From positions 1 to 44,878 of IMG/VR virus record IMGVR_UViG_3300020580_000028: a stretch of 44,878 bases of DNA; one strand, written 5' to 3'. The DNA is from a virus. The notes under the pieces were generated by a model. That model saw only the letters and a list, made by a program, of their open reading frames with translations. It did no database searches and was not told the origin of the DNA. Of this stretch, positions 1-44,878 are shown in pieces. The first letter of the stretch is position 1. Each line of letters begins with the position of its first letter. Position numbers and translations under genes: made by a program.

Positions 1-126
1 TGTCCCAATTGACAATCCTTTTACTGTTTATCTCGACCCAACCAACCGCCGCGACCCAAGCTGGGGATTCATCATCGAGGATTTACTTGCTTCAGAGTTT
101 AAACGTCAATTCGGCGATTCTAAGTA
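1..126. repeat. Terminal direct repeat, left copy
   Basis: Bases 1-126 are identical to 44752-44877. The reading frame of the portal gene passes through both copies without a shift, so joining the ends gives one 729-codon gene. This indicates a circular assembly of a circularly permuted or headful-packaged genome, or a true short terminal redundancy. An overlap of 126-127 bases is also what a long k-mer assembler leaves at the ends of a circular contig, so it should not be read as a biological terminal repeat without read evidence. Confidence 0.9.
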
Positions 127-1738
127 CGCTACCGGAAGCGCCTCGCTTAGCGACTACGAATCCGTGGGTGACATGCCTGCTGCCTGGGCACTTACCATCG
201 ACGGGCAACCCCACATTCGCATTGCCGAATACTTTCAGGTCCACAAGTCCAAAGGCGACCGAGGCCGAGAGAAACGACGAATCTCATGGGACAAGATAAG
301 CGCACTCGACAGACTTGATGAGCGTGCGTGGCCTGGCAAATACCTTCCAATCGTCAAAATTTACGGTGACGACATCAACGTAAACGGCAAGAAACACGTG
401 GCTGGCCTCGTAAGATATGCAAAAGACCCGCAGCGTGCTTATAACTACTGGATTTCAGCGGCAACTGAGCGCATCGCGCTTGCTCCGAAGGCTCCATGGA
501 TCGCCGCAGAAGGCCAACTTGAAGGCCATGAACGCGCCTGGGAGCAGTCGAACGTAAGAAACACCGCAGTTCTCTACTACAAGCCCACAAACGTAGCAGG
601 TCAGCCAGTAGAAGCCCCACAACGCAATATCGTGGAGCCGGGTATCCAAGGCATGACTGACATGCTGGGGCTTGCCGCGCAGGATATGCAGGCAACAACT
701 GGTCTCTATCCCAATAACCTAGGCGAAAAGCAATCAGCAAATGAATCTGGTAAGGCAGTTCTTGCCCGACAAAAGCAAGGCGACATCGCAACCCTCAATT
801 ACTCTGACAATCTCTCGCGGGGTATTGAGTATACGGGGCGAGTGATTTTGGACTTGATTCCCAAGGTTTATTCAGCGCCACGGATACAGCGGATTATCAA
901 GCCCGACCAGACGGTTTCACAGGTAGGCATTTACAACTCGAAGAATGATTCGCAGCAGGAAGCCGAAGCCGCATTAAAAGATCCCTCCATCACCAAGTTA
1001 TTTGACATCGGCACCGGCCGATATGACGTGACTGTCTCAGTTGGCCCCAGCTTCCAAACCAAGCGCCAAGAGGCCGTAGTAACGCAAATGGCACTGCTTG
1101 AGTCCAACCCAAACTTGTTCCCCATTATTGGCGACCTCGTAGTGCGCAACATGGACATTCCCGGCGCGAAGGAGATTGCTGACAGGCTCAAGAAGATGCT
1201 GCCACCACAGCTCATGGATTCCGAGGATCAATCGCCCGAAGCACAGCTTATGCAGGCCCATCAGCAACTCCAGCAGTTCAGTCAGCAGAACGGAATCATG
1301 GCTAAGGCCATGCAGGACATGCAGAAAGTCATCGAAAGCAAGCAAATCGAGCAACAGGGCAAAGTTCAGATAGAGCAGATAAAGTCCGATACTGAGACCA
1401 CCATCCAAAAGGCCAAGATTGACGCACAAATAGCCGTAGCGGAAATCAACACAAAGGCGCAAATCGCCGTCGAACGCGCCACGATATTCAAGGAAGTGTG
1501 GACAGAGCTCCACGGTTCAGCGCATGAATTAGCCCTCCAGCAAGGCCAGCAGCAGCACGAACAGGGATTAGCGCAGCAGCAAGCCGCAGCAGGCCAGCAA
1601 GAACAAGCCTCAGACCAAGCCCACGAATCCGGTATGCAAGCCGCAGATCAATCGCATGAAGCGGGTATGGCTGCATCTGGACAGGCTCACGATCTAGGAA
1701 TGGCAGCAGTTAATTCACAGAACGAAGGAGAAGAGTAG
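2..1738 (+). CDS. Portal protein, C-terminal part (P22 gp1-like), continued from the window end
   Basis: This is the 3' part of the portal gene. Its frame is open from base 2 and joins in frame with 44300-44751, giving a 729-residue protein, close to the 725 residues of P22 portal. The portal forms the dodecameric ring at the packaging vertex, where it binds terminase and then the tail adaptor. The last 180 residues are rich in Gln, Ala and Glu and look like a long helix, as expected for the P22-type portal barrel. Near the end an 11-residue unit of the form QxHExGM occurs three times (about 1616-1702). The gene ends in TAG directly followed by the ATG of the next gene. An internal ATG at 164 is not the real start. 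Confidence 0.9.
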   Translation, partial: VPIDNPFTVYLDPTNRRDPSWGFIIEDLLASEFKRQFGDSKYATGSASLSDYESVGDMPAAWALTIDGQPHIRIAEYFQVHKSKGDRGREKRRISWDKISALDRLDERAWPGKYLPIVKIYGDDINVNGKKHVAGLVRYAKDPQRAYNYWISAATERIALAPKAPWIAAEGQLEGHERAWEQSNVRNTAVLYYKPTNVAGQPVEAPQRNIVEPGIQGMTDMLGLAAQDMQATTGLYPNNLGEKQSANESGKAVLARQKQGDIATLNYSDNLSRGIEYTGRVILDLIPKVYSAPRIQRIIKPDQTVSQVGIYNSKNDSQQEAEAALKDPSITKLFDIGTGRYDVTVSVGPSFQTKRQEAVVTQMALLESNPNLFPIIGDLVVRNMDIPGAKEIADRLKKMLPPQLMDSEDQSPEAQLMQAHQQLQQFSQQNGIMAKAMQDMQKVIESKQIEQQGKVQIEQIKSDTETTIQKAKIDAQIAVAEINTKAQIAVERATIFKEVWTELHGSAHELALQQGQQQHEQGLAQQQAAAGQQEQASDQAHESGMQAADQSHEAGMAASGQAHDLGMAAVNSQNEGEE

Positions 1739-2149
1739 ATGCCAAGAGGATTAGGAAATCATGCGGGCGGTGCGTTTGATGCAGCCGAAATCGCGGACAT
1801 CGTTCAAACCGACCCGATACAGAGTTCAACCATCATCGTGCTGAGCGGCAGCGCGGATGCGATCAACCCATATGCCCCCAATGGGTGCAACATCGTCGTC
1901 AATTCTAGCGGTGCTGACGCCATGACGTTGGCGGCTCCCGTTTCTGGCACAGACGACAATCTGGTTATCTCGGTTGTATCGAACACAGCCCAAGCCCACA
2001 CGATCACTTCAACGGGTAACTTGCAGACGGGTGGCACAGCTACAGGCGTGCTGACGTTCGCGGCCCATGCTGGGGCGGGTGTTGTGCTGCGCGCCTATCA
2101 GGGCAAGTGGCAGATTCTAAGCAACAATCTTGTGACGTTGACAAGCTAA
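1739..2149 (+). CDS. Probable head decoration protein
   Basis: The protein has 136 residues, is rich in Ala, Thr, Ser and Gly and is predicted to be mostly beta strand, with no charged helical region. It begins on the base after the portal stop codon, so translation is probably coupled. Small beta-rich proteins between portal and scaffold in such blocks are often head decoration or stabilising proteins. The role is inferred from position and composition, and I do not recognise a named family. Confidence 0.6.
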   Translation: MPRGLGNHAGGAFDAAEIADIVQTDPIQSSTIIVLSGSADAINPYAPNGCNIVVNSSGADAMTLAAPVSGTDDNLVISVVSNTAQAHTITSTGNLQTGGTATGVLTFAAHAGAGVVLRAYQGKWQILSNNLVTLTS

Positions 2150-2158
2150 TCAGCCTAT

Positions 2159-2173
2159 CGGTGGGTTTCACCG
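2159..2173 (+). terminator. Small hairpin between decoration and scaffold genes
   Basis: CGGTG and CACCG form a perfect 5-bp stem around a 5-base loop in the 43-base gap before the scaffold gene. There is no U-tract, so it is a weak attenuator or processing site at best. Confidence 0.3.
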
Positions 2174-2192
2174 AGCCAATCAGCGAGGAGAT

Positions 2193-3020
2193 ATGGTCAC
2201 AATCGCGAGCATGACAAGCACCCCGGAAGAACTGGAACACGCAGCAGGCCCGAATTGGCGTGAGCCATTTGTTCCCAAGGCAGCACCCACAGTAGAAGAA
2301 CCTGCGACCGAAGAGGTCAAGACAGAAGCCGAATCAGAACCGGCTGAACCGGAGAGCAAAGAGCCCAAGCATAAAGGGGGATGGCAGAAAAGAATCGACA
2401 AACTGACTGCCCGTCATAATGCAGCGGAAACGCGAGCCGAGAAAGCGGAAAGGGAACTATCCGAACTGCGCGCTAAGTATGAAACTCCAGCGCAGGAGGA
2501 TCAGCCACCGCAACTCAAGGATTATAAGACGCCTGAAGAATGGGCGGATGCTCGCGACGCGTGGAAGGCAGCCCAAGCAGAGAAGCAGGAACAGGCCGAA
2601 GAAACCAAGAAGACTTTCGAATCCTATCAACGAGCGACTGAAGCAGCACGCGCCAAGCATGAGGATTGGGAAGAAGTCGTGTCCAATCCGGACATACAAC
2701 TCCCCATCACCGTGTATAACGCAATCATTGAGCTCGGCAAAGAAGGGCCGGAAGTCGCTTACTACCTCGGACAGCACCCTGAATTCTGCGAAGAATTGAT
2801 GTCCATGAAGCCCCTTGCAGCAGTTGTGCGTATCGGCAAGATCGCTGACGCATTGAAAGGCAGCTCTCCTGAGAAGAAAGAGAAGGCAAAACCGAAGCCA
2901 CCCGAACCTATTGCAACGGTCGGCGCTTCGTCGGCACGTTCCGCGGTTCCACTCGACCAGCTAGACCCCAAGGAATACATAAAGGTCATGAACAAGAGGG
3001 AACGGGAACGCCGCTTCTAA
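2193..3020 (+). CDS. Scaffolding protein (P22 gp8-like)
   Basis: A 275-residue protein made of Glu, Lys, Ala and Gln-rich charged helices, with a coiled-coil stretch at about residues 65-150 and a strongly basic C-terminus ending KRERERRF. A basic C-terminal helix that binds coat protein is typical of P22-type scaffolds. Its position between portal and coat supports the role of directing procapsid assembly and then leaving the shell. Start ATG 2193 is preceded by GAGGAG. Scaffolds diverge quickly, so the call rests on composition and synteny. Confidence 0.8.
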   Translation: MVTIASMTSTPEELEHAAGPNWREPFVPKAAPTVEEPATEEVKTEAESEPAEPESKEPKHKGGWQKRIDKLTARHNAAETRAEKAERELSELRAKYETPAQEDQPPQLKDYKTPEEWADARDAWKAAQAEKQEQAEETKKTFESYQRATEAARAKHEDWEEVVSNPDIQLPITVYNAIIELGKEGPEVAYYLGQHPEFCEELMSMKPLAAVVRIGKIADALKGSSPEKKEKAKPKPPEPIATVGASSARSAVPLDQLDPKEYIKVMNKRERERRF

Positions 3021-3031
3021 GGAGAAACTAA

Positions 3032-4270
3032 GTGGCTAACCAGCTTTTAACTATCAGCATGATTACGCGTGAAGCTCTGCGCGTACTCGTGAACAATCTC
3101 ACATTCACCAAGAAAATTAGCCGTGAGTATGAGGATCAGTTCGCAAAGTCAGGAGCGAAAATTGGAAACGTCGTAAACATCCGCAAGCCGCCCCGCTTCG
3201 TCCGCGCAAGCGGTCAAGGATTAGTGCTTCAGGATGTGACAGAAACTAGCGTTCCCCTGACCCTCACGACACAGGAACAGCGTTCTTTCACATTCACCTC
3301 GCAGGATTTGGCATTGTCGATTGACGATTTCAGTAAGCGTTTCATCAAACCGGCCCTTGCCTCTCTTGCGAACGCCGTCGATTATGACGGGCTTCAACTT
3401 TACACTCAGGTTTGGAACCAGGTTGGAGTTCCCGGTACGGTTCCGAACACGATCGACACCTACCTGAACGCTGGCGTGCTTCTCGATAACAATGCCTGCC
3501 CGATGGACGGTGAAAGGTCCATCTGTCTCAACCCGCAAATGCAGGCCACCATCGTAAGTGCTTTGAAGGGCCTGTTTCAATCTTCTGAGCGCATTGCCGA
3601 GCAGTACGACAAAGGCAAGATGGGCGAAGCGATTGGTGCGGATTGGTACATGGATCAGAACGTGGGCGTGTTCAAGGTTGGCCCACAGGGCGGCGCAACT
3701 CCGAACATCACGACAGCCCCGGTTAGCGGTGCAACCTCACTTGTGACACAGGGTTGGACCTCGGCAGCGGCTTCGCGGTTGGTGGTTGGCGATGTATTTA
3801 CCCTCGGTGCGGGCGGTACAACTCCCGTGTTGAGCGTGAATCCGCAGAACTTCCAGTCCACCGGCCAGTTGCAACAGTTCGTTATCACCGCACCCTTCTC
3901 GTCTGACGGCTCTGGAAACGGCACAATCAACTTCGCACCGGCTATCACAACGAGCGGGCCATTCCAGACAGTCAACGTACTGCCTACAACCGGCTCAACC
4001 AATGGCCTCATCACCGTGAGTGGTGCAGCCAACACGCTCAGCCCGCAAGGTCTCTACTTCCATCGCGATGCTTTCACGATGGCTTGTGCTGACCTCCCGT
4101 TGCCGGGTGGTGTGGACATGGCAGAGCGGGTGAGTGACAAGGAATTGGGCTTGAGCATTCGTTTGATTCGAGCCTACGACATCAACCAAGATCGGTTCCC
4201 GCTGCGTACCGATTTCCTCTACGGCTGGGCTGCTCTATATCCGCAGCTTGCCTGCCGGATTGCGAGCTAA
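3032..4270 (+). CDS. Major coat protein (P22 gp5-like)
   Basis: A 412-residue protein, close to the 430 of P22 coat. The N-terminus (NQLLTISMITREALRVL followed by a stretch around NVVNIRKPPRF) and the segment FTSQDLALSIDDFSKRFIKPA match the P22 coat family, which has the HK97 fold. A central Gly/Thr/Ser-rich beta region at about residues 215-340 probably corresponds to the inserted domain. The C-terminus carries a region on RLIRAYDINQDRFPLRTDFLYG. The start is GTG 3032 with GGAGAAAC upstream, 11 bases after the scaffold stop. It forms the icosahedral shell. Confidence 0.92.
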   Translation: MANQLLTISMITREALRVLVNNLTFTKKISREYEDQFAKSGAKIGNVVNIRKPPRFVRASGQGLVLQDVTETSVPLTLTTQEQRSFTFTSQDLALSIDDFSKRFIKPALASLANAVDYDGLQLYTQVWNQVGVPGTVPNTIDTYLNAGVLLDNNACPMDGERSICLNPQMQATIVSALKGLFQSSERIAEQYDKGKMGEAIGADWYMDQNVGVFKVGPQGGATPNITTAPVSGATSLVTQGWTSAAASRLVVGDVFTLGAGGTTPVLSVNPQNFQSTGQLQQFVITAPFSSDGSGNGTINFAPAITTSGPFQTVNVLPTTGSTNGLITVSGAANTLSPQGLYFHRDAFTMACADLPLPGGVDMAERVSDKELGLSIRLIRAYDINQDRFPLRTDFLYGWAALYPQLACRIAS

Positions 4271-4279
4271 GGAGAAAAC

Positions 4280-4864
4280 ATGAGCCTAAATACAACAACT
4301 CTTTCAGCGGCAATCGGCGCAACGGATACACAACTTGGCGTAGCTTCGGCCACTGGCATTACTGCACCCAACTTTACTACGGGTGCCAATGTCACCTATC
4401 TGTACATCGAGAACGAATTGATGCTTGTGCAGGCAGTTAGCGGCACATTCATCAGCGTTGTTCGCGGACAGATGGGAACGCAGGCCGCTGCTCACGGAAA
4501 CACATCCCCTGTAATCGCAGGGCTTGTTTCCGATTTCCCTGTCTTTCAACCCAGCATTTCGTCCTTCGCGGTAGCCCAGGGACGTTATGCAGGCGTATTC
4601 GCTCCAGTAGCGTCGGCGGCAACTATTGTTGCTCCCGGTCCACTATTCCACGTCACGGGCAGCACAGCGACGAACATAATCACCCCTCCAGCTAATTTCC
4701 TGGAAGGAACGATTACGATCATTGCTGATGGCGTTTGGACGTTTACATCCTCGGCTGTGACAAATGGAATCGCGCAGAGCGGCACAGTAACAACTGCCAA
4801 CTCGGCGGTTTCATTTCATTACGATGCCAAGGCTGCGCTTTGGTTTCCTTCGAGGCTTGCTTAA
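4280..4864 (+). CDS. Probable head or head-tail structural protein
   Basis: A 194-residue beta-rich protein beginning after AAGGAGAAAAC. The first 80 residues follow a pattern often found in phage virion proteins: an N-terminal TLSAAIGATDTQLGVAS segment, then YLYIENELMLV and an RGQMGT turn. The C-terminal half is Ala/Thr/Val-rich and resembles the decoration protein at 1739 in style. Its position immediately after the coat gene suggests a decoration or head-completion role. No firm family assignment. Confidence 0.6.
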   Translation: MSLNTTTLSAAIGATDTQLGVASATGITAPNFTTGANVTYLYIENELMLVQAVSGTFISVVRGQMGTQAAAHGNTSPVIAGLVSDFPVFQPSISSFAVAQGRYAGVFAPVASAATIVAPGPLFHVTGSTATNIITPPANFLEGTITIIADGVWTFTSSAVTNGIAQSGTVTTANSAVSFHYDAKAALWFPSRLA

Positions 4865-4870
4865 AAGAGT

Positions 4871-4892
4871 GGGGCAGCCTGTACGGTGCCCC
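4871..4892. terminator. Hairpin between convergent genes
   Basis: GGGGCA (4871-4876) and TGCCCC (4887-4892) form a perfect 6-bp stem with a 10-base loop. It lies between the plus-strand stop at 4864 and the minus-strand stop at 4898, where a bidirectional terminator would be expected. It lacks a long U-tract. Confidence 0.45.
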
Positions 4893-4897
4893 TCCTC

Positions 4898-5086
4898 CTA
4901 TCGCTGTTCTTGGTTTAATTTTCGGATTTGCTTCAGTTGGGCCATTGAAGGTTCGAGGAATATTTTTGAGAATAGGTCGAATGGTTTATTCAAATCGCCC
5001 TCATCCAAATTCATTGATACGGTGGCCACTCCAGAAGCGAATGGTTCCGGGTCGTCAACATCTGAAAGCTGCATATAGAGTTTCAT
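4898..5086 (-). CDS. Reverse-strand mini-gene 1, 62 aa, unknown
   Basis: The 62-residue protein starts MKLYMQLSDVDDPEPF. It is acidic in the first half and ends in a basic Gln/Lys/Arg helix. It fills the whole gap between two plus-strand virion genes. Support for it being real: an exact extended -10 box (TGTTATAAT) ends 6 bases before the ATG, the stop lies 6 bases from a convergent hairpin, and the composition is protein-like. There is no Shine-Dalgarno sequence, as expected for a leaderless message. The product resembles nothing I know. It may be a moron affecting host or virion. Confidence 0.6.
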   Translation of the reverse strand: MKLYMQLSDVDDPEPFASGVATVSMNLDEGDLNKPFDLFSKIFLEPSMAQLKQIRKLNQEQR

Positions 5087-5101
5087 GGGCGGATTATAAC
5101 A
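5087..5101 (-). promoter_or_regulatory. Extended -10 promoter of reverse mini-gene 1
   Basis: Read on the minus strand, TGT-TATAAT (5101 to 5093) is followed by CCGCCC and the ATG at 5086. The expected transcription start falls on or next to the A of the ATG. No clear -35 box is present, which an extended -10 can tolerate. Related boxes are at 7027-7035, 8599-8607 and 25303-25311. Confidence 0.6.
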
Positions 5102-5887
5102 TTGAATCCTAAATTTGTGATTGCATACCCGTTCGGAGGCAGGCCAGTTCCGGTTGATTGGCACCTCGCAGTGCGTTCCTTGCGCATTCCCACCAATTGC
5201 CGCGTAACGGAGATTTGCACGCGTGCACGGCAAGGCGAAGATGGTAAGTGGAAATGGTCGCTTGAGGACGCGCAGACACATCTAGTGGAACAAGCCCTTG
5301 AAATGGGCGCGAAATATATCCTGTTCATCGAGGATGACACGGCCCCGCCGCCCGATACGATCATGGAATTGGGGCGCGTGCTCGATGGTTCAGACGAATC
5401 AGTTATGGCTTGCGGCGGAATCTATACGACACGCTCGAAACCACCCGAACCGCTTGTATATGTGAACCAAGGAGAAGGCTGCTTTTGGAACTGGAAGATA
5501 GGCGATATTTTCGAGGCCAAGTACATGGGTTTCGGCTGCCAGATGCTAAAGACGGAGATATTTCGCCTGATGCCAAAGCCATGGTTCAGGGAACTTAAGA
5601 CTTGGGCGCAGATTCGCGAATATCCCGAGCTGTTCCCCGAAGGTCTGCCCGGAGAATCTAGCCAGTATTCCGATGAACGCACCGGGATGAGCACTGATTT
5701 CTTCTTCTTCACCAAGATGGCCCAAATGGGATTCAAGCTCTTGGCACATGGTGGAGTTCTGCCAGTGCATTGGGACGTTGAGACCCAGACTCCCTATTGG
5801 CTCCCGAAGGATAGTCCACCGACACGCGGAGTGACGCTCGATGGAAAGCCTTACGGCTGGACCGATCCCCGGCTGGTGACTGTTTGA
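5102..5887 (+). CDS. GT-A type glycosyltransferase-like protein
   Basis: A 261-residue soluble protein. The N-terminal region has a beta-alpha pattern starting NPKFVIAYPFGG, followed by a DxD-like metal motif in ILFIEDDTAPP (about residue 80), typical of GT-A glycosyltransferases that bind nucleotide sugars. The middle has GFGCQMLKTEIFRLMPKPWF and DFFFFTKMAQMGFKLLAHGG, which resemble the acceptor-side segments of phage and capsule GT2-like proteins. The start is TTG 5102 without a visible Shine-Dalgarno. It sits inside the virion block between a head protein and the adaptor, so it may modify a virion protein or a surface sugar. The substrate is unknown. Confidence 0.7.
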   Translation: MNPKFVIAYPFGGRPVPVDWHLAVRSLRIPTNCRVTEICTRARQGEDGKWKWSLEDAQTHLVEQALEMGAKYILFIEDDTAPPPDTIMELGRVLDGSDESVMACGGIYTTRSKPPEPLVYVNQGEGCFWNWKIGDIFEAKYMGFGCQMLKTEIFRLMPKPWFRELKTWAQIREYPELFPEGLPGESSQYSDERTGMSTDFFFFTKMAQMGFKLLAHGGVLPVHWDVETQTPYWLPKDSPPTRGVTLDGKPYGWTDPRLVTV

Positions 5888-6039
5888 GGGCTCGCTTCGA
5901 GCACATGGTTGTAACCGAGCGTCTAATTTCAGAAACAATCGAGAAGCAAGTCGCAATTGGCTGGGAGTTATCGGCCATCTCGACAGCATCAGAGAAGGGC
6001 AAGTACCTATTGCTTTTCAAGCGTAGTTCTTCCTCCTAA
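5884..6039 (+). CDS. DUF4177-like small protein, 51 aa
   Basis: TTG 5884 overlaps the previous stop in a TTGA. The 51-residue product has the pattern RARFEHMVV, then IGWELSAIS, then KGKYLLLFKR. This matches the short beta-alpha-beta family usually named DUF4177, with its GWEL core and a C-terminal strand ending in LLFKR. ATG 5905 is an alternative start but would remove the first strand. Stop 6039 abuts ATG 6040 of the next gene. The function of the family is unknown. Confidence 0.65.
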   Translation: MRARFEHMVVTERLISETIEKQVAIGWELSAISTASEKGKYLLLFKRSSSS

Positions 6040-6837
6040 ATGCCTAGCACTCCAAGCACTCCACCACCTATCACCACGAGCGTAATGGATGTAATCACAA
6101 GTGCGCTCAGCCTGCTTAATATCTTGTCTTCGGGCGAAATGCCATCTGGTGCTGAAGCTAATGATGCCCTGCGCGTCCTGCATGATATGTGGGACTCGTG
6201 GAATGCCGAACGGCTCATGATTTACACGATTCCCCGGCTTGTGTTCACGCTGAATGCGGGCGGCGGCTCAGGTCCGAATGGCAGCTACACCTATGGGCTA
6301 AATCCAGGTGGTGCGCCTGCCGATTTCAATGCTCCGCGCCCCGCCTACATTGATCGGATGGGAATCATCAACTTAAATAACCCCTCGCAGCCGCTTGAAT
6401 TGCCTCTCCAGTACTTGACTGTGGCGCAGTGGCAAGAAGTTCCGGTTAAGAACATCACCAGCGCACTCCCGCAGTATTGCTGGGACGATCAAGCATTCCC
6501 GCTGCGCAACCTTACATTTTGGCCCGTCGCTAATATCGGGTTGCAAGTGGCGATTTACCCGTGGGCAGCACTGAACGAGCCAATCACACTAAACACGCTC
6601 ATGGCGTTCCCTCCGGGCTACGCCAAGGCATTTCGTTACAACTTGGCGGTAGACCTCGGTGCCGAGTTTCAATGCCCCGCGCAGACACTTGCAACCGTGG
6701 CGGCGATTGCAGCGGAATCGAAAGGAATCGTGAAGCGGATGAACATCCCGATTCTTGACTTGCAATGCGATCGGGCGCTTACGACTGGTTCAGACTATCT
6801 CTACAACTGGATTTCAGACATGCCGGCAGGGCGTTAA
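6040..6837 (+). CDS. Head-tail adaptor / tail accessory protein (P22 gp4-like)
   Basis: A 265-residue protein with the pattern of the P22 gp4-like family. There is an N-terminal helical part with NDALRVLHDMWDSWNAERL, a central strand region with LPQYCWDDQAFPLRNLTFWP, and a C-terminal helical segment starting PPGYAKAFRYNLAVDLGAEF, followed by TLATVAAIAAESKGIVKR. P22 gp4 (166 aa) binds under the portal and closes the head after packaging. This one is longer but has the same order of elements. It lies between the glycosyltransferase and the gp10-like gene. Its stop overlaps the stop of reverse mini-gene 2 (TTAA). Confidence 0.8.
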   Translation: MPSTPSTPPPITTSVMDVITSALSLLNILSSGEMPSGAEANDALRVLHDMWDSWNAERLMIYTIPRLVFTLNAGGGSGPNGSYTYGLNPGGAPADFNAPRPAYIDRMGIINLNNPSQPLELPLQYLTVAQWQEVPVKNITSALPQYCWDDQAFPLRNLTFWPVANIGLQVAIYPWAALNEPITLNTLMAFPPGYAKAFRYNLAVDLGAEFQCPAQTLATVAAIAAESKGIVKRMNIPILDLQCDRALTTGSDYLYNWISDMPAGR

Positions 6838-7019
6838 GTGGCTTGTTCCATGATGCAATTTATTTCTTCATCGGAAAATCCTGATTCCTTTAGGTCTTTG
6901 ACCATCAATAGGCGTGCTTCTTCGGGTGTGTGTGCTGGTTTGTTTCCGAATATGCTTCCCGTCAAAACCCTAATAGATTCTCCAACGATCAGCGATATGG
7001 TCCTAAGCGACTTTCCCAT
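6834..7019 (-). CDS. Reverse-strand mini-gene 2, 61 aa, unknown
   Basis: The 61-residue protein starts MGKSLRTISLIVGES and ends in an acidic helical part with HTPEEARLLMVKDLKESGF and SDEEINCIME. This looks like a folded helical protein rather than an antisense shadow. TGCTATAAT ends 7 bases before the ATG and there is no Shine-Dalgarno. The gene fills the gap between the gp4-like and gp10-like genes, and its TAA shares the TTAA with the convergent gp4-like stop. No family recognised. Confidence 0.65.
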   Translation of the reverse strand: MGKSLRTISLIVGESIRVLTGSIFGNKPAHTPEEARLLMVKDLKESGFSDEEINCIMEQAT

Positions 7020-7035
7020 GGGCGGAATTATAGCA
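7020..7035 (-). promoter_or_regulatory. Extended -10 promoter of reverse mini-gene 2
   Basis: On the minus strand TGC-TATAAT (7035 to 7027) is followed by TCCGCCC and ATG 7019. The box overlaps the first base of the plus-strand gp10-like start codon, so divergent transcription and translation share the site. Confidence 0.6.
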
Positions 7036-8519
7036 TGAGTCGCTTTGGATTCTGCGGGCCATCCTACACTTCGCAATCACCCATCGCCGATGATTCTATG
7101 GCAATGAATTGGTACTGCGAAACAATCGAAGACCCCGCAGGGAAGTCACCCATTGCGATGTATCCAAGCCCCGGCCTCGCAACAACTAGTGCGGTTGGGT
7201 TGAACGGCCCCCCGCGTGGATTATTCCTTTTCAACGGGCGTGCTTTCGCTGTAGCCGGTTCTCACTTCTATGAATTGTTTGCGACGGCAGCACCGATTGA
7301 TCGCGGTTTGGTTTCGCGGGATGCGCGGCCTGTATACATGGTCGGTGGTCCGAATCAAATCCTCATCTCTTCTGCTGGCGTGCTTTCGGTATTTGACCTA
7401 ACTGCCAATACCCTGACAGCAGTTAATGCGTCCCAACTGGCGGGCTCCGTCGCAGGACGCATCGGCTACTTGGATGGATTCTTTGTCGTGCTGTTCAAAG
7501 ATAGCGGCAAGTTTCAGTATTCATCGCCCGATGATGCGACTACATGGGACCCGCTTAATGCTGCCGTCGTTTCGGTGTTTCCCGATAACGTGCAGAGTTT
7601 CGTAGTCAACTATCGCGAGCTTATCTTCATCGGCCTCAAGCAATCGCAAGCCTATTATGACTCAGGCAACCTTTTCACCTTTGACGTTGACCCTAGTGGA
7701 TTCATCGAGCAGGGAACGTGCGCACCGGACAGCGTGCAGAAGCTGGATAACAGCGTATTTTTCATCTCGGGCAGCGACATGGGACAGGGAATCGTCTACC
7801 GGCTGAATGGGTTCTCGCCTATTCGCATCTCTAACCACGCTGTAGAGTTTGCGCTCTCCACTTACCCGAAGATTTCAGACGCCATTGCCTACACCTATGT
7901 TGACCAGGGACATAGCTTTTATCACATCTACTTCCCCACGGCGAATAAGAGCTGGCGCTATGACATCGCCACAGGATTCTGGCACGAAGTGGGATTCTGG
8001 AATGGCTCCTCCTTCGACGCGCACCGATCGCAGTGCCACGTCTTCGCGTTCGGGCAGCATCTAGTAGGCGATTGGCGCACTGGCTCGATTTACTCTATGA
8101 GCATCAATAACGTGCAGGACTTCGGGAACATCATCCGCAGAGTGCGGAAAGCGCCCCACGTTTCTTCTGAAAATGAATGGATATTCCACTATTCGCTCCA
8201 AGTTGACTTGGAAGTAGGACTCGGGCCGATGCCGCCCTTGCTCGACGGACAGGGCAAGCCGCGTGACCCGCAAGCAATGCTGCGCTGGAGCGATGATGGC
8301 GGGAAAACATGGTCAAACACTTACGCACTCGGGGTAGGGCAGGCAGGACAGTATAAAAAGAGGGTTATCTGGCGAAGGCTCGGACGTTCGCGTGACCGCG
8401 TGTATGAGCTTAGCGTGACCGACCCGATTGCTTGGCGCGTGATTGATGCTTACCTGAAGGCTGATCCCGGATTCCAGACGCAGGAACGGTACTCGAAGCA
8501 GGTTTTGAAGATTGCTTAA
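7035..8519 (+). CDS. Tail hub / packaged-DNA stabilisation protein (P22 gp10-like)
   Basis: Counted from ATG 7035 the protein has 494 residues, close to the 472 of P22 gp10. The start chosen is MSRFGFCGPSYTSQSP, since upstream codons run through the promoter and antisense gene. The sequence shows repeated short beta blades: GLFLFNGRAFAVAGSHFYELF, then VYMVGGPNQILISSAG, then GRIGYLDGFFVVLFKDSGKF, then YRELIFIGLKQSQAYYDSG. The segment SDAIAYTYVDQGHSFYHIYF is characteristic of the gp10 family. In P22 this hexamer plugs the tail tube and carries the needle and spikes. No clear Shine-Dalgarno precedes the ATG. Confidence 0.88.
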   Translation: MSRFGFCGPSYTSQSPIADDSMAMNWYCETIEDPAGKSPIAMYPSPGLATTSAVGLNGPPRGLFLFNGRAFAVAGSHFYELFATAAPIDRGLVSRDARPVYMVGGPNQILISSAGVLSVFDLTANTLTAVNASQLAGSVAGRIGYLDGFFVVLFKDSGKFQYSSPDDATTWDPLNAAVVSVFPDNVQSFVVNYRELIFIGLKQSQAYYDSGNLFTFDVDPSGFIEQGTCAPDSVQKLDNSVFFISGSDMGQGIVYRLNGFSPIRISNHAVEFALSTYPKISDAIAYTYVDQGHSFYHIYFPTANKSWRYDIATGFWHEVGFWNGSSFDAHRSQCHVFAFGQHLVGDWRTGSIYSMSINNVQDFGNIIRRVRKAPHVSSENEWIFHYSLQVDLEVGLGPMPPLLDGQGKPRDPQAMLRWSDDGGKTWSNTYALGVGQAGQYKKRVIWRRLGRSRDRVYELSVTDPIAWRVIDAYLKADPGFQTQERYSKQVLKIA

Positions 8520-8592
8520 TGTATTCCTTGAGTTGTTTCTTGTAGGCTGCAAGGAAAGTTAGATTGAAATCAGGCCAATTATCCCTTTTCAC
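8410..8592 (-). CDS. Reverse-strand mini-gene 3, about 60 aa, tentative
   Basis: GTG 8592 opens a 60-residue frame beginning MKRDNWPDFNLTFLAAYKKQ. The first 24 residues lie in the gap between virion genes and read like a real amphipathic helix. The rest overlaps the gp10-like gene in antisense and is less convincing. TGCTAGAAT ends 6 bases before the GTG, the same geometry as mini-genes 1 and 2. Those two facts are the main support. The true extent of the product is uncertain. Confidence 0.45.
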   Translation of the reverse strand: MKRDNWPDFNLTFLAAYKKQLKEYIKQSSKPASSTVPASGIRDQPSGKHQSRAKQSGRSR

Positions 8593-8607
8593 AGATGGAT
8601 TCTAGCA
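8593..8607 (-). promoter_or_regulatory. Extended -10 promoter of reverse mini-gene 3
   Basis: On the minus strand TGC-TAGAAT (8607 to 8599) is followed by CCATCT and GTG 8592. The flanks match the box at 25303-25311: both have ATTCTAGCAYAAAT on the plus strand. Confidence 0.55.
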
Positions 8608-8610
8608 TAA

Positions 8611-9375
8611 ATGCCAGCCAGCGGCGCGATTCCTTTCAAGTTTCCGCCATTCCCAGACAAGACCCCCGCACTAGACAAGAGCACGCAATCGGGGCTCTCG
8701 AAGCAGGTAATAGATTGGGTGACGGAAGTAGTCAAGCGGCTCAGCATTCAGATTGCGCAGATTATCGGCCTGTCATTTCAGAACTTCACGCAAGAAACAC
8801 TGCCGCACCTGACGCAGTCGGATGCAGGTGCACTGATTCACGTAACCGACTTCAACCACGTCTTGCAATGGACAGGAAACGGATGGGAATGGGGCCCGGG
8901 AGACTCGGGCGGAGGTTTCATCCAAGCATTCTTGACCGCGCCGGCAGTCGCTGGCTGGCATATCTGCGACGGGTCAACCGTGAAGATGTTGAACGGGGAC
9001 GGAACGACGAGCTCGGTGACGCTGCCGGATTACACGACAGCAGCCTACCTGAAGTTGGGCAAGATACTAGCGGCGGGCCCGAACGCAGCGAGCGGGCAGA
9101 CAGACCCAACGGACGTGGGAGCACCAACCGGCGTCGTATCAGCGCCCACTTTTATTGGTACACCGGGAGTGACAGGCATTGAAAGCGCAGACCTCGCCAA
9201 TGTATCGACTTCCGGTAGCTCAACAGCAGCAGCGCAAGGTCATACCCACAACTTTACGCCACAGGGAACCGTCACAGCACCCACATTTATCGGCAACGAT
9301 CCTGGTCCTCACACTCACGGGCCTGGGAATCTTGATTTGGAAAATACGACGCTCTTGGCTTACTTCAGGCAATGA
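8611..9375 (+). CDS. Tail fibre / collar-domain protein
   Basis: A 254-residue protein. An N-terminal helical part with KQVIDWVTEVVKRLSIQIAQ is followed by LIHVTDFNHVLQWTGNGWEW, common in short tail fibres. A collar-like segment with VAGWHICDGSTVKML and VTLPDYT comes next. The C-terminal part has paired His motifs (GHTHNF, GPHTHG) of the kind that bind metal in fibre tips. Such proteins are receptor-binding or fibre-tip parts of the tail. It has no signal peptide, unlike the other fibre-like genes here. Confidence 0.75.
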   Translation: MPASGAIPFKFPPFPDKTPALDKSTQSGLSKQVIDWVTEVVKRLSIQIAQIIGLSFQNFTQETLPHLTQSDAGALIHVTDFNHVLQWTGNGWEWGPGDSGGGFIQAFLTAPAVAGWHICDGSTVKMLNGDGTTSSVTLPDYTTAAYLKLGKILAAGPNAASGQTDPTDVGAPTGVVSAPTFIGTPGVTGIESADLANVSTSGSSTAAAQGHTHNFTPQGTVTAPTFIGNDPGPHTHGPGNLDLENTTLLAYFRQ

Positions 9376-9542
9376 AACTTGAAATCACCTCGGAAATCCT
9401 CTGTGGAGCATGTAACTGTTGCCTGCTGCGCAAGGGCTCTGGAACCTATCGCTGGATTCAGTGCGTAAACGAACGATGCCCAATGAACGGAAAGAGGTTC
9501 CACGTTCCAACTATTGATGTCCAGTACTGCGAAGAGCAGTGA
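9372..9542 (+). CDS. Small Cys-rich protein, 56 aa
   Basis: ATG 9372 overlaps the previous stop as ATGA, and the product's own stop overlaps GTG 9539 of the next gene. The 56-residue protein has CGACNCC near residue 11 and three more Cys at about residues 31, 36 and 53, which suggests a metal-binding knuckle. The double start-stop overlap is the main evidence. Function unknown. Confidence 0.65.
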   Translation: MKLEITSEILCGACNCCLLRKGSGTYRWIQCVNERCPMNGKRFHVPTIDVQYCEEQ

Positions 9543-10018
9543 ACTTTGAACGCACCCATGACATGGAACTCGTGAAGGACATAGTTACGCGGGATTCCAT
9601 TTACTGGCGCGTCACGGATGACCTAGCACCAACGCCCGAAAAGTGGAATCCCCTCGATGACGAATCCATGTGGTACGTCACCGCAAAGGAAGAAGCGGCA
9701 CTCCTCGGCATGTTCATCTTTACGCCGGAAAACTCGATTTCTTGGGCGATTCATCTCTGCCTGCTTCCACTGGCTTATGGCTCGAAAACTCGCTTGGCAC
9801 TGCGCGAAGTCACCGAGTGGATTTTCAAGAATTCTCGATGCCTGCGGATTGTCGGCTCAGTACCGTCCTACAACCGTGCAGCCGTCAAGTTCGCCAAGGA
9901 TTCAGGGTGGAAGGCGTACGGAGTGAATGAAAAAAGCTATCTAAAGCACGGAAAGCTATGGGATCAGCACCTATTCGGTATTTCTAAGGACACAGTATGC
10001 CAGTCGTTGGCAGCGTAA
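9539..10018 (+). CDS. GNAT-like N-acetyltransferase
   Basis: A 159-residue protein with the layout of the GNAT fold. The central strands are MWYVTAKEEAALLGMFIFTP and WAIHLCLLPLAYGSKTRLA. They are followed by a helix (LREVTEWIFKNSRCLRIVG) and a late VPSYNRAAVKFAKDSGWKAY segment, which is the classic C-terminal N-x-x-A-x-x-F-A-x-x-x-G-(W/F) motif of GNAT enzymes. It would transfer an acetyl group from acetyl-CoA to an unknown amine. GNAT-like genes beside ejection-protein genes occur in several P22-like phages. GTG 9539 overlaps the upstream stop. Confidence 0.75.
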   Translation: MNFERTHDMELVKDIVTRDSIYWRVTDDLAPTPEKWNPLDDESMWYVTAKEEAALLGMFIFTPENSISWAIHLCLLPLAYGSKTRLALREVTEWIFKNSRCLRIVGSVPSYNRAAVKFAKDSGWKAYGVNEKSYLKHGKLWDQHLFGISKDTVCQSLAA

Positions 10019-10746
10019 TCAGCGGAATTCTCGGTTCAAGCGCGGCGGGGAATGCAGCCAAGTCGCAAGAACAGGCACAGAAGCAAGCCCAAGCTAATTC
10101 ACAGCAGAATCAGCAACAGGCCATCGGCGCACAGCAGCAGGCTACTGGCTTCCAGCAGGCTTCTCAGAGTCCTTACACACAAGCAGGAGCGGGGGCTGTA
10201 ACTCAACTTTCAAACCTTCTAGGCTCTCCGGGAGGTGGTTGGAATCAATCTTTTCAAGCCCCGACTGCGCAGCAAGCCGCAGCGACTCCGGGATACCAAT
10301 TTCAGCTCCAACAAGGACAGCAGGCGCTTCAGAACTCGGCAGCGGCCCGAGGTGGGTTGCTGTCTGGAGGGACGGCAAAGGCTCTCGATCAGTACTCACA
10401 GGGTTTAGCCTCCACTGACTATCAACAGACCTACAATAACGCATTTCAGAACTATCAGCAACAATATCAGCAGTACCAGAATCAAGTGGGCAACCTGCAA
10501 AACCTCTCCGGGCTCGGCCAGTCCGCAACGCAGAACTTGACGAACCTCTCGCAAGCTGGAGCACAAAATCAAGGCGCACTCGATTACAACTTCGCAGGCC
10601 AGCAGAATCAGGCAATCACCAACTATGGTAATGCGAAGGCATCAGGCTATGTGGGGCAGGCGAATGCATGGCAGAACGCAATAACCGGCGCGAATAACTC
10701 AATCATGCAGGGCGTCTCACTCGCAGCACTGGGCGGCGGACAATGA
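9997..10746 (+). CDS. DNA ejection / internal virion protein (P22 gp7-like)
   Basis: A 249-residue Gln, Ala, Asn and Gly-rich protein. It starts with a small hydrophobic Gly-rich part (GSVISGILGSSAAG). The middle has TPGYQFQLQQGQQALQNSAA then RGGLLSGGTAKALDQYSQGL. This motif is common in phage ejection or transglycosylase-type internal proteins, and P22 gp7 has 229 residues. Position after the tail genes and before two more long helical proteins fits the ejection trio. ATG 9997 has AAGGA upstream and overlaps the GNAT gene by 22 bases. Confidence 0.75.
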   Translation: MPVVGSVISGILGSSAAGNAAKSQEQAQKQAQANSQQNQQQAIGAQQQATGFQQASQSPYTQAGAGAVTQLSNLLGSPGGGWNQSFQAPTAQQAAATPGYQFQLQQGQQALQNSAAARGGLLSGGTAKALDQYSQGLASTDYQQTYNNAFQNYQQQYQQYQNQVGNLQNLSGLGQSATQNLTNLSQAGAQNQGALDYNFAGQQNQAITNYGNAKASGYVGQANAWQNAITGANNSIMQGVSLAALGGGQ

Positions 10747-12179
10747 GTTCTATCCCACTGGTCGCCCTGATGGGGTTGTCCAGCACGCATCCTGTTCAGC
10801 CCGATAATGCGGTGGAAGATGCGGCGCTAGCGCAGCGTGTTGGCGCGGGGAGGCAGCAGCAGGCGCAATCTGCGGCATTGCAGCCCGGAATACTTGAACA
10901 GCAAGGTATTCAAGCGCAACTCGGCCATCAGCTGGTACAGCAAAACGCAAACCAGATGGCAGCGACAGCCGCCACGAACGCAGCTTACAAGAATGCTCTC
11001 ACGGTAGGTCCGGATGGAGTGCCCAGCATTGACCGCAACAAGGTCATTACAGCTCTGGGACAGAGCGGAGTTGCAGGCAGCGAGATACCGGGAACAATCG
11101 AGAATTTTACCAAGATGGATAAGACGATTGCCGATGCCGCGCAATCGAAGGCGAAGGCTCAGCAGGATGAACTTGATTATATGGGTGCCTTTGCAAAAAC
11201 GGCGATTGATTCCAAGTTTGACCCGAATGTTATGGGTATGCTTTTCTCGCACGCGCAGGCTATCTATCCCAATGAGACAGCACAGCTAAAGCAAACACTC
11301 CAGCAGCACCCCGAGGCGGCTCCCCAGCTTTTTCAGGGTATGCTCTCTCAGTCAGGCGCACAGCAAAAGGCATCCACCGAAAAAGAACAGGCGGATGCCC
11401 GTCTAGCACAAGCGAATAAGCCCACAGCCGAAACGCTCGCAGTGGCGGCGGCCGGTGGAGATACCAAGGCTAAATCGGCCCTCGATGTTCTCCAGGGCGA
11501 GAAGGGCCAAGTTACACCCGCTCTCCAATACACGCAGAACATGGAGAACTACCGTGCCACGCTCGCACGCCAAGCATCAACCGCCAACGAACTTCAGAAA
11601 CAGGGAATTAGCAATCTTCAGAAACAGAGCGACACCTACAGCGGATTTTTGAACACCTCGCAATCACTGAAGAACTCCTTGGCTGCGGCAACGAACGGCA
11701 ACGAGATGGCGGCGGCCGTCGCTCCGCTTCAGGGCACGCTATTCATCACCACGGCAGAAGGCGTGAAGCGTATTAACCAGACCGAGCTTGAGAACGTGGC
11801 TGGGGCTGGCTCCCTCGCGCAGCGCATCAATGGAGAACTCGGCAAGCAGACCGGAAAAGGCCCACTCTCGCAATCGCTGAAAGACGACATGGCCAAGCTG
11901 GTGGACATCTATACCGACTCGAAGTATGCGAACTACCAGAAGCAGGCAGCATATACCCAGAAACTCCACGGGCTAGACCCGAAGGCAACCCCAATTCTAG
12001 CTAAGGACGGAAGCATTTCGGGACAACCGCAGGCCGCTCCATCCGCCTCGCAGCCAAAGGCAGGAGCGGTACCAGATGCAGTCAATAAGGCGCTAGCAAA
12101 TGTAGGCCCTGGCATTCATAAGCTGAGCGATGGTACTTCATGGATGAAAGCACAAGATGGCACAGTTACAAGACAATAG
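10743..12179 (+). CDS. Ejection protein 2 (P22 gp20 position)
   Basis: A 478-residue protein, close to P22 gp20 (471 aa), starting at an ATGA overlap with the gp7-like gene. It is Gln/Ala-rich and almost wholly helical, with long coiled-coil stretches such as QKQGISNLQKQSDTYSGFLN (about residues 285-305). It has no enzyme motif. By synteny it is the second internal protein delivered into the host with the DNA. Sequence similarity to gp20 itself is not visible by eye. Confidence 0.65.
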   Translation: MSSIPLVALMGLSSTHPVQPDNAVEDAALAQRVGAGRQQQAQSAALQPGILEQQGIQAQLGHQLVQQNANQMAATAATNAAYKNALTVGPDGVPSIDRNKVITALGQSGVAGSEIPGTIENFTKMDKTIADAAQSKAKAQQDELDYMGAFAKTAIDSKFDPNVMGMLFSHAQAIYPNETAQLKQTLQQHPEAAPQLFQGMLSQSGAQQKASTEKEQADARLAQANKPTAETLAVAAAGGDTKAKSALDVLQGEKGQVTPALQYTQNMENYRATLARQASTANELQKQGISNLQKQSDTYSGFLNTSQSLKNSLAAATNGNEMAAAVAPLQGTLFITTAEGVKRINQTELENVAGAGSLAQRINGELGKQTGKGPLSQSLKDDMAKLVDIYTDSKYANYQKQAAYTQKLHGLDPKATPILAKDGSISGQPQAAPSASQPKAGAVPDAVNKALANVGPGIHKLSDGTSWMKAQDGTVTRQ

Positions 12180-13392
12180 CGGCGGTTTAACCGTGGTGGA
12201 CAGTCAGCCACTGCCTCAGCAGTCGTTGTCTGTTGTGGATAGCCAGCCACTGCCGCAAGCGCCTTCGGGCGAAATAAAGATGGGACCGCTTGGCGGGAAC
12301 GCACAAGACGCCGCGATAATGCAGCAGACGCAAAGGGAATATCCAAACGCCACAAGCCCTAGAACCATAGGTTCGGTAGCGGGGAGCTTGATGCTTCCCG
12401 GCGCTGCACCGGAGGCGGGCTGGTTGGCACATGCTGCACTTACGAGTTTGGGCGGAGGATTGGGAACGAGTGCGGGGCAGGCGGTGGAAGGTAAAAATCC
12501 CCTGGAAACTAAAAATCTCGAAGAGTCTGGAACCAATGCCTTAATGTTCGGACTCACTGACGCCCTATTCGGAGCACTTCCAGCTATAGCGAAATCGAAA
12601 TTGGGGCGCAGTGTAGTCAATGAATCGGTGGGAGCTACGGGACGTGATGTTACTTATGGTAATCCGGCCAAGGCACTAATGGATGAGGCAATCACATCCC
12701 CAATTACTGGCGACATCGAACAGGCGAAGGCAGCCAGAGGTGACTTGCGATTTGCTGGTGGTCGCCTCGGCGCGGTAGCGCAGCGAGTCTCGGAACTTCA
12801 GCCGCAATTGAATGCTGCTCTTTCGGCTTCACAAACACCACTCAGGGTCGCAGATATTATTGATAGACCATTGAACGACGCTGCCGACCAAATAATCCGC
12901 AACTCGGCAATGACAGTCGAAGAAAAAATGTCCGCTATCTCACAGCTTGGTGGTTTACAGGCTTCTCTACACGAAGGAATTGGGGACACGATTACGCCAT
13001 TGAAGGCAAATCAACTCAAGGAACTGGTAGGAAGTCGTGTGCGTTGGACTGGAACTAATGCTGTTGGGGATGATGTGAAGCCGGTTTATAAGCAAGTTTA
13101 TGGGAGCTTAAAGGATGCGGTCAATTCCGCAGTTCCTGATGCCGCACCGCTTAACGAACGCCTGACGAATCTTCATGCTGCGCAAGATGACCTCGTAAGG
13201 CTTGCTCGCAATGAGGAAGTCAGTAGAGGTACTGGCGCGATGCGGGGCACAATTGGCACAAGCCTACTAGGAAAAGTTGAATCACAGGCTGGACGTGTAT
13301 TGCCGGGAGCCGCTTCTGGCAGTGCGGCGGCAAGGAATATAAGGATTCCGCTGGGTTCGCTGCTTAATCCAGATTTACAGGTGGACCACTGA
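12157..13392 (+). CDS. Ejection protein 3 (P22 gp16 position)
   Basis: A 411-residue protein starting inside the end of the previous gene. The first 35 residues hold a repeat of VVDSQPLPQ (written twice). Residues about 70-150 are Gly/Ala-rich and hydrophobic (GSVAGSLMLPGAAPEAGWLA, LGGGLGTSAGQAVEG) and could insert into membrane. The rest is helical. This is the usual look of the third ejection protein in P22-like phages. No lysozyme or other motif is seen. The role is inferred from gene order. Confidence 0.55.
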   Translation: MAQLQDNSGGLTVVDSQPLPQQSLSVVDSQPLPQAPSGEIKMGPLGGNAQDAAIMQQTQREYPNATSPRTIGSVAGSLMLPGAAPEAGWLAHAALTSLGGGLGTSAGQAVEGKNPLETKNLEESGTNALMFGLTDALFGALPAIAKSKLGRSVVNESVGATGRDVTYGNPAKALMDEAITSPITGDIEQAKAARGDLRFAGGRLGAVAQRVSELQPQLNAALSASQTPLRVADIIDRPLNDAADQIIRNSAMTVEEKMSAISQLGGLQASLHEGIGDTITPLKANQLKELVGSRVRWTGTNAVGDDVKPVYKQVYGSLKDAVNSAVPDAAPLNERLTNLHAAQDDLVRLARNEEVSRGTGAMRGTIGTSLLGKVESQAGRVLPGAASGSAAARNIRIPLGSLLNPDLQVDH

Positions 13393-13525
13393 GGGTCTTG
13401 CGCAGTTTTTCATTCTGTTTCTTGATTGAGTTTCCAGCCCAACTCGAAATTAGTCCCGCGATTATGAATCCCACGAACCATATAACGAGAAGGGCGAACA
13501 GAACGGAAGCAACTAGCGAAATCAT
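13364..13525 (-). CDS. Reverse-strand membrane mini-protein, 53 aa
   Basis: The frame from ATG 13525 to TAA 13364 encodes one strong membrane segment (SLVASVLFALLVIWFVGFII) followed by a basic tail with NSIKKQNEKLRKTLSG. A short N-terminus, one membrane helix and a positive tail suggest an inner-membrane anchor with its tail in the cytoplasm. It overlaps the 3' end of ejection protein 3 by 29 bases in antisense and occupies most of the 190-base gap before the first secreted fibre gene. AAGGGGG lies about 12 bases upstream. No extended -10 box is seen. Confidence 0.6.
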   Translation of the reverse strand: MISLVASVLFALLVIWFVGFIIAGLISSWAGNSIKKQNEKLRKTLSGPPVNLD

Positions 13526-13582
13526 TACAGCAAGTCTGCCCCCTTACCGAACCTAAAGCAATACGGAACAAAAAGCGAAACC

Positions 13583-14842
13583 ATGAAACGGCCACTACTA
13601 GCTGTAGCGTTGATGTGTATCCCGGCACAAGCCCTTGCGCAAGTGACTGTGCAGCTTTCGCCGGTTGCGCATCAGCAATTCCTCGATAACTCCGGGCGTC
13701 CACTCGCGGGCGGATTTGTCTATTCCTACGCAGCGGGCACGAGCACGCCCCAAGCAACCTATGCGGACTCCACGGGCACGATTCAGAACACCAATCCTTT
13801 GCAGCTTGACGGCGGCGGCTTCGGGACGATCTGGATTTCCCAGCTGCCTTACAAAATATGCGTTGCGAACTCATCGAACGTCCAGCAGTGGTGCGTGGAC
13901 AACGTAACTAGCGGCGCAAATCTTCTCGTATTGACGAACCTCTGGACGAATCCACAGACGTGGCAAGCACTCGGTACATTCACTGCGGGCTTGGCTGTAG
14001 CAGGAGGACTCACTACCGACACGCTAGTCGCATCGGGCGGCATTGGAGTGGACGGAGCTCCTGCCAGCTTCTCGGGCGGCATCAATGGCAATCCGGGATG
14101 GGCACTCGCAGTTTCCAACACAAACCTACTCCAGCTATCACCCGGAGCCGTGCTAATTGCCGGAACTGTGACCGCAACGCAGGGAATCTTCACGGCCCCG
14201 ATAGGTGTTCCACCGATTCAGGTTGGGAGTTCCACGAACGTCCCGAACTTGAATGCTTCTTTTCTTAGCGGAAATACATTCGATTCGCCTGGGCCTATCG
14301 GTGATGCCACTCCGTCTACGGGCGTTTTCACGCAAGTATCTATCCAAAATGCAATCAATGGAGGATGCGTTCAAAGTAATGGCGGCCTTCTTAACGTCCC
14401 GATCCCTGGAATTGGTTGCAACAACCCCGCTGTGCAGTCCCTTACTACGAAGGTTCTGCCCGGAAATGTGGACTTGCCAGCGAACACTCTGGCGAACGTA
14501 GATTCGCAGACGGTAACCATGCCTGCGGTGGGATGCCCTTGCCGCGTGGTTATTTCCTACACCTACTTCTGGGAGACCGTTTCGGGCTCGGGCGCTGACA
14601 ATATCAATCTCTATGTTACCGATGGTGCTGGGATTTACGCACCCTCGCAGGGATCGGCTTCCAACGCCGCCACCACTGGCGGATTAAGCGCGACACAAAC
14701 AACTTCCTCTTATGCAAATTCCGCGAATGTGACCTTCACCGTGAAGGCCGAAGCTGCTCAGCACCAACAGATTGACGCAGCTGGAATCGTAATCGGAACG
14801 CTTAAAAGCTACCTCGAACTGAAGGTTGAAACCAGTCTATGA
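13583..14842 (+). CDS. Secreted tail fibre / tailspike-like protein 1
   Basis: A 419-residue protein with a Sec signal peptide (residues 1-19, ending QALAQ). The mature N-terminus has VAHQQFLDNSGRPLAGGFVY, then YAAGTSTPQATYADSTGT, then NPLQLDGGGFGTIWI. This is a widespread phage tail-fibre N-terminal domain, normally found without a signal peptide. The C-terminal half is beta-rich with few charges. The next gene overlaps as ATGA. A virion protein with an export signal is odd: see findings. Confidence 0.75.
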   Translation: MKRPLLAVALMCIPAQALAQVTVQLSPVAHQQFLDNSGRPLAGGFVYSYAAGTSTPQATYADSTGTIQNTNPLQLDGGGFGTIWISQLPYKICVANSSNVQQWCVDNVTSGANLLVLTNLWTNPQTWQALGTFTAGLAVAGGLTTDTLVASGGIGVDGAPASFSGGINGNPGWALAVSNTNLLQLSPGAVLIAGTVTATQGIFTAPIGVPPIQVGSSTNVPNLNASFLSGNTFDSPGPIGDATPSTGVFTQVSIQNAINGGCVQSNGGLLNVPIPGIGCNNPAVQSLTTKVLPGNVDLPANTLANVDSQTVTMPAVGCPCRVVISYTYFWETVSGSGADNINLYVTDGAGIYAPSQGSASNAATTGGLSATQTTSSYANSANVTFTVKAEAAQHQQIDAAGIVIGTLKSYLELKVETSL

Positions 14843-17800
14843 GAATACGTTGGCTGTTGCTTCTGGCTTTATTTCTCATCCCGCTCGAGGCGCAAGCTCA
14901 GGGCGTTCGGGTGGGCGACAATCCGCAGGTCACTTCCTCACCTATCTCGGGCGGGCAACTATTTGCTGTCGCCAATGCCAACATCAGCTTCTGCTCGCAT
15001 CCCGCGAATGCGGTGCCTTGTACCAATAAAGCCACCACCTATACCGACATCACACTCGGAACGCCATGCTCGACCAGCACCCAGATCGTACTCGCGGGCA
15101 CAAGCACTTGTGTTGCAAACTCTGATGGACTCGGCAACTGGGGCGTGTGGGTAGCGGCGGGGACTTACGATTACACGATTCAGCTTCCGGGCGGCGGAGC
15201 AATCGGCCCGTATACGGTAACGCTTTCATCGGGCGGCGGAGGATTTACTGCCGCAACTGACCTCTCTGGAACCAGTACATCGCAGAACGTAATTGGCCTG
15301 CACTTCGGCGTGAATGCGATCACGCTTGCAAACTCCGCGCAGACAGGATGCTTGCAAATTAGTGCGGGCGTACTCGGTGGAACAGGGAATCCTTGCATCA
15401 CCAGCACATCCAATACACCACCGGCTGGAGTTGACACACAGCTTCAGTTCAACAAGAGCAATACGTTCGGAGCATCAACCGGACTAGGGCTTGATAGCAG
15501 CACGTCGCCAACCGTCCTCAATATTCCATTCAGTGCCTCTATAAAAGGGCCGCGTCCTTGGGTAGACGTTACTGCATACGGCGCGACTGGCCTTGGCGTG
15601 GGACATGATGACACAGCAGCGATCACCGCCGCCATAGCCGCAGCCTGCGCAGCGAATTCGGCTACAGTATTCTTTCCTCCCGCACCGAACTTTTACGCAG
15701 TTACGCAGGTTCAGACAGGAACCTCGGCAACTGCTGCCATCTTCCCCATTCCCTGCTCTGGTATTCATCTCTTGGGTGGAAGCTCGGAAGCTGAGAGCCC
15801 ACAGCTAAGACAGGGGCCTTCAACCGCGATTGTCGTTGTAGTGGGAGCTTCACCGAATCCTGGCCCCGTTTTCTCTGTAATCGGAGAAGTCGGTGTTACC
15901 TTCCAGAATTTGACCATTCAAGGCTTCAATGAAGCCATTTACATAGGCGATGCCAATGGCGCTGGCGCAACTTCCAACATCGTCCTCCATGATGTAAACA
16001 CCTCCGTCAATGGGTTGAGCGGGCGCGGGACGGCAACGCAACCCAACTGTGCGGAAGTATATGGCGGCGGTCTCTGGTACACGGCTACGGGCGGTGGGGC
16101 ACAGGCCACGGGAACGGGTAACGGGAATGCTATCTGCATCCTGAACGACACTGGCAGCCAACCCCCTGGCATTATCAAAATGAGCGACCGCACCATGGTC
16201 AACTGCATTGACGCCAAATCTATCGGGCCACAGACGGGCACGGCGGGCGATTGGGTCTTTTATAATGTGGTTGGAGAAGATTGCAACAATGGCTATTTCG
16301 TAATTGACGATGACGGCTCGCATCCATGGCAGAACATCACAGATATAAACATTGAAGGTGGGGGCACTTCGGATGACTCCTATTCTGCCTACTTCACCCT
16401 AAATTCAAACGTAACCGTTCAAGACCTCAGAATCTCACAGACTTCCGGGCTGGCTTTCGGAGCGGCGCTGATTAAGAAGCTACAGGGGAGCATATCATTC
16501 GGCAGCATCCTGGGTTCGCCTGCGGCTTCTGGAAACGTGGCGATAGACGGAAGCGGCAACACCACCGGCTCTCTCTACATGGAGAACGGATTCGGCTTCG
16601 ACCTATTTTCAGCCACTACTCAATCTTCCGAAACAGATATTCAACAAAACTCCGTTCCTACGGGTGGCTTCCGGGCGTTTCAGACCGGTAATCCCGCAGC
16701 AAGTTCATTCGCCACGGTGAACGCCGATCCTTATCTTGGTTATGGGATGGGACTGTCCACGAACTATGGACCAGAAGTGGCGCTGAAGTCTAGTGCGGCT
16801 GGCTCATTTGATGTGACATTCCCCGGAGCTTATGCGCCCACGAATCTTGCAACTTCACCCACCACGGGCGGCAGTATCGCGGCTGGAACCTACTACTATT
16901 TCCTGCTTACTTCCACAAGCGGGAATTGCAGCACTGGATTGTCTGTGCCAACCACAGGGATACCTGTCACGCTGTCCGGCGCGAACAATGCAACCACATT
17001 GACGTGGACTGACCCTGTTCTTTCTGGCACGGGTGCAATTCAGGGCTATTGCGTCGTGCGGGGCAGTTCATCGCAGGGTCCGCATTGGTCTCAAAATGCC
17101 CAATATCACGGTGGCCACTTCGTTACAGGATCGGGCACTACAACTTTCACCGATACTGGCATCGCAGAGTGCTGCTTCCAGAATCACATCCCAATCGGCA
17201 CATTCTCCGGGGTGCACCGCTTCACATCCACTTCGCTGGGCGTCAACACTTTGTCCCCCGGCACTTATAACCTCAACGTCAATGGAACGGCACTGCATCA
17301 GAGCTATATCGACTTCACGGAAATATCCACCCCTGCGAATCCATCCGCAGGATTTCAACGGGTGTGGGCCGATTCAACCCACAGCTTGCTCTGCAAGATT
17401 TCTACCGGAGCATCCTGCATCTCGGGTGGTGGCGGTGGTGGGCCGCTGTTTCAGGTGAACGGAACTCCGCTCATCTCCAGCACTACAGTCAATTATCAGA
17501 ACAGCGCAGCAACGAACGGCCTCACGCTCGGCTTCACAAACCCCAGCGCCGGGAACGTGCAGCTTACTCTCTCAGGCACTTGCACAATCGCAATGGGCTG
17601 CACTGGGGCGACTACCGCACCGGCTGCATTCAACGCCCTCGCGCCTTCAACCTTCACGGGTGGCCTCATTGTCGGCAACGGCACAAACCAATATGGCAAC
17701 TTGGGAATCGGCTCGAACGGAACGGTGCTTACATCGAATGGCTCAACGGCTCTGTGGCAAGCGCCCACCACCATTTCAACCACGGGCTCACCGCTGGCAG

Positions 17801-19302
17801 CGCAAGGCACATTCTTCAGCGCGGCAAACACTGTGACGGGGAGTGCTAATTGGACATACAGTGCGGGCTCAGGGCACTCCATCGCACAGGGCGCGAACAA
17901 TACCGATGTTATTTATGGCAATCGCAACACCGACGTTGCCTCCACCGGAAACTTCCTCCACTTCCAAAACGCAGCGAAGAACTCGGACATCTTCAAGGCC
18001 GATGTAAACGGCAACCTATCCATCAGCCAGCAGCTCCAGACTGGTACGAGCGCCACGACCCACTTCTTGCAGATTCCGGGTGGTACGCCATCGGGCTGCT
18101 CGGCCACTTTCGCGGCATTCACCGCAGATGCTTCGGGCAATGCGATGCTCTGCAATAACGGAGCGGCGGCAGTCTATGTGATGTTCTCGGGTGCAGACCT
18201 GAACTCTTCGAGCCAAGTCACGTCAACGCATCTAAGCGGGCCAAGCACAAATACCCTCGTCAAGTCAGTAGGCGGGAACCTCGTCAACAGCACTCTCGTA
18301 GACAACGGCACAAACGTAGCGTCCGGCTTAGACATTGACCTTGTGGCGAACGCGGAAACCAATGAATGCGTCAATGATACCGTGACGGGCACCACGAACA
18401 ACCTGCTCATGAAGCCCACATCTACCGGCTGCATCAAGGCTGGAACTGGAGACATCAACACACAGACTTACATTGTTCAGAGGGGTGGGGCAACTTCAGG
18501 TTTCGCCCAGTACGTTTCTGGCGGGCAGGGCCTTTGCACGATGGATGCGAACGGCTCAAACACACGCGGATTCTACGTAATCGCTTCAACCGGAACGGCA
18601 GGGCAATGCCATGCGCAATCTGCTGCGCCTTCGGTGGGAATCTGGGTCATTGGGCAAATGATTGCCAATTCCACCAGCGTAGGCGCATCGGCGGCTGTAA
18701 ACGTAGATGGCTATTTCTATGTGGCAAGCGGAGCGGGCACCGGAACCGTCACCAACATTGCGACCAGCGCACCACTTGGCGGCGGCGCGATCACGACCAC
18801 CGGAACGCTGACTTGCACAACATGCGTGACAGCATCGGCCCCCGGTGCTGGCGTGGCTCACTTCGCAGGTGCAACGCAGGCCGTAACAAGCTCTGCGGTA
18901 GTTGGCGCTGACATGACCAACAACACCGTGACAGCTACTCAGCTTGCCGCGCAATACAGCAAATGGATATGCGAGACGGGTATCGGCGATGGCCTGAACG
19001 CTATTCCGGCTGGCACTTACCTCCAGTTCTTCTGCATCAATAAGACGGGCGTAACGGTGACGCTCACCGGACTGCTCTGCTTCACAGACAATGCGGGAAC
19101 TTCGAGCATGAATGCCGCGAACAATGCGAGCACGGGCCTGCTGACTGGGGCGGTAACCTGCAACAATACCAAGACGGGCGGCGGAAATTCCGGGACGCAA
19201 TCTGCGACCACAACGCTGGCCTCGAATGATGCAATCTCTTTCACCTTCGTAGCAGACGGAACCTCGAAACAAGCAACATTCACGGTGACCGGAACCTACT
19301 AA
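14839..19302 (+). CDS. Secreted giant beta-helix spike-like protein, 1487 aa
   Basis: This is the largest gene here. Residues 1-20 form a signal peptide (RIRWLLLLALFLIPLEAQAQ). Residues about 236-300 have PRPWVDVTAYGATGLGVGHD and DTAAITAAIAAACAA, the N-terminal signature of pectate-lyase-superfamily beta helices (phage tailspikes and depolymerases). The following 300 residues have the regular turns of such a helix. The C-terminal 800 residues are low-charge, Thr/Ser/Gly/Ala-rich repeats with many CTxxC-like pairs. A sugar-binding or sugar-cleaving surface protein is likely. Whether it is part of the virion is not shown by sequence. Confidence 0.7.
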   Translation: MRIRWLLLLALFLIPLEAQAQGVRVGDNPQVTSSPISGGQLFAVANANISFCSHPANAVPCTNKATTYTDITLGTPCSTSTQIVLAGTSTCVANSDGLGNWGVWVAAGTYDYTIQLPGGGAIGPYTVTLSSGGGGFTAATDLSGTSTSQNVIGLHFGVNAITLANSAQTGCLQISAGVLGGTGNPCITSTSNTPPAGVDTQLQFNKSNTFGASTGLGLDSSTSPTVLNIPFSASIKGPRPWVDVTAYGATGLGVGHDDTAAITAAIAAACAANSATVFFPPAPNFYAVTQVQTGTSATAAIFPIPCSGIHLLGGSSEAESPQLRQGPSTAIVVVVGASPNPGPVFSVIGEVGVTFQNLTIQGFNEAIYIGDANGAGATSNIVLHDVNTSVNGLSGRGTATQPNCAEVYGGGLWYTATGGGAQATGTGNGNAICILNDTGSQPPGIIKMSDRTMVNCIDAKSIGPQTGTAGDWVFYNVVGEDCNNGYFVIDDDGSHPWQNITDINIEGGGTSDDSYSAYFTLNSNVTVQDLRISQTSGLAFGAALIKKLQGSISFGSILGSPAASGNVAIDGSGNTTGSLYMENGFGFDLFSATTQSSETDIQQNSVPTGGFRAFQTGNPAASSFATVNADPYLGYGMGLSTNYGPEVALKSSAAGSFDVTFPGAYAPTNLATSPTTGGSIAAGTYYYFLLTSTSGNCSTGLSVPTTGIPVTLSGANNATTLTWTDPVLSGTGAIQGYCVVRGSSSQGPHWSQNAQYHGGHFVTGSGTTTFTDTGIAECCFQNHIPIGTFSGVHRFTSTSLGVNTLSPGTYNLNVNGTALHQSYIDFTEISTPANPSAGFQRVWADSTHSLLCKISTGASCISGGGGGGPLFQVNGTPLISSTTVNYQNSAATNGLTLGFTNPSAGNVQLTLSGTCTIAMGCTGATTAPAAFNALAPSTFTGGLIVGNGTNQYGNLGIGSNGTVLTSNGSTALWQAPTTISTTGSPLAAQGTFFSAANTVTGSANWTYSAGSGHSIAQGANNTDVIYGNRNTDVASTGNFLHFQNAAKNSDIFKADVNGNLSISQQLQTGTSATTHFLQIPGGTPSGCSATFAAFTADASGNAMLCNNGAAAVYVMFSGADLNSSSQVTSTHLSGPSTNTLVKSVGGNLVNSTLVDNGTNVASGLDIDLVANAETNECVNDTVTGTTNNLLMKPTSTGCIKAGTGDINTQTYIVQRGGATSGFAQYVSGGQGLCTMDANGSNTRGFYVIASTGTAGQCHAQSAAPSVGIWVIGQMIANSTSVGASAAVNVDGYFYVASGAGTGTVTNIATSAPLGGGAITTTGTLTCTTCVTASAPGAGVAHFAGATQAVTSSAVVGADMTNNTVTATQLAAQYSKWICETGIGDGLNAIPAGTYLQFFCINKTGVTVTLTGLLCFTDNAGTSSMNAANNASTGLLTGAVTCNNTKTGGGNSGTQSATTTLASNDAISFTFVADGTSKQATFTVTGTY

Positions 19303-20121
19303 TTGAAACTGTTTAGGCTCTCAAGTGCGGTTCTCGCGCTTCTGATCGCAGGGATAAGCACGCCCGCGCAGATGAATGGTGGGCACCGCAAAATATTCAC
19401 GGCGGCTGCCGGCCCTAGCGCGTTCGCCTATGTCGCAGGGACCGTTACGGGCTGCGTAACCTTGGGAGCTGGAGCAACCCGCTGCGCCTATAACCTCCAC
19501 GTCAATCCTACCGCTGGGCATCTTGGCGTTGTATCTGTCGAATGGTCATCTACCACCGCAACCGCCTCTTTTGCCTGCACGAATAATGGCGCATGGACGG
19601 CAATCGGCTCACCGAAGGCAGGCGCAGGAGGGCAGGCGGGCAATAGCGGCCAGCTATTCTATATCGCGTCAATGGTGGCAGGGGCGGGGCCAGAACTCTG
19701 CACGCTGACGATTAGCTCAACAGTTTCTATCATCCTTTGGGAATATGCCGAGTACTCCTACTCTGGAACTCTCTCAACCCTCAACGGCACGCCTCAATAC
19801 AGCAATACAGCGGCATCGGGTGGAGTCGCGACAATTAGCGGCCTCACTACTACCGGCTCAGGAAATCTGGTTCTCGCTGCCTGCATAGGTGTTGATTCCA
19901 CCTGCACGGTTGGGGCCGGGTATACCGCTCGCAATGACACGAATGCCTGTCAGGGTGTTGGTTCCGCTGCGTCTTGCGGAGGCGGCAGCACGGGCCATGA
20001 CTTCAACGGCGAAACGGGCGGACTGTTAGAGGAAAAGACGGGCGTAGGCGCTGGAGCGCAGACAGCAACATTCGGAACTGGAACGACTGACGCCGTGATC
20101 CTGGGATTGGTGGCCTTTTGA
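19303..20121 (+). CDS. Secreted beta-sandwich protein, unknown
   Basis: A 272-residue protein starting at TTG 19303, directly after the giant spike gene. Residues 1-23 form a signal peptide ending STPAQ. The mature part is Gly/Thr/Ala-rich beta strand with scattered Cys pairs and few charged residues. It shares the style of the neighbouring fibres and may be an accessory fibre or adhesin. The next gene starts at an overlapping TTGA. Confidence 0.55.
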   Translation: MKLFRLSSAVLALLIAGISTPAQMNGGHRKIFTAAAGPSAFAYVAGTVTGCVTLGAGATRCAYNLHVNPTAGHLGVVSVEWSSTTATASFACTNNGAWTAIGSPKAGAGGQAGNSGQLFYIASMVAGAGPELCTLTISSTVSIILWEYAEYSYSGTLSTLNGTPQYSNTAASGGVATISGLTTTGSGNLVLAACIGVDSTCTVGAGYTARNDTNACQGVGSAASCGGGSTGHDFNGETGGLLEEKTGVGAGAQTATFGTGTTDAVILGLVAF

Positions 20122-23100
20122 TAAAGCGATTCGCTCTCATATTTGCAATCTTTGGTTTCTGTTTCACCGCGCATGCGCAATTCTACACAACCACATTTCC
20201 CGCCGTAGAGAATCCGATTGCCCAAGGTTCTCCTCCTATCTGGCTAAATGGTGCGCTCAACTGCACACACATGACCAATGTGCAGACCGTGTTGGGCAAT
20301 GGTGGCGTGCAGATGGCCACTGGCACAACCGTCAACAACACTACTACGTTCAACGATGGGACGGCGATACTTACGGGAACATGGGGCACAACGCAATCTG
20401 CAACCGCCGTGGTTCACACCATCAACCAGCCTATCAATGCTGAACAAGAGGAAGTAGAGATACGCCTGCGGTCTTCCTGTTTCGGCAACACTGATAATGG
20501 GTATGAACTTGACGCATCGGTGCAAGGGGCCAGTGGTTCTCTTTACTTCGTAATCGTTCGGCATAACGGGCCAGCGGGCAACTTCTGTTTCCTCAATCTG
20601 AGTGGGGGGTGCGATGCAGTCTACAATCCTTCCCAGCATGCCATAACGAATGTCCACATTGCGGACGGCGAAACTATCTCGGGCACAGCGACCGGCACGA
20701 ATCCCACCACGCTAAAGTTCTTCCATCAAGGTACGCTGGTAATGACCCGCACCGATAACGGTTCAGGCGGGGTTAGCTGTACCGGAGCCTGTATCACTGG
20801 GCCCTATACGGGTGGCGCTCCCGGCATGGGCTTCTGGAACCTGAACGGCGTGGCGAGCGACTTCCTAAACTACGGCTTCTCTACCTTCACCGCACAAGGG
20901 GGAGTTCTCGCGGCTACCTGCAATCAGTCAGATGTGTTTACGGCAATCGGCTCAGTGAATGATGGGGACACGGTACTTATTCCCGATGGGACATGCGATT
21001 GGACGAATGGGCTTACCGGGCAGTTTGCGATAAACACTTCCAAGCAAATCCAGATTCTCGCGCAGCACATCAACACGACCGCGCCATTAGTCTATGGCAG
21101 CCCGCCAGCGCGAAGCGTCACAATCATCAACGATACCTCCACTATTAACGCATCGACGAATCAGTGGCAAGGGAACTGGTCGAATACGACGGCTTATGTG
21201 GTTGGTGACAGGGTTTTGAATAACTTTACAGGTTGTGCTGCTCCTTTCCACTGCGATGGAAATTATTACTTGGCGATCTCACCAAATACCGGCCAGCAAC
21301 CGCCCAACGCAACCTTTTGGAAGCCTGTAGCTGCACTGATAGGCTTGACTTCAGGGAACAATTTCCATCAGCGCATTGCGGGAATCTATTTCAAAGAAAC
21401 ATCCCAGCCCATTTTGAATGCCATCGCAACTAGCGGGACTGGAACCAAAGAACCATTCCTCGACAATGACACCATAGAAATCGCCCAGCGATTCGGCAAT
21501 GAGCCGCAAATTTCGGTTCTCGCCATAACCGGAATTGGCGCTTTATCTTGGAACACCTACATTGTGGGGGTCACTACGGCGGGCGTGCCTGCTGGCGAGT
21601 GCTGCCCAGGGGGAGCCAGCGTTCATATTGAGTCTCCTTATCCTTGGTATAACGCCGATACACTCGGAATGGCAGACGTAGACGCACTGGGGAATCACGG
21701 GAACATAAACGTCTATTTTGAGGACGGAGTGTGGGACAACTTCGGGCAGGGATGGGATTGCGATAACAACTGCCGCTTCGTTGCTCGCCACATGGTTCTA
21801 AATGGAATCGCCGCCCAAACCCATGGACTATCCTCCACCACGGGAGGGCGGCAGGTAGAGGATTATAACAATCAAATTGGTAACCCTAAAAATGGACGCA
21901 ACCTGAGCCGCAGATACAATTGGGACAGGGAGGGCATTTGGTATATCCATGACAATATGGTTGCCTATCAGGATGAAGGTTTCGGCGCAGCCACCCTTCT
22001 GGATTCCATCGTTGAGTGCGGGCCGGGTGCGACCTGTGCTAATGATGGCTCCGTTGCCTATCCCCATTTCAAAGTTCCGGGTGGTGAGCAAACCAGTTGG
22101 AGTTGCAGCACATGCACAGGCAATCAGAGCACGAGCACCCCAGCCAACCACCCTAGCTATATCTGGAATAATTGCATCTCGGGACATGCGCTGCCCTGTA
22201 CGGGGGATTCGCATATAGCCGCGAATGGAGGCGCGTCCCCGTTTTTCTTTCAGCTAGGTAGGGACTACTTCGTGGACAGCGGAGCACCAGCGGGCTACAC
22301 ACCATTCACCTACCCGCATCCAGATAGGGCATTGACATTCGGAGGTGGCACCACCTCAGCTCCCGCTAGTCCCGTCACCAGCGATAGCCCGAATCCAATG
22401 GCATTCGGAAACGTGACGATTGGGTCACCTAGCACGCAGACGCTGACCATAACGAACGTGGGCATGGCCACGCTGGTAGTCACCGCCAATGGTTTGGGCG
22501 ATACAACAGTCTGGAGCAAGAACACTTCTACCTGCGTCCCTACCCCGAACGTAGCACCGGGCGGGACTTGCACGATCGGGGTCACATTCAGCCCGACCGC
22601 GACGGGACTCAAGACAACCACCCTCTCAATCACCAGCAATGCCCCATCTAGCCCCGACATCATCAACCTAAGCGGTACGGGAGTATCGGGTGCGCAACCG
22701 GGCATCAACATCGCCCCCGCATCGCCGTTCAATTACGGCAGCGTAGTCGTCGGGGCTAATTCATCGCAATCATTCACGATCACGAGCACGACTACCGCCG
22801 CCCTCGTGATGGGCAGTCCCCCTGCAACCATCTCGGGAACGAACGCGGCAGACTTCGTATTGACGTCCGGATGTACTGCGGGCCAATCTCTAGCGCAATC
22901 GCAGACCTGCCTTGAAACTGTGAAGTTCACGCCTTCCGCAACAGGTTCACGCACGGCGCAACTGAACATCTCTGACAATGCGGCCGGCAGCCCACAGATC
23001 ATCCAGCTTTCGGGCACAGGCACCACGCCGATAGCCTCTGTCTCTCCTGCGGCGGCGGTTTTCAATAACGTGGTAGTCAATCAGACGCCCGCCATTCCAA

Positions 23101-23387
23101 TAATTCTCCAGAATATCGGCTCGGCTCCGCTAAGTGTATCCAGCATCGTTATGAGCGGAGCGACGTTCTCCCAAACGAACAATTGCCCTGCATTATTGGG
23201 AGCGGGGGCTTCCTGCACGATCCAGGTAACCTTCGCGCCTACCGTGACCGGCACCGCATCGGGCACGCTGACGATCACAGACAATTCATCCACGGGTTCA
23301 ACGCAGACAGTACCAGCATCAGGCTCAGGCATCTTGGTTCCCTCAACAATGAGTGGAGTTCAACTTCAAGGAGTACAAGTCCAGTGA
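20118..23387 (+). CDS. Secreted fibre-like protein with C-terminal ASH (HYDIN-like) domains, 1089 aa
   Basis: TTG 20118 overlaps the previous stop. Residues 1-21 form a signal peptide (KRFALIFAIFGFCFTAHAQ). Residues about 60-240 look like a lectin-type jelly roll, and about 260-740 like a right-handed beta helix with several Cys and Asn-rich turns. From about residue 755 three copies of an immunoglobulin-like ASH unit follow. Each has the pattern FGNVTIG, LTITNVG, GGTCTIGVTFSPTATG, then LSGTG. Such units are common in acidobacterial secreted proteins, so the tail of this gene was probably picked up from a host. Role: adhesion or surface binding. Confidence 0.7.
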   Translation: MIKRFALIFAIFGFCFTAHAQFYTTTFPAVENPIAQGSPPIWLNGALNCTHMTNVQTVLGNGGVQMATGTTVNNTTTFNDGTAILTGTWGTTQSATAVVHTINQPINAEQEEVEIRLRSSCFGNTDNGYELDASVQGASGSLYFVIVRHNGPAGNFCFLNLSGGCDAVYNPSQHAITNVHIADGETISGTATGTNPTTLKFFHQGTLVMTRTDNGSGGVSCTGACITGPYTGGAPGMGFWNLNGVASDFLNYGFSTFTAQGGVLAATCNQSDVFTAIGSVNDGDTVLIPDGTCDWTNGLTGQFAINTSKQIQILAQHINTTAPLVYGSPPARSVTIINDTSTINASTNQWQGNWSNTTAYVVGDRVLNNFTGCAAPFHCDGNYYLAISPNTGQQPPNATFWKPVAALIGLTSGNNFHQRIAGIYFKETSQPILNAIATSGTGTKEPFLDNDTIEIAQRFGNEPQISVLAITGIGALSWNTYIVGVTTAGVPAGECCPGGASVHIESPYPWYNADTLGMADVDALGNHGNINVYFEDGVWDNFGQGWDCDNNCRFVARHMVLNGIAAQTHGLSSTTGGRQVEDYNNQIGNPKNGRNLSRRYNWDREGIWYIHDNMVAYQDEGFGAATLLDSIVECGPGATCANDGSVAYPHFKVPGGEQTSWSCSTCTGNQSTSTPANHPSYIWNNCISGHALPCTGDSHIAANGGASPFFFQLGRDYFVDSGAPAGYTPFTYPHPDRALTFGGGTTSAPASPVTSDSPNPMAFGNVTIGSPSTQTLTITNVGMATLVVTANGLGDTTVWSKNTSTCVPTPNVAPGGTCTIGVTFSPTATGLKTTTLSITSNAPSSPDIINLSGTGVSGAQPGINIAPASPFNYGSVVVGANSSQSFTITSTTTAALVMGSPPATISGTNAADFVLTSGCTAGQSLAQSQTCLETVKFTPSATGSRTAQLNISDNAAGSPQIIQLSGTGTTPIASVSPAAAVFNNVVVNQTPAIPIILQNIGSAPLSVSSIVMSGATFSQTNNCPALLGAGASCTIQVTFAPTVTGTASGTLTITDNSSTGSTQTVPASGSGILVPSTMSGVQLQGVQVQ

Positions 23388-23746
23388 GAATAGCTCTAGC
23401 AGCATTTTTCGTATTGTTTATCGGCTCAGCAATGCGTGCGCAGAATCCAGCCATAACTCCGGGGGTGATTTCCTCGGCCACGACTGCGACGCACGCGACG
23501 TGTCCAACAAACTACCCGAATCTGTGTATCGTGGCGGATGGGGTGTATGTCTGCCAAGGGGCAGGTGCGTCATGCTACGTTCCGGCTGCCGCTGCGGGAG
23601 CCATATCGCTGACACTCAACGGTGTGACGAAGACACTGCCTGCATCCTTCACGGTCTCGGCGGCGGCTCCGTCAGTTAGTGCGCCGACAATTTCCGCAAG
23701 CTCATCTGCGCCCAGCGCATCAGCGCCAGCAATAACGGCACAGTGA
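23384..23746 (+). CDS. Small secreted protein, 120 aa
   Basis: GTG 23384 overlaps the stop of the ASH-domain gene. Residues 1-19 form a signal peptide (ALAAFFVLFIGSAMRAQ). The mature part has three Cys in CPTNYPNLCIVADGVYVCQG and a Ser/Ala/Pro-rich C-terminal tail. Its 3' end overlaps the PEP-CTERM gene in antisense by 71 bases. Function unknown. It closes the row of secreted fibre-like genes. Confidence 0.6.
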   Translation: MRIALAAFFVLFIGSAMRAQNPAITPGVISSATTATHATCPTNYPNLCIVADGVYVCQGAGASCYVPAAAAGAISLTLNGVTKTLPASFTVSAAAPSVSAPTISASSSAPSASAPAITAQ

Positions 23747-24230
23747 ACAGCATTAGCGTCGAAGGTTCGGGAGTGCCAACGGGGTCTGCTGCGCCCCAGC
23801 TGACATATTCCGTATCAAATGGCGAGCCGCCAGCGCCGAATATCTTCACCCCATCGCCATCGTAGAAGATTCCAAAACATTGAGCGCCAGTACAGAAAGA
23901 TATGCCTTCAGGTAGGTCTGCAAACATGAGGAAGTCATCAATGCCGGGAGCGGGGAACAATGGCCCCTGGAAGCTGATGGGATCGCCATTGAATGTGCCG
24001 CTAATCGCCGTCTCGACTGGAAAGGTGCCTTGGGCCGGTACGCCCAGATAATTGAAGAAAAACGTGCCCGTCTCGGTTTGGGTGGTCATTGTGGCGGTGA
24101 GGTTAAATGGCGTGTCGCACTTCTCGAATCCGAAGCAGACCAGATTGCCGGTGATGTCCCACATTTGAGTATCCGCGTGAGTAGGTACTAGACCTGCAAG
24201 TACTAGCACAAAAGTGGCAAACACTTTCAC
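23676..24230 (-). CDS. PEP-CTERM anchored exported protein
   Basis: A 184-residue protein on the minus strand. GTG 24230 follows GGAGG at a 7-base spacing. Residues 1-19 form a signal peptide (KVFATFVLVLAGLVPTHAD). The C-terminus has TPEPSTLMLFTVPLLLALMR, then a basic tail. This is the tripartite PEP-CTERM sorting signal (PEP motif, membrane helix, basic end) processed by exosortase in hosts that make exopolysaccharide. The middle is beta-rich with two Cys pairs. It sits alone on the minus strand between fibre and lysis genes, as expected of a moron gene taken from a host. Confidence 0.85.
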   Translation of the reverse strand: MKVFATFVLVLAGLVPTHADTQMWDITGNLVCFGFEKCDTPFNLTATMTTQTETGTFFFNYLGVPAQGTFPVETAISGTFNGDPISFQGPLFPAPGIDDFLMFADLPEGISFCTGAQCFGIFYDGDGVKIFGAGGSPFDTEYVSWGAADPVGTPEPSTLMLFTVPLLLALMRWAQMSLRKLSAH

Positions 24231-24309
24231 TTTTCAGCCTCCAGTTGCGCCGATTAGGGCGCTTTGGAATATCCAGTGCACGTAACTAGCCAATTAACCG
24301 GGAGCCTCG

Positions 24310-24615
24310 ATGGACTGGTCTAGGTTATTAGAGACGGTAGCGACCACCACCGTGCCCATCCTTCTGTATATGTGGGCCAATCGCTCTAGGGCCAAGAGGG
24401 AAGCCGAGAAGAAAGCCGTGGCTGTTCAAGACACATTGGAAAATACCTCTAGGGACTTAGAAAGGAAACAAGACGAGCGACACCGACAGAATCAAGAAGC
24501 CCTCGGTGAAATCAATAGCAAACTGACCTATTTTCCGCCCCACATCCACCTGGAATCTGAAGGCCCCCTAGAAGCCAAGGGCATTCGATATGTCCCCAAA
24601 AGGAATGGCAGATGA
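24310..24615 (+). CDS. Membrane-anchored coiled-coil protein, possible lysis accessory (holin or inner spanin)
   Basis: A 101-residue protein with one N-terminal membrane segment (VATTTVPILLYMWANR, residues about 10-25). A charged coiled coil follows at residues 28-70 (KREAEKKAVAVQDTLENTSR). One membrane span plus coiled coil is the layout of inner spanins and some holins. It opens a group of three overlapping genes that ends in the endolysin. ATG 24310 has GGGAGCC upstream. Confidence 0.6.
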   Translation: MDWSRLLETVATTTVPILLYMWANRSRAKREAEKKAVAVQDTLENTSRDLERKQDERHRQNQEALGEINSKLTYFPPHIHLESEGPLEAKGIRYVPKRNGR

Positions 24616-24809
24616 AAGTTCAAATCCTAGCCCTTGTTTCTTCTTTCATAGCTGGAGGGGGACTCGTCAAGCTCTTGGTCTATGTATCCAAGGCGCTGCC
24701 TCCCCTGAAGTCTGACGCGGGATGGTGGAGGCAATTATTTTACAACCTGATTAAGAACACCAGCGGCCTCGACCCGAGCGCCACAATTATCAATCCGCCT
24801 GCAAAATAG
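24612..24809 (+). CDS. Putative holin, 65 aa
   Basis: ATG 24612 overlaps the previous stop. The 65-residue protein has one hydrophobic segment at residues 3-27 (KVQILALVSSFIAGGGLVKL) and a shorter apolar part later. It directly precedes and overlaps the endolysin gene, the usual place of a holin. The family is not recognised. Confidence 0.5.
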   Translation: MKVQILALVSSFIAGGGLVKLLVYVSKALPPLKSDAGWWRQLFYNLIKNTSGLDPSATIINPPAK

Positions 24810-25168
24810 TGCACCCCAAGGCGATAGAACTAGCCCACGCAATAGCAGCCGCAGAGGGATTCTTTGTCCCGAATAGCTTGCCAGCGCGTTGCCACAATCC
24901 AGGCGACCTTGAAATGGGCGATGTAGGTGGCGGAGTAGACCACGAGAAGACCATTTTCCCCGATGATGCAGCGGGATGGCTTGCGCTCCAGCACCAATGC
25001 GATTTGATGCTTACCGGCCATTCGCACGTTTACAAACTAACTGACCGAATCATTGACGTGGCCTGCAAGTATACGGGGAACGATTCGCCTGTTACGTGGG
25101 CCGCAACCGTAGCGCAAAAGCTCGGCGTGTCGGCGGCTACAAAGCTGAGTGAATTACTTGATACGTGA
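24809..25168 (+). CDS. Endolysin, lytic transglycosylase-like
   Basis: A 119-residue protein starting at GTG 24809, which overlaps the upstream TAG. It has an early Glu in AIAAAEGFF (residue about 15) that fits a catalytic acid. Next come RCHNPGDLEMGD, then FPDDAAGWLALQHQCDLML, then VAQKLGVSAATKLSELL. This order is typical of a small phage muralytic family with an NNPGNL-like motif. It would cleave peptidoglycan at lysis. It has no signal peptide, so it needs the upstream holin candidate for release. Confidence 0.7.
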   Translation: MHPKAIELAHAIAAAEGFFVPNSLPARCHNPGDLEMGDVGGGVDHEKTIFPDDAAGWLALQHQCDLMLTGHSHVYKLTDRIIDVACKYTGNDSPVTWAATVAQKLGVSAATKLSELLDT

Positions 25169-25179
25169 CAGGTTGAGGC

Positions 25180-25292
25180 TGCGCATTCGATCCGATTCGA
25201 ACGGATGGGTGGGGTGCCTAAAACGCCCCTCGGCGGCTGCTGTAGCCCCACTCTAGCCGGGTCAGGCTTTGACCTCTCGCCCACAAATGCGC
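25180..25292 (-). ncRNA. tRNA-like RNA with long insert, anticodon unclear
   Basis: On the minus strand GCGCATTTG (25292-25284) and CGAATGCGC (25189-25181) can form a 9-bp acceptor-like stem. A T-arm follows the rules exactly: ATCCG, loop TTCGAAT, CGGAT. A D-arm-like hairpin GGGC, loop GAGAGGTCAAA, GCCT resembles those of class II tRNAs. The anticodon arm is poor: ACCCG and TGGGG around loop GCTAGAG, with one mismatch. About 39 bases with their own GGGG/CCCC hairpin separate it from the T-arm, far more than a normal variable arm. It could be a decayed tRNA, an unusual suppressor-type tRNA, or a tRNA mimic. Confidence 0.5.
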
Positions 25293-25302
25293 AACGGAAT
25301 GC

Positions 25303-25311
25303 ATTCTAGCA
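25303..25311 (-). promoter_or_regulatory. Extended -10 box before the tRNA-like RNA
   Basis: TGCTAGAAT on the minus strand is identical to the box before reverse mini-gene 3. The expected start, 6-7 bases on, falls 3 bases before the acceptor-like stem of the tRNA-like RNA, so the RNA would start almost exactly at its mature 5' end. Confidence 0.5.
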
Positions 25312-25318
25312 CAAATCC

Positions 25319-25510
25319 GTGAGAACCGGCACAGCTTGGGCTCGCCGTTCAATCGCAGGCGCACGAGCCAAGGTGAATGACGGCATCCCGCCATGCTTCT
25401 ACTGCACAAACCTTTCGACGTGCGAATCGGGCGGCAAGTCCGTATGCGACAAGCACGCGAAGATCACCAATGCACCAATCTATCCGTTAAGGAGATGTGA
25501 TGAGAAATAG
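25319..25510 (+). CDS. Small zinc-knuckle-like protein, 63 aa
   Basis: A 63-residue frame from GTG 25319 with PPCFYCTNLSTCESGGKSVC then DKH, a C-x2-C-x5-C-x7-C-x2-H spacing that suggests a metal site. The N-terminus is basic. No Shine-Dalgarno is present at the GTG, and GTG 25373 is an alternative start. It overlaps the lipoprotein gene start by 11 bases. Function unknown. Confidence 0.5.
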   Translation: MRTGTAWARRSIAGARAKVNDGIPPCFYCTNLSTCESGGKSVCDKHAKITNAPIYPLRRCDEK

Positions 25511-26078
25511 AAAACTTCTTTTGCTACTCCCCGTCCTGCTCTTGGCCGGGTGTATCAGCGCCGCAACGATTGCTTCTTACCTGCCAATCTTTGAGACTGC
25601 GGTGAATGGCGTTATCGCTCTCGTGAAGCCTGCGGCATCGCCCGCGATACAGGCCGATGAAGCGAAGGTGAATGTGGCCGTGACTGACCTCGTGGCCGCA
25701 ATCAACAACATTCAGGGCTCGACTACGGTATCGGCAGCACTCTCAGACGTGGAATCCGCTGCAACTCAACTCGAAAGCGATTTGGGCGTCTCGACCAACA
25801 AGGACGTGCAGCTCGCTACGGCGATCCTTGACCTCGCCATCGGAACCTATCAGGCGATTATCCAAGCGCACATGCAATCCCTGCCGAAGTCGGCCATGAA
25901 CGCCGAGCCCGTGCTGTGGGCATCATATCCGCCCCAAGTAAAGGCGGGGATGCGGGTGCGTCCCGCAGCGAAGTCTGTCGGCGATTTCAAGAGGCAGTTC
26001 AACAAACTCGTCAAGGATGGCGGACACCCGGAGATGCAGATGAAGCTCTCGATGGGCGAGAAGCTACACGTTCGATGA
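25500..26078 (+). CDS. Lipoprotein, possible outer spanin or envelope protein
   Basis: A 192-residue protein from ATG 25500 with AAGGAG upstream. Residues 1-19 end in a lipobox (LLLLPVLLLAGC), so the mature protein is a lipid-anchored envelope protein. The mature part is helical and Ala-rich to residue about 125, then basic. Its place after the lysis genes suggests an outer spanin, but it is longer than most. It could instead be an exclusion or surface lipoprotein. Confidence 0.65.
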   Translation: MRNRKLLLLLPVLLLAGCISAATIASYLPIFETAVNGVIALVKPAASPAIQADEAKVNVAVTDLVAAINNIQGSTTVSAALSDVESAATQLESDLGVSTNKDVQLATAILDLAIGTYQAIIQAHMQSLPKSAMNAEPVLWASYPPQVKAGMRVRPAAKSVGDFKRQFNKLVKDGGHPEMQMKLSMGEKLHVR

Positions 26079-26254
26079 GCGCGGCGGCTATAGCGGCCCT
26101 CATTGAACTGGCAAGTAAACTCGAACCGCCCATCGCAGCAGCCATTGTTGCGCTCGTACATTCCATCCATAACAAGAAGAATCCAGTGAAGGCCGCACAG
26201 AAGGCTCAAGTAGTGGTGGATGCGGAGCCGTACTCGACGGACTTGGAGAACTAG
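26075..26254 (+). CDS. Small hydrophobic protein, 59 aa
   Basis: ATG 26075 overlaps the lipoprotein stop as ATGA. Residues 2-28 are apolar and amphipathic (AAAIAALIELASKLEPPIAA), followed by a basic then acidic tail. It may associate with the membrane. Function unknown. The call rests on translational coupling and protein-like composition. Confidence 0.6.
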   Translation: MSAAAIAALIELASKLEPPIAAAIVALVHSIHNKKNPVKAAQKAQVVVDAEPYSTDLEN

Positions 26255-26256
26255 CG

Positions 26257-26427
26257 ATGTTCGACAAGACGGTAACTATCGCCAGCACGGACGGCTCAAT
26301 CAAACTAATCATCACGGCGGGCACGGAGGGGCTTAAAACCCTGATGCTGCGCACGCCCAATTCACTGAGCGTCGTTACACCCCAAGAAGCGATGGACTGG
26401 CTGAAAAGGGGATTGGAAGCCAAATGA
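26257..26427 (+). CDS. Hypothetical protein, 56 aa
   Basis: Starts MFDKTVTIASTDGSIKLIIT. A short beta part is followed by an amphipathic helix ending in QEAMDWLKRGLEAK. The start lies 2 bases after the previous stop, and the TGA overlaps ATG 26424 of the next gene. No family recognised. Confidence 0.6.
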   Translation: MFDKTVTIASTDGSIKLIITAGTEGLKTLMLRTPNSLSVVTPQEAMDWLKRGLEAK

Positions 26428-26741
26428 ATTGGTTTCGAGACAAAGACTTTGAATTCGAGGTTCTAACTAGACTAAGGAGAATAGACATGAGCGTAGCTTC
26501 AGCAGCACAGGCATTGGCAGACCTTCAGGCAGAACAGGCAGCAATCTCGGCTTCGGTAGGAGTGGCAATCGCAGACCTGCAAGCACTCGCGGCCAAGATT
26601 GCGGCTGGCAGTGGCGTTGACCCGGCAGCGGTGGAGGCGGTAGTTACAGCACTCAAGTCCTCACAGGCAGCCCTTGATGCAGCGAGTGCAGCGGCCGTAC
26701 CGCCTGCATCACCAGCACCCGCAGCTTCGCCGGCAAAATAA
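26424..26741 (+). CDS. Ala-rich coiled-coil protein, 105 aa
   Basis: ATG 26424 overlaps the previous stop. The first 20 residues (NWFRDKDFEFEVLTRLRRID) form a charged helix, followed by a long Ala/Gln coiled coil and a Pro/Ala tail. A second candidate start, ATG 26487, has a strong AAGGAG upstream, so both starts may be used. Short proteins of this pattern are frequent in phage late regions. Function unknown. Confidence 0.6.
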   Translation: MNWFRDKDFEFEVLTRLRRIDMSVASAAQALADLQAEQAAISASVGVAIADLQALAAKIAAGSGVDPAAVEAVVTALKSSQAALDAASAAAVPPASPAPAASPAK

Positions 26742-26771
26742 AACAGCGCGAGGGCAACCAGCCGCCCTCAC

Positions 26772-26993
26772 ATGACGACCCCAGCCCAGCAGAAGCTGTA
26801 CGACAACTCCCCTAGGGGCATTGCTCGGCGTAGGCGTTATCAGCATTCGCAGGTACACCGCGATACCGTCCGCCGATACCTAGCCAGCCCGCATGGTCGT
26901 CTCCTCAGAAAACTGATTGAGCAAAACCCTGCCCGCTTGATGCAAAAGCGGATTAACGCTCAGGAATGGAGGAGGCGACAAGGTGGGAATTGA
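26772..26993 (+). CDS. Small basic protein, 73 aa
   Basis: A very basic protein (NSPRGIARRRRYQHSQVHRD, then SPHGRLLRKLIEQNPARLMQ) with two similar halves of the form SP-x-G-x2-R-R. Such short Arg-rich proteins recur in phages and may bind nucleic acid. It overlaps the phosphoesterase start by 11 bases. Confidence 0.6.
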   Translation: MTTPAQQKLYDNSPRGIARRRRYQHSQVHRDTVRRYLASPHGRLLRKLIEQNPARLMQKRINAQEWRRRQGGN

Positions 26994-27807
26994 GACAGCG
27001 TTTATTGTGGGAGACGTTCAGGCCCCATGTTACGACGCGAGCGCCTGGGAAGTGGCAATGCAAATTGGTGCCGACCTCAGGCCCGATGTGGCCGGCGTCA
27101 ACGGTGATCTCATTGAGTTCCGCAACCTCTCGATGCGCTATGCCGCCCGCGTGGATGACAAGTGGGGAGCAAGCGCCCACGATGAACTGAAGTCCGCACA
27201 GGGGCTGCTGGCCGAGTTTATGAAGCGCGTCCGGCCTAAGAAGCGAGCATTCTTCAACGAAGGCAACCATGAGTGGCGTCTATTCCGCGTCATTAGCAGT
27301 AGCCCGCAAGCCCTTCAAATGCTCAACCTGAGCGAAGGCGTAAAGAGGGAACTGGGCGTTCAGGCGCTACTGGGCCTCGAACGCATGGGCATCCACTACT
27401 CTGGCCCATACCCGAACGGCACATGGCTATTCAATCGCAAGCCCGAAAACAACGTATTCGTCCACCACTCCTACACCACGCGCAAGAAGGCAGGCTATCA
27501 GGCGCACCACGAAATAGACACGCGGCTATGCAGCACAATCACAGGGCACGGAGAGAGGTTGGCATGTGTATGGCGTCGAGGGTTGGAGCGAAAGATGTTT
27601 GCGGTCGAAGGGGGCAACCTCTCAATCTTAGGCGAGCCGAAGAAGGGCGCGGACATCTATACTTCAGTTCCGTTCAATGCGCCAGAGTTCCTCGATCGGC
27701 AACAGGGCGTCGTGGTGGTCTATCTCGATGGAAACGACCTGTATCCCGTCTGTGTGCCGATTCACAATGGGAGAGCCGTTTTCAACGGTAAGGCGTACCG
27801 AGCATGA
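26983..27807 (+). CDS. Calcineurin-like metallophosphoesterase
   Basis: A 274-residue protein from GTG 26983, with AGGAGG upstream. Metal-binding motifs occur in family order: GDVQAP (first Asp; the usual GDxH is altered), VNGDLIEF, NEGNHEWR, HHSYTTR and TGHGER. This is the two-metal phosphoesterase core, which could act on a nucleotide, a nucleic-acid end or a phosphoprotein. Phages often carry such genes near the late/early boundary. The substrate cannot be told from the sequence. Confidence 0.85.
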   Translation: MGIETAFIVGDVQAPCYDASAWEVAMQIGADLRPDVAGVNGDLIEFRNLSMRYAARVDDKWGASAHDELKSAQGLLAEFMKRVRPKKRAFFNEGNHEWRLFRVISSSPQALQMLNLSEGVKRELGVQALLGLERMGIHYSGPYPNGTWLFNRKPENNVFVHHSYTTRKKAGYQAHHEIDTRLCSTITGHGERLACVWRRGLERKMFAVEGGNLSILGEPKKGADIYTSVPFNAPEFLDRQQGVVVVYLDGNDLYPVCVPIHNGRAVFNGKAYRA

Positions 27808-28052
27808 AACGAAAGCCAAAGTATAAGGTAGGGCAACCGATTTTCTGGGGCAACGGCGTATATCAACTGTTTTTTATTAAGGCAGTCAACCCGTTACACT
27901 GCCCAGACGGAGGCTTCTCTTACAGGCTGTCAAAGATACATCCGGCCTTCAAGGAGTTCACTTCCGGCAACAGAGACTGGTTCGGAAAGGCTGAGCACGT
28001 TTCCGAAGATGTCTTACAGTCCATCGCCGCTTGCATGAAAACGTGCAAATAA
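27804..28052 (+). CDS. Hypothetical protein, 82 aa
   Basis: ATG 27804 overlaps the phosphoesterase stop. The protein has a beta-rich start (KYKVGQPIFWGNGVYQLFFI) and aromatic residues spread throughout. No family recognised. It is the last plus-strand gene before the convergent methyltransferase. Confidence 0.6.
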   Translation: MKRKPKYKVGQPIFWGNGVYQLFFIKAVNPLHCPDGGFSYRLSKIHPAFKEFTSGNRDWFGKAEHVSEDVLQSIAACMKTCK

Positions 28053-28063
28053 CAGAATTTGCA
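28044..28063. terminator. Inverted repeat between convergent genes, with a third half-site
   Basis: TGCAAAT (28044-28050) and ATTTGCA (28057-28063) form a perfect 7-bp stem with a 6-base loop. A third TGCAAAT lies at 28072-28078. The site lies between the stops of the converging genes at 28052 and 28078, so a bidirectional terminator is likely. The third copy also allows a binding-site reading. Confidence 0.5.
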
Positions 28064-28077
28064 TCCAGGCGTGCAAA

Positions 28078-28812
28078 TTATAGCTTTACGAAGATTGCGT
28101 GCCCATTCAGGTTGTGCAGGAAAAGCAGGCTTCTGTCTCCTCGCAGCTCATTGCAAAGCGTGGTGACGCCCTCACAGCCTGAGAAGCCGTAGTCGTCAAA
28201 TACCATCACGCCGCCGCGCACGAGCCGAGGCAGCGTCCAGAGCACGATGTCTCGCGTTGATTCGTAGGCGTCCACATCGCAGTGCAGCATGGCGATAGGT
28301 TCGAGTACTCGAGTGCCTGTTTCGTCTGGGAACACCCCCTCGAGCACTATAGCTTGCAACCCGAGGGACTCGAGCAGCTCGAGCACCGCCCCCTTCGAGG
28401 TATCCGCATGTTCGCCGCCCTTATAGCGCGTGTCCTGCGAGCCTGCCTTCACCACCCCGGTAAATGTGTCAGCCAGGTAGACCCTTCGCCCCTCATTCGC
28501 CGCTGCCAAGATCGCCCCTGTTCCGCCCCGCCAAACACCCACTTCCAAGATAGCCCCTTCCGGCAGCTGCTTTGCCAGCGTCCACAACTCATAGCAGCGG
28601 TAGATGTCTACCAGCGTATGCGACTTCACATCTTCGTACACGTCCATGAAGCGGTCATCGGAGAGCCACGGACTATAGGTTGCAGTGGGCGCGATGCGGG
28701 AATGGATGATGCCCGGCACTGTGAAACTGTTTTCCGCTGGAGGAGAAACTTTGCTCTTGAACCAGCGGGCATGACGCAAAGGAAAGCCTTTAAGTAGGTT
28801 AGTTGCGGCCAT
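28078..28812 (-). CDS. TylF/MycF-like O-methyltransferase
   Basis: A 244-residue SAM-dependent methyltransferase. It shows the SAM-binding loop ILEVGVWRGGTGAI, then VYLADTFTGV, GGEHADTS, MLHCDVDAYESTRD, and VMVFDDYGFSGCEG. The Asp-rich motifs match the metal-binding site of the TylF (macrocin O-methyltransferase) family, which methylates sugar hydroxyls. ATG 28812 has AGGTG upstream and a TATATT box about 35 bases before it. Being alone on the minus strand with its own promoter, it looks like cargo, perhaps acting on surface or capsule sugar. Confidence 0.8.
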   Translation of the reverse strand: MAATNLLKGFPLRHARWFKSKVSPPAENSFTVPGIIHSRIAPTATYSPWLSDDRFMDVYEDVKSHTLVDIYRCYELWTLAKQLPEGAILEVGVWRGGTGAILAAANEGRRVYLADTFTGVVKAGSQDTRYKGGEHADTSKGAVLELLESLGLQAIVLEGVFPDETGTRVLEPIAMLHCDVDAYESTRDIVLWTLPRLVRGGVMVFDDYGFSGCEGVTTLCNELRGDRSLLFLHNLNGHAIFVKL

Positions 28813-28907
28813 GACGATTCACCTGCACGTAAACTTCCTAATAATATAGTGTGCGATTATCGGTAGACCTATTGACAATCTCGGACGCTACTATTATTAT
28901 CCCCGCC
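28813..28907. promoter_or_regulatory. Divergent promoter region
   Basis: Plus direction: TTGACA (28872-28877), a 17-base spacer, TATTAT (28895-28900), then CCCCGCC and the ATG at 28908. This is a textbook sigma-70 promoter predicted to give a leaderless message. Minus direction: TATATT (28848 to 28843) ahead of the methyltransferase. This probably starts the plus-strand small-gene region. Confidence 0.65.
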
Positions 28908-29027
28908 ATGCAATCATCCATGAAGAACCTAACCTGTCAGAAATGCGGGGCGTCATGGACTCCCCGCAAGGCCGACCCCGTGCAGTGCCCTCGTTGCAAA
29001 TCCGTCAACTGGAAGAAGGCAGCCTAA
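28908..29027 (+). CDS. Zinc-ribbon mini-protein, 39 aa
   Basis: ATG 28908 to TAA 29027 encodes a 39-residue protein with LTCQKCGASWTPR and QCPRCKSVNWKKA. The two CxxC knuckles, 14 residues apart, form a rubredoxin-like or zinc-ribbon fold. It lies directly behind the best promoter in the window. Such mini zinc ribbons often bind DNA, RNA polymerase or partner proteins. ATG 28920 is an alternative start. Confidence 0.7.
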   Translation: MQSSMKNLTCQKCGASWTPRKADPVQCPRCKSVNWKKAA

Positions 29028-29240
29028 CGTGAAAGAAAACACCCCACTTCTAACGAGTGCGCCCAATCAATCTCCACTAATGAATACTAAACAAACAAGT
29101 TACGAACTTAACATAACCAGCGAATGGGGTAGCAATCACCAGTTTCGGAGGGCCGCCGTGGACAGGAAATCCAGGCCAGCGGGCGCAAGGGAAACTAATC
29201 CTGAGCGAACTGGGGAAAACCCACCCTCCGAAGCCAAAAT
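29028..29240. other. Intergenic region with operator-like inverted repeat
   Basis: I see no convincing gene here. AAGTT-ACG-AACTT (29097-29109) is a perfect 5-bp inverted repeat that could bind a repressor. A related AAGTTAC occurs upstream of 29670. A long plus frame from 29029 runs antisense across the next gene and is rejected. Confidence 0.4.
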
Positions 29241-29259
29241 TCAGGCTGATTTCCTGAAT
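29239..29259 (-). terminator. Hairpin at the end of the 80-codon reverse gene
   Basis: ATTCAGG and CCTGAAT form a perfect 7-bp stem with a 7-base loop that overlaps the stop codon (29241-29243). On the minus strand it is followed by TTTT. It fits a small intrinsic terminator. Confidence 0.5.
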
Positions 29260-29483
29260 TGTGTTGGTAGGGCATCTTCCAGGTTGGAACCGACTTTCTG
29301 CAATATCTCGGTGCGGTGCTCACGTATCCACGCGGCCACGCCAGCTTCAATCCGCTGGTCGTCGGCCTCTTCCCGCATGGCCTTGGCTTCTTTCTCCAAG
29401 ATGGCTGCTTTGTTGAGCCGAGCTGTTTCAAAATGTAACAACTGCTCGTCGGACACACCCATAAGCCAGCTTATTGGAATCAC
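29241..29483 (-). CDS. Reverse-strand helical protein, 80 aa
   Basis: GTG 29483 starts an 80-residue, highly charged helical protein with SDEEQ-type start (VSDEQLLHFETARLNKAAIL), then KEAKAMREEADDQRIEAGVA and WIREHRTEILQKVGSNLEDA. The composition is clearly protein-like, whereas the opposite frame is Ser/Arg-rich noise. GGGGG lies upstream, and ATG 29459 is an alternative start. It is divergent from the gene at 29670 and could be a small regulator. No helix-turn-helix is evident. Confidence 0.7.
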   Translation of the reverse strand: MIPISWLMGVSDEQLLHFETARLNKAAILEKEAKAMREEADDQRIEAGVAAWIREHRTEILQKVGSNLEDALPTQFRKSA

Positions 29484-29669
29484 GGATTCCCCCGAGTTAC
29501 TTGCCTCTGTTCGGAAGCAACCGGCGACGAGGCTTTCCAGTTTGCCCGGAGCGAAAGGTCTTCCCAGCAGAGAAGAGGGCAGTTACCAGCACGTCTACTA
29601 CTCGTTGTTAACGCAGTTGTCAAGTTACAGTACCAGTTTTTCTCGGTACTTCCTATTGGGGGTGCGCTC
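29484..29669. promoter_or_regulatory. Divergent intergenic region with operator-like repeat
   Basis: AGTACC (29629-29634) and GGTACT (29645-29650) form an inverted repeat spaced by 10 bases, about one helical turn, 20 bases before ATG 29670. On the minus strand TTGACA (29623 to 29618) could be the -35 of the reverse 80-codon gene, with TAGTAG 17 bases on as a weak -10. The layout resembles a small regulatory switch. Confidence 0.4.
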
Positions 29670-30128
29670 ATGGGAATCCACAAAAAGGTTTGTTCCATTC
29701 GGTTCGGGTCTGACGACCTGCGAAGGGTGTGGGAGTTGAAGGACGCTTTTGACCCTATGTGGGAGACGTTCTCGGAGGCTGTTTTGGGAAGCCTGAAGAT
29801 GCTGCATTCACAGGTCGTCACGCCCGAGATTATGGACGCTCTCGGAGACACACTACAACGCTTACAGAGTAAGACTTCGTATGACGCGAAATTCGCGGAT
29901 AACGCCCAACGTGCCGCGAAGCCTGGGCCGCACAAGCTACCGTCTCTGGGTGAGGCTGGGGAGCGGCGGCCTGGGTCTACTTACTTTACGGCCAGTGCGG
30001 GATCGGCGAACCTTCGAACAGGTCGTCTTCGTATCGCATCGCAGGTCTCCTTTCTTGGGTTTGCAAGGTACACCCAGCTTCGAAGTATACGCCTCGACAG
30101 CTATAGCAACCGGGAGCGTGTGGCGTGA
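29670..30128 (+). CDS. Hypothetical protein, 152 aa
   Basis: ATG 29670 follows GGGGGTG. The first 95 residues are helical and protein-like (KVCSIRFGSDDLRRVWELKD, then MWETFSEAVLGSLKMLHSQV). The last 50 residues are Ser/Arg/Leu-rich and look less like a folded protein. The stop overlaps GTG 30125 of the next gene, which supports the full length. No family recognised. Confidence 0.55.
   Translation: MGIHKKVCSIRFGSDDLRRVWELKDAFDPMWETFSEAVLGSLKMLHSQVVTPEIMDALGDTLQRLQSKTSYDAKFADNAQRAAKPGPHKLPSLGEAGERRPGSTYFTASAGSANLRTGRLRIASQVSFLGFARYTQLRSIRLDSYSNRERVA
29986..30039 (-). CDS. Possible 17-aa reverse-strand peptide
   Basis: ATG 30039 is preceded by AAGAAAGGAGACCTGCG, one of the strongest Shine-Dalgarno sequences in the window, and reads MRYEDDLFEGSPIPHWP before TAA. 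It is fully antisense to the 3' part of the 29670 gene. Very short, so tentative. Confidence 0.25.
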   Translation of the reverse strand: MRYEDDLFEGSPIPHWP

Positions 30129-30235
30129 GTGACCACCAAATTCTAATTGTGCTCTTGTTTGCAGCCTTTCTTAACGTTTGGGTATCGGGCTGGATAATGT
30201 GGGACACGATACAAATTCGCAGGGGTTTGAAGTGA
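30125..30235 (+). CDS. Membrane mini-protein, 36 aa
   Basis: GTG 30125 overlaps the previous stop (GTGA), and the TGA at 30233-30235 overlaps GTG 30232. The product is almost one membrane helix (ILIVLLFAAFLNVWVSGWIM) with a basic end. The double overlap is good evidence for a real gene. Confidence 0.6.
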   Translation: MSDHQILIVLLFAAFLNVWVSGWIMWDTIQIRRGLK

Positions 30236-30957
30236 GAAACCTCAACAATTACGCAGCAATGTGCGCTCTCGGCTGGCTGATTGTCGCAACACTCAAGCAG
30301 GCACCGGGGCGCATTCACTGGACAGTTATCGGGTATCTCGTTTCACAAATACTGTTCATCGGCTCAACGCAGTGGGCGTGCTGGAGAATCGGCAGGCTTG
30401 CGCCCGACACTGACGAATACAAGCTGTTTTACGGCCTCGCAGCCATCCTGCCTATCGTGTTCATGGTGGCGATTGCAGGGCGGCATTCGATGGAGCATGG
30501 GAGGTTTTATGGGGTGGTTTCTATCGCCGTGTGTGGGCTGTTTTCTATTTGGTTGGATATGCTGCTCGGCTCTTATACTCGCCGTGTATTTCATCTTGAT
30601 TCGCTAACCCCCGTAATCCGCAACCACTTCATCCTTGCCTCCGTGCTGCTTGCGGCAGGTTGCGCAACGCTTCTCTCTCTGGCTGCACCTTCTGGCGACA
30701 TTGAGTGCGCAATAAGGGTAGGGCTTGGCCTGCTGTGGACACTCGATGGCGCTTACCGATTTGCTTACGCGATCTCGATGGTTCAGCCGCACCTTCGCAC
30801 CGTTGCGCGATTTGACTGGGTGCCAATCGCACTCGCTTTGGTTATGGCTGTGGGGCTCGCGCACAAGCTGAATAGCTCGCAGCGGGAACTCTCGCGGCAA
30901 GCACTACCGGATTTGCAGGTGATGGAGCAAGTAGTGGAGGAGCCGATTTATGAATGA
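30232..30957 (+). CDS. Polytopic membrane protein, 241 aa
   Basis: GTG 30232 is chosen because it overlaps the previous stop. The upstream GTG 30178 lies inside the mini-gene. Six or seven hydrophobic segments are visible, among them WTVIGYLVSQILFIGSTQWA, LFYGLAAILPIVFMVAIAG, FILASVLLAAGCATLLSLAA and WVPIALALVMAVGLAH. The C-terminus is charged. It has no transport signature I recognise. It may be an inner-membrane host-takeover or exclusion protein. Confidence 0.65.
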   Translation: MRNLNNYAAMCALGWLIVATLKQAPGRIHWTVIGYLVSQILFIGSTQWACWRIGRLAPDTDEYKLFYGLAAILPIVFMVAIAGRHSMEHGRFYGVVSIAVCGLFSIWLDMLLGSYTRRVFHLDSLTPVIRNHFILASVLLAAGCATLLSLAAPSGDIECAIRVGLGLLWTLDGAYRFAYAISMVQPHLRTVARFDWVPIALALVMAVGLAHKLNSSQRELSRQALPDLQVMEQVVEEPIYE

Positions 30958-31363
30958 CCAACGCTGCCCGTGGTGCGGTGCTCAAGATTACACGCCGGGA
31001 GTTCAATGCCGCAGATGCACGTTCACGGAGGATGTTACGAAGAGAAAGCCTTCACCAGAAACACCGAGAGGGGCCGATTGCCTTCCCCATAAGAGCGAAA
31101 CGGCCCCTCAGGAGGTTGGGTTTGCTAGCGACCAACGAGATGTAGCTCAGCCCGTGGCAGCTATAGCGTCCGGGAAGATGGGCGCATTCATGTACCTGCG
31201 GCAAGTGGAGAACGAGCCAGAGGGGATGTATCTGGTTCTGGATTTCACCAATAAGACGCATCGCTGGCTAACCCCTGAGCAGTATCTCGAATTCTCGCAG
31301 CCACAGCTTGAATTACTCGAATCTCTCAACCAACCCCCGCTCCCATCGTGGAGGAAGTCATGA
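30950..31363 (+). CDS. Zinc-ribbon protein, 137 aa
   Basis: The N-terminus has RCPWCGAQDY and QCRRCTF (two CxxC pairs), a linker rich in Pro, Ser and Thr, then a C-terminal domain with GAFMYLRQVENEPEGMYLVL and WLTPEQYLEFSQ. The zinc ribbon may recruit it to nucleic acid or a partner. It overlaps the membrane gene by 8 bases and the next gene as ATGA. Confidence 0.6.
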   Translation: MNDQRCPWCGAQDYTPGVQCRRCTFTEDVTKRKPSPETPRGADCLPHKSETAPQEVGFASDQRDVAQPVAAIASGKMGAFMYLRQVENEPEGMYLVLDFTNKTHRWLTPEQYLEFSQPQLELLESLNQPPLPSWRKS

Positions 31364-31566
31364 TTGGCCTACGCATTCTCGAATGGCTCTCCAGCGAAGC
31401 GCCAGATCGCAACGCACAGCTAACCGTCGTGCCTGTCTATGTGGGCTTTGACGCCTCCTGGGAACCAGGGTACTGCGGATGCGAGGACTGCAAGCCGATT
31501 GTAGGGCACGGAAGGACTGAGGAAGAAGCGATTCAGGATTATTGGTCGCGATGGAGCGAAAGATGA
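31360..31566 (+). CDS. Hypothetical protein, 68 aa
   Basis: ATG 31360 overlaps the previous TGA. The middle has YCGCEDCKPIVGHGRTEEEA, then IQDYWSRW. The C-terminal part resembles the short Lar-like or restriction-alleviation style motif where a Cys pair is followed by G-x-G-x-T-x-E-E-A, but the Cys spacing is reduced. Function not assigned. Confidence 0.55.
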   Translation: MIGLRILEWLSSEAPDRNAQLTVVPVYVGFDASWEPGYCGCEDCKPIVGHGRTEEEAIQDYWSRWSER

Positions 31567-31877
31567 AGTCTTTTAGGTTTGCGCAGTTCTACGTCGCTTA
31601 TAGCCTAGCGGGTCTTCTGCTAAGCGGCTGTCAGAACAAACAAAAGTGTCCGGACTATACAAAGATTAAGCCGGAGCCAAAGATAATCCTCAATCCTCCG
31701 GGATGTCCTGGATGGACTGCTCCCGAGGCCGAAATTGAGGGGCCTGGTACAGACCCAAACATAATTGTCAGCTATGGTCCTTTTCCAGCTCCAGCATGGC
31801 CTAAGCATTCAGGTGAAATCTGCAAGGCAATAGATTGGGGTAAAGACCTCTGTTGGCATCCAGCCGAGGAGAAGTAA
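31563..31877 (+). CDS. Small lipoprotein, 104 aa
   Basis: ATG 31563 overlaps the previous stop (ATGA). Residues 1-20 end in LAGLLLSGC, a lipobox. The mature part is Pro-rich with three Cys. It is the second phage lipoprotein here and, lying in the early region, might act in superinfection exclusion, which is a guess. Confidence 0.6.
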   Translation: MKSFRFAQFYVAYSLAGLLLSGCQNKQKCPDYTKIKPEPKIILNPPGCPGWTAPEAEIEGPGTDPNIIVSYGPFPAPAWPKHSGEICKAIDWGKDLCWHPAEEK

Positions 31878-31879
31878 CC

Positions 31880-32083
31880 ATGCCTGTCGAAACGAAAGCA
31901 ACGGAGCAGACAGCGTACTGCTGCGACCCCATCAGAATTGCCGCTTCCGAATACGTCACCTGTGATGCTGTGCGAGAGCGCCGTGAGTCGGGCTGGGACC
32001 ACAGAGTTGCATTCTTCGTGGGCTGCGTCATCGGGTTTGGGATTGTGTGCGGGTTTCTTCTGCTGTTTGCGAGGGCCATGTGA
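31880..32083 (+). CDS. Single-span membrane protein, 67 aa
   Basis: ATG 31880 lies 2 bases after the lipoprotein stop. A charged N-terminal half with CC is followed by one membrane helix (FFVGCVIGFGIVCGFLLLF). Its first codons (ATGCCTGTCGA) match the start of the dispersed module seen at 32427. Function unknown. Confidence 0.6.
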   Translation: MPVETKATEQTAYCCDPIRIAASEYVTCDAVRERRESGWDHRVAFFVGCVIGFGIVCGFLLLFARAM

Positions 32084-32262
32084 GCATTTTCACCAAGAAG
32101 AAAGACCGCGTAACAGTGTTGGTTGACGACCTTATGGCCATCGAGCGGGAAAGGCGTCAATGGTGCATTGCGCAAGCCTGTTGCCTAGATGAGACGCGCT
32201 CGGAAAACATAATCGCCACAGCAGAGAAAATCTATGAATACGTCTGGGGAGCACACACGTGA
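32080..32262 (+). CDS. Hypothetical protein, 60 aa
   Basis: GTG 32080 overlaps the previous TGA and its own TGA overlaps GTG 32259. A charged helical protein with VLVDDLMAIERERRQWCIAQ. No family recognised. Confidence 0.55.
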   Translation: MSIFTKKKDRVTVLVDDLMAIERERRQWCIAQACCLDETRSENIIATAEKIYEYVWGAHT

Positions 32263-32477
32263 ACTTTGAAGACCAACACAGCAAATGTGAATGTCATGAA
32301 TGTACTCAGGCTCGGTGGAATATGAGCATTCAAAAGCAGTGGGCTCAACTCGGGGAATCTCATTTCTACCGTGGTGACGGGGTAGAGATGTTCCCTGAAT
32401 TTGTAGGCACCAGAGGAAGCGTCGCTATGCCTGTCGAGGAGCCCAAACAGGAGGCAGAGGACGCTGCAAAACCGTGA
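32259..32477 (+). CDS. Small Cys-containing protein, 72 aa
   Basis: GTG 32259 overlaps the previous stop. It starts with a Cys-rich part (KCECHECTQARW) and ends with the dispersed module (MPVEEPKQEAEDAAKP). The stop overlaps GTG 32474. Function unknown. Confidence 0.55.
   Translation: MNFEDQHSKCECHECTQARWNMSIQKQWAQLGESHFYRGDGVEMFPEFVGTRGSVAMPVEEPKQEAEDAAKP
32425..32471 (+). repeat. Dispersed module copy A (3' end of a gene)
   Basis: Runs from ATGCCT to GGACGCTGCAA with 32 bases from the ATG to GGACGC. It encodes the C-terminal MPVEEP...EDAAK of the 32259 gene. Related copies are at 33130, 35421 and 37565. Confidence 0.6.
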
Positions 32478-32620
32478 CTACTGACGAGATGCGAATGCTA
32501 TGGAAGCGGATGGACATGGCAAGGCAGCGCAAGAAGGCAGAGCGGCGCATAGAGGTAATCACGTTCCTGCTGGCCTGCCTGCTGATTGCGGCAGTGGCCT
32601 GGGCGGCGGGTAGTAAGTGA
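32474..32620 (+). CDS. Single-span membrane mini-protein, 48 aa
   Basis: GTG 32474 overlaps the previous TGA. A basic N-terminal helix (RMDMARQRKKAERRIE) precedes one membrane segment (VITFLLACLLIAAVAWAAG). The basic side should stay in the cytoplasm. Function unknown. Confidence 0.6.
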   Translation: MTTDEMRMLWKRMDMARQRKKAERRIEVITFLLACLLIAAVAWAAGSK

Positions 32621-32740
32621 GTGGGACTGCTCCTCATTATCGCGTGGCTGTGCGATGGGATTAAGGGCTGGTGGTTTCTTGGCCTGCTCCTGTTTTACAT
32701 CTTTGTGCACTCGTGCGAAACGAAGGAATCGGAGGAGTGA
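32621..32740 (+). CDS. Membrane mini-protein, 39 aa
   Basis: GTG 32621 follows directly on the previous TGA. Two apolar stretches (GLLLIIAWLCDGI and GWWFLGLLLFYIFVHSC) are followed by an acidic end. GTG 32617 opens only a 15-codon frame. Function unknown. Confidence 0.55.
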   Translation: MGLLLIIAWLCDGIKGWWFLGLLLFYIFVHSCETKESEE

Positions 32741-32880
32741 GCCGTAACGATTCATCTGGCCTCCCTAGAGCCAGGCGGAAGGGTGGCGAGCTGAGCCGTT
32801 TTAAAGGAGGCCAAGTGTTTGCAGCAATACTGAAGGGTTCTAGCTTAGCCCGTGAGGGGCATAGCGGCAAGGAGGATGTA

Positions 32881-33129
32881 GTGGGCTACTTCTCTAACGG
32901 AAGTGAAGGCGCTGATTATGAGGCTCGGTACTGCTCTAAGTGCGTGCACATCAACGGGCCAGACGGAAAGAGCGGATGCGCGGTCTGGCTCTTGCATTTG
33001 ATTAGCAACTACGAAGATTGCAACAACGCCAAAAGCCCGCTGCATGTGCTGATTCCGCTTTCGAAGAACGGTCTGTACAACGAACAATGCTCAATGTTTC
33101 ACAAGGGCAAAGCTAGGAAGGAGTCGTAG
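32881..33129 (+). CDS. Cys-rich conserved phage protein, 82 aa
   Basis: I choose GTG 32881 because AAGGAGG lies 5 bases before it and related phage proteins start with GYF-x-NG-x-EG. The protein has YCSKCVHING then GCAVWLLHLISNYEDCNN, a late PLHVLIP and QCSMF. This Cys pattern is known from many phage genomes without known function. GTG 32815 (also with AAAGGAGG) and GTG 32737 (overlapping the previous stop) are in the same frame and would give longer forms. Confidence 0.65.
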   Translation: MGYFSNGSEGADYEARYCSKCVHINGPDGKSGCAVWLLHLISNYEDCNNAKSPLHVLIPLSKNGLYNEQCSMFHKGKARKES

Positions 33130-33175
33130 CCATGCCTACCTCGGAGCCCAAACGAGAGATACGGGACGCTGCAAA
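33130..33175 (+). repeat. Dispersed module copy B (5' start of a gene)
   Basis: Same order and same 32-base spacing from ATG to GGACGC as copy A, but here the ATG is the start codon of the 33132 gene. Confidence 0.55.
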
Positions 33176-33626
33176 GCAGGCAGATGACATGTTCAAGCTG
33201 TTGGAACTCGTGGAGAACCACCAAATGCCTAGGGGCGCGAAGCGGGACAAGACGGTAACGCAGAACCTACAAGAGGCAGGAATACTTGAGGATAACCGCT
33301 CATTCATTTCGCTAGACGGGCACTTATTCCTGGAGGGTCAAGACAAGGCCAAGGTGCGCCCACTGGTATTCGCACGCTACCACAACAAGTGCGTGGTCTG
33401 TCACACGTTCCTGCATCCCGATGCGGCGGCTTGGATGCCATGGTGCGGCGCATGGCACCACGTCAAGAACTGCGATTGCGTGGGCTGCTCAGAGTTGCGC
33501 TGCGATACCACCACGGGCCGGAAGTGCCATGCGCACAGGACAGAAGGATTCGAGCGGGAACATGTCACGAAGTTTGTAACGGTAGATGAACCTGATAAGG
33601 GGTTCGATGAACCAACAAGAGATTAA
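33132..33626 (+). CDS. Cys/His-rich protein, possible HNH-like nuclease
   Basis: A 164-residue protein. The N-terminal half is helical and starts with the dispersed module. The C-terminal half has KCVVCHTFLHPD, then WCGAWHHVKN, CDCVGCSELRC and CHAHRT, a dense Cys/His zinc site. The CxxC then HH then CxxC arrangement could be an HNH/beta-beta-alpha-metal nuclease, but the catalytic His-Asn pattern is not clean. ATG 33132 follows a TAG by 2 bases. Confidence 0.5.
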   Translation: MPTSEPKREIRDAAKQADDMFKLLELVENHQMPRGAKRDKTVTQNLQEAGILEDNRSFISLDGHLFLEGQDKAKVRPLVFARYHNKCVVCHTFLHPDAAAWMPWCGAWHHVKNCDCVGCSELRCDTTTGRKCHAHRTEGFEREHVTKFVTVDEPDKGFDEPTRD

Positions 33627-33633
33627 CCACGAT

Positions 33634-33694
33634 GGGAGCCCGTCGAGCCGCTAGAACCGGCTCAATTACTTCCGGGGGATTCCTGGGGGCTCCC
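33634..33694 (+). ncRNA. Nested hairpin in the leader of the SSB-like gene
   Basis: GGGAGCCC (33634-33641) pairs with GGGCTCCC (33687-33694). Inside it GAGCCG (33645-33650) pairs with CGGCTC (33658-33663) around a 7-base loop CTAGAAC. Two perfect stems, 8 and 6 bp, in a 61-base stretch end 21 bases before ATG 33716. It may be a regulatory leader or processing element. The shape recalls a tRNA without a D-arm, but no proper T-arm is present. Confidence 0.5.
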
Positions 33695-33715
33695 ACACCA
33701 ACTTAGGAGGAGAGT

Positions 33716-34255
33716 ATGGCGATTATTGCGAGACAAGAAAAGAGCAATTTCACTCCCACGCCTAAAGGTTTGTGGCCCGGGGTGTGTTGTGACGTGGTGG
33801 ATTTGGGCATTGTTCCTGGCGAATGGGGGCCTAAGCACAAGATTCAGATTAAGTGGCTGGTGGAAGCTAAGCCGCCTCGAATCGACGGCAAGCCCTACAT
33901 GGTCTCAAAGAAATACACGCTTTCCCTCCATGAGAAAGCAAACCTGCGAATCATGCTCGAAACGTGGGGGCAGAAGGAGATGACCCCCAAGCAGCTTGAG
34001 GAGTTCGACGTTGAGGGTGTTGTAGGAACTCCATGTCAGATTCAGGTTGCAGAGGGCATCGGGGACGACGGCCCTTTCTCATTTCCACAGGTTGTCCTGA
34101 AGGCGAATGGTGCCAAGCGCATCGAGATTCCCAAGGAATATGTGCGCGTTAAAGACCGCCCGGATTACAAGCAGCCAGCGGTAGCAGCGACAGAAGAACC
34201 GGAGTATGTAGAAGACACCAAATACCAAGCGACAGACGACGATTGCCCATTCTAA
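33716..34255 (+). CDS. Single-stranded DNA-binding-like protein
   Basis: A 179-residue protein with AGGAGGAG before ATG 33716. The N-terminal 120 residues are beta-rich (KGLWPGVCCDVVDLGIVPGE, then HKIQIKWLVEAK), as in phage OB-fold proteins of the DUF669 kind. The C-terminus is acidic and ends DDDCPF, nearly the DDDIPF tail by which bacterial SSB recruits partner enzymes. It would bind single-stranded DNA during replication or recombination. The neighbouring nuclease fits a recombination pair. Confidence 0.75.
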   Translation: MAIIARQEKSNFTPTPKGLWPGVCCDVVDLGIVPGEWGPKHKIQIKWLVEAKPPRIDGKPYMVSKKYTLSLHEKANLRIMLETWGQKEMTPKQLEEFDVEGVVGTPCQIQVAEGIGDDGPFSFPQVVLKANGAKRIEIPKEYVRVKDRPDYKQPAVAATEEPEYVEDTKYQATDDDCPF

Positions 34256-35103
34256 TGAAACGCACAGAGACACATCGCGGCCGGTTCTACGACGCCAACG
34301 GCAAGAAGTACCCCAGCGTCACGACCATCTTGAGTTGTATCTCAAAACCAGCGCTCATGTACTGGGGCGCGAAAGTCGAGCGGGAGATGGTCATCGATCA
34401 GGCGGGCACTTTCTACGAGCAGTTAATGCAGGCTTACATGAAAGTGCCATCAGCGTTCTTGCCCGTTAGCAAGCTTGGATTCGTCACCCAACTGGCCCAG
34501 AGAATCGGCAAAGAGCAGGCGAGCAAGAAGCTGCTGGAGAAGGCAGGAGACATAGGCTCACAAGCCCACCAGCGCATTGAATGGCTGCTGCGGGGCGAAC
34601 TGTGCCAGAAAGTCGGCTACGAACCACCGATAGGACCGGAAGCGCAAATAGCTGTAGATGCATGGCAGCAGTGGCGCAAGAAGGTTAATTTCAGGCCGTT
34701 GGCAGTAGAAAGCATGGTGGTGAGTCATGTCCATGGATTTGCTGGGACTCAGGATTGCCTCTCCGCTGAAATTGATGGCGTAGTGACGCAGTGCGACTGG
34801 AAGACAGGCAAAGCGGTCTATTACGAAGCCCACTTGCAGAATGCGGCTTACAGGGTAGCTGTGCGGGAGATGGGGATTGCCGATCCCAAGGCTGGGCTGA
34901 TTCTACGGTTGCCAAAGACCAAAGAAGAACCTGGCTTTGAGGCTGCGCCAGCACGTGACGAGCAGCAATGCTTTGAAGTGTTTCTAGCGGCGAAGAAGCT
35001 GTGGACGGATATGCAGGAGACAGACCGATGGCTCAAAGAGCAGGACGAGAAGATGGAAGACTTGTTGAAGGAATCCATCGCGCAAATCCGTGCAACAGCG
35101 TGA
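34255..35103 (+). CDS. PD-(D/E)XK nuclease, RecB/Cas4-like exonuclease
   Basis: A 282-residue protein. ATG 34255 overlaps the SSB-like stop by one base, which decides the start over TTG 34243. It has an early YPSVTTILS, a GSQAHQRIEWLL helix with the expected His, then AEIDGVVTQCDWKTGKAVYY and HLQNAAYRVAV. This is the D-(x)n-DWKTG-...-LQ-x2-AY core of RecB-like nucleases. It would resect DNA ends for recombination with the SSB-like partner. Confidence 0.8.
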   Translation: MKRTETHRGRFYDANGKKYPSVTTILSCISKPALMYWGAKVEREMVIDQAGTFYEQLMQAYMKVPSAFLPVSKLGFVTQLAQRIGKEQASKKLLEKAGDIGSQAHQRIEWLLRGELCQKVGYEPPIGPEAQIAVDAWQQWRKKVNFRPLAVESMVVSHVHGFAGTQDCLSAEIDGVVTQCDWKTGKAVYYEAHLQNAAYRVAVREMGIADPKAGLILRLPKTKEEPGFEAAPARDEQQCFEVFLAAKKLWTDMQETDRWLKEQDEKMEDLLKESIAQIRATA

Positions 35104-35180
35104 TGCGGCGGGTGGGAATCGAGGCACGCAAACTGGGCCTACCACGCATCATCACGCCTAACAGGGTAAGGAAGCCCTAG
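35103..35180 (+). CDS. 25-aa basic mini-protein
   Basis: ATG 35103 shares its A with the TGA of the nuclease gene, and its TAG shares its G with GTG 35180 of the next gene. The 25-residue product (RRVGIEARKLGLPRIITPNR plus a short basic end) is strongly basic. The two one-base overlaps argue that ribosomes pass through it, so it is either a real peptide or a coupling device. Confidence 0.5.
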   Translation: MRRVGIEARKLGLPRIITPNRVRKP

Positions 35181-35491
35181 TGGACGACAACAAACTACAG
35201 CGCATGGAAGTGCTGCGCATCATGGCGGACGGCGAATGGCACACCCTGCCACAGCTATCCTCTGCGCTGGGGAACCGCTACATGATCACATCGCTGTCTG
35301 CGCGGCTGCGTGATTTCAGGAAAGAGCAGTATGGCAGGTACAGAGTGGAGCGCCGGCTAGTTATAGGTTCAGAGAGGCTCTATGAGTACCGCTTGCTGCC
35401 GCCTACGAGCAACCAAGACGCTATGCCTCCCGAGGAGCCCGATGCCACGCTAAACGCGGACGCTGCAAGCCAGGAGGAGTTATTCCAGTGA
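35180..35491 (+). CDS. Winged-helix-like DNA-binding protein, 103 aa
   Basis: Starts at GTG 35180. Residues about 8-65 read LRIMADGEWHTLPQLSSALG, then a recognition-type helix with SLSARLRDFRKEQYG, then RYRVERRLV and YEYRL as the wing. This is a common phage winged-helix pattern. The last 25 residues are acidic and carry dispersed module C. The stop overlaps ATG 35488-type start of the next gene (GTGA). Confidence 0.65.
   Translation: MDDNKLQRMEVLRIMADGEWHTLPQLSSALGNRYMITSLSARLRDFRKEQYGRYRVERRLVIGSERLYEYRLLPPTSNQDAMPPEEPDATLNADAASQEELFQ
35421..35469 (+). repeat. Dispersed module copy C (3' end of a gene)
   Basis: ATGCCT, GAGGAGCCC and GGACGCTGCAA in the same order as copies A and B with 3 extra bases. 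Encodes MPPEEP...ADAAS near the end of the winged-helix gene. Confidence 0.55.
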
Positions 35492-35832
35492 CCAGCAAAA
35501 CGGATCAACGCATTCGAGGGGAGGATGCGACGCCACGCACGCCCCTGCGCGAAGCGCACACGATGGCTGAAAAGGTTGTCGCTGACTACAACATCCAGTT
35601 TATCTCCAAGGATGAACGACGCCCGGAGAGCCAGGACATGTGCTCATGGCCCGAGGCTTACGATTTTTGCTCGCAACACATTCTTCTTTCGATGAGCACA
35701 GAGAACATTTGCCAATGCAAGATTTGTAAGGCCATTAGAGAAGTTTTGGCGGGCCGCTTGGCCGCGAGGGAGGATGTAGATGGCGCTCGTAAAACAAGAA
35801 CACTGGCAACTTGCAACGGCCATAGTAAATGA
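35488..35832 (+). CDS. Hypothetical protein, 114 aa
   Basis: GTG 35488 overlaps the previous stop. The middle is helical with SWPEAYDFCSQHILLSMSTE and CQCKICKAIREVLAGRL, giving a CxCxxC cluster that may bind metal. The last 18 residues overlap the next gene in another frame. Function unknown. Confidence 0.55.
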   Translation: MTSKTDQRIRGEDATPRTPLREAHTMAEKVVADYNIQFISKDERRPESQDMCSWPEAYDFCSQHILLSMSTENICQCKICKAIREVLAGRLAAREDVDGARKTRTLATCNGHSK

Positions 35833-35941
35833 CTCCCGATTCAACGGTGGGGATGCGGTTTTACTGGTAGCGCGGGCAATCGCAGACGCCGAAGAACGTG
35901 GGCGTCTCATCTCTAGAGATGTAACCACAAAGGTTCAGTAG
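35780..35941 (+). CDS. Small helical protein, 53 aa
   Basis: ATG 35780 is preceded by AGGGAGG at good spacing. The 53-residue product (ALVKQEHWQLATAIVNDSRF, then GGDAVLLVARAIADAEERG) is clearly helical. It overlaps the previous gene by 53 bases in another frame. No family recognised. Confidence 0.6.
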   Translation: MALVKQEHWQLATAIVNDSRFNGGDAVLLVARAIADAEERGRLISRDVTTKVQ

Positions 35942-35943
35942 CC

Positions 35944-36063
35944 ATGAGCGCTAAACGCCGAGTTAAATACAAATGCCCGATGTGCGCATTTAAGCATCGC
36001 GATGGCTGCGAAATGATAGTCCACATCATGAAAGACCATCCCGTTCCAGCGTGGCGCAAATGA
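35944..36063 (+). CDS. C2H2 zinc-finger mini-protein, 39 aa
   Basis: The 39-residue product has YKCPMCAFKHRDGCEMIVHI then MKDH: C-x2-C-x12-H-x4-H, the spacing of a classical C2H2 finger, with a basic N-terminus. Single C2H2 fingers of this type are rare in bacteria and phages. It lies 2 bases after the previous stop and overlaps the next gene as ATGA. Confidence 0.65.
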   Translation: MSAKRRVKYKCPMCAFKHRDGCEMIVHIMKDHPVPAWRK

Positions 36064-36203
36064 GCATTAAGAGTACAGGCATGGGAGCCTATGAAGTGCG
36101 GTGTCCAAGGTGCCGCGAGGAGTATGCAATCACGCTGTACCCGGAATATTGCGCGATGTGCGGTGAGCTTCTGCAAAAGACCAAAACCAAGGGCAGCAAA
36201 TGA
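36060..36203 (+). CDS. Zinc-ribbon mini-protein, 47 aa
   Basis: Contains VRCPRCREEYAI and YCAMCGELL, two CxxC knuckles spaced as in a zinc ribbon, and a Lys-rich C-terminus. ATG 36060 overlaps the C2H2 gene stop and the TGA overlaps ATG 36200. Confidence 0.65.
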   Translation: MSIKSTGMGAYEVRCPRCREEYAITLYPEYCAMCGELLQKTKTKGSK

Positions 36204-36331
36204 GTCATAGCGAAACGGCAATACTTTGGGCCTGCATCGGCTTATTCCTGTGTGGCTGGCTAGCAGGATATTTCACGGGGATTTGTAAACTTGGGCGGGC
36301 GGAGACGCAGGGAAAGAGGAATGGGCGGTGA
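36200..36331 (+). CDS. Single-span membrane mini-protein, 43 aa
   Basis: One membrane helix (AILWACIGLFLCGWLAGYF) followed by a basic tail. Start and stop both overlap the neighbouring genes (ATGA, GTGA). Function unknown. Confidence 0.6.
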   Translation: MSHSETAILWACIGLFLCGWLAGYFTGICKLGRAETQGKRNGR

Positions 36332-36480
36332 TCGAGAGAGGCGTTCAGCTGGGTTATGCCTGTCCCGTGAAATTCGGGCGAAACACCCCAGATCGCTGTG
36401 CAGTCAGAAGGGTCGAAATTCCGGGCAACGGGCCGCTAGTTGATGTGGCACTCAGGGGTAAATTTTATCTCTCGTTTTAA
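36328..36480 (+). CDS. Hypothetical protein, 50 aa
   Basis: GTG 36328 overlaps the previous stop. The product starts IERGVQLGYACPVKFGRNTP and ends in a beta-type stretch (VDVALRGKFYLSF). Two Cys. No family recognised. Last gene of this overlapping run. Confidence 0.5.
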   Translation: MIERGVQLGYACPVKFGRNTPDRCAVRRVEIPGNGPLVDVALRGKFYLSF

Positions 36481-36506
36481 CCATTACGTCCCGGTCTTAC
36501 ATGCAG

Positions 36507-36520
36507 AGCCCGAAAGGGCT
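36507..36520 (+). terminator. GNRA-loop hairpin after the small-gene run
   Basis: AGCCC-GAAA-GGGCT is a perfect 5-bp stem with a stable GAAA tetraloop, 26 bases after the previous stop. The following ATTTACT is only weakly U-rich. The rest of the 120-base gap to 36601 holds a GGAGGAAAC ribosome site and nothing else I recognise. Confidence 0.5.
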
Positions 36521-36600
36521 ATTTACTAAGATTCGCTCTGGCTGTCGTAAGTGGCAGGTAATTCTAACTGCATAAGGGAATTGGTGTACTTGGAGGAAAC

Positions 36601-36969
36601 ATGTCACCTGAACTAGAAGGAAGGTTCCTGCAATTTTGGGAGCGTTATCCTAAGAAAAAGGCCCGCATAGCTGCATTAAGGGCATGGTCTAAGCTCAGTC
36701 CTAGCGAGGGCGAGTGCTCAAGCATTATGGCTGGAGTTCGGCGCTATATGCTCTCGGGAGAATGGAGCAACCCACAATTTATACCTCATCCTGCCACATT
36801 CTTGAATGGTCGGCGCTGGGAAGATGAAATCGGGCAAGGGGCGCACGAGGTGGTGACTCCACAACCACGATTCTGTGCTATCTGCGGGCGCACTGGCTCT
36901 TGGCACTCAAACGAACTCAAGCATGGCCGGCCAGTTGGTCACACATTCGTGGAGGCGATTGCATCGTGA
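36601..36969 (+). CDS. Replication organiser / helicase-loader-like protein, 122 aa
   Basis: Residues 1-80 follow FLQFWERYPKKKARIAALRA, then a Y-x-x-S-x-EW motif and FIPHPATFLNGRRWEDE. This is the conserved C-terminal module of many phage replication initiators and primosome proteins. Here it stands alone at the start of the protein, followed by FCAICGRTGSWHSN, a small zinc-knuckle-like part. It would load the host helicase at the origin. GGAGG stands 5 bases before the ATG. Confidence 0.65.
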   Translation: MSPELEGRFLQFWERYPKKKARIAALRAWSKLSPSEGECSSIMAGVRRYMLSGEWSNPQFIPHPATFLNGRRWEDEIGQGAHEVVTPQPRFCAICGRTGSWHSNELKHGRPVGHTFVEAIAS

Positions 36970-37295
36970 AAGAGCGTGACCTGCAGAAGCTAATTCTAGA
37001 CTGGCTGGCCCTTCACCGCATATTCCACTGGCGCAATAACACGGGCGCGATGTTCGGGGAGCACAAGGGAAAGATGTGGGCGGTGAGATTTGGTAAGCCC
37101 GGAGCGCCAGACATTTTCGCGATGCGCCCAACATGCGACCCGGCCTACGGTGCCGAAATGTATGGAATCGAGGTCAAGGGCGAAGATGGCGAACAGTCCG
37201 AGGATCAGAAGAAATTCCAGGAAGATTTCACCCGTGCGGGAGGGGAGTACATATTGGCGCGATGCCTTGAAGATGTGACGAAGGAGATAGGGTAG
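36966..37295 (+). CDS. VRR-NUC domain nuclease
   Basis: GTG 36966 overlaps the previous TGA and so decides the start. The 109-residue protein has ERDLQKLILDWL, then FHWRNNTGAMFGEHKGKMWA, then GKPGAPDIFAMRP, YGIEVKGEDGEQSEDQKKF and a late ARCLEDV. This is the compact VRR-NUC fold (PD-(D/E)XK) of phage nucleases. It would act on branched or damaged DNA in replication. Confidence 0.85.
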   Translation: MKERDLQKLILDWLALHRIFHWRNNTGAMFGEHKGKMWAVRFGKPGAPDIFAMRPTCDPAYGAEMYGIEVKGEDGEQSEDQKKFQEDFTRAGGEYILARCLEDVTKEIG

Positions 37296-37312
37296 CTAAA
37301 GGAGAAGGCGGC

Positions 37313-37564
37313 ATGAGTAAAGATGCTCGAATAATTGTGCTAGCAATTGCTTTTACGCTCTCGGGACTTGCCGTAGGTTATGAAGAAGGAAAGAAGGTTT
37401 CCGATAAGTGGTGCGCGGCCCATGCACGTCAAATCTTAGGGTTATCAGCCGATACGAATATCAAATACATTCCGGCAGGATACTGCCTAGCTTATGTGCA
37501 ATCAGAAAGGGTTGCTGGGACGGTCGTAGGAATGTGGGTTCCCTGCAAGGAATGGCCCAAGTAA
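37313..37564 (+). CDS. Secreted or membrane-anchored small protein, 83 aa
   Basis: An N-terminal apolar segment (RIIVLAIAFTLSGLAVGY) serves as signal or anchor. The rest has three Cys and a VAGTVVGMWVPCKEW end. ATG 37313 follows GGAGAAGG. Function unknown. Confidence 0.55.
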   Translation: MSKDARIIVLAIAFTLSGLAVGYEEGKKVSDKWCAAHARQILGLSADTNIKYIPAGYCLAYVQSERVAGTVVGMWVPCKEWPK

Positions 37565-37618
37565 CCATGCCTGCCACAAAAGCCCAATCGAAGCAGAAGC
37601 GGACGCGGACGCTGCAAC
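37565..37618 (+). repeat. Dispersed module copy D (5' start of a gene, shifted frame)
   Basis: ATGCCT and GGACGCTGCAA are 40 bases apart, so the second element is read in a different frame from copies A-C. Conservation across a frame change suggests a DNA- or RNA-level element. Confidence 0.45.
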
Positions 37619-37947
37619 CCAAGCAGTGCGCAGGCTGCTATAAGAAATGCCAAGAGCTATTGGATATGGCCGTAGCGAATGAAAAGCTGGAATTTGAGTG
37701 CGATGTGATGATGAGCATAATGGATGAAGCGCTGTGGAAGACCATTCTTCGCTATACGCTCCTAGCGGGATGGCACAACTTCATGGTTGGTGAGCATGTT
37801 GAGGAGCGCCAGGAGTTTGAGCGGTTATTGCAAGACATTCAGTTAATCCAGTCCGGCTGCACACGCGAACTGGGTGGCTCAGTATGGATACGCGGAGAGC
37901 AGCTTGCCGAATGCCTAAATCGGTACACAAACTGGAGGGCGAAGTGA
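37567..37947 (+). CDS. Hypothetical protein, 126 aa
   Basis: ATG 37567 lies 2 bases after the previous stop. A basic start with QCAGCYKKCQELLDMAVANE (Cys cluster) is followed by helical parts with ERQEFERLLQDIQLIQSG. The start carries module copy D. Function unknown. Confidence 0.55.
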   Translation: MPATKAQSKQKRTRTLQPKQCAGCYKKCQELLDMAVANEKLEFECDVMMSIMDEALWKTILRYTLLAGWHNFMVGEHVEERQEFERLLQDIQLIQSGCTRELGGSVWIRGEQLAECLNRYTNWRAK

Positions 37948-38117
37948 GCGACAGGATACAGCTTATCAAGGTGGTTTTGTACTCAGCGGTTGGAGGGTTT
38001 CATTTGGGTGGGATGAATTGTCTAATTAGCAGGCCGCTAGCAATTCTAATCGCCATAATGTGCTTTGGCTTGGTGGTCCTCAAGGTCTCGCGTTTGTGGG
38101 GTGAGCTAGCCGGATGA
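37944..38117 (+). CDS. Membrane mini-protein, 57 aa
   Basis: GTG 37944 overlaps the previous TGA. Apolar stretches at residues 8-22 and 28-48 (PLAILIAIMCFGLVVLKVSR) suggest one or two membrane spans. The stop overlaps ATG 38114. Confidence 0.6.
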   Translation: MSDRIQLIKVVLYSAVGGFHLGGMNCLISRPLAILIAIMCFGLVVLKVSRLWGELAG

Positions 38118-38296
38118 TCTGCTCAAAGTGCCATGCCCCAACTAAGATACGCGACACTGCGACCTATTTTTCTAAGACTGGACATTCCCGCACGTACCGA
38201 ACGAGAGTATGCCTAAATCCGAAATGCCTATACGAGCAGCGCACCGTAGAAGTGCCCACTCAACAATTTATGGCTGATCAGCGCCCCACCTCTTGA
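38114..38296 (+). CDS. Zinc-ribbon protein of Ogr/Delta or NrdR N-terminal type, 60 aa
   Basis: MICSKCHAPTKIRDT, then RTRVCLNPKCLYEQRTVEVP. The layout CxxC, RDT-like loop, R-x-R-x-C-x4-C and R-T-x-E matches the zinc ribbon of phage late activators (Ogr/Delta) and of NrdR. A role in transcription control is plausible. It is the last plus-strand gene of the small-gene region, just before a terminator. Confidence 0.65.
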   Translation: MICSKCHAPTKIRDTATYFSKTGHSRTYRTRVCLNPKCLYEQRTVEVPTQQFMADQRPTS

Positions 38297-38347
38297 CACG
38301 AATCGAATCTAAAGCGAAACTGCGCATAGACCAAGCTGCACCTCTAG

Positions 38348-38368
38348 GGGCGGTGAGTTTACCCGCCC
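38348..38368 (+). terminator. Terminator hairpin of the small-gene region
   Basis: GGGCGG and CCGCCC form a perfect 6-bp stem around a 9-base loop, 52 bases after the last plus-strand stop, followed by TTACT. Confidence 0.5.
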
Positions 38369-38382
38369 TTACTATCCCGGCT

Positions 38383-38402
38383 CACCAGGGGATAATCTGG
38401 TG
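38383..38402 (-). terminator. Hairpin facing the reverse mini-ORF pair
   Basis: CACCAG and CTGGTG pair around an 8-base loop, 8 bases beyond the stop of the reverse ORF at 38410. Together with the hairpin at 38348 it forms a back-to-back pair, as expected between converging units. Confidence 0.45.
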
Positions 38403-38409
38403 TACCAGC

Positions 38410-38550
38410 CTAGTTGAAAGATAACTCACGTCTTTGCGTTCTTCCTGCCGGCACCAGCGCAACCAGTAACGACACTTGCCAATCGCTTCCCGCCCATAGC
38501 CACCTAGCAGCGCACAAGGTATTCAATTCGGACGGCCGAATCTCGCGCAT
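38410..38550 (-). CDS. Reverse-strand ORF, 46 aa, in frame after a TAG
   Basis: ATG 38550 reads MREIRPSELNTLCAARWLWA, then SDWQVSLLVALVPAGRTQRR and a short end. The Trp-rich helical composition is protein-like. It is in the same frame as the upstream ORF and separated from it by a single TAG and five codons, so it may be the C-terminal part of one interrupted protein. No Shine-Dalgarno at its own ATG. Confidence 0.4.
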   Translation of the reverse strand: MREIRPSELNTLCAARWLWAGSDWQVSLLVALVPAGRTQRRELSFN

Positions 38551-38565
38551 CCGAGGCACAAACTT

Positions 38566-38730
38566 CTACAGGCGCAGCCCTTCAGCTAACTGCCATTCAG
38601 CTTGGCATGTCGCGCAATCCGGTGAATATGGCCCACTTGTGATGCAAATGGAATCAGCATGAGAGTCGAAAGGCGGCAATGGAAAAGTGCAAATCTTAAC
38701 TGGACATTCCGCCGCAATAATGGCCCGCAT
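38566..38730 (-). CDS. Reverse-strand Cys-rich ORF, 54 aa
   Basis: ATG 38730 opens a 54-residue frame with AAECPVKICTFPLPP and ICITSGPYSPDCATCQAEWQ, a set of Cys that fits a small zinc site. A TACAAT box lies just upstream (38739 to 38734) with TTGCTC 16 bases before it. The box is so close that the message may begin inside the ORF. It ends in TAG at 38566-38568. Confidence 0.5.
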   Translation of the reverse strand: MRAIIAAECPVKICTFPLPPFDSHADSICITSGPYSPDCATCQAEWQLAEGLRL

Positions 38731-38753
38731 CTTATTGTAAGGCGAACAGATAA

Positions 38754-38951
38754 GTGAGCAACCGCACCATCCGTTCCATCCTAGAAAACGGCCCCGAGAT
38801 GCACAGCCTACCCTCCTCCGCAGACCTTGACGCAGTAGCCGAAGAGGAGCGGATTAAGCGCGAGACAGCCAAGACAACCCAAATTATGCGCCATGCACGT
38901 AAGCGCGGCGAGGGCTATCAGAAGTGGGCGCGTTTAGGGGCTATGCGGTGA
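38754..38951 (+). CDS. Small charged protein, 65 aa
   Basis: GTG 38754 begins SNRTIRSILENGPEMHSL, then a charged helix (AVAEEERIKRETAKTTQIMR) with a basic end. It is divergent from the Cys-rich reverse ORF with 23 bases between starts. It precedes the terminase genes. Function unknown. Confidence 0.55.
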   Translation: MSNRTIRSILENGPEMHSLPSSADLDAVAEEERIKRETAKTTQIMRHARKRGEGYQKWARLGAMR

Positions 38952-39062
38952 GGGTGCTCTACTGTTGAGCTATATGGGAGTTGCACGCTTTGTTGACCTA
39001 GGAAGCGCTTCCCAAGGAGCGAGTTGCACGCCCGTCTCCCCTCCGATTCGGCACTATATCAT
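38952..39062. promoter_or_regulatory. Control region before the terminase operon
   Basis: The region contains TTGACC (38993-38998), a perfect 12-base palindrome GGAAGCGCTTCC (39001-39012) and AAGGAG before TTG 39024. The minus strand at 38950-38975 reads TATAGCTCAACAGTAGAGCA, which looks like the D-arm of a tRNA, but no T-arm follows. The palindrome is a good operator candidate for the late genes. Confidence 0.45.
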
Positions 39063-39419
39063 ATGAGCTATCAGAAACTAGCTGGAAACAGCAACCAACA
39101 CCTCGAACGTGTACCTCCTCAGCTCAGACCCTACGCATGGCCAGCAGGTGTGTCCGGCAATCCCGAAGGGCGTCCACCTAAGTCCTTGCTTCAACGCCGT
39201 TTAGAGGAAGAATTAAACAATCCCGAGACAGTCGAGAATATTGTCAAGGCAGCAGTGGCCTCCATGCAGAGCTCCAAGGGAATGGCTGGCGTGATAGAGC
39301 GGCGCAACATTCAGGAGCGCGTAGACGCGCCTATTAAGCAGGAACTGGCAATCAGCGGTGAGCTTTCAATCTCCCTGGCCGAAGCGATCGCAAAACGCAG
39401 GCAGCAGGAAGGCGAATAA
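39063..39419 (+). CDS. DUF5681-type protein, candidate small terminase subunit
   Basis: From ATG 39063 the protein has 118 residues. It shows RPYAWPAGVSGNPEGRPPKS, the signature of DUF5681 (usually W-K-P-G-Q-S-G-N-P-x-G-R-P), followed by helical parts. Such proteins stand before large terminase genes in many phages and may serve as the small subunit that recognises packaging DNA. TTG 39024 with AAGGAG upstream would add 13 residues and is a real alternative start. The next gene overlaps as TAATG. Confidence 0.65.
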   Translation: MSYQKLAGNSNQHLERVPPQLRPYAWPAGVSGNPEGRPPKSLLQRRLEEELNNPETVENIVKAAVASMQSSKGMAGVIERRNIQERVDAPIKQELAISGELSISLAEAIAKRRQQEGE

Positions 39420-39625
39420 TGAAGAAACTATGCCAACGCAAGGCGTGCAAGCTAGACAGGCAGCGTTTTTATAACGCACAAAATAAGCTTATGGAAACAG
39501 AGCAGAAGTTAGCCGACATAACGCGGGCATTCATGAATGAGCGCAATGAGCGCGAGATTATCGAAGCCGCAATGGTTCCCGAGGTCATGGCCGAAGGCAT
39601 TGAGAAGTGGCTAGCCGTATCGTAA
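39419..39625 (+). CDS. Small helical protein between terminase genes, 68 aa
   Basis: ATG 39419 shares a base with the previous TAA. The product is a charged helix (NAQNKLMETEQKLADITRAF) with two Cys near the N-terminus. It overlaps the large terminase start by 19 bases. It may be a DNA-binding helper of packaging, inferred from position only. Confidence 0.55.
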   Translation: MKKLCQRKACKLDRQRFYNAQNKLMETEQKLADITRAFMNERNEREIIEAAMVPEVMAEGIEKWLAVS

Positions 39626-41082
39626 CCCCTGAAAATGCGGAAGCTGAACTCAGGTACGACATTGGCGGATTCTCTCGTAGGCCGCTGGAATATGCTCGAT
39701 ATGCGTACTGGACAGCGCAGGAACTACGAGACGGTTCAGGACCAAGAATCTGGCAAGCGAATATTCTCCAGGCTCTTGGGGACCATCTCTGTGACCCAAC
39801 AACACGCTTCACACCATGCCAAATTGCAGTCTCTTCCGGTCACGACATTGGTAAGTCCGCGCTCATTTCAATGGTTGCTAATTGGGGGATGTCAACCTGT
39901 GAGGACTGCAAAATTGTCGTTACAGCGAACACCGGCACGCAGCTCGCGACCAAGACGGTCCCAGAAGTCACGAAGTGGTTCAAAGCAGCGATAAATGCTC
40001 ACTGGTTCGACGTCAAGGCTCAAAGCATTACTGTCCGCGATCCAGGACATGAACGCCTATGGCGAACTGACTTTATCACTTGGTCAGAGAAGAATACTGA
40101 GGCATTTGCTGGCCTCCACAACAAGGGCAAGCGAATTATCGTCATATTCGACGAGGCGTCCAGCATTGCGGACACGGTGTGGGAAGTCACGGAAGGCGCA
40201 CTCCTAGATGAAGAAACAGAGATTATCTGGCTCGCCTTTGGCAACCCCACGCAGAACACCGGCCGATTCAGGGAGTGCTTTGGCAAGTTCAGGCATCGCT
40301 GGAAGACCTTCCAAATTGACTCCCGCAAAGTCGAAGGCACCAATAAAGAGAAGATTGCTCAATGGATAGAGGATTATGGGGAGGATAGCGACTTTGTTCG
40401 CGTGCGCGTGCGGGGAGAGTTTCCTCGTTCCGCTTCTTCCCAATTCATTCCAAACGATATTGTCGAAGCTGCTCGTAAATACAAGGCTGAGGGATTTACC
40501 GACCTGCCCAAAGTGCTGTCGGTCGATGTCGCTCGCTTTGGGGATGACCAGACGGTCATCGGCGTTAGGCAAGGACGTAAATTCCGCATTTTGGCTAAGT
40601 TGAGAAACCAAGACACCGTTCAGACAGCCCTCCGCGTTATCGAGTTCATGCAACTAGAGAAGCCCGACGCCACGATCATTGACTCAACCGGCGTTGGTGG
40701 GGGAGTCATTGACGGCGTTAGGTTTAGGGGATTCAGAGACAGGCTATTTGACTACACTCCAAACCAAACCGCTAATCAGGCTAATGCCTATCGTAATGCC
40801 CGCACTGAGATGTGGGGAAAGATGCGCGATTGGCTTAAGGCAGGAGCTGAGATACCTGACGATCCCGAGCTGGCCGCTGACCTTATAGGCCCCGAATACT
40901 TCTTCTCGAGCAATGAGCAGATTCAGCTAGAGGCTAAGGAAGACATGAAGGCTCGCGGACTGAACTCACCTGACTGTGCTGACTGCCTTGCAATGACTTT
41001 CCAGCCCAATGTAAGAGCGATACCAGCACCGGCACCGCAACCGACATTTACCCAAGAGATGGGCCAATCCTGGATGTCATGA
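39607..41082 (+). CDS. Terminase large subunit
   Basis: A 491-residue packaging motor from GTG 39607. The ATPase part has a Walker A-like SSGHDIGKSAL at about residue 76, Walker B IVIFDEAS at about 178 and a coupling motif LAFGNPTQNTGRF. The nuclease part begins with VLSVDVARFGDDQT at about 303 (first catalytic Asp), then IDSTGVGGGVIDGV and a late DCADCLAM with the last Asp. It cuts concatemers and drives DNA into the procapsid through the portal. The stop overlaps the next gene as ATGA. Confidence 0.92.
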   Translation: MASRIVTPENAEAELRYDIGGFSRRPLEYARYAYWTAQELRDGSGPRIWQANILQALGDHLCDPTTRFTPCQIAVSSGHDIGKSALISMVANWGMSTCEDCKIVVTANTGTQLATKTVPEVTKWFKAAINAHWFDVKAQSITVRDPGHERLWRTDFITWSEKNTEAFAGLHNKGKRIIVIFDEASSIADTVWEVTEGALLDEETEIIWLAFGNPTQNTGRFRECFGKFRHRWKTFQIDSRKVEGTNKEKIAQWIEDYGEDSDFVRVRVRGEFPRSASSQFIPNDIVEAARKYKAEGFTDLPKVLSVDVARFGDDQTVIGVRQGRKFRILAKLRNQDTVQTALRVIEFMQLEKPDATIIDSTGVGGGVIDGVRFRGFRDRLFDYTPNQTANQANAYRNARTEMWGKMRDWLKAGAEIPDDPELAADLIGPEYFFSSNEQIQLEAKEDMKARGLNSPDCADCLAMTFQPNVRAIPAPAPQPTFTQEMGQSWMS

Positions 41083-41189
41083 GGGGCATCGTTATCTGTC
41101 CAGCTTGTGATGGTCCCTGCCGTATGAAGCGCAAGATAGCATTGATGATTCAACAGGAAAAATCCAAGAAAGTCCCGCCTAGGAGCTAA
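41079..41189 (+). CDS. Cys-rich mini-protein, 36 aa
   Basis: ATG 41079 overlaps the terminase stop. The 36-residue product has VICPACDGPCRMKRK, a single CxxC with a third Cys, then a basic tail. A half zinc-ribbon or metal knuckle. The overlap is the main support. Confidence 0.5.
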   Translation: MRGIVICPACDGPCRMKRKIALMIQQEKSKKVPPRS

Positions 41190-41195
41190 TTACCA

Positions 41196-41450
41196 ATGGC
41201 AATGAAGGAAATGCGCGTAGCTGTGTCTCCTGAGCACACAGAAGTAGCCGAGCCTCACGAGATGCATATCGTCAAGAAATACAACAAGTTCCACGGGCAC
41301 GTGAAGATGTCGGATGGTGGAGAGCATCACGCACCACCGCACGCGTCGATGCACGAGGCGGCTTCTGCCTTGATGCAGCATTTGGGCGCGGGGCCAGCAG
41401 AACCAAGCATGGCGCAAGCTGAGCCTGGGATGGAGCAAGAGAATGCGTAA
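41196..41450 (+). CDS. His-rich small protein, 84 aa
   Basis: ATG 41196 starts a protein with HEMHIVKKYNKFHGHVKMSD, then GGEHHAPPHASMHEAASALM. The many His may bind metal. The C-terminus is Gln/Glu/Met-rich. It overlaps the secreted spike gene by 8 bases. Function unknown. Confidence 0.55.
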   Translation: MAMKEMRVAVSPEHTEVAEPHEMHIVKKYNKFHGHVKMSDGGEHHAPPHASMHEAASALMQHLGAGPAEPSMAQAEPGMEQENA

Positions 41451-43668
41451 GCTACTGTTTCTATTCCTGCTGGCTGCTTTGCCTGCTTGGGCACAGCAGT
41501 CGGCATCGGGGAGCATTACAGCCTCGAGCAGCGGTTGTTCCTCGAGCACAACCTGCGTACTGCTCACTTTGCCAAATCAGGATTTCGGCGGAGCGACTAT
41601 AACGCTATCGGGCACATTCTCCGCAACGCTTCAGTTTGAAGGATCAGCGGATGGCACTAACTATAACGCCCTCGGTGCCGCACCGCTCGCAGGTGGAACG
41701 GTTGTAACAAGCGCGACCGGAACGGGCACGTGGCAGGCTAGTATCGTAGGGCTTAACTATGTCCGCGTCAGATGTTCGGCCTTCGTAAGCGGCACTGTAA
41801 CAGTAACGATTCAGGCGAGTAAGGCAGCCACTACTTTGGGAGGCTCTGTATCAGGAACCACGGGCTCAGGGGCCTCCCCTGTAATGGGCTTCTACTTCAC
41901 GAATGCCTGCCCAGTAGCAAATACGGGGCAATGTTTCTTCACGGCTGCGAACACCCAAATAGTGAATGACTGCACTTGGGGGACGGGCGCAGCAACAGTA
42001 ACCTGCACTGGCTCGCATTTCGTACCTGGAGATGTAGGCAAGCGCGTCATGGGATATATCCCCGCGACTGGGCAAGCTCCTCTGACTGGTTGTATTGCCG
42101 ATCGAATTACCTTCACGCCCATGATTACGGGGGCGACCGCCTACACAATCGCAACTTATGTCAGCGGTACGCAGATTACCGTGAGCCAAAACCCCGGAGG
42201 GGCAGCGGGCGGTGCTGCTGGATGCTTAATCTGGGGAAATCCTGACGATACCAACGCTTCTACGTTAGAGACGGCCTATGCCGCAGTCACCGCGTACTGT
42301 CCTAGAGTCATGCTTGCTGCTGGAGGTTATTGGTTTAGCAGCCCTCATTTTTCTACGCAGCCGACTGGCTGTGCGGCCCTTACAAGTTTGGTGGGGGCTC
42401 CGACAACTTTTGGAGGCGTCTCGCTTCCACAGGGCTTTGAATTGGAAGGAAGGGGCCCTGGCTCAACAATGATTTATATTGGCAATGATTTCCCGAACGG
42501 AGACTCCTGCAACACCTTCTCCGGTTCCAGTGCCCACGGTGGTTGTTTTGCTATTCCTCTAATGGGCAAGTGGTCTGACCTCGGAATGAGCGGCGGCGGG
42601 CAATCAACCTGCCAAGTTGCCAACGGTAAGACCCTTATTGTTGCAAACGTCGCTACCATCCAGAACGTGACCCTTGAGAATTTATGTTTCGTTAACACGT
42701 CGGCAAGCATAGTCACTGGACTCGAAGTAGACCAACTCACCCAAGTCAGAATGTTCAATAGTTCAGGGTGGGGACAAAACTGCATCAATGCGGTGGGACC
42801 ATACGCGCAAGGATTCCAGGTAGTCTGCGAAAACTCCCCAATCAATAATCTGACAGTCCAGACTAACAGCGGCCTCTATACGTTTCAATGTTCCGGCTGC
42901 CTGTTCTTGGGTGCTGCGCAATCGCCAACTGGAGGAAATAACGTAATAACCATTGCTTCGGGCGGCTCACTTAGCCTGTTCGGTACGGGAATCAGTCCGT
43001 CCCCAGTTCCCGGCTTTTCCTCAACCGGCACGAACCTGATTCAAAACAATGGCGGAACTCTACGCGCCGATTTCCTCAATGAGGCCAGTGCTGGTTCGGG
43101 CACTATTACGGGCCTATCCAACACAAGCACGGCGTCCGTAAATTATCTTGCCAACTCTCAATTATCGGCGGTCGGCACTGGCGCGACCTGCACGCAGAAT
43201 AGCTTCAACCAAGGCACGCTCTACGATGTTGGCGGAAATATCTATAACTTTGCCCAAGGTGTTGGATTCCAGTGCCTGAATATATTCGGTCACGGAAACG
43301 GGCTAACCGGGAAGTGTACCGGGGTGGCGAATGCCAACGCAACCCTCGGACTTTACGGGACAGGACCGAACGCAACTGTCACAACCTGCACCTCTACGAC
43401 AATCGGAAGCGGTTTCGTGATGGATCAGGCGCATACCCTGACTGGCCTGCAATGCACATCGACGGCAACTACAGTCTCGGTGGCTTGCAAGGCTGTCATA
43501 AACGGAACGCCCAACGCAACGCTTGCCTGCACCATGACAGCCGCAACGCAGTGTAATGGCGGTGGCGCGAACGTCGCGGTTAACAAGGGAGATTTAGTAT
43601 CGGCCGAGATTGTTACCGGCGCGGCAGAGACAGGTTCAGGAATCATCCTCACGTTCATTTGGGAGTGA
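41443..43668 (+). CDS. Secreted spike-like protein near the portal gene, 741 aa
   Basis: Residues 1-18 form a signal peptide (RKLLFLFLLAALPAWAQ). Residues about 40-125 have FGGATITLSGTFSATLQFEG then ADGTNYNALG, a beta-sandwich common in phage surface proteins. The following 450 residues have the short regular strands of a beta helix, with LEGRGPGSTMIYI as an entry segment. Many Cys pairs suggest disulfides, in line with export. It is the sixth fibre-like protein with a Sec signal, set apart from the other five between terminase and portal genes. Confidence 0.7.
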   Translation: MRKLLFLFLLAALPAWAQQSASGSITASSSGCSSSTTCVLLTLPNQDFGGATITLSGTFSATLQFEGSADGTNYNALGAAPLAGGTVVTSATGTGTWQASIVGLNYVRVRCSAFVSGTVTVTIQASKAATTLGGSVSGTTGSGASPVMGFYFTNACPVANTGQCFFTAANTQIVNDCTWGTGAATVTCTGSHFVPGDVGKRVMGYIPATGQAPLTGCIADRITFTPMITGATAYTIATYVSGTQITVSQNPGGAAGGAAGCLIWGNPDDTNASTLETAYAAVTAYCPRVMLAAGGYWFSSPHFSTQPTGCAALTSLVGAPTTFGGVSLPQGFELEGRGPGSTMIYIGNDFPNGDSCNTFSGSSAHGGCFAIPLMGKWSDLGMSGGGQSTCQVANGKTLIVANVATIQNVTLENLCFVNTSASIVTGLEVDQLTQVRMFNSSGWGQNCINAVGPYAQGFQVVCENSPINNLTVQTNSGLYTFQCSGCLFLGAAQSPTGGNNVITIASGGSLSLFGTGISPSPVPGFSSTGTNLIQNNGGTLRADFLNEASAGSGTITGLSNTSTASVNYLANSQLSAVGTGATCTQNSFNQGTLYDVGGNIYNFAQGVGFQCLNIFGHGNGLTGKCTGVANANATLGLYGTGPNATVTTCTSTTIGSGFVMDQAHTLTGLQCTSTATTVSVACKAVINGTPNATLACTMTAATQCNGGGANVAVNKGDLVSAEIVTGAAETGSGIILTFIWE

Positions 43669-43669
43669 T

Positions 43670-43882
43670 ATGAAGCTCGCATTCTTCTTACTACTTGGAT
43701 TTGCAGCTGGCTGGATGGTTAGGGCGCACCGCAAGTGGATTGATGTGCCGCTGGGCAATACGCGCATAGAAGTTCCCCTTCGTTGCGATGCTCGCAAGTG
43801 GATGAATGGGGTAGAGGTGGACTGCCCTAGCGGGGCAAGCATTTACTACACAGAGAGACTCAAGCAAGCCTCACCACGATAA
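43670..43882 (+). CDS. Membrane-anchored small protein, 70 aa
   Basis: ATG 43670 follows GGGAGTG. One N-terminal membrane segment (KLAFFLLLGFAAGWMVRAH) is followed by a beta-type outer part with two Cys (RCDARKW and VDCPSG) that could form a disulfide outside the cytoplasm. Function unknown. Confidence 0.6.
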   Translation: MKLAFFLLLGFAAGWMVRAHRKWIDVPLGNTRIEVPLRCDARKWMNGVEVDCPSGASIYYTERLKQASPR

Positions 43883-44059
43883 ATGCCCTGGAACGAGGTC
43901 ATGTCGAAGTGGAAATCGGGCTCACTCCACTCAGGCTCGAAGTCTGGCCCAAAAGTATCCAGCCAGAAGCAGGCTATCGCAATAATGCTATCTGAGAAGC
44001 GGGCAGCAAAGAAGGGCAAGAAGAAATACAGGCCGCTTTCATCCTTAGCAGGTAGATGA
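43883..44059 (+). CDS. DUF6496-like basic protein, 58 aa
   Basis: The product starts PWNEVMSKWKSGSLHSGSKS, then GPKVSSQKQAIAIMLSEKRA and a Lys-rich end. The KW/FK-x-G-x-LHSG...KQAIAI-x-LSE pattern is shared by many small proteins in phages and bacteria, known only as a DUF. It starts on the base after the previous stop and overlaps the GroES-like gene as ATGA. Confidence 0.7.
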   Translation: MPWNEVMSKWKSGSLHSGSKSGPKVSSQKQAIAIMLSEKRAAKKGKKKYRPLSSLAGR

Positions 44060-44307
44060 AGACGCAGATTGAACCAATGGGCAGCAGGGTATTGATTGAA
44101 CGTCTCCCGGAACCACCCCACCTTATCTACCTCACCGATCGTGAAAAGTACCGCAAGTTCAAGGTTCTCGCGGTTGGGCCCAAAGCCAAGGAAGTGAAGG
44201 TTGGCGACATTGTAGTACTGCCGGGAATAGCCGCAAATGAGCCGGATCACGATACAGGCGATGCCATGCTGGTCATGGAAGCCGATATAGGTTGGAAGAT
44301 TGGCTAA
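44056..44307 (+). CDS. GroES-like co-chaperonin, 83 aa
   Basis: The product has PMGSRVLIERLPEPP at the start, a middle KFKVLAVGPKAKEVKVGDIV, and a late MLVMEADIGWKIG. This matches the GroES/Cpn10 fold, with its V-x-A-V-G and VKVGD strands. The mobile loop region is replaced by IYLTDREKYR. It may team with host GroEL to fold coat or portal, like gp31 of T4, or be a structural reuse of the fold. It overlaps the portal start by 8 bases. Confidence 0.7.
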   Translation: MKTQIEPMGSRVLIERLPEPPHLIYLTDREKYRKFKVLAVGPKAKEVKVGDIVVLPGIAANEPDHDTGDAMLVMEADIGWKIG

Positions 44308-44878
44308 GGGTGAGCGGAATGATGCAGAGTTTCTTGAGCTTGCGCATGACAGGTTCAGACTCGCCGCAGAATCAGAAGCAGCTACACGCAAAGAATCGCT
44401 TGATGACCTCGAATTCTCTATCGGCAATCAATGGCCCCAAGACATAAAAGCTCAGCGGCAACTGGACAGCAAGCCGTGTTTGACCATGAACAGGCTGCCA
44501 CAGTTCATCCGGCAAGTAACCAATGAGCAGCGTCAGAATCGGCCGGCGATACAGGTTAATCCCGTTGGCGATGACGCAGATGTGGACACGAGCGAGATTC
44601 TACAGGGCATTGTCAGGCATATCGAGGTCAATAGCCGCGCAGATGAGTCCTACGATGGCGGCTTTGACTACATGGTGCGCATCGGCTTTGGCTGCTGGCG
44701 CATCGTCACCGATTGGATAGCTGAAGAGACTGAGGATCAGGAGATTTACATTGTCCCAATTGACAATCCTTTTACTGTTTATCTCGACCCAACCAACCGC
44801 CGCGACCCAAGCTGGGGATTCATCATCGAGGATTTACTTGCTTCAGAGTTTAAACGTCAATTCGGCGATTCTAAGTAA
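44300..44878 (+). CDS. Portal protein, N-terminal part (P22 gp1-like), continues at base 2
   Basis: TTG 44300 begins AKGERNDAEFLELAHDRF. The segments WPQDIKAQRQLDSKPCLTMN and IRQVTNEQRQNRPAIQVNPV, then ADESYDGGFDYMVRIGFGCW, are diagnostic of the P22-type portal family. The apparent TAA at the very end comes from the last base of the window (A instead of the C found at base 127). In the circular molecule the frame continues. The start overlaps the GroES-like stop. Confidence 0.92.
   Translation: MAKGERNDAEFLELAHDRFRLAAESEAATRKESLDDLEFSIGNQWPQDIKAQRQLDSKPCLTMNRLPQFIRQVTNEQRQNRPAIQVNPVGDDADVDTSEILQGIVRHIEVNSRADESYDGGFDYMVRIGFGCWRIVTDWIAEETEDQEIYIVPIDNPFTVYLDPTNRRDPSWGFIIEDLLASEFKRQFGDSK
44752..44877. 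repeat. Terminal direct repeat, right copy
   Basis: Identical over 126 bases to the window start. Base 44878 (A) differs from base 127 (C). That single difference creates a false stop in the portal gene and is probably an end artefact. Confidence 0.9.

Follow-up and report, generated by a model that had tools for sequence, protein, structure and literature searches.

Tailspikes with predicted Sec signal peptides in a clade of P22-type phages suggest probable virion completion outside the cytoplasm

Tailed phages are taken to assemble their particles wholly in the cytoplasm. The tailspikes of P22 (gp9), Pam1 and Pan3 (PDB 2vky, 2xc1, 9jg6, 7eeq, 9vyg) share an N-terminal hub-docking fold, are encoded after the ejection genes and begin with this domain itself, and P22 assembles its spikes without export. 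Homologous N-terminal domains, 30–49% identical to our query, occur in Xanthomonas phage PBR31, Rhodoferax phage P26218, Shewanella phage X14 and Vibrio phages; PBR31, P26218 and several of the Vibrio phages also share the capsid family of the phage described here. None of their tailspikes that we examined carries a signal peptide. In contrast, the present phage encodes the same fold in the same genome block with a Sec signal peptide in front of it, its mature chains are cysteine-rich, and its spikes are predicted to be exported.

Other phage proteins made late in infection likewise carry signal peptides. SAR/signal-peptide endolysins, outer-membrane spanins and superinfection-exclusion lipoproteins act in lysis or exclusion, whereas the predicted exported protein found here carries a virion docking domain. 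The coat proteins pIII and pVIII of filamentous phages are virion proteins made with Sec signals, but their assembly takes place at the inner membrane as the particle is extruded, and the present phage is a tailed dsDNA phage. Fixed-word searches of the open-access literature found no published case of an exported tailspike in a tailed phage, and the excerpts on phage signal peptides that they returned deal with lysis proteins or methods.

The window, the whole stretch of DNA analysed here, corresponds to one virus record 44,878 bases long. Since the portal gene is split over the two record ends (44300-44878 and 164-1738), the record represents a whole, circularly permuted genome. Its main landmarks outside the signal-peptide genes are as follows.

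44300-44878: portal protein, first part (phrog_156)
164-1738, + strand: portal protein, second part (phrog_156; E 2e-72 and 4.5e-38, both parts)
3032-4270, + strand: P22-type major capsid protein (phrog_283, E 3e-67; relatives annotated 'P22 coat protein')
6930-8519, + strand: gp10-like tail/head-closure (stabilisation) protein (phrog_578, E 2e-91), used as an independent tree marker
9997-13392, + strand: ejection-protein block (9997-10746, 10743-12179, 12157-13392), with neither signal peptides nor cysteines
24310-26078, + strand: putative lysis block, from sequence inspection
24612-24809, + strand: small membrane protein of the putative lysis block, from sequence inspection
24809-25168, + strand: possible muramidase-like protein, recognised by eye
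39607-41082, + strand: terminase large subunit (phrog_2, E 3e-38; phrog_5902, E 2e-73)

The genes for the portal, scaffold, P22-type capsid, gp10-like protein, gp7-like ejection protein (9997-10746; phrog_598, DNA ejection, E 6e-21) and two further presumed ejection proteins follow one another in a single block, which supports the original prediction of a P22-type phage. The last two (10743-12179 and 12157-13392) are taken as ejection proteins from their position and cysteine-free composition. Downstream of the ejection genes, and adjoining them within the virion gene block, lies a row of signal-peptide genes, followed by the lysis block, early genes and the terminase. Family searches gave no matches in the lysis block. 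At its 3' end, the product of 25497-26078 has a signal peptide with an LAGC lipobox and is possibly an outer-membrane spanin or another lipoprotein.

Five consecutive genes and a sixth at 41443 had been predicted to start with Sec signals ending in AQ-type sites, and all six were found in place.

13583-14842, + strand: fibre 1/tailspike, with signal peptide, P22-type head-binding domain and C-terminal TNF/C1q-like beta-sandwich
13583-13639, + strand: Sec signal peptide of fibre 1 (19 aa), which the N-termini of signal-less relatives do not have
13667-13912, + strand: head-binding domain of fibre 1 (aa 29-110), with the mature-chain cysteine pair C74/C85 on adjacent strands
14839-19302, + strand: fibre 2 (1487 aa, 32 Cys), with signal peptide (14839-14898) and conserved N-terminal domain (14899-15288)
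19303-20121, + strand: third signal-peptide protein (272 aa, 8 Cys)
20118-23387, + strand: fourth signal-peptide protein (1089 aa, 26 Cys; NF012200, E 2e-50; Pfam ASH family)
22347-22649, 22662-22991 and 22995-23294, + strand: three choice-of-anchor-D/ASH Ig-like domains of the fourth protein
23384-23746, + strand: fifth signal-peptide protein (120 aa, 4 Cys)
41443-43668, + strand: sixth signal-peptide protein (741 aa, 27 Cys), between terminase and portal

Each of their N-termini has the three-part layout (n-, h- and c-region) of a Sec type I signal. The n-region is basic, the h-region spans at least 7 strongly hydrophobic residues, positions -3 and -1 carry small residues, and cleavage is predicted before Gln: MKRPLLAVALMCIPAQALA|Q for 13583, MRIRWLLLLALFLIPLEAQA|Q for 14839, MKLFRLSSAVLALLIAGISTPA|Q for 19303 (TTG start), MIKRFALIFAIFGFCFTAHA|Q for 20118 (TTG start), MRIALAAFFVLFIGSAMRA|Q for 23384 (GTG start; here the -3 residue is weak, M for MRA|Q) and MRKLLFLFLLAALPAWA|Q for 41443. 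On a home-made n/h/c-region score, calibrated on eight known E. coli signal peptides (6.8–10.9), the six genes scored 8.3–10.8 (10.4 for 13583). All 13 head, connector and ejection proteins of the window lack a Sec signal at their own start. A score of at least 8 was reached by about 2–3% of 1312 phage ORFs of at least 200 aa, and the chance of five in a row is ~1e-8 (order of magnitude). Moreover, the starts of 14839, 20118 and 23384 overlap the preceding stop codon by four bases (ATGA/TTGA/GTGA) and 19303 begins directly after a stop, indicating that these starts are well placed. That ordinary N-termini merely resemble signals, by chance or through mis-called starts, is thus very improbable even with three TTG or GTG starts, given this background of 2–3% per ORF and the recurrence of the signals throughout a clade, with the same ATGA coupling in two of its members (G002 and G003); comparative sequence data already contradict this reading.

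We then compared fibre 1 with known tailspikes. In cultured podoviruses and most IMG/VR relatives the homologous domain begins at the initiator Met (MAVVSPTAKAQF, MSVNLSPLAGAGWQF, MAVQIAPLPVMRF), so that these proteins open with the domain itself (MAVVSPTAK.., MSVNLSPL..), whereas the window has ..ALA|QVTVQLSP; its domain begins with QVTVQLSPVAHQQF directly after ALA, at the very point of the relatives' start Met. The domain profile (A2) matched PDB 7eeq_A, 'Tailspike head-binding domain', with an E-value of 1.8e-10, and 9vyg with 6e-10 (9vyg and 9vyh at about 1e-9). Two AF2 models were weak overall (pLDDT 46 and 51), good in the head-binding domain alone and lesser in the C-terminal domain; the fibre 1 model matched the tail complexes of Pan3 and Pam1 as well as the head-binding domain of P22 (Foldseek: 2vky, 9vyg). 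These matches indicate that 13583 encodes a tailspike or fibre with the N-terminal head-binding domain of P22-like tailspikes, a protein that should bind the tail and that bears an additional signal peptide at its start, and the predicted fibre N-terminal domain right after a cleavage site is thereby confirmed for this gene. Attachment of fibre 1 to the virion is well supported by this homology. The C-terminal 125 residues were modelled, with moderate confidence, as a trimeric sandwich of the TNF/C1q type seen in lectins; the predicted sandwich (mature residues about 276–400) resembles the BC2L-C lectin and is possibly a sugar-binding tip.

Relatives were gathered from IMG/VR with capsid and head-binding domain queries, plus larger record pieces. 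A signal peptide directly before the head-binding domain was found in 16 records (the window, G001-G007, G014, L167, L173, L203, L222, L229, L241 and L249; L229, G004 and G014 were recognised by eye), while about 110 other distinct relatives have the domain without it. Further signal-peptide genes follow in most sufficiently long records (G001, G002, G003, G004, G006, G007, L203, L222, L229 and L241). For a phylogeny independent of the trait we used the gp10-like protein, with the 11 signal-peptide records that have this gene, the mixed phage L168 and 76 signal-less rows; sequences of the second ejection protein diverge too far to give a useful tree. The 11 records and L168 form one clade (SH-aLRT 100), and all 76 signal-less rows fall outside it. 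The closest member to the window is only 56% identical in the gp10-like protein, which indicates that the signals have been kept over a long divergence. L167, L173 and L249 also have a signal peptide directly before the domain, without a usable gp10 match, and may represent separate origins of this combination.

Each near-whole signal-peptide record searched has one head-binding domain (split over the record ends in G006), and this domain stands behind a signal peptide. No signal-free spare spike is therefore present in these phages. In the close relatives L092 and L229 the signal sequences are unrelated, while the mature start QVALxPFTKSQFFDNxGRP is kept; signals that diverge while mature starts stay point to selection on signal type or function and not on a structural contact.

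The mixed phage L168 (6980-8125 and 8145-11732) lies inside the signal-peptide clade, and its head-binding fibre 1 has no signal peptide, whereas signals are retained on its fibre 2 and on one other gene. Export is thus not strictly needed for the head-binding domain. This would suit a dual use, in which part of the spike pool stays in the cytoplasm for attachment to virions and the remainder is exported, to coat the cell or be secreted, and the TTG/GTG starts and N-terminal extensions before some of the signals could tune such export. We nevertheless regard dual use as quite unlikely, because signals scoring as high as those of OmpA and DsbA predict little escape and the cysteine-rich mature parts suit full export.

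This richness in cysteine was examined at several levels. The six signal-peptide proteins of the window contain 103 cysteines in 4014 residues (2.57%), against 23 in 4147 (0.55%) for the 13 other virion proteins (p 4e-14), a 4–5-fold enrichment. Because early and regulatory proteins are likewise cysteine-rich (2.26%), virion proteins and signal-less relatives of the same fibre are the appropriate references. In 71 such relatives we counted 162 cysteines in 28,283 residues (0.57%). Across all fetched domains, cysteine made up 1.48% with a signal and 0.67% without it for fibre 1, and 1.89% and 0.85%, respectively, for proteins with the fibre 2 type of domain; it should be noted that these cysteine and signal counts are phylogenetically non-independent. 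L168 offers an inner control: its fibre 1, which lost or never had the signal, has 2 cysteines in 382 residues, against 24 in its signal-bearing fibre 2.

The position of the cysteines follows the same trend. A cysteine pair in the head-binding domain, Y[KR]xC-x10-CxDN, was present in 5 of 12 sequences with a signal and in 0 of 93 without it, and never as a single cysteine; in the AF2 model of the window domain the pair lies on neighbouring strands (71–76 and 82–89). Just after the signal peptide, the fibre 2 domain has four cysteines that are invariant in the window, G003 and L168 at 52–57% identity. Even cysteine counts were found in 31 of 36 proteins with a signal and 49 of 75 signal-less relatives (p 0.025), but parity is weak evidence since the signal-less relatives are also mostly even. 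Overall, the cysteine pattern, including the cross-strand pair, fits what would be expected for oxidative folding in the periplasm.

These data also bear on the idea that the hydrophobic N-termini are not export signals but serve assembly in the cytoplasm, as structural tags or as tags that direct proteins to the membrane. Although cytoplasmic assembly is the rule for tailed phages, such tags are improbable here: the A-x-A|Q sites fall exactly at the domain border, the peptide sequences are unconserved even between close relatives, and both the cysteine enrichment and the domain cysteine pair go with the signal. Spike export is strongly supported by this comparative evidence, from which we infer actual export and cleavage.

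The other signal-peptide proteins are less easily assigned. The original prediction of five fibres was too strong, since the products of 19303 and 23384 reach just 272 and 120 aa, respectively; the three beta-helix genes that it named were not confirmed in Pfam, PHROGs, NCBIfam or PDB sequence searches, and Pfam and PDB sequence searches found no beta-helix family in fibre 2. Neither 14839 nor 41443 had a match among cultured phages, and fibre 2 and the ejection protein 12157 gave no usable relatives as viral-contig queries. A profile comparison showed no significant link between the fibre 2 domains and the head-binding domain, so a docking role of fibre 2 is suggested by its position alone; its AF2 domain model was poor and was left out of our conclusions. 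The conserved N-terminal domains of these five proteins would nonetheless fit docking. In G001, fibre 1 (L144, 16054-17313, - strand) carries the starting domain of its relatives' fibre 2 internally, at mature residues 195–285, which suggests that docking or stalk modules are shuffled between fibres. The 41443 protein, which lies outside the row, is homologous to signal-peptide proteins of G003 and G004; its homologue stands at the equivalent place after the terminase in G004 (L156) and inside the fibre row in G003.

Alternatively, the exported proteins could serve mainly away from the virion, whether on the surface of the host or free in the medium, where they would act as adhesins, as depolymerases of the matrix or by blocking superinfection. 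The products of 19303, 20118, 23384 and 41443 have no known virion domain, bacteria also have proteins with the choice-of-anchor-D domains of 20118, one of them encoded on a Granulicella plasmid, and L168 has signals on other genes while its fibre 1 has none. On the other hand, fibre 1 carries the sole head-binding domain of near-whole signal-peptide records, so that an off-virion role would leave the phage without a tailspike, and the conserved parts are the N-terminal parts after the signal, as in tail-docking fibres. Searches of Pfam and NCBIfam found no enzyme family in the six proteins, and 13583 has a docking domain, which is not what a free secreted depolymerase would show. We therefore consider a mainly off-virion role unlikely. 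Among the three fates originally proposed for the proteins, waiting in the periplasm and joining virions at lysis is favoured by the virion domain of fibre 1, its sole copy per near-whole signal-peptide phage and the location of the cassette in the virion block; coating of the host and matrix depolymerisation are disfavoured for fibre 1 and possible for the other five.

We thus propose that the spikes are probably exported, processed and oxidised, and join the tails when lysis breaches the inner membrane. The six proteins would be the phage's own tailspikes or fibres, made as Sec precursors. Late in infection Sec would carry them into the periplasm, where they would be cleaved at A|Q and fold with disulfide links; in the cytoplasm, meanwhile, heads bearing tail hubs would mature. 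Once holin, endolysin and spanin open the inner membrane, the mature N-terminal head-binding domain would meet the hub, and the virion would be finished at or after lysis. The disulfides and the timing of attachment are what we infer from these patterns. The P22 tailspike adds to finished heads in vitro. It also forms a highly stable trimer and can refold in vitro (PMC9576892). Together, these two properties make docking after lysis plausible. For the clade, the evidence on balance inclines us to a two-compartment assembly, in which Sec-exported tailspikes, disulfide-bonded in the periplasm, dock at lysis and complete the virion outside the cytoplasm.

If this is true, virion assembly is split between two compartments, receptor-binding proteins could carry disulfides, sticky spikes would be kept from the cytoplasm until release, and they could first cover the infected cell's surface or clear it. 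A signal peptide directly before a head-binding domain provides a sequence rule by which such phages can be recognised, and in practice the folding of these spikes may depend on expression in the periplasm.

As for the host, a genome scan with the terminase returned only proteobacterial relatives (proviruses; 49–59% identity), and the head-binding domain was not found in the four proteobacterial provirus genomes searched. Overlapping the end of gene 23384, an antisense gene (23676-24230, - strand) encodes a protein that starts with a signal peptide and has a PEP-CTERM-like tail (TPEPSTLMLFTVPLLLALMRWAQMSLRK); it had no NCBIfam match and no usable relatives in viral contigs, and is possibly a phage-borne exosortase substrate. 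This PEP-CTERM-like neighbour and the Granulicella plasmid match to the choice-of-anchor-D part of 20118 suggest Acidobacteriota as a possible host.
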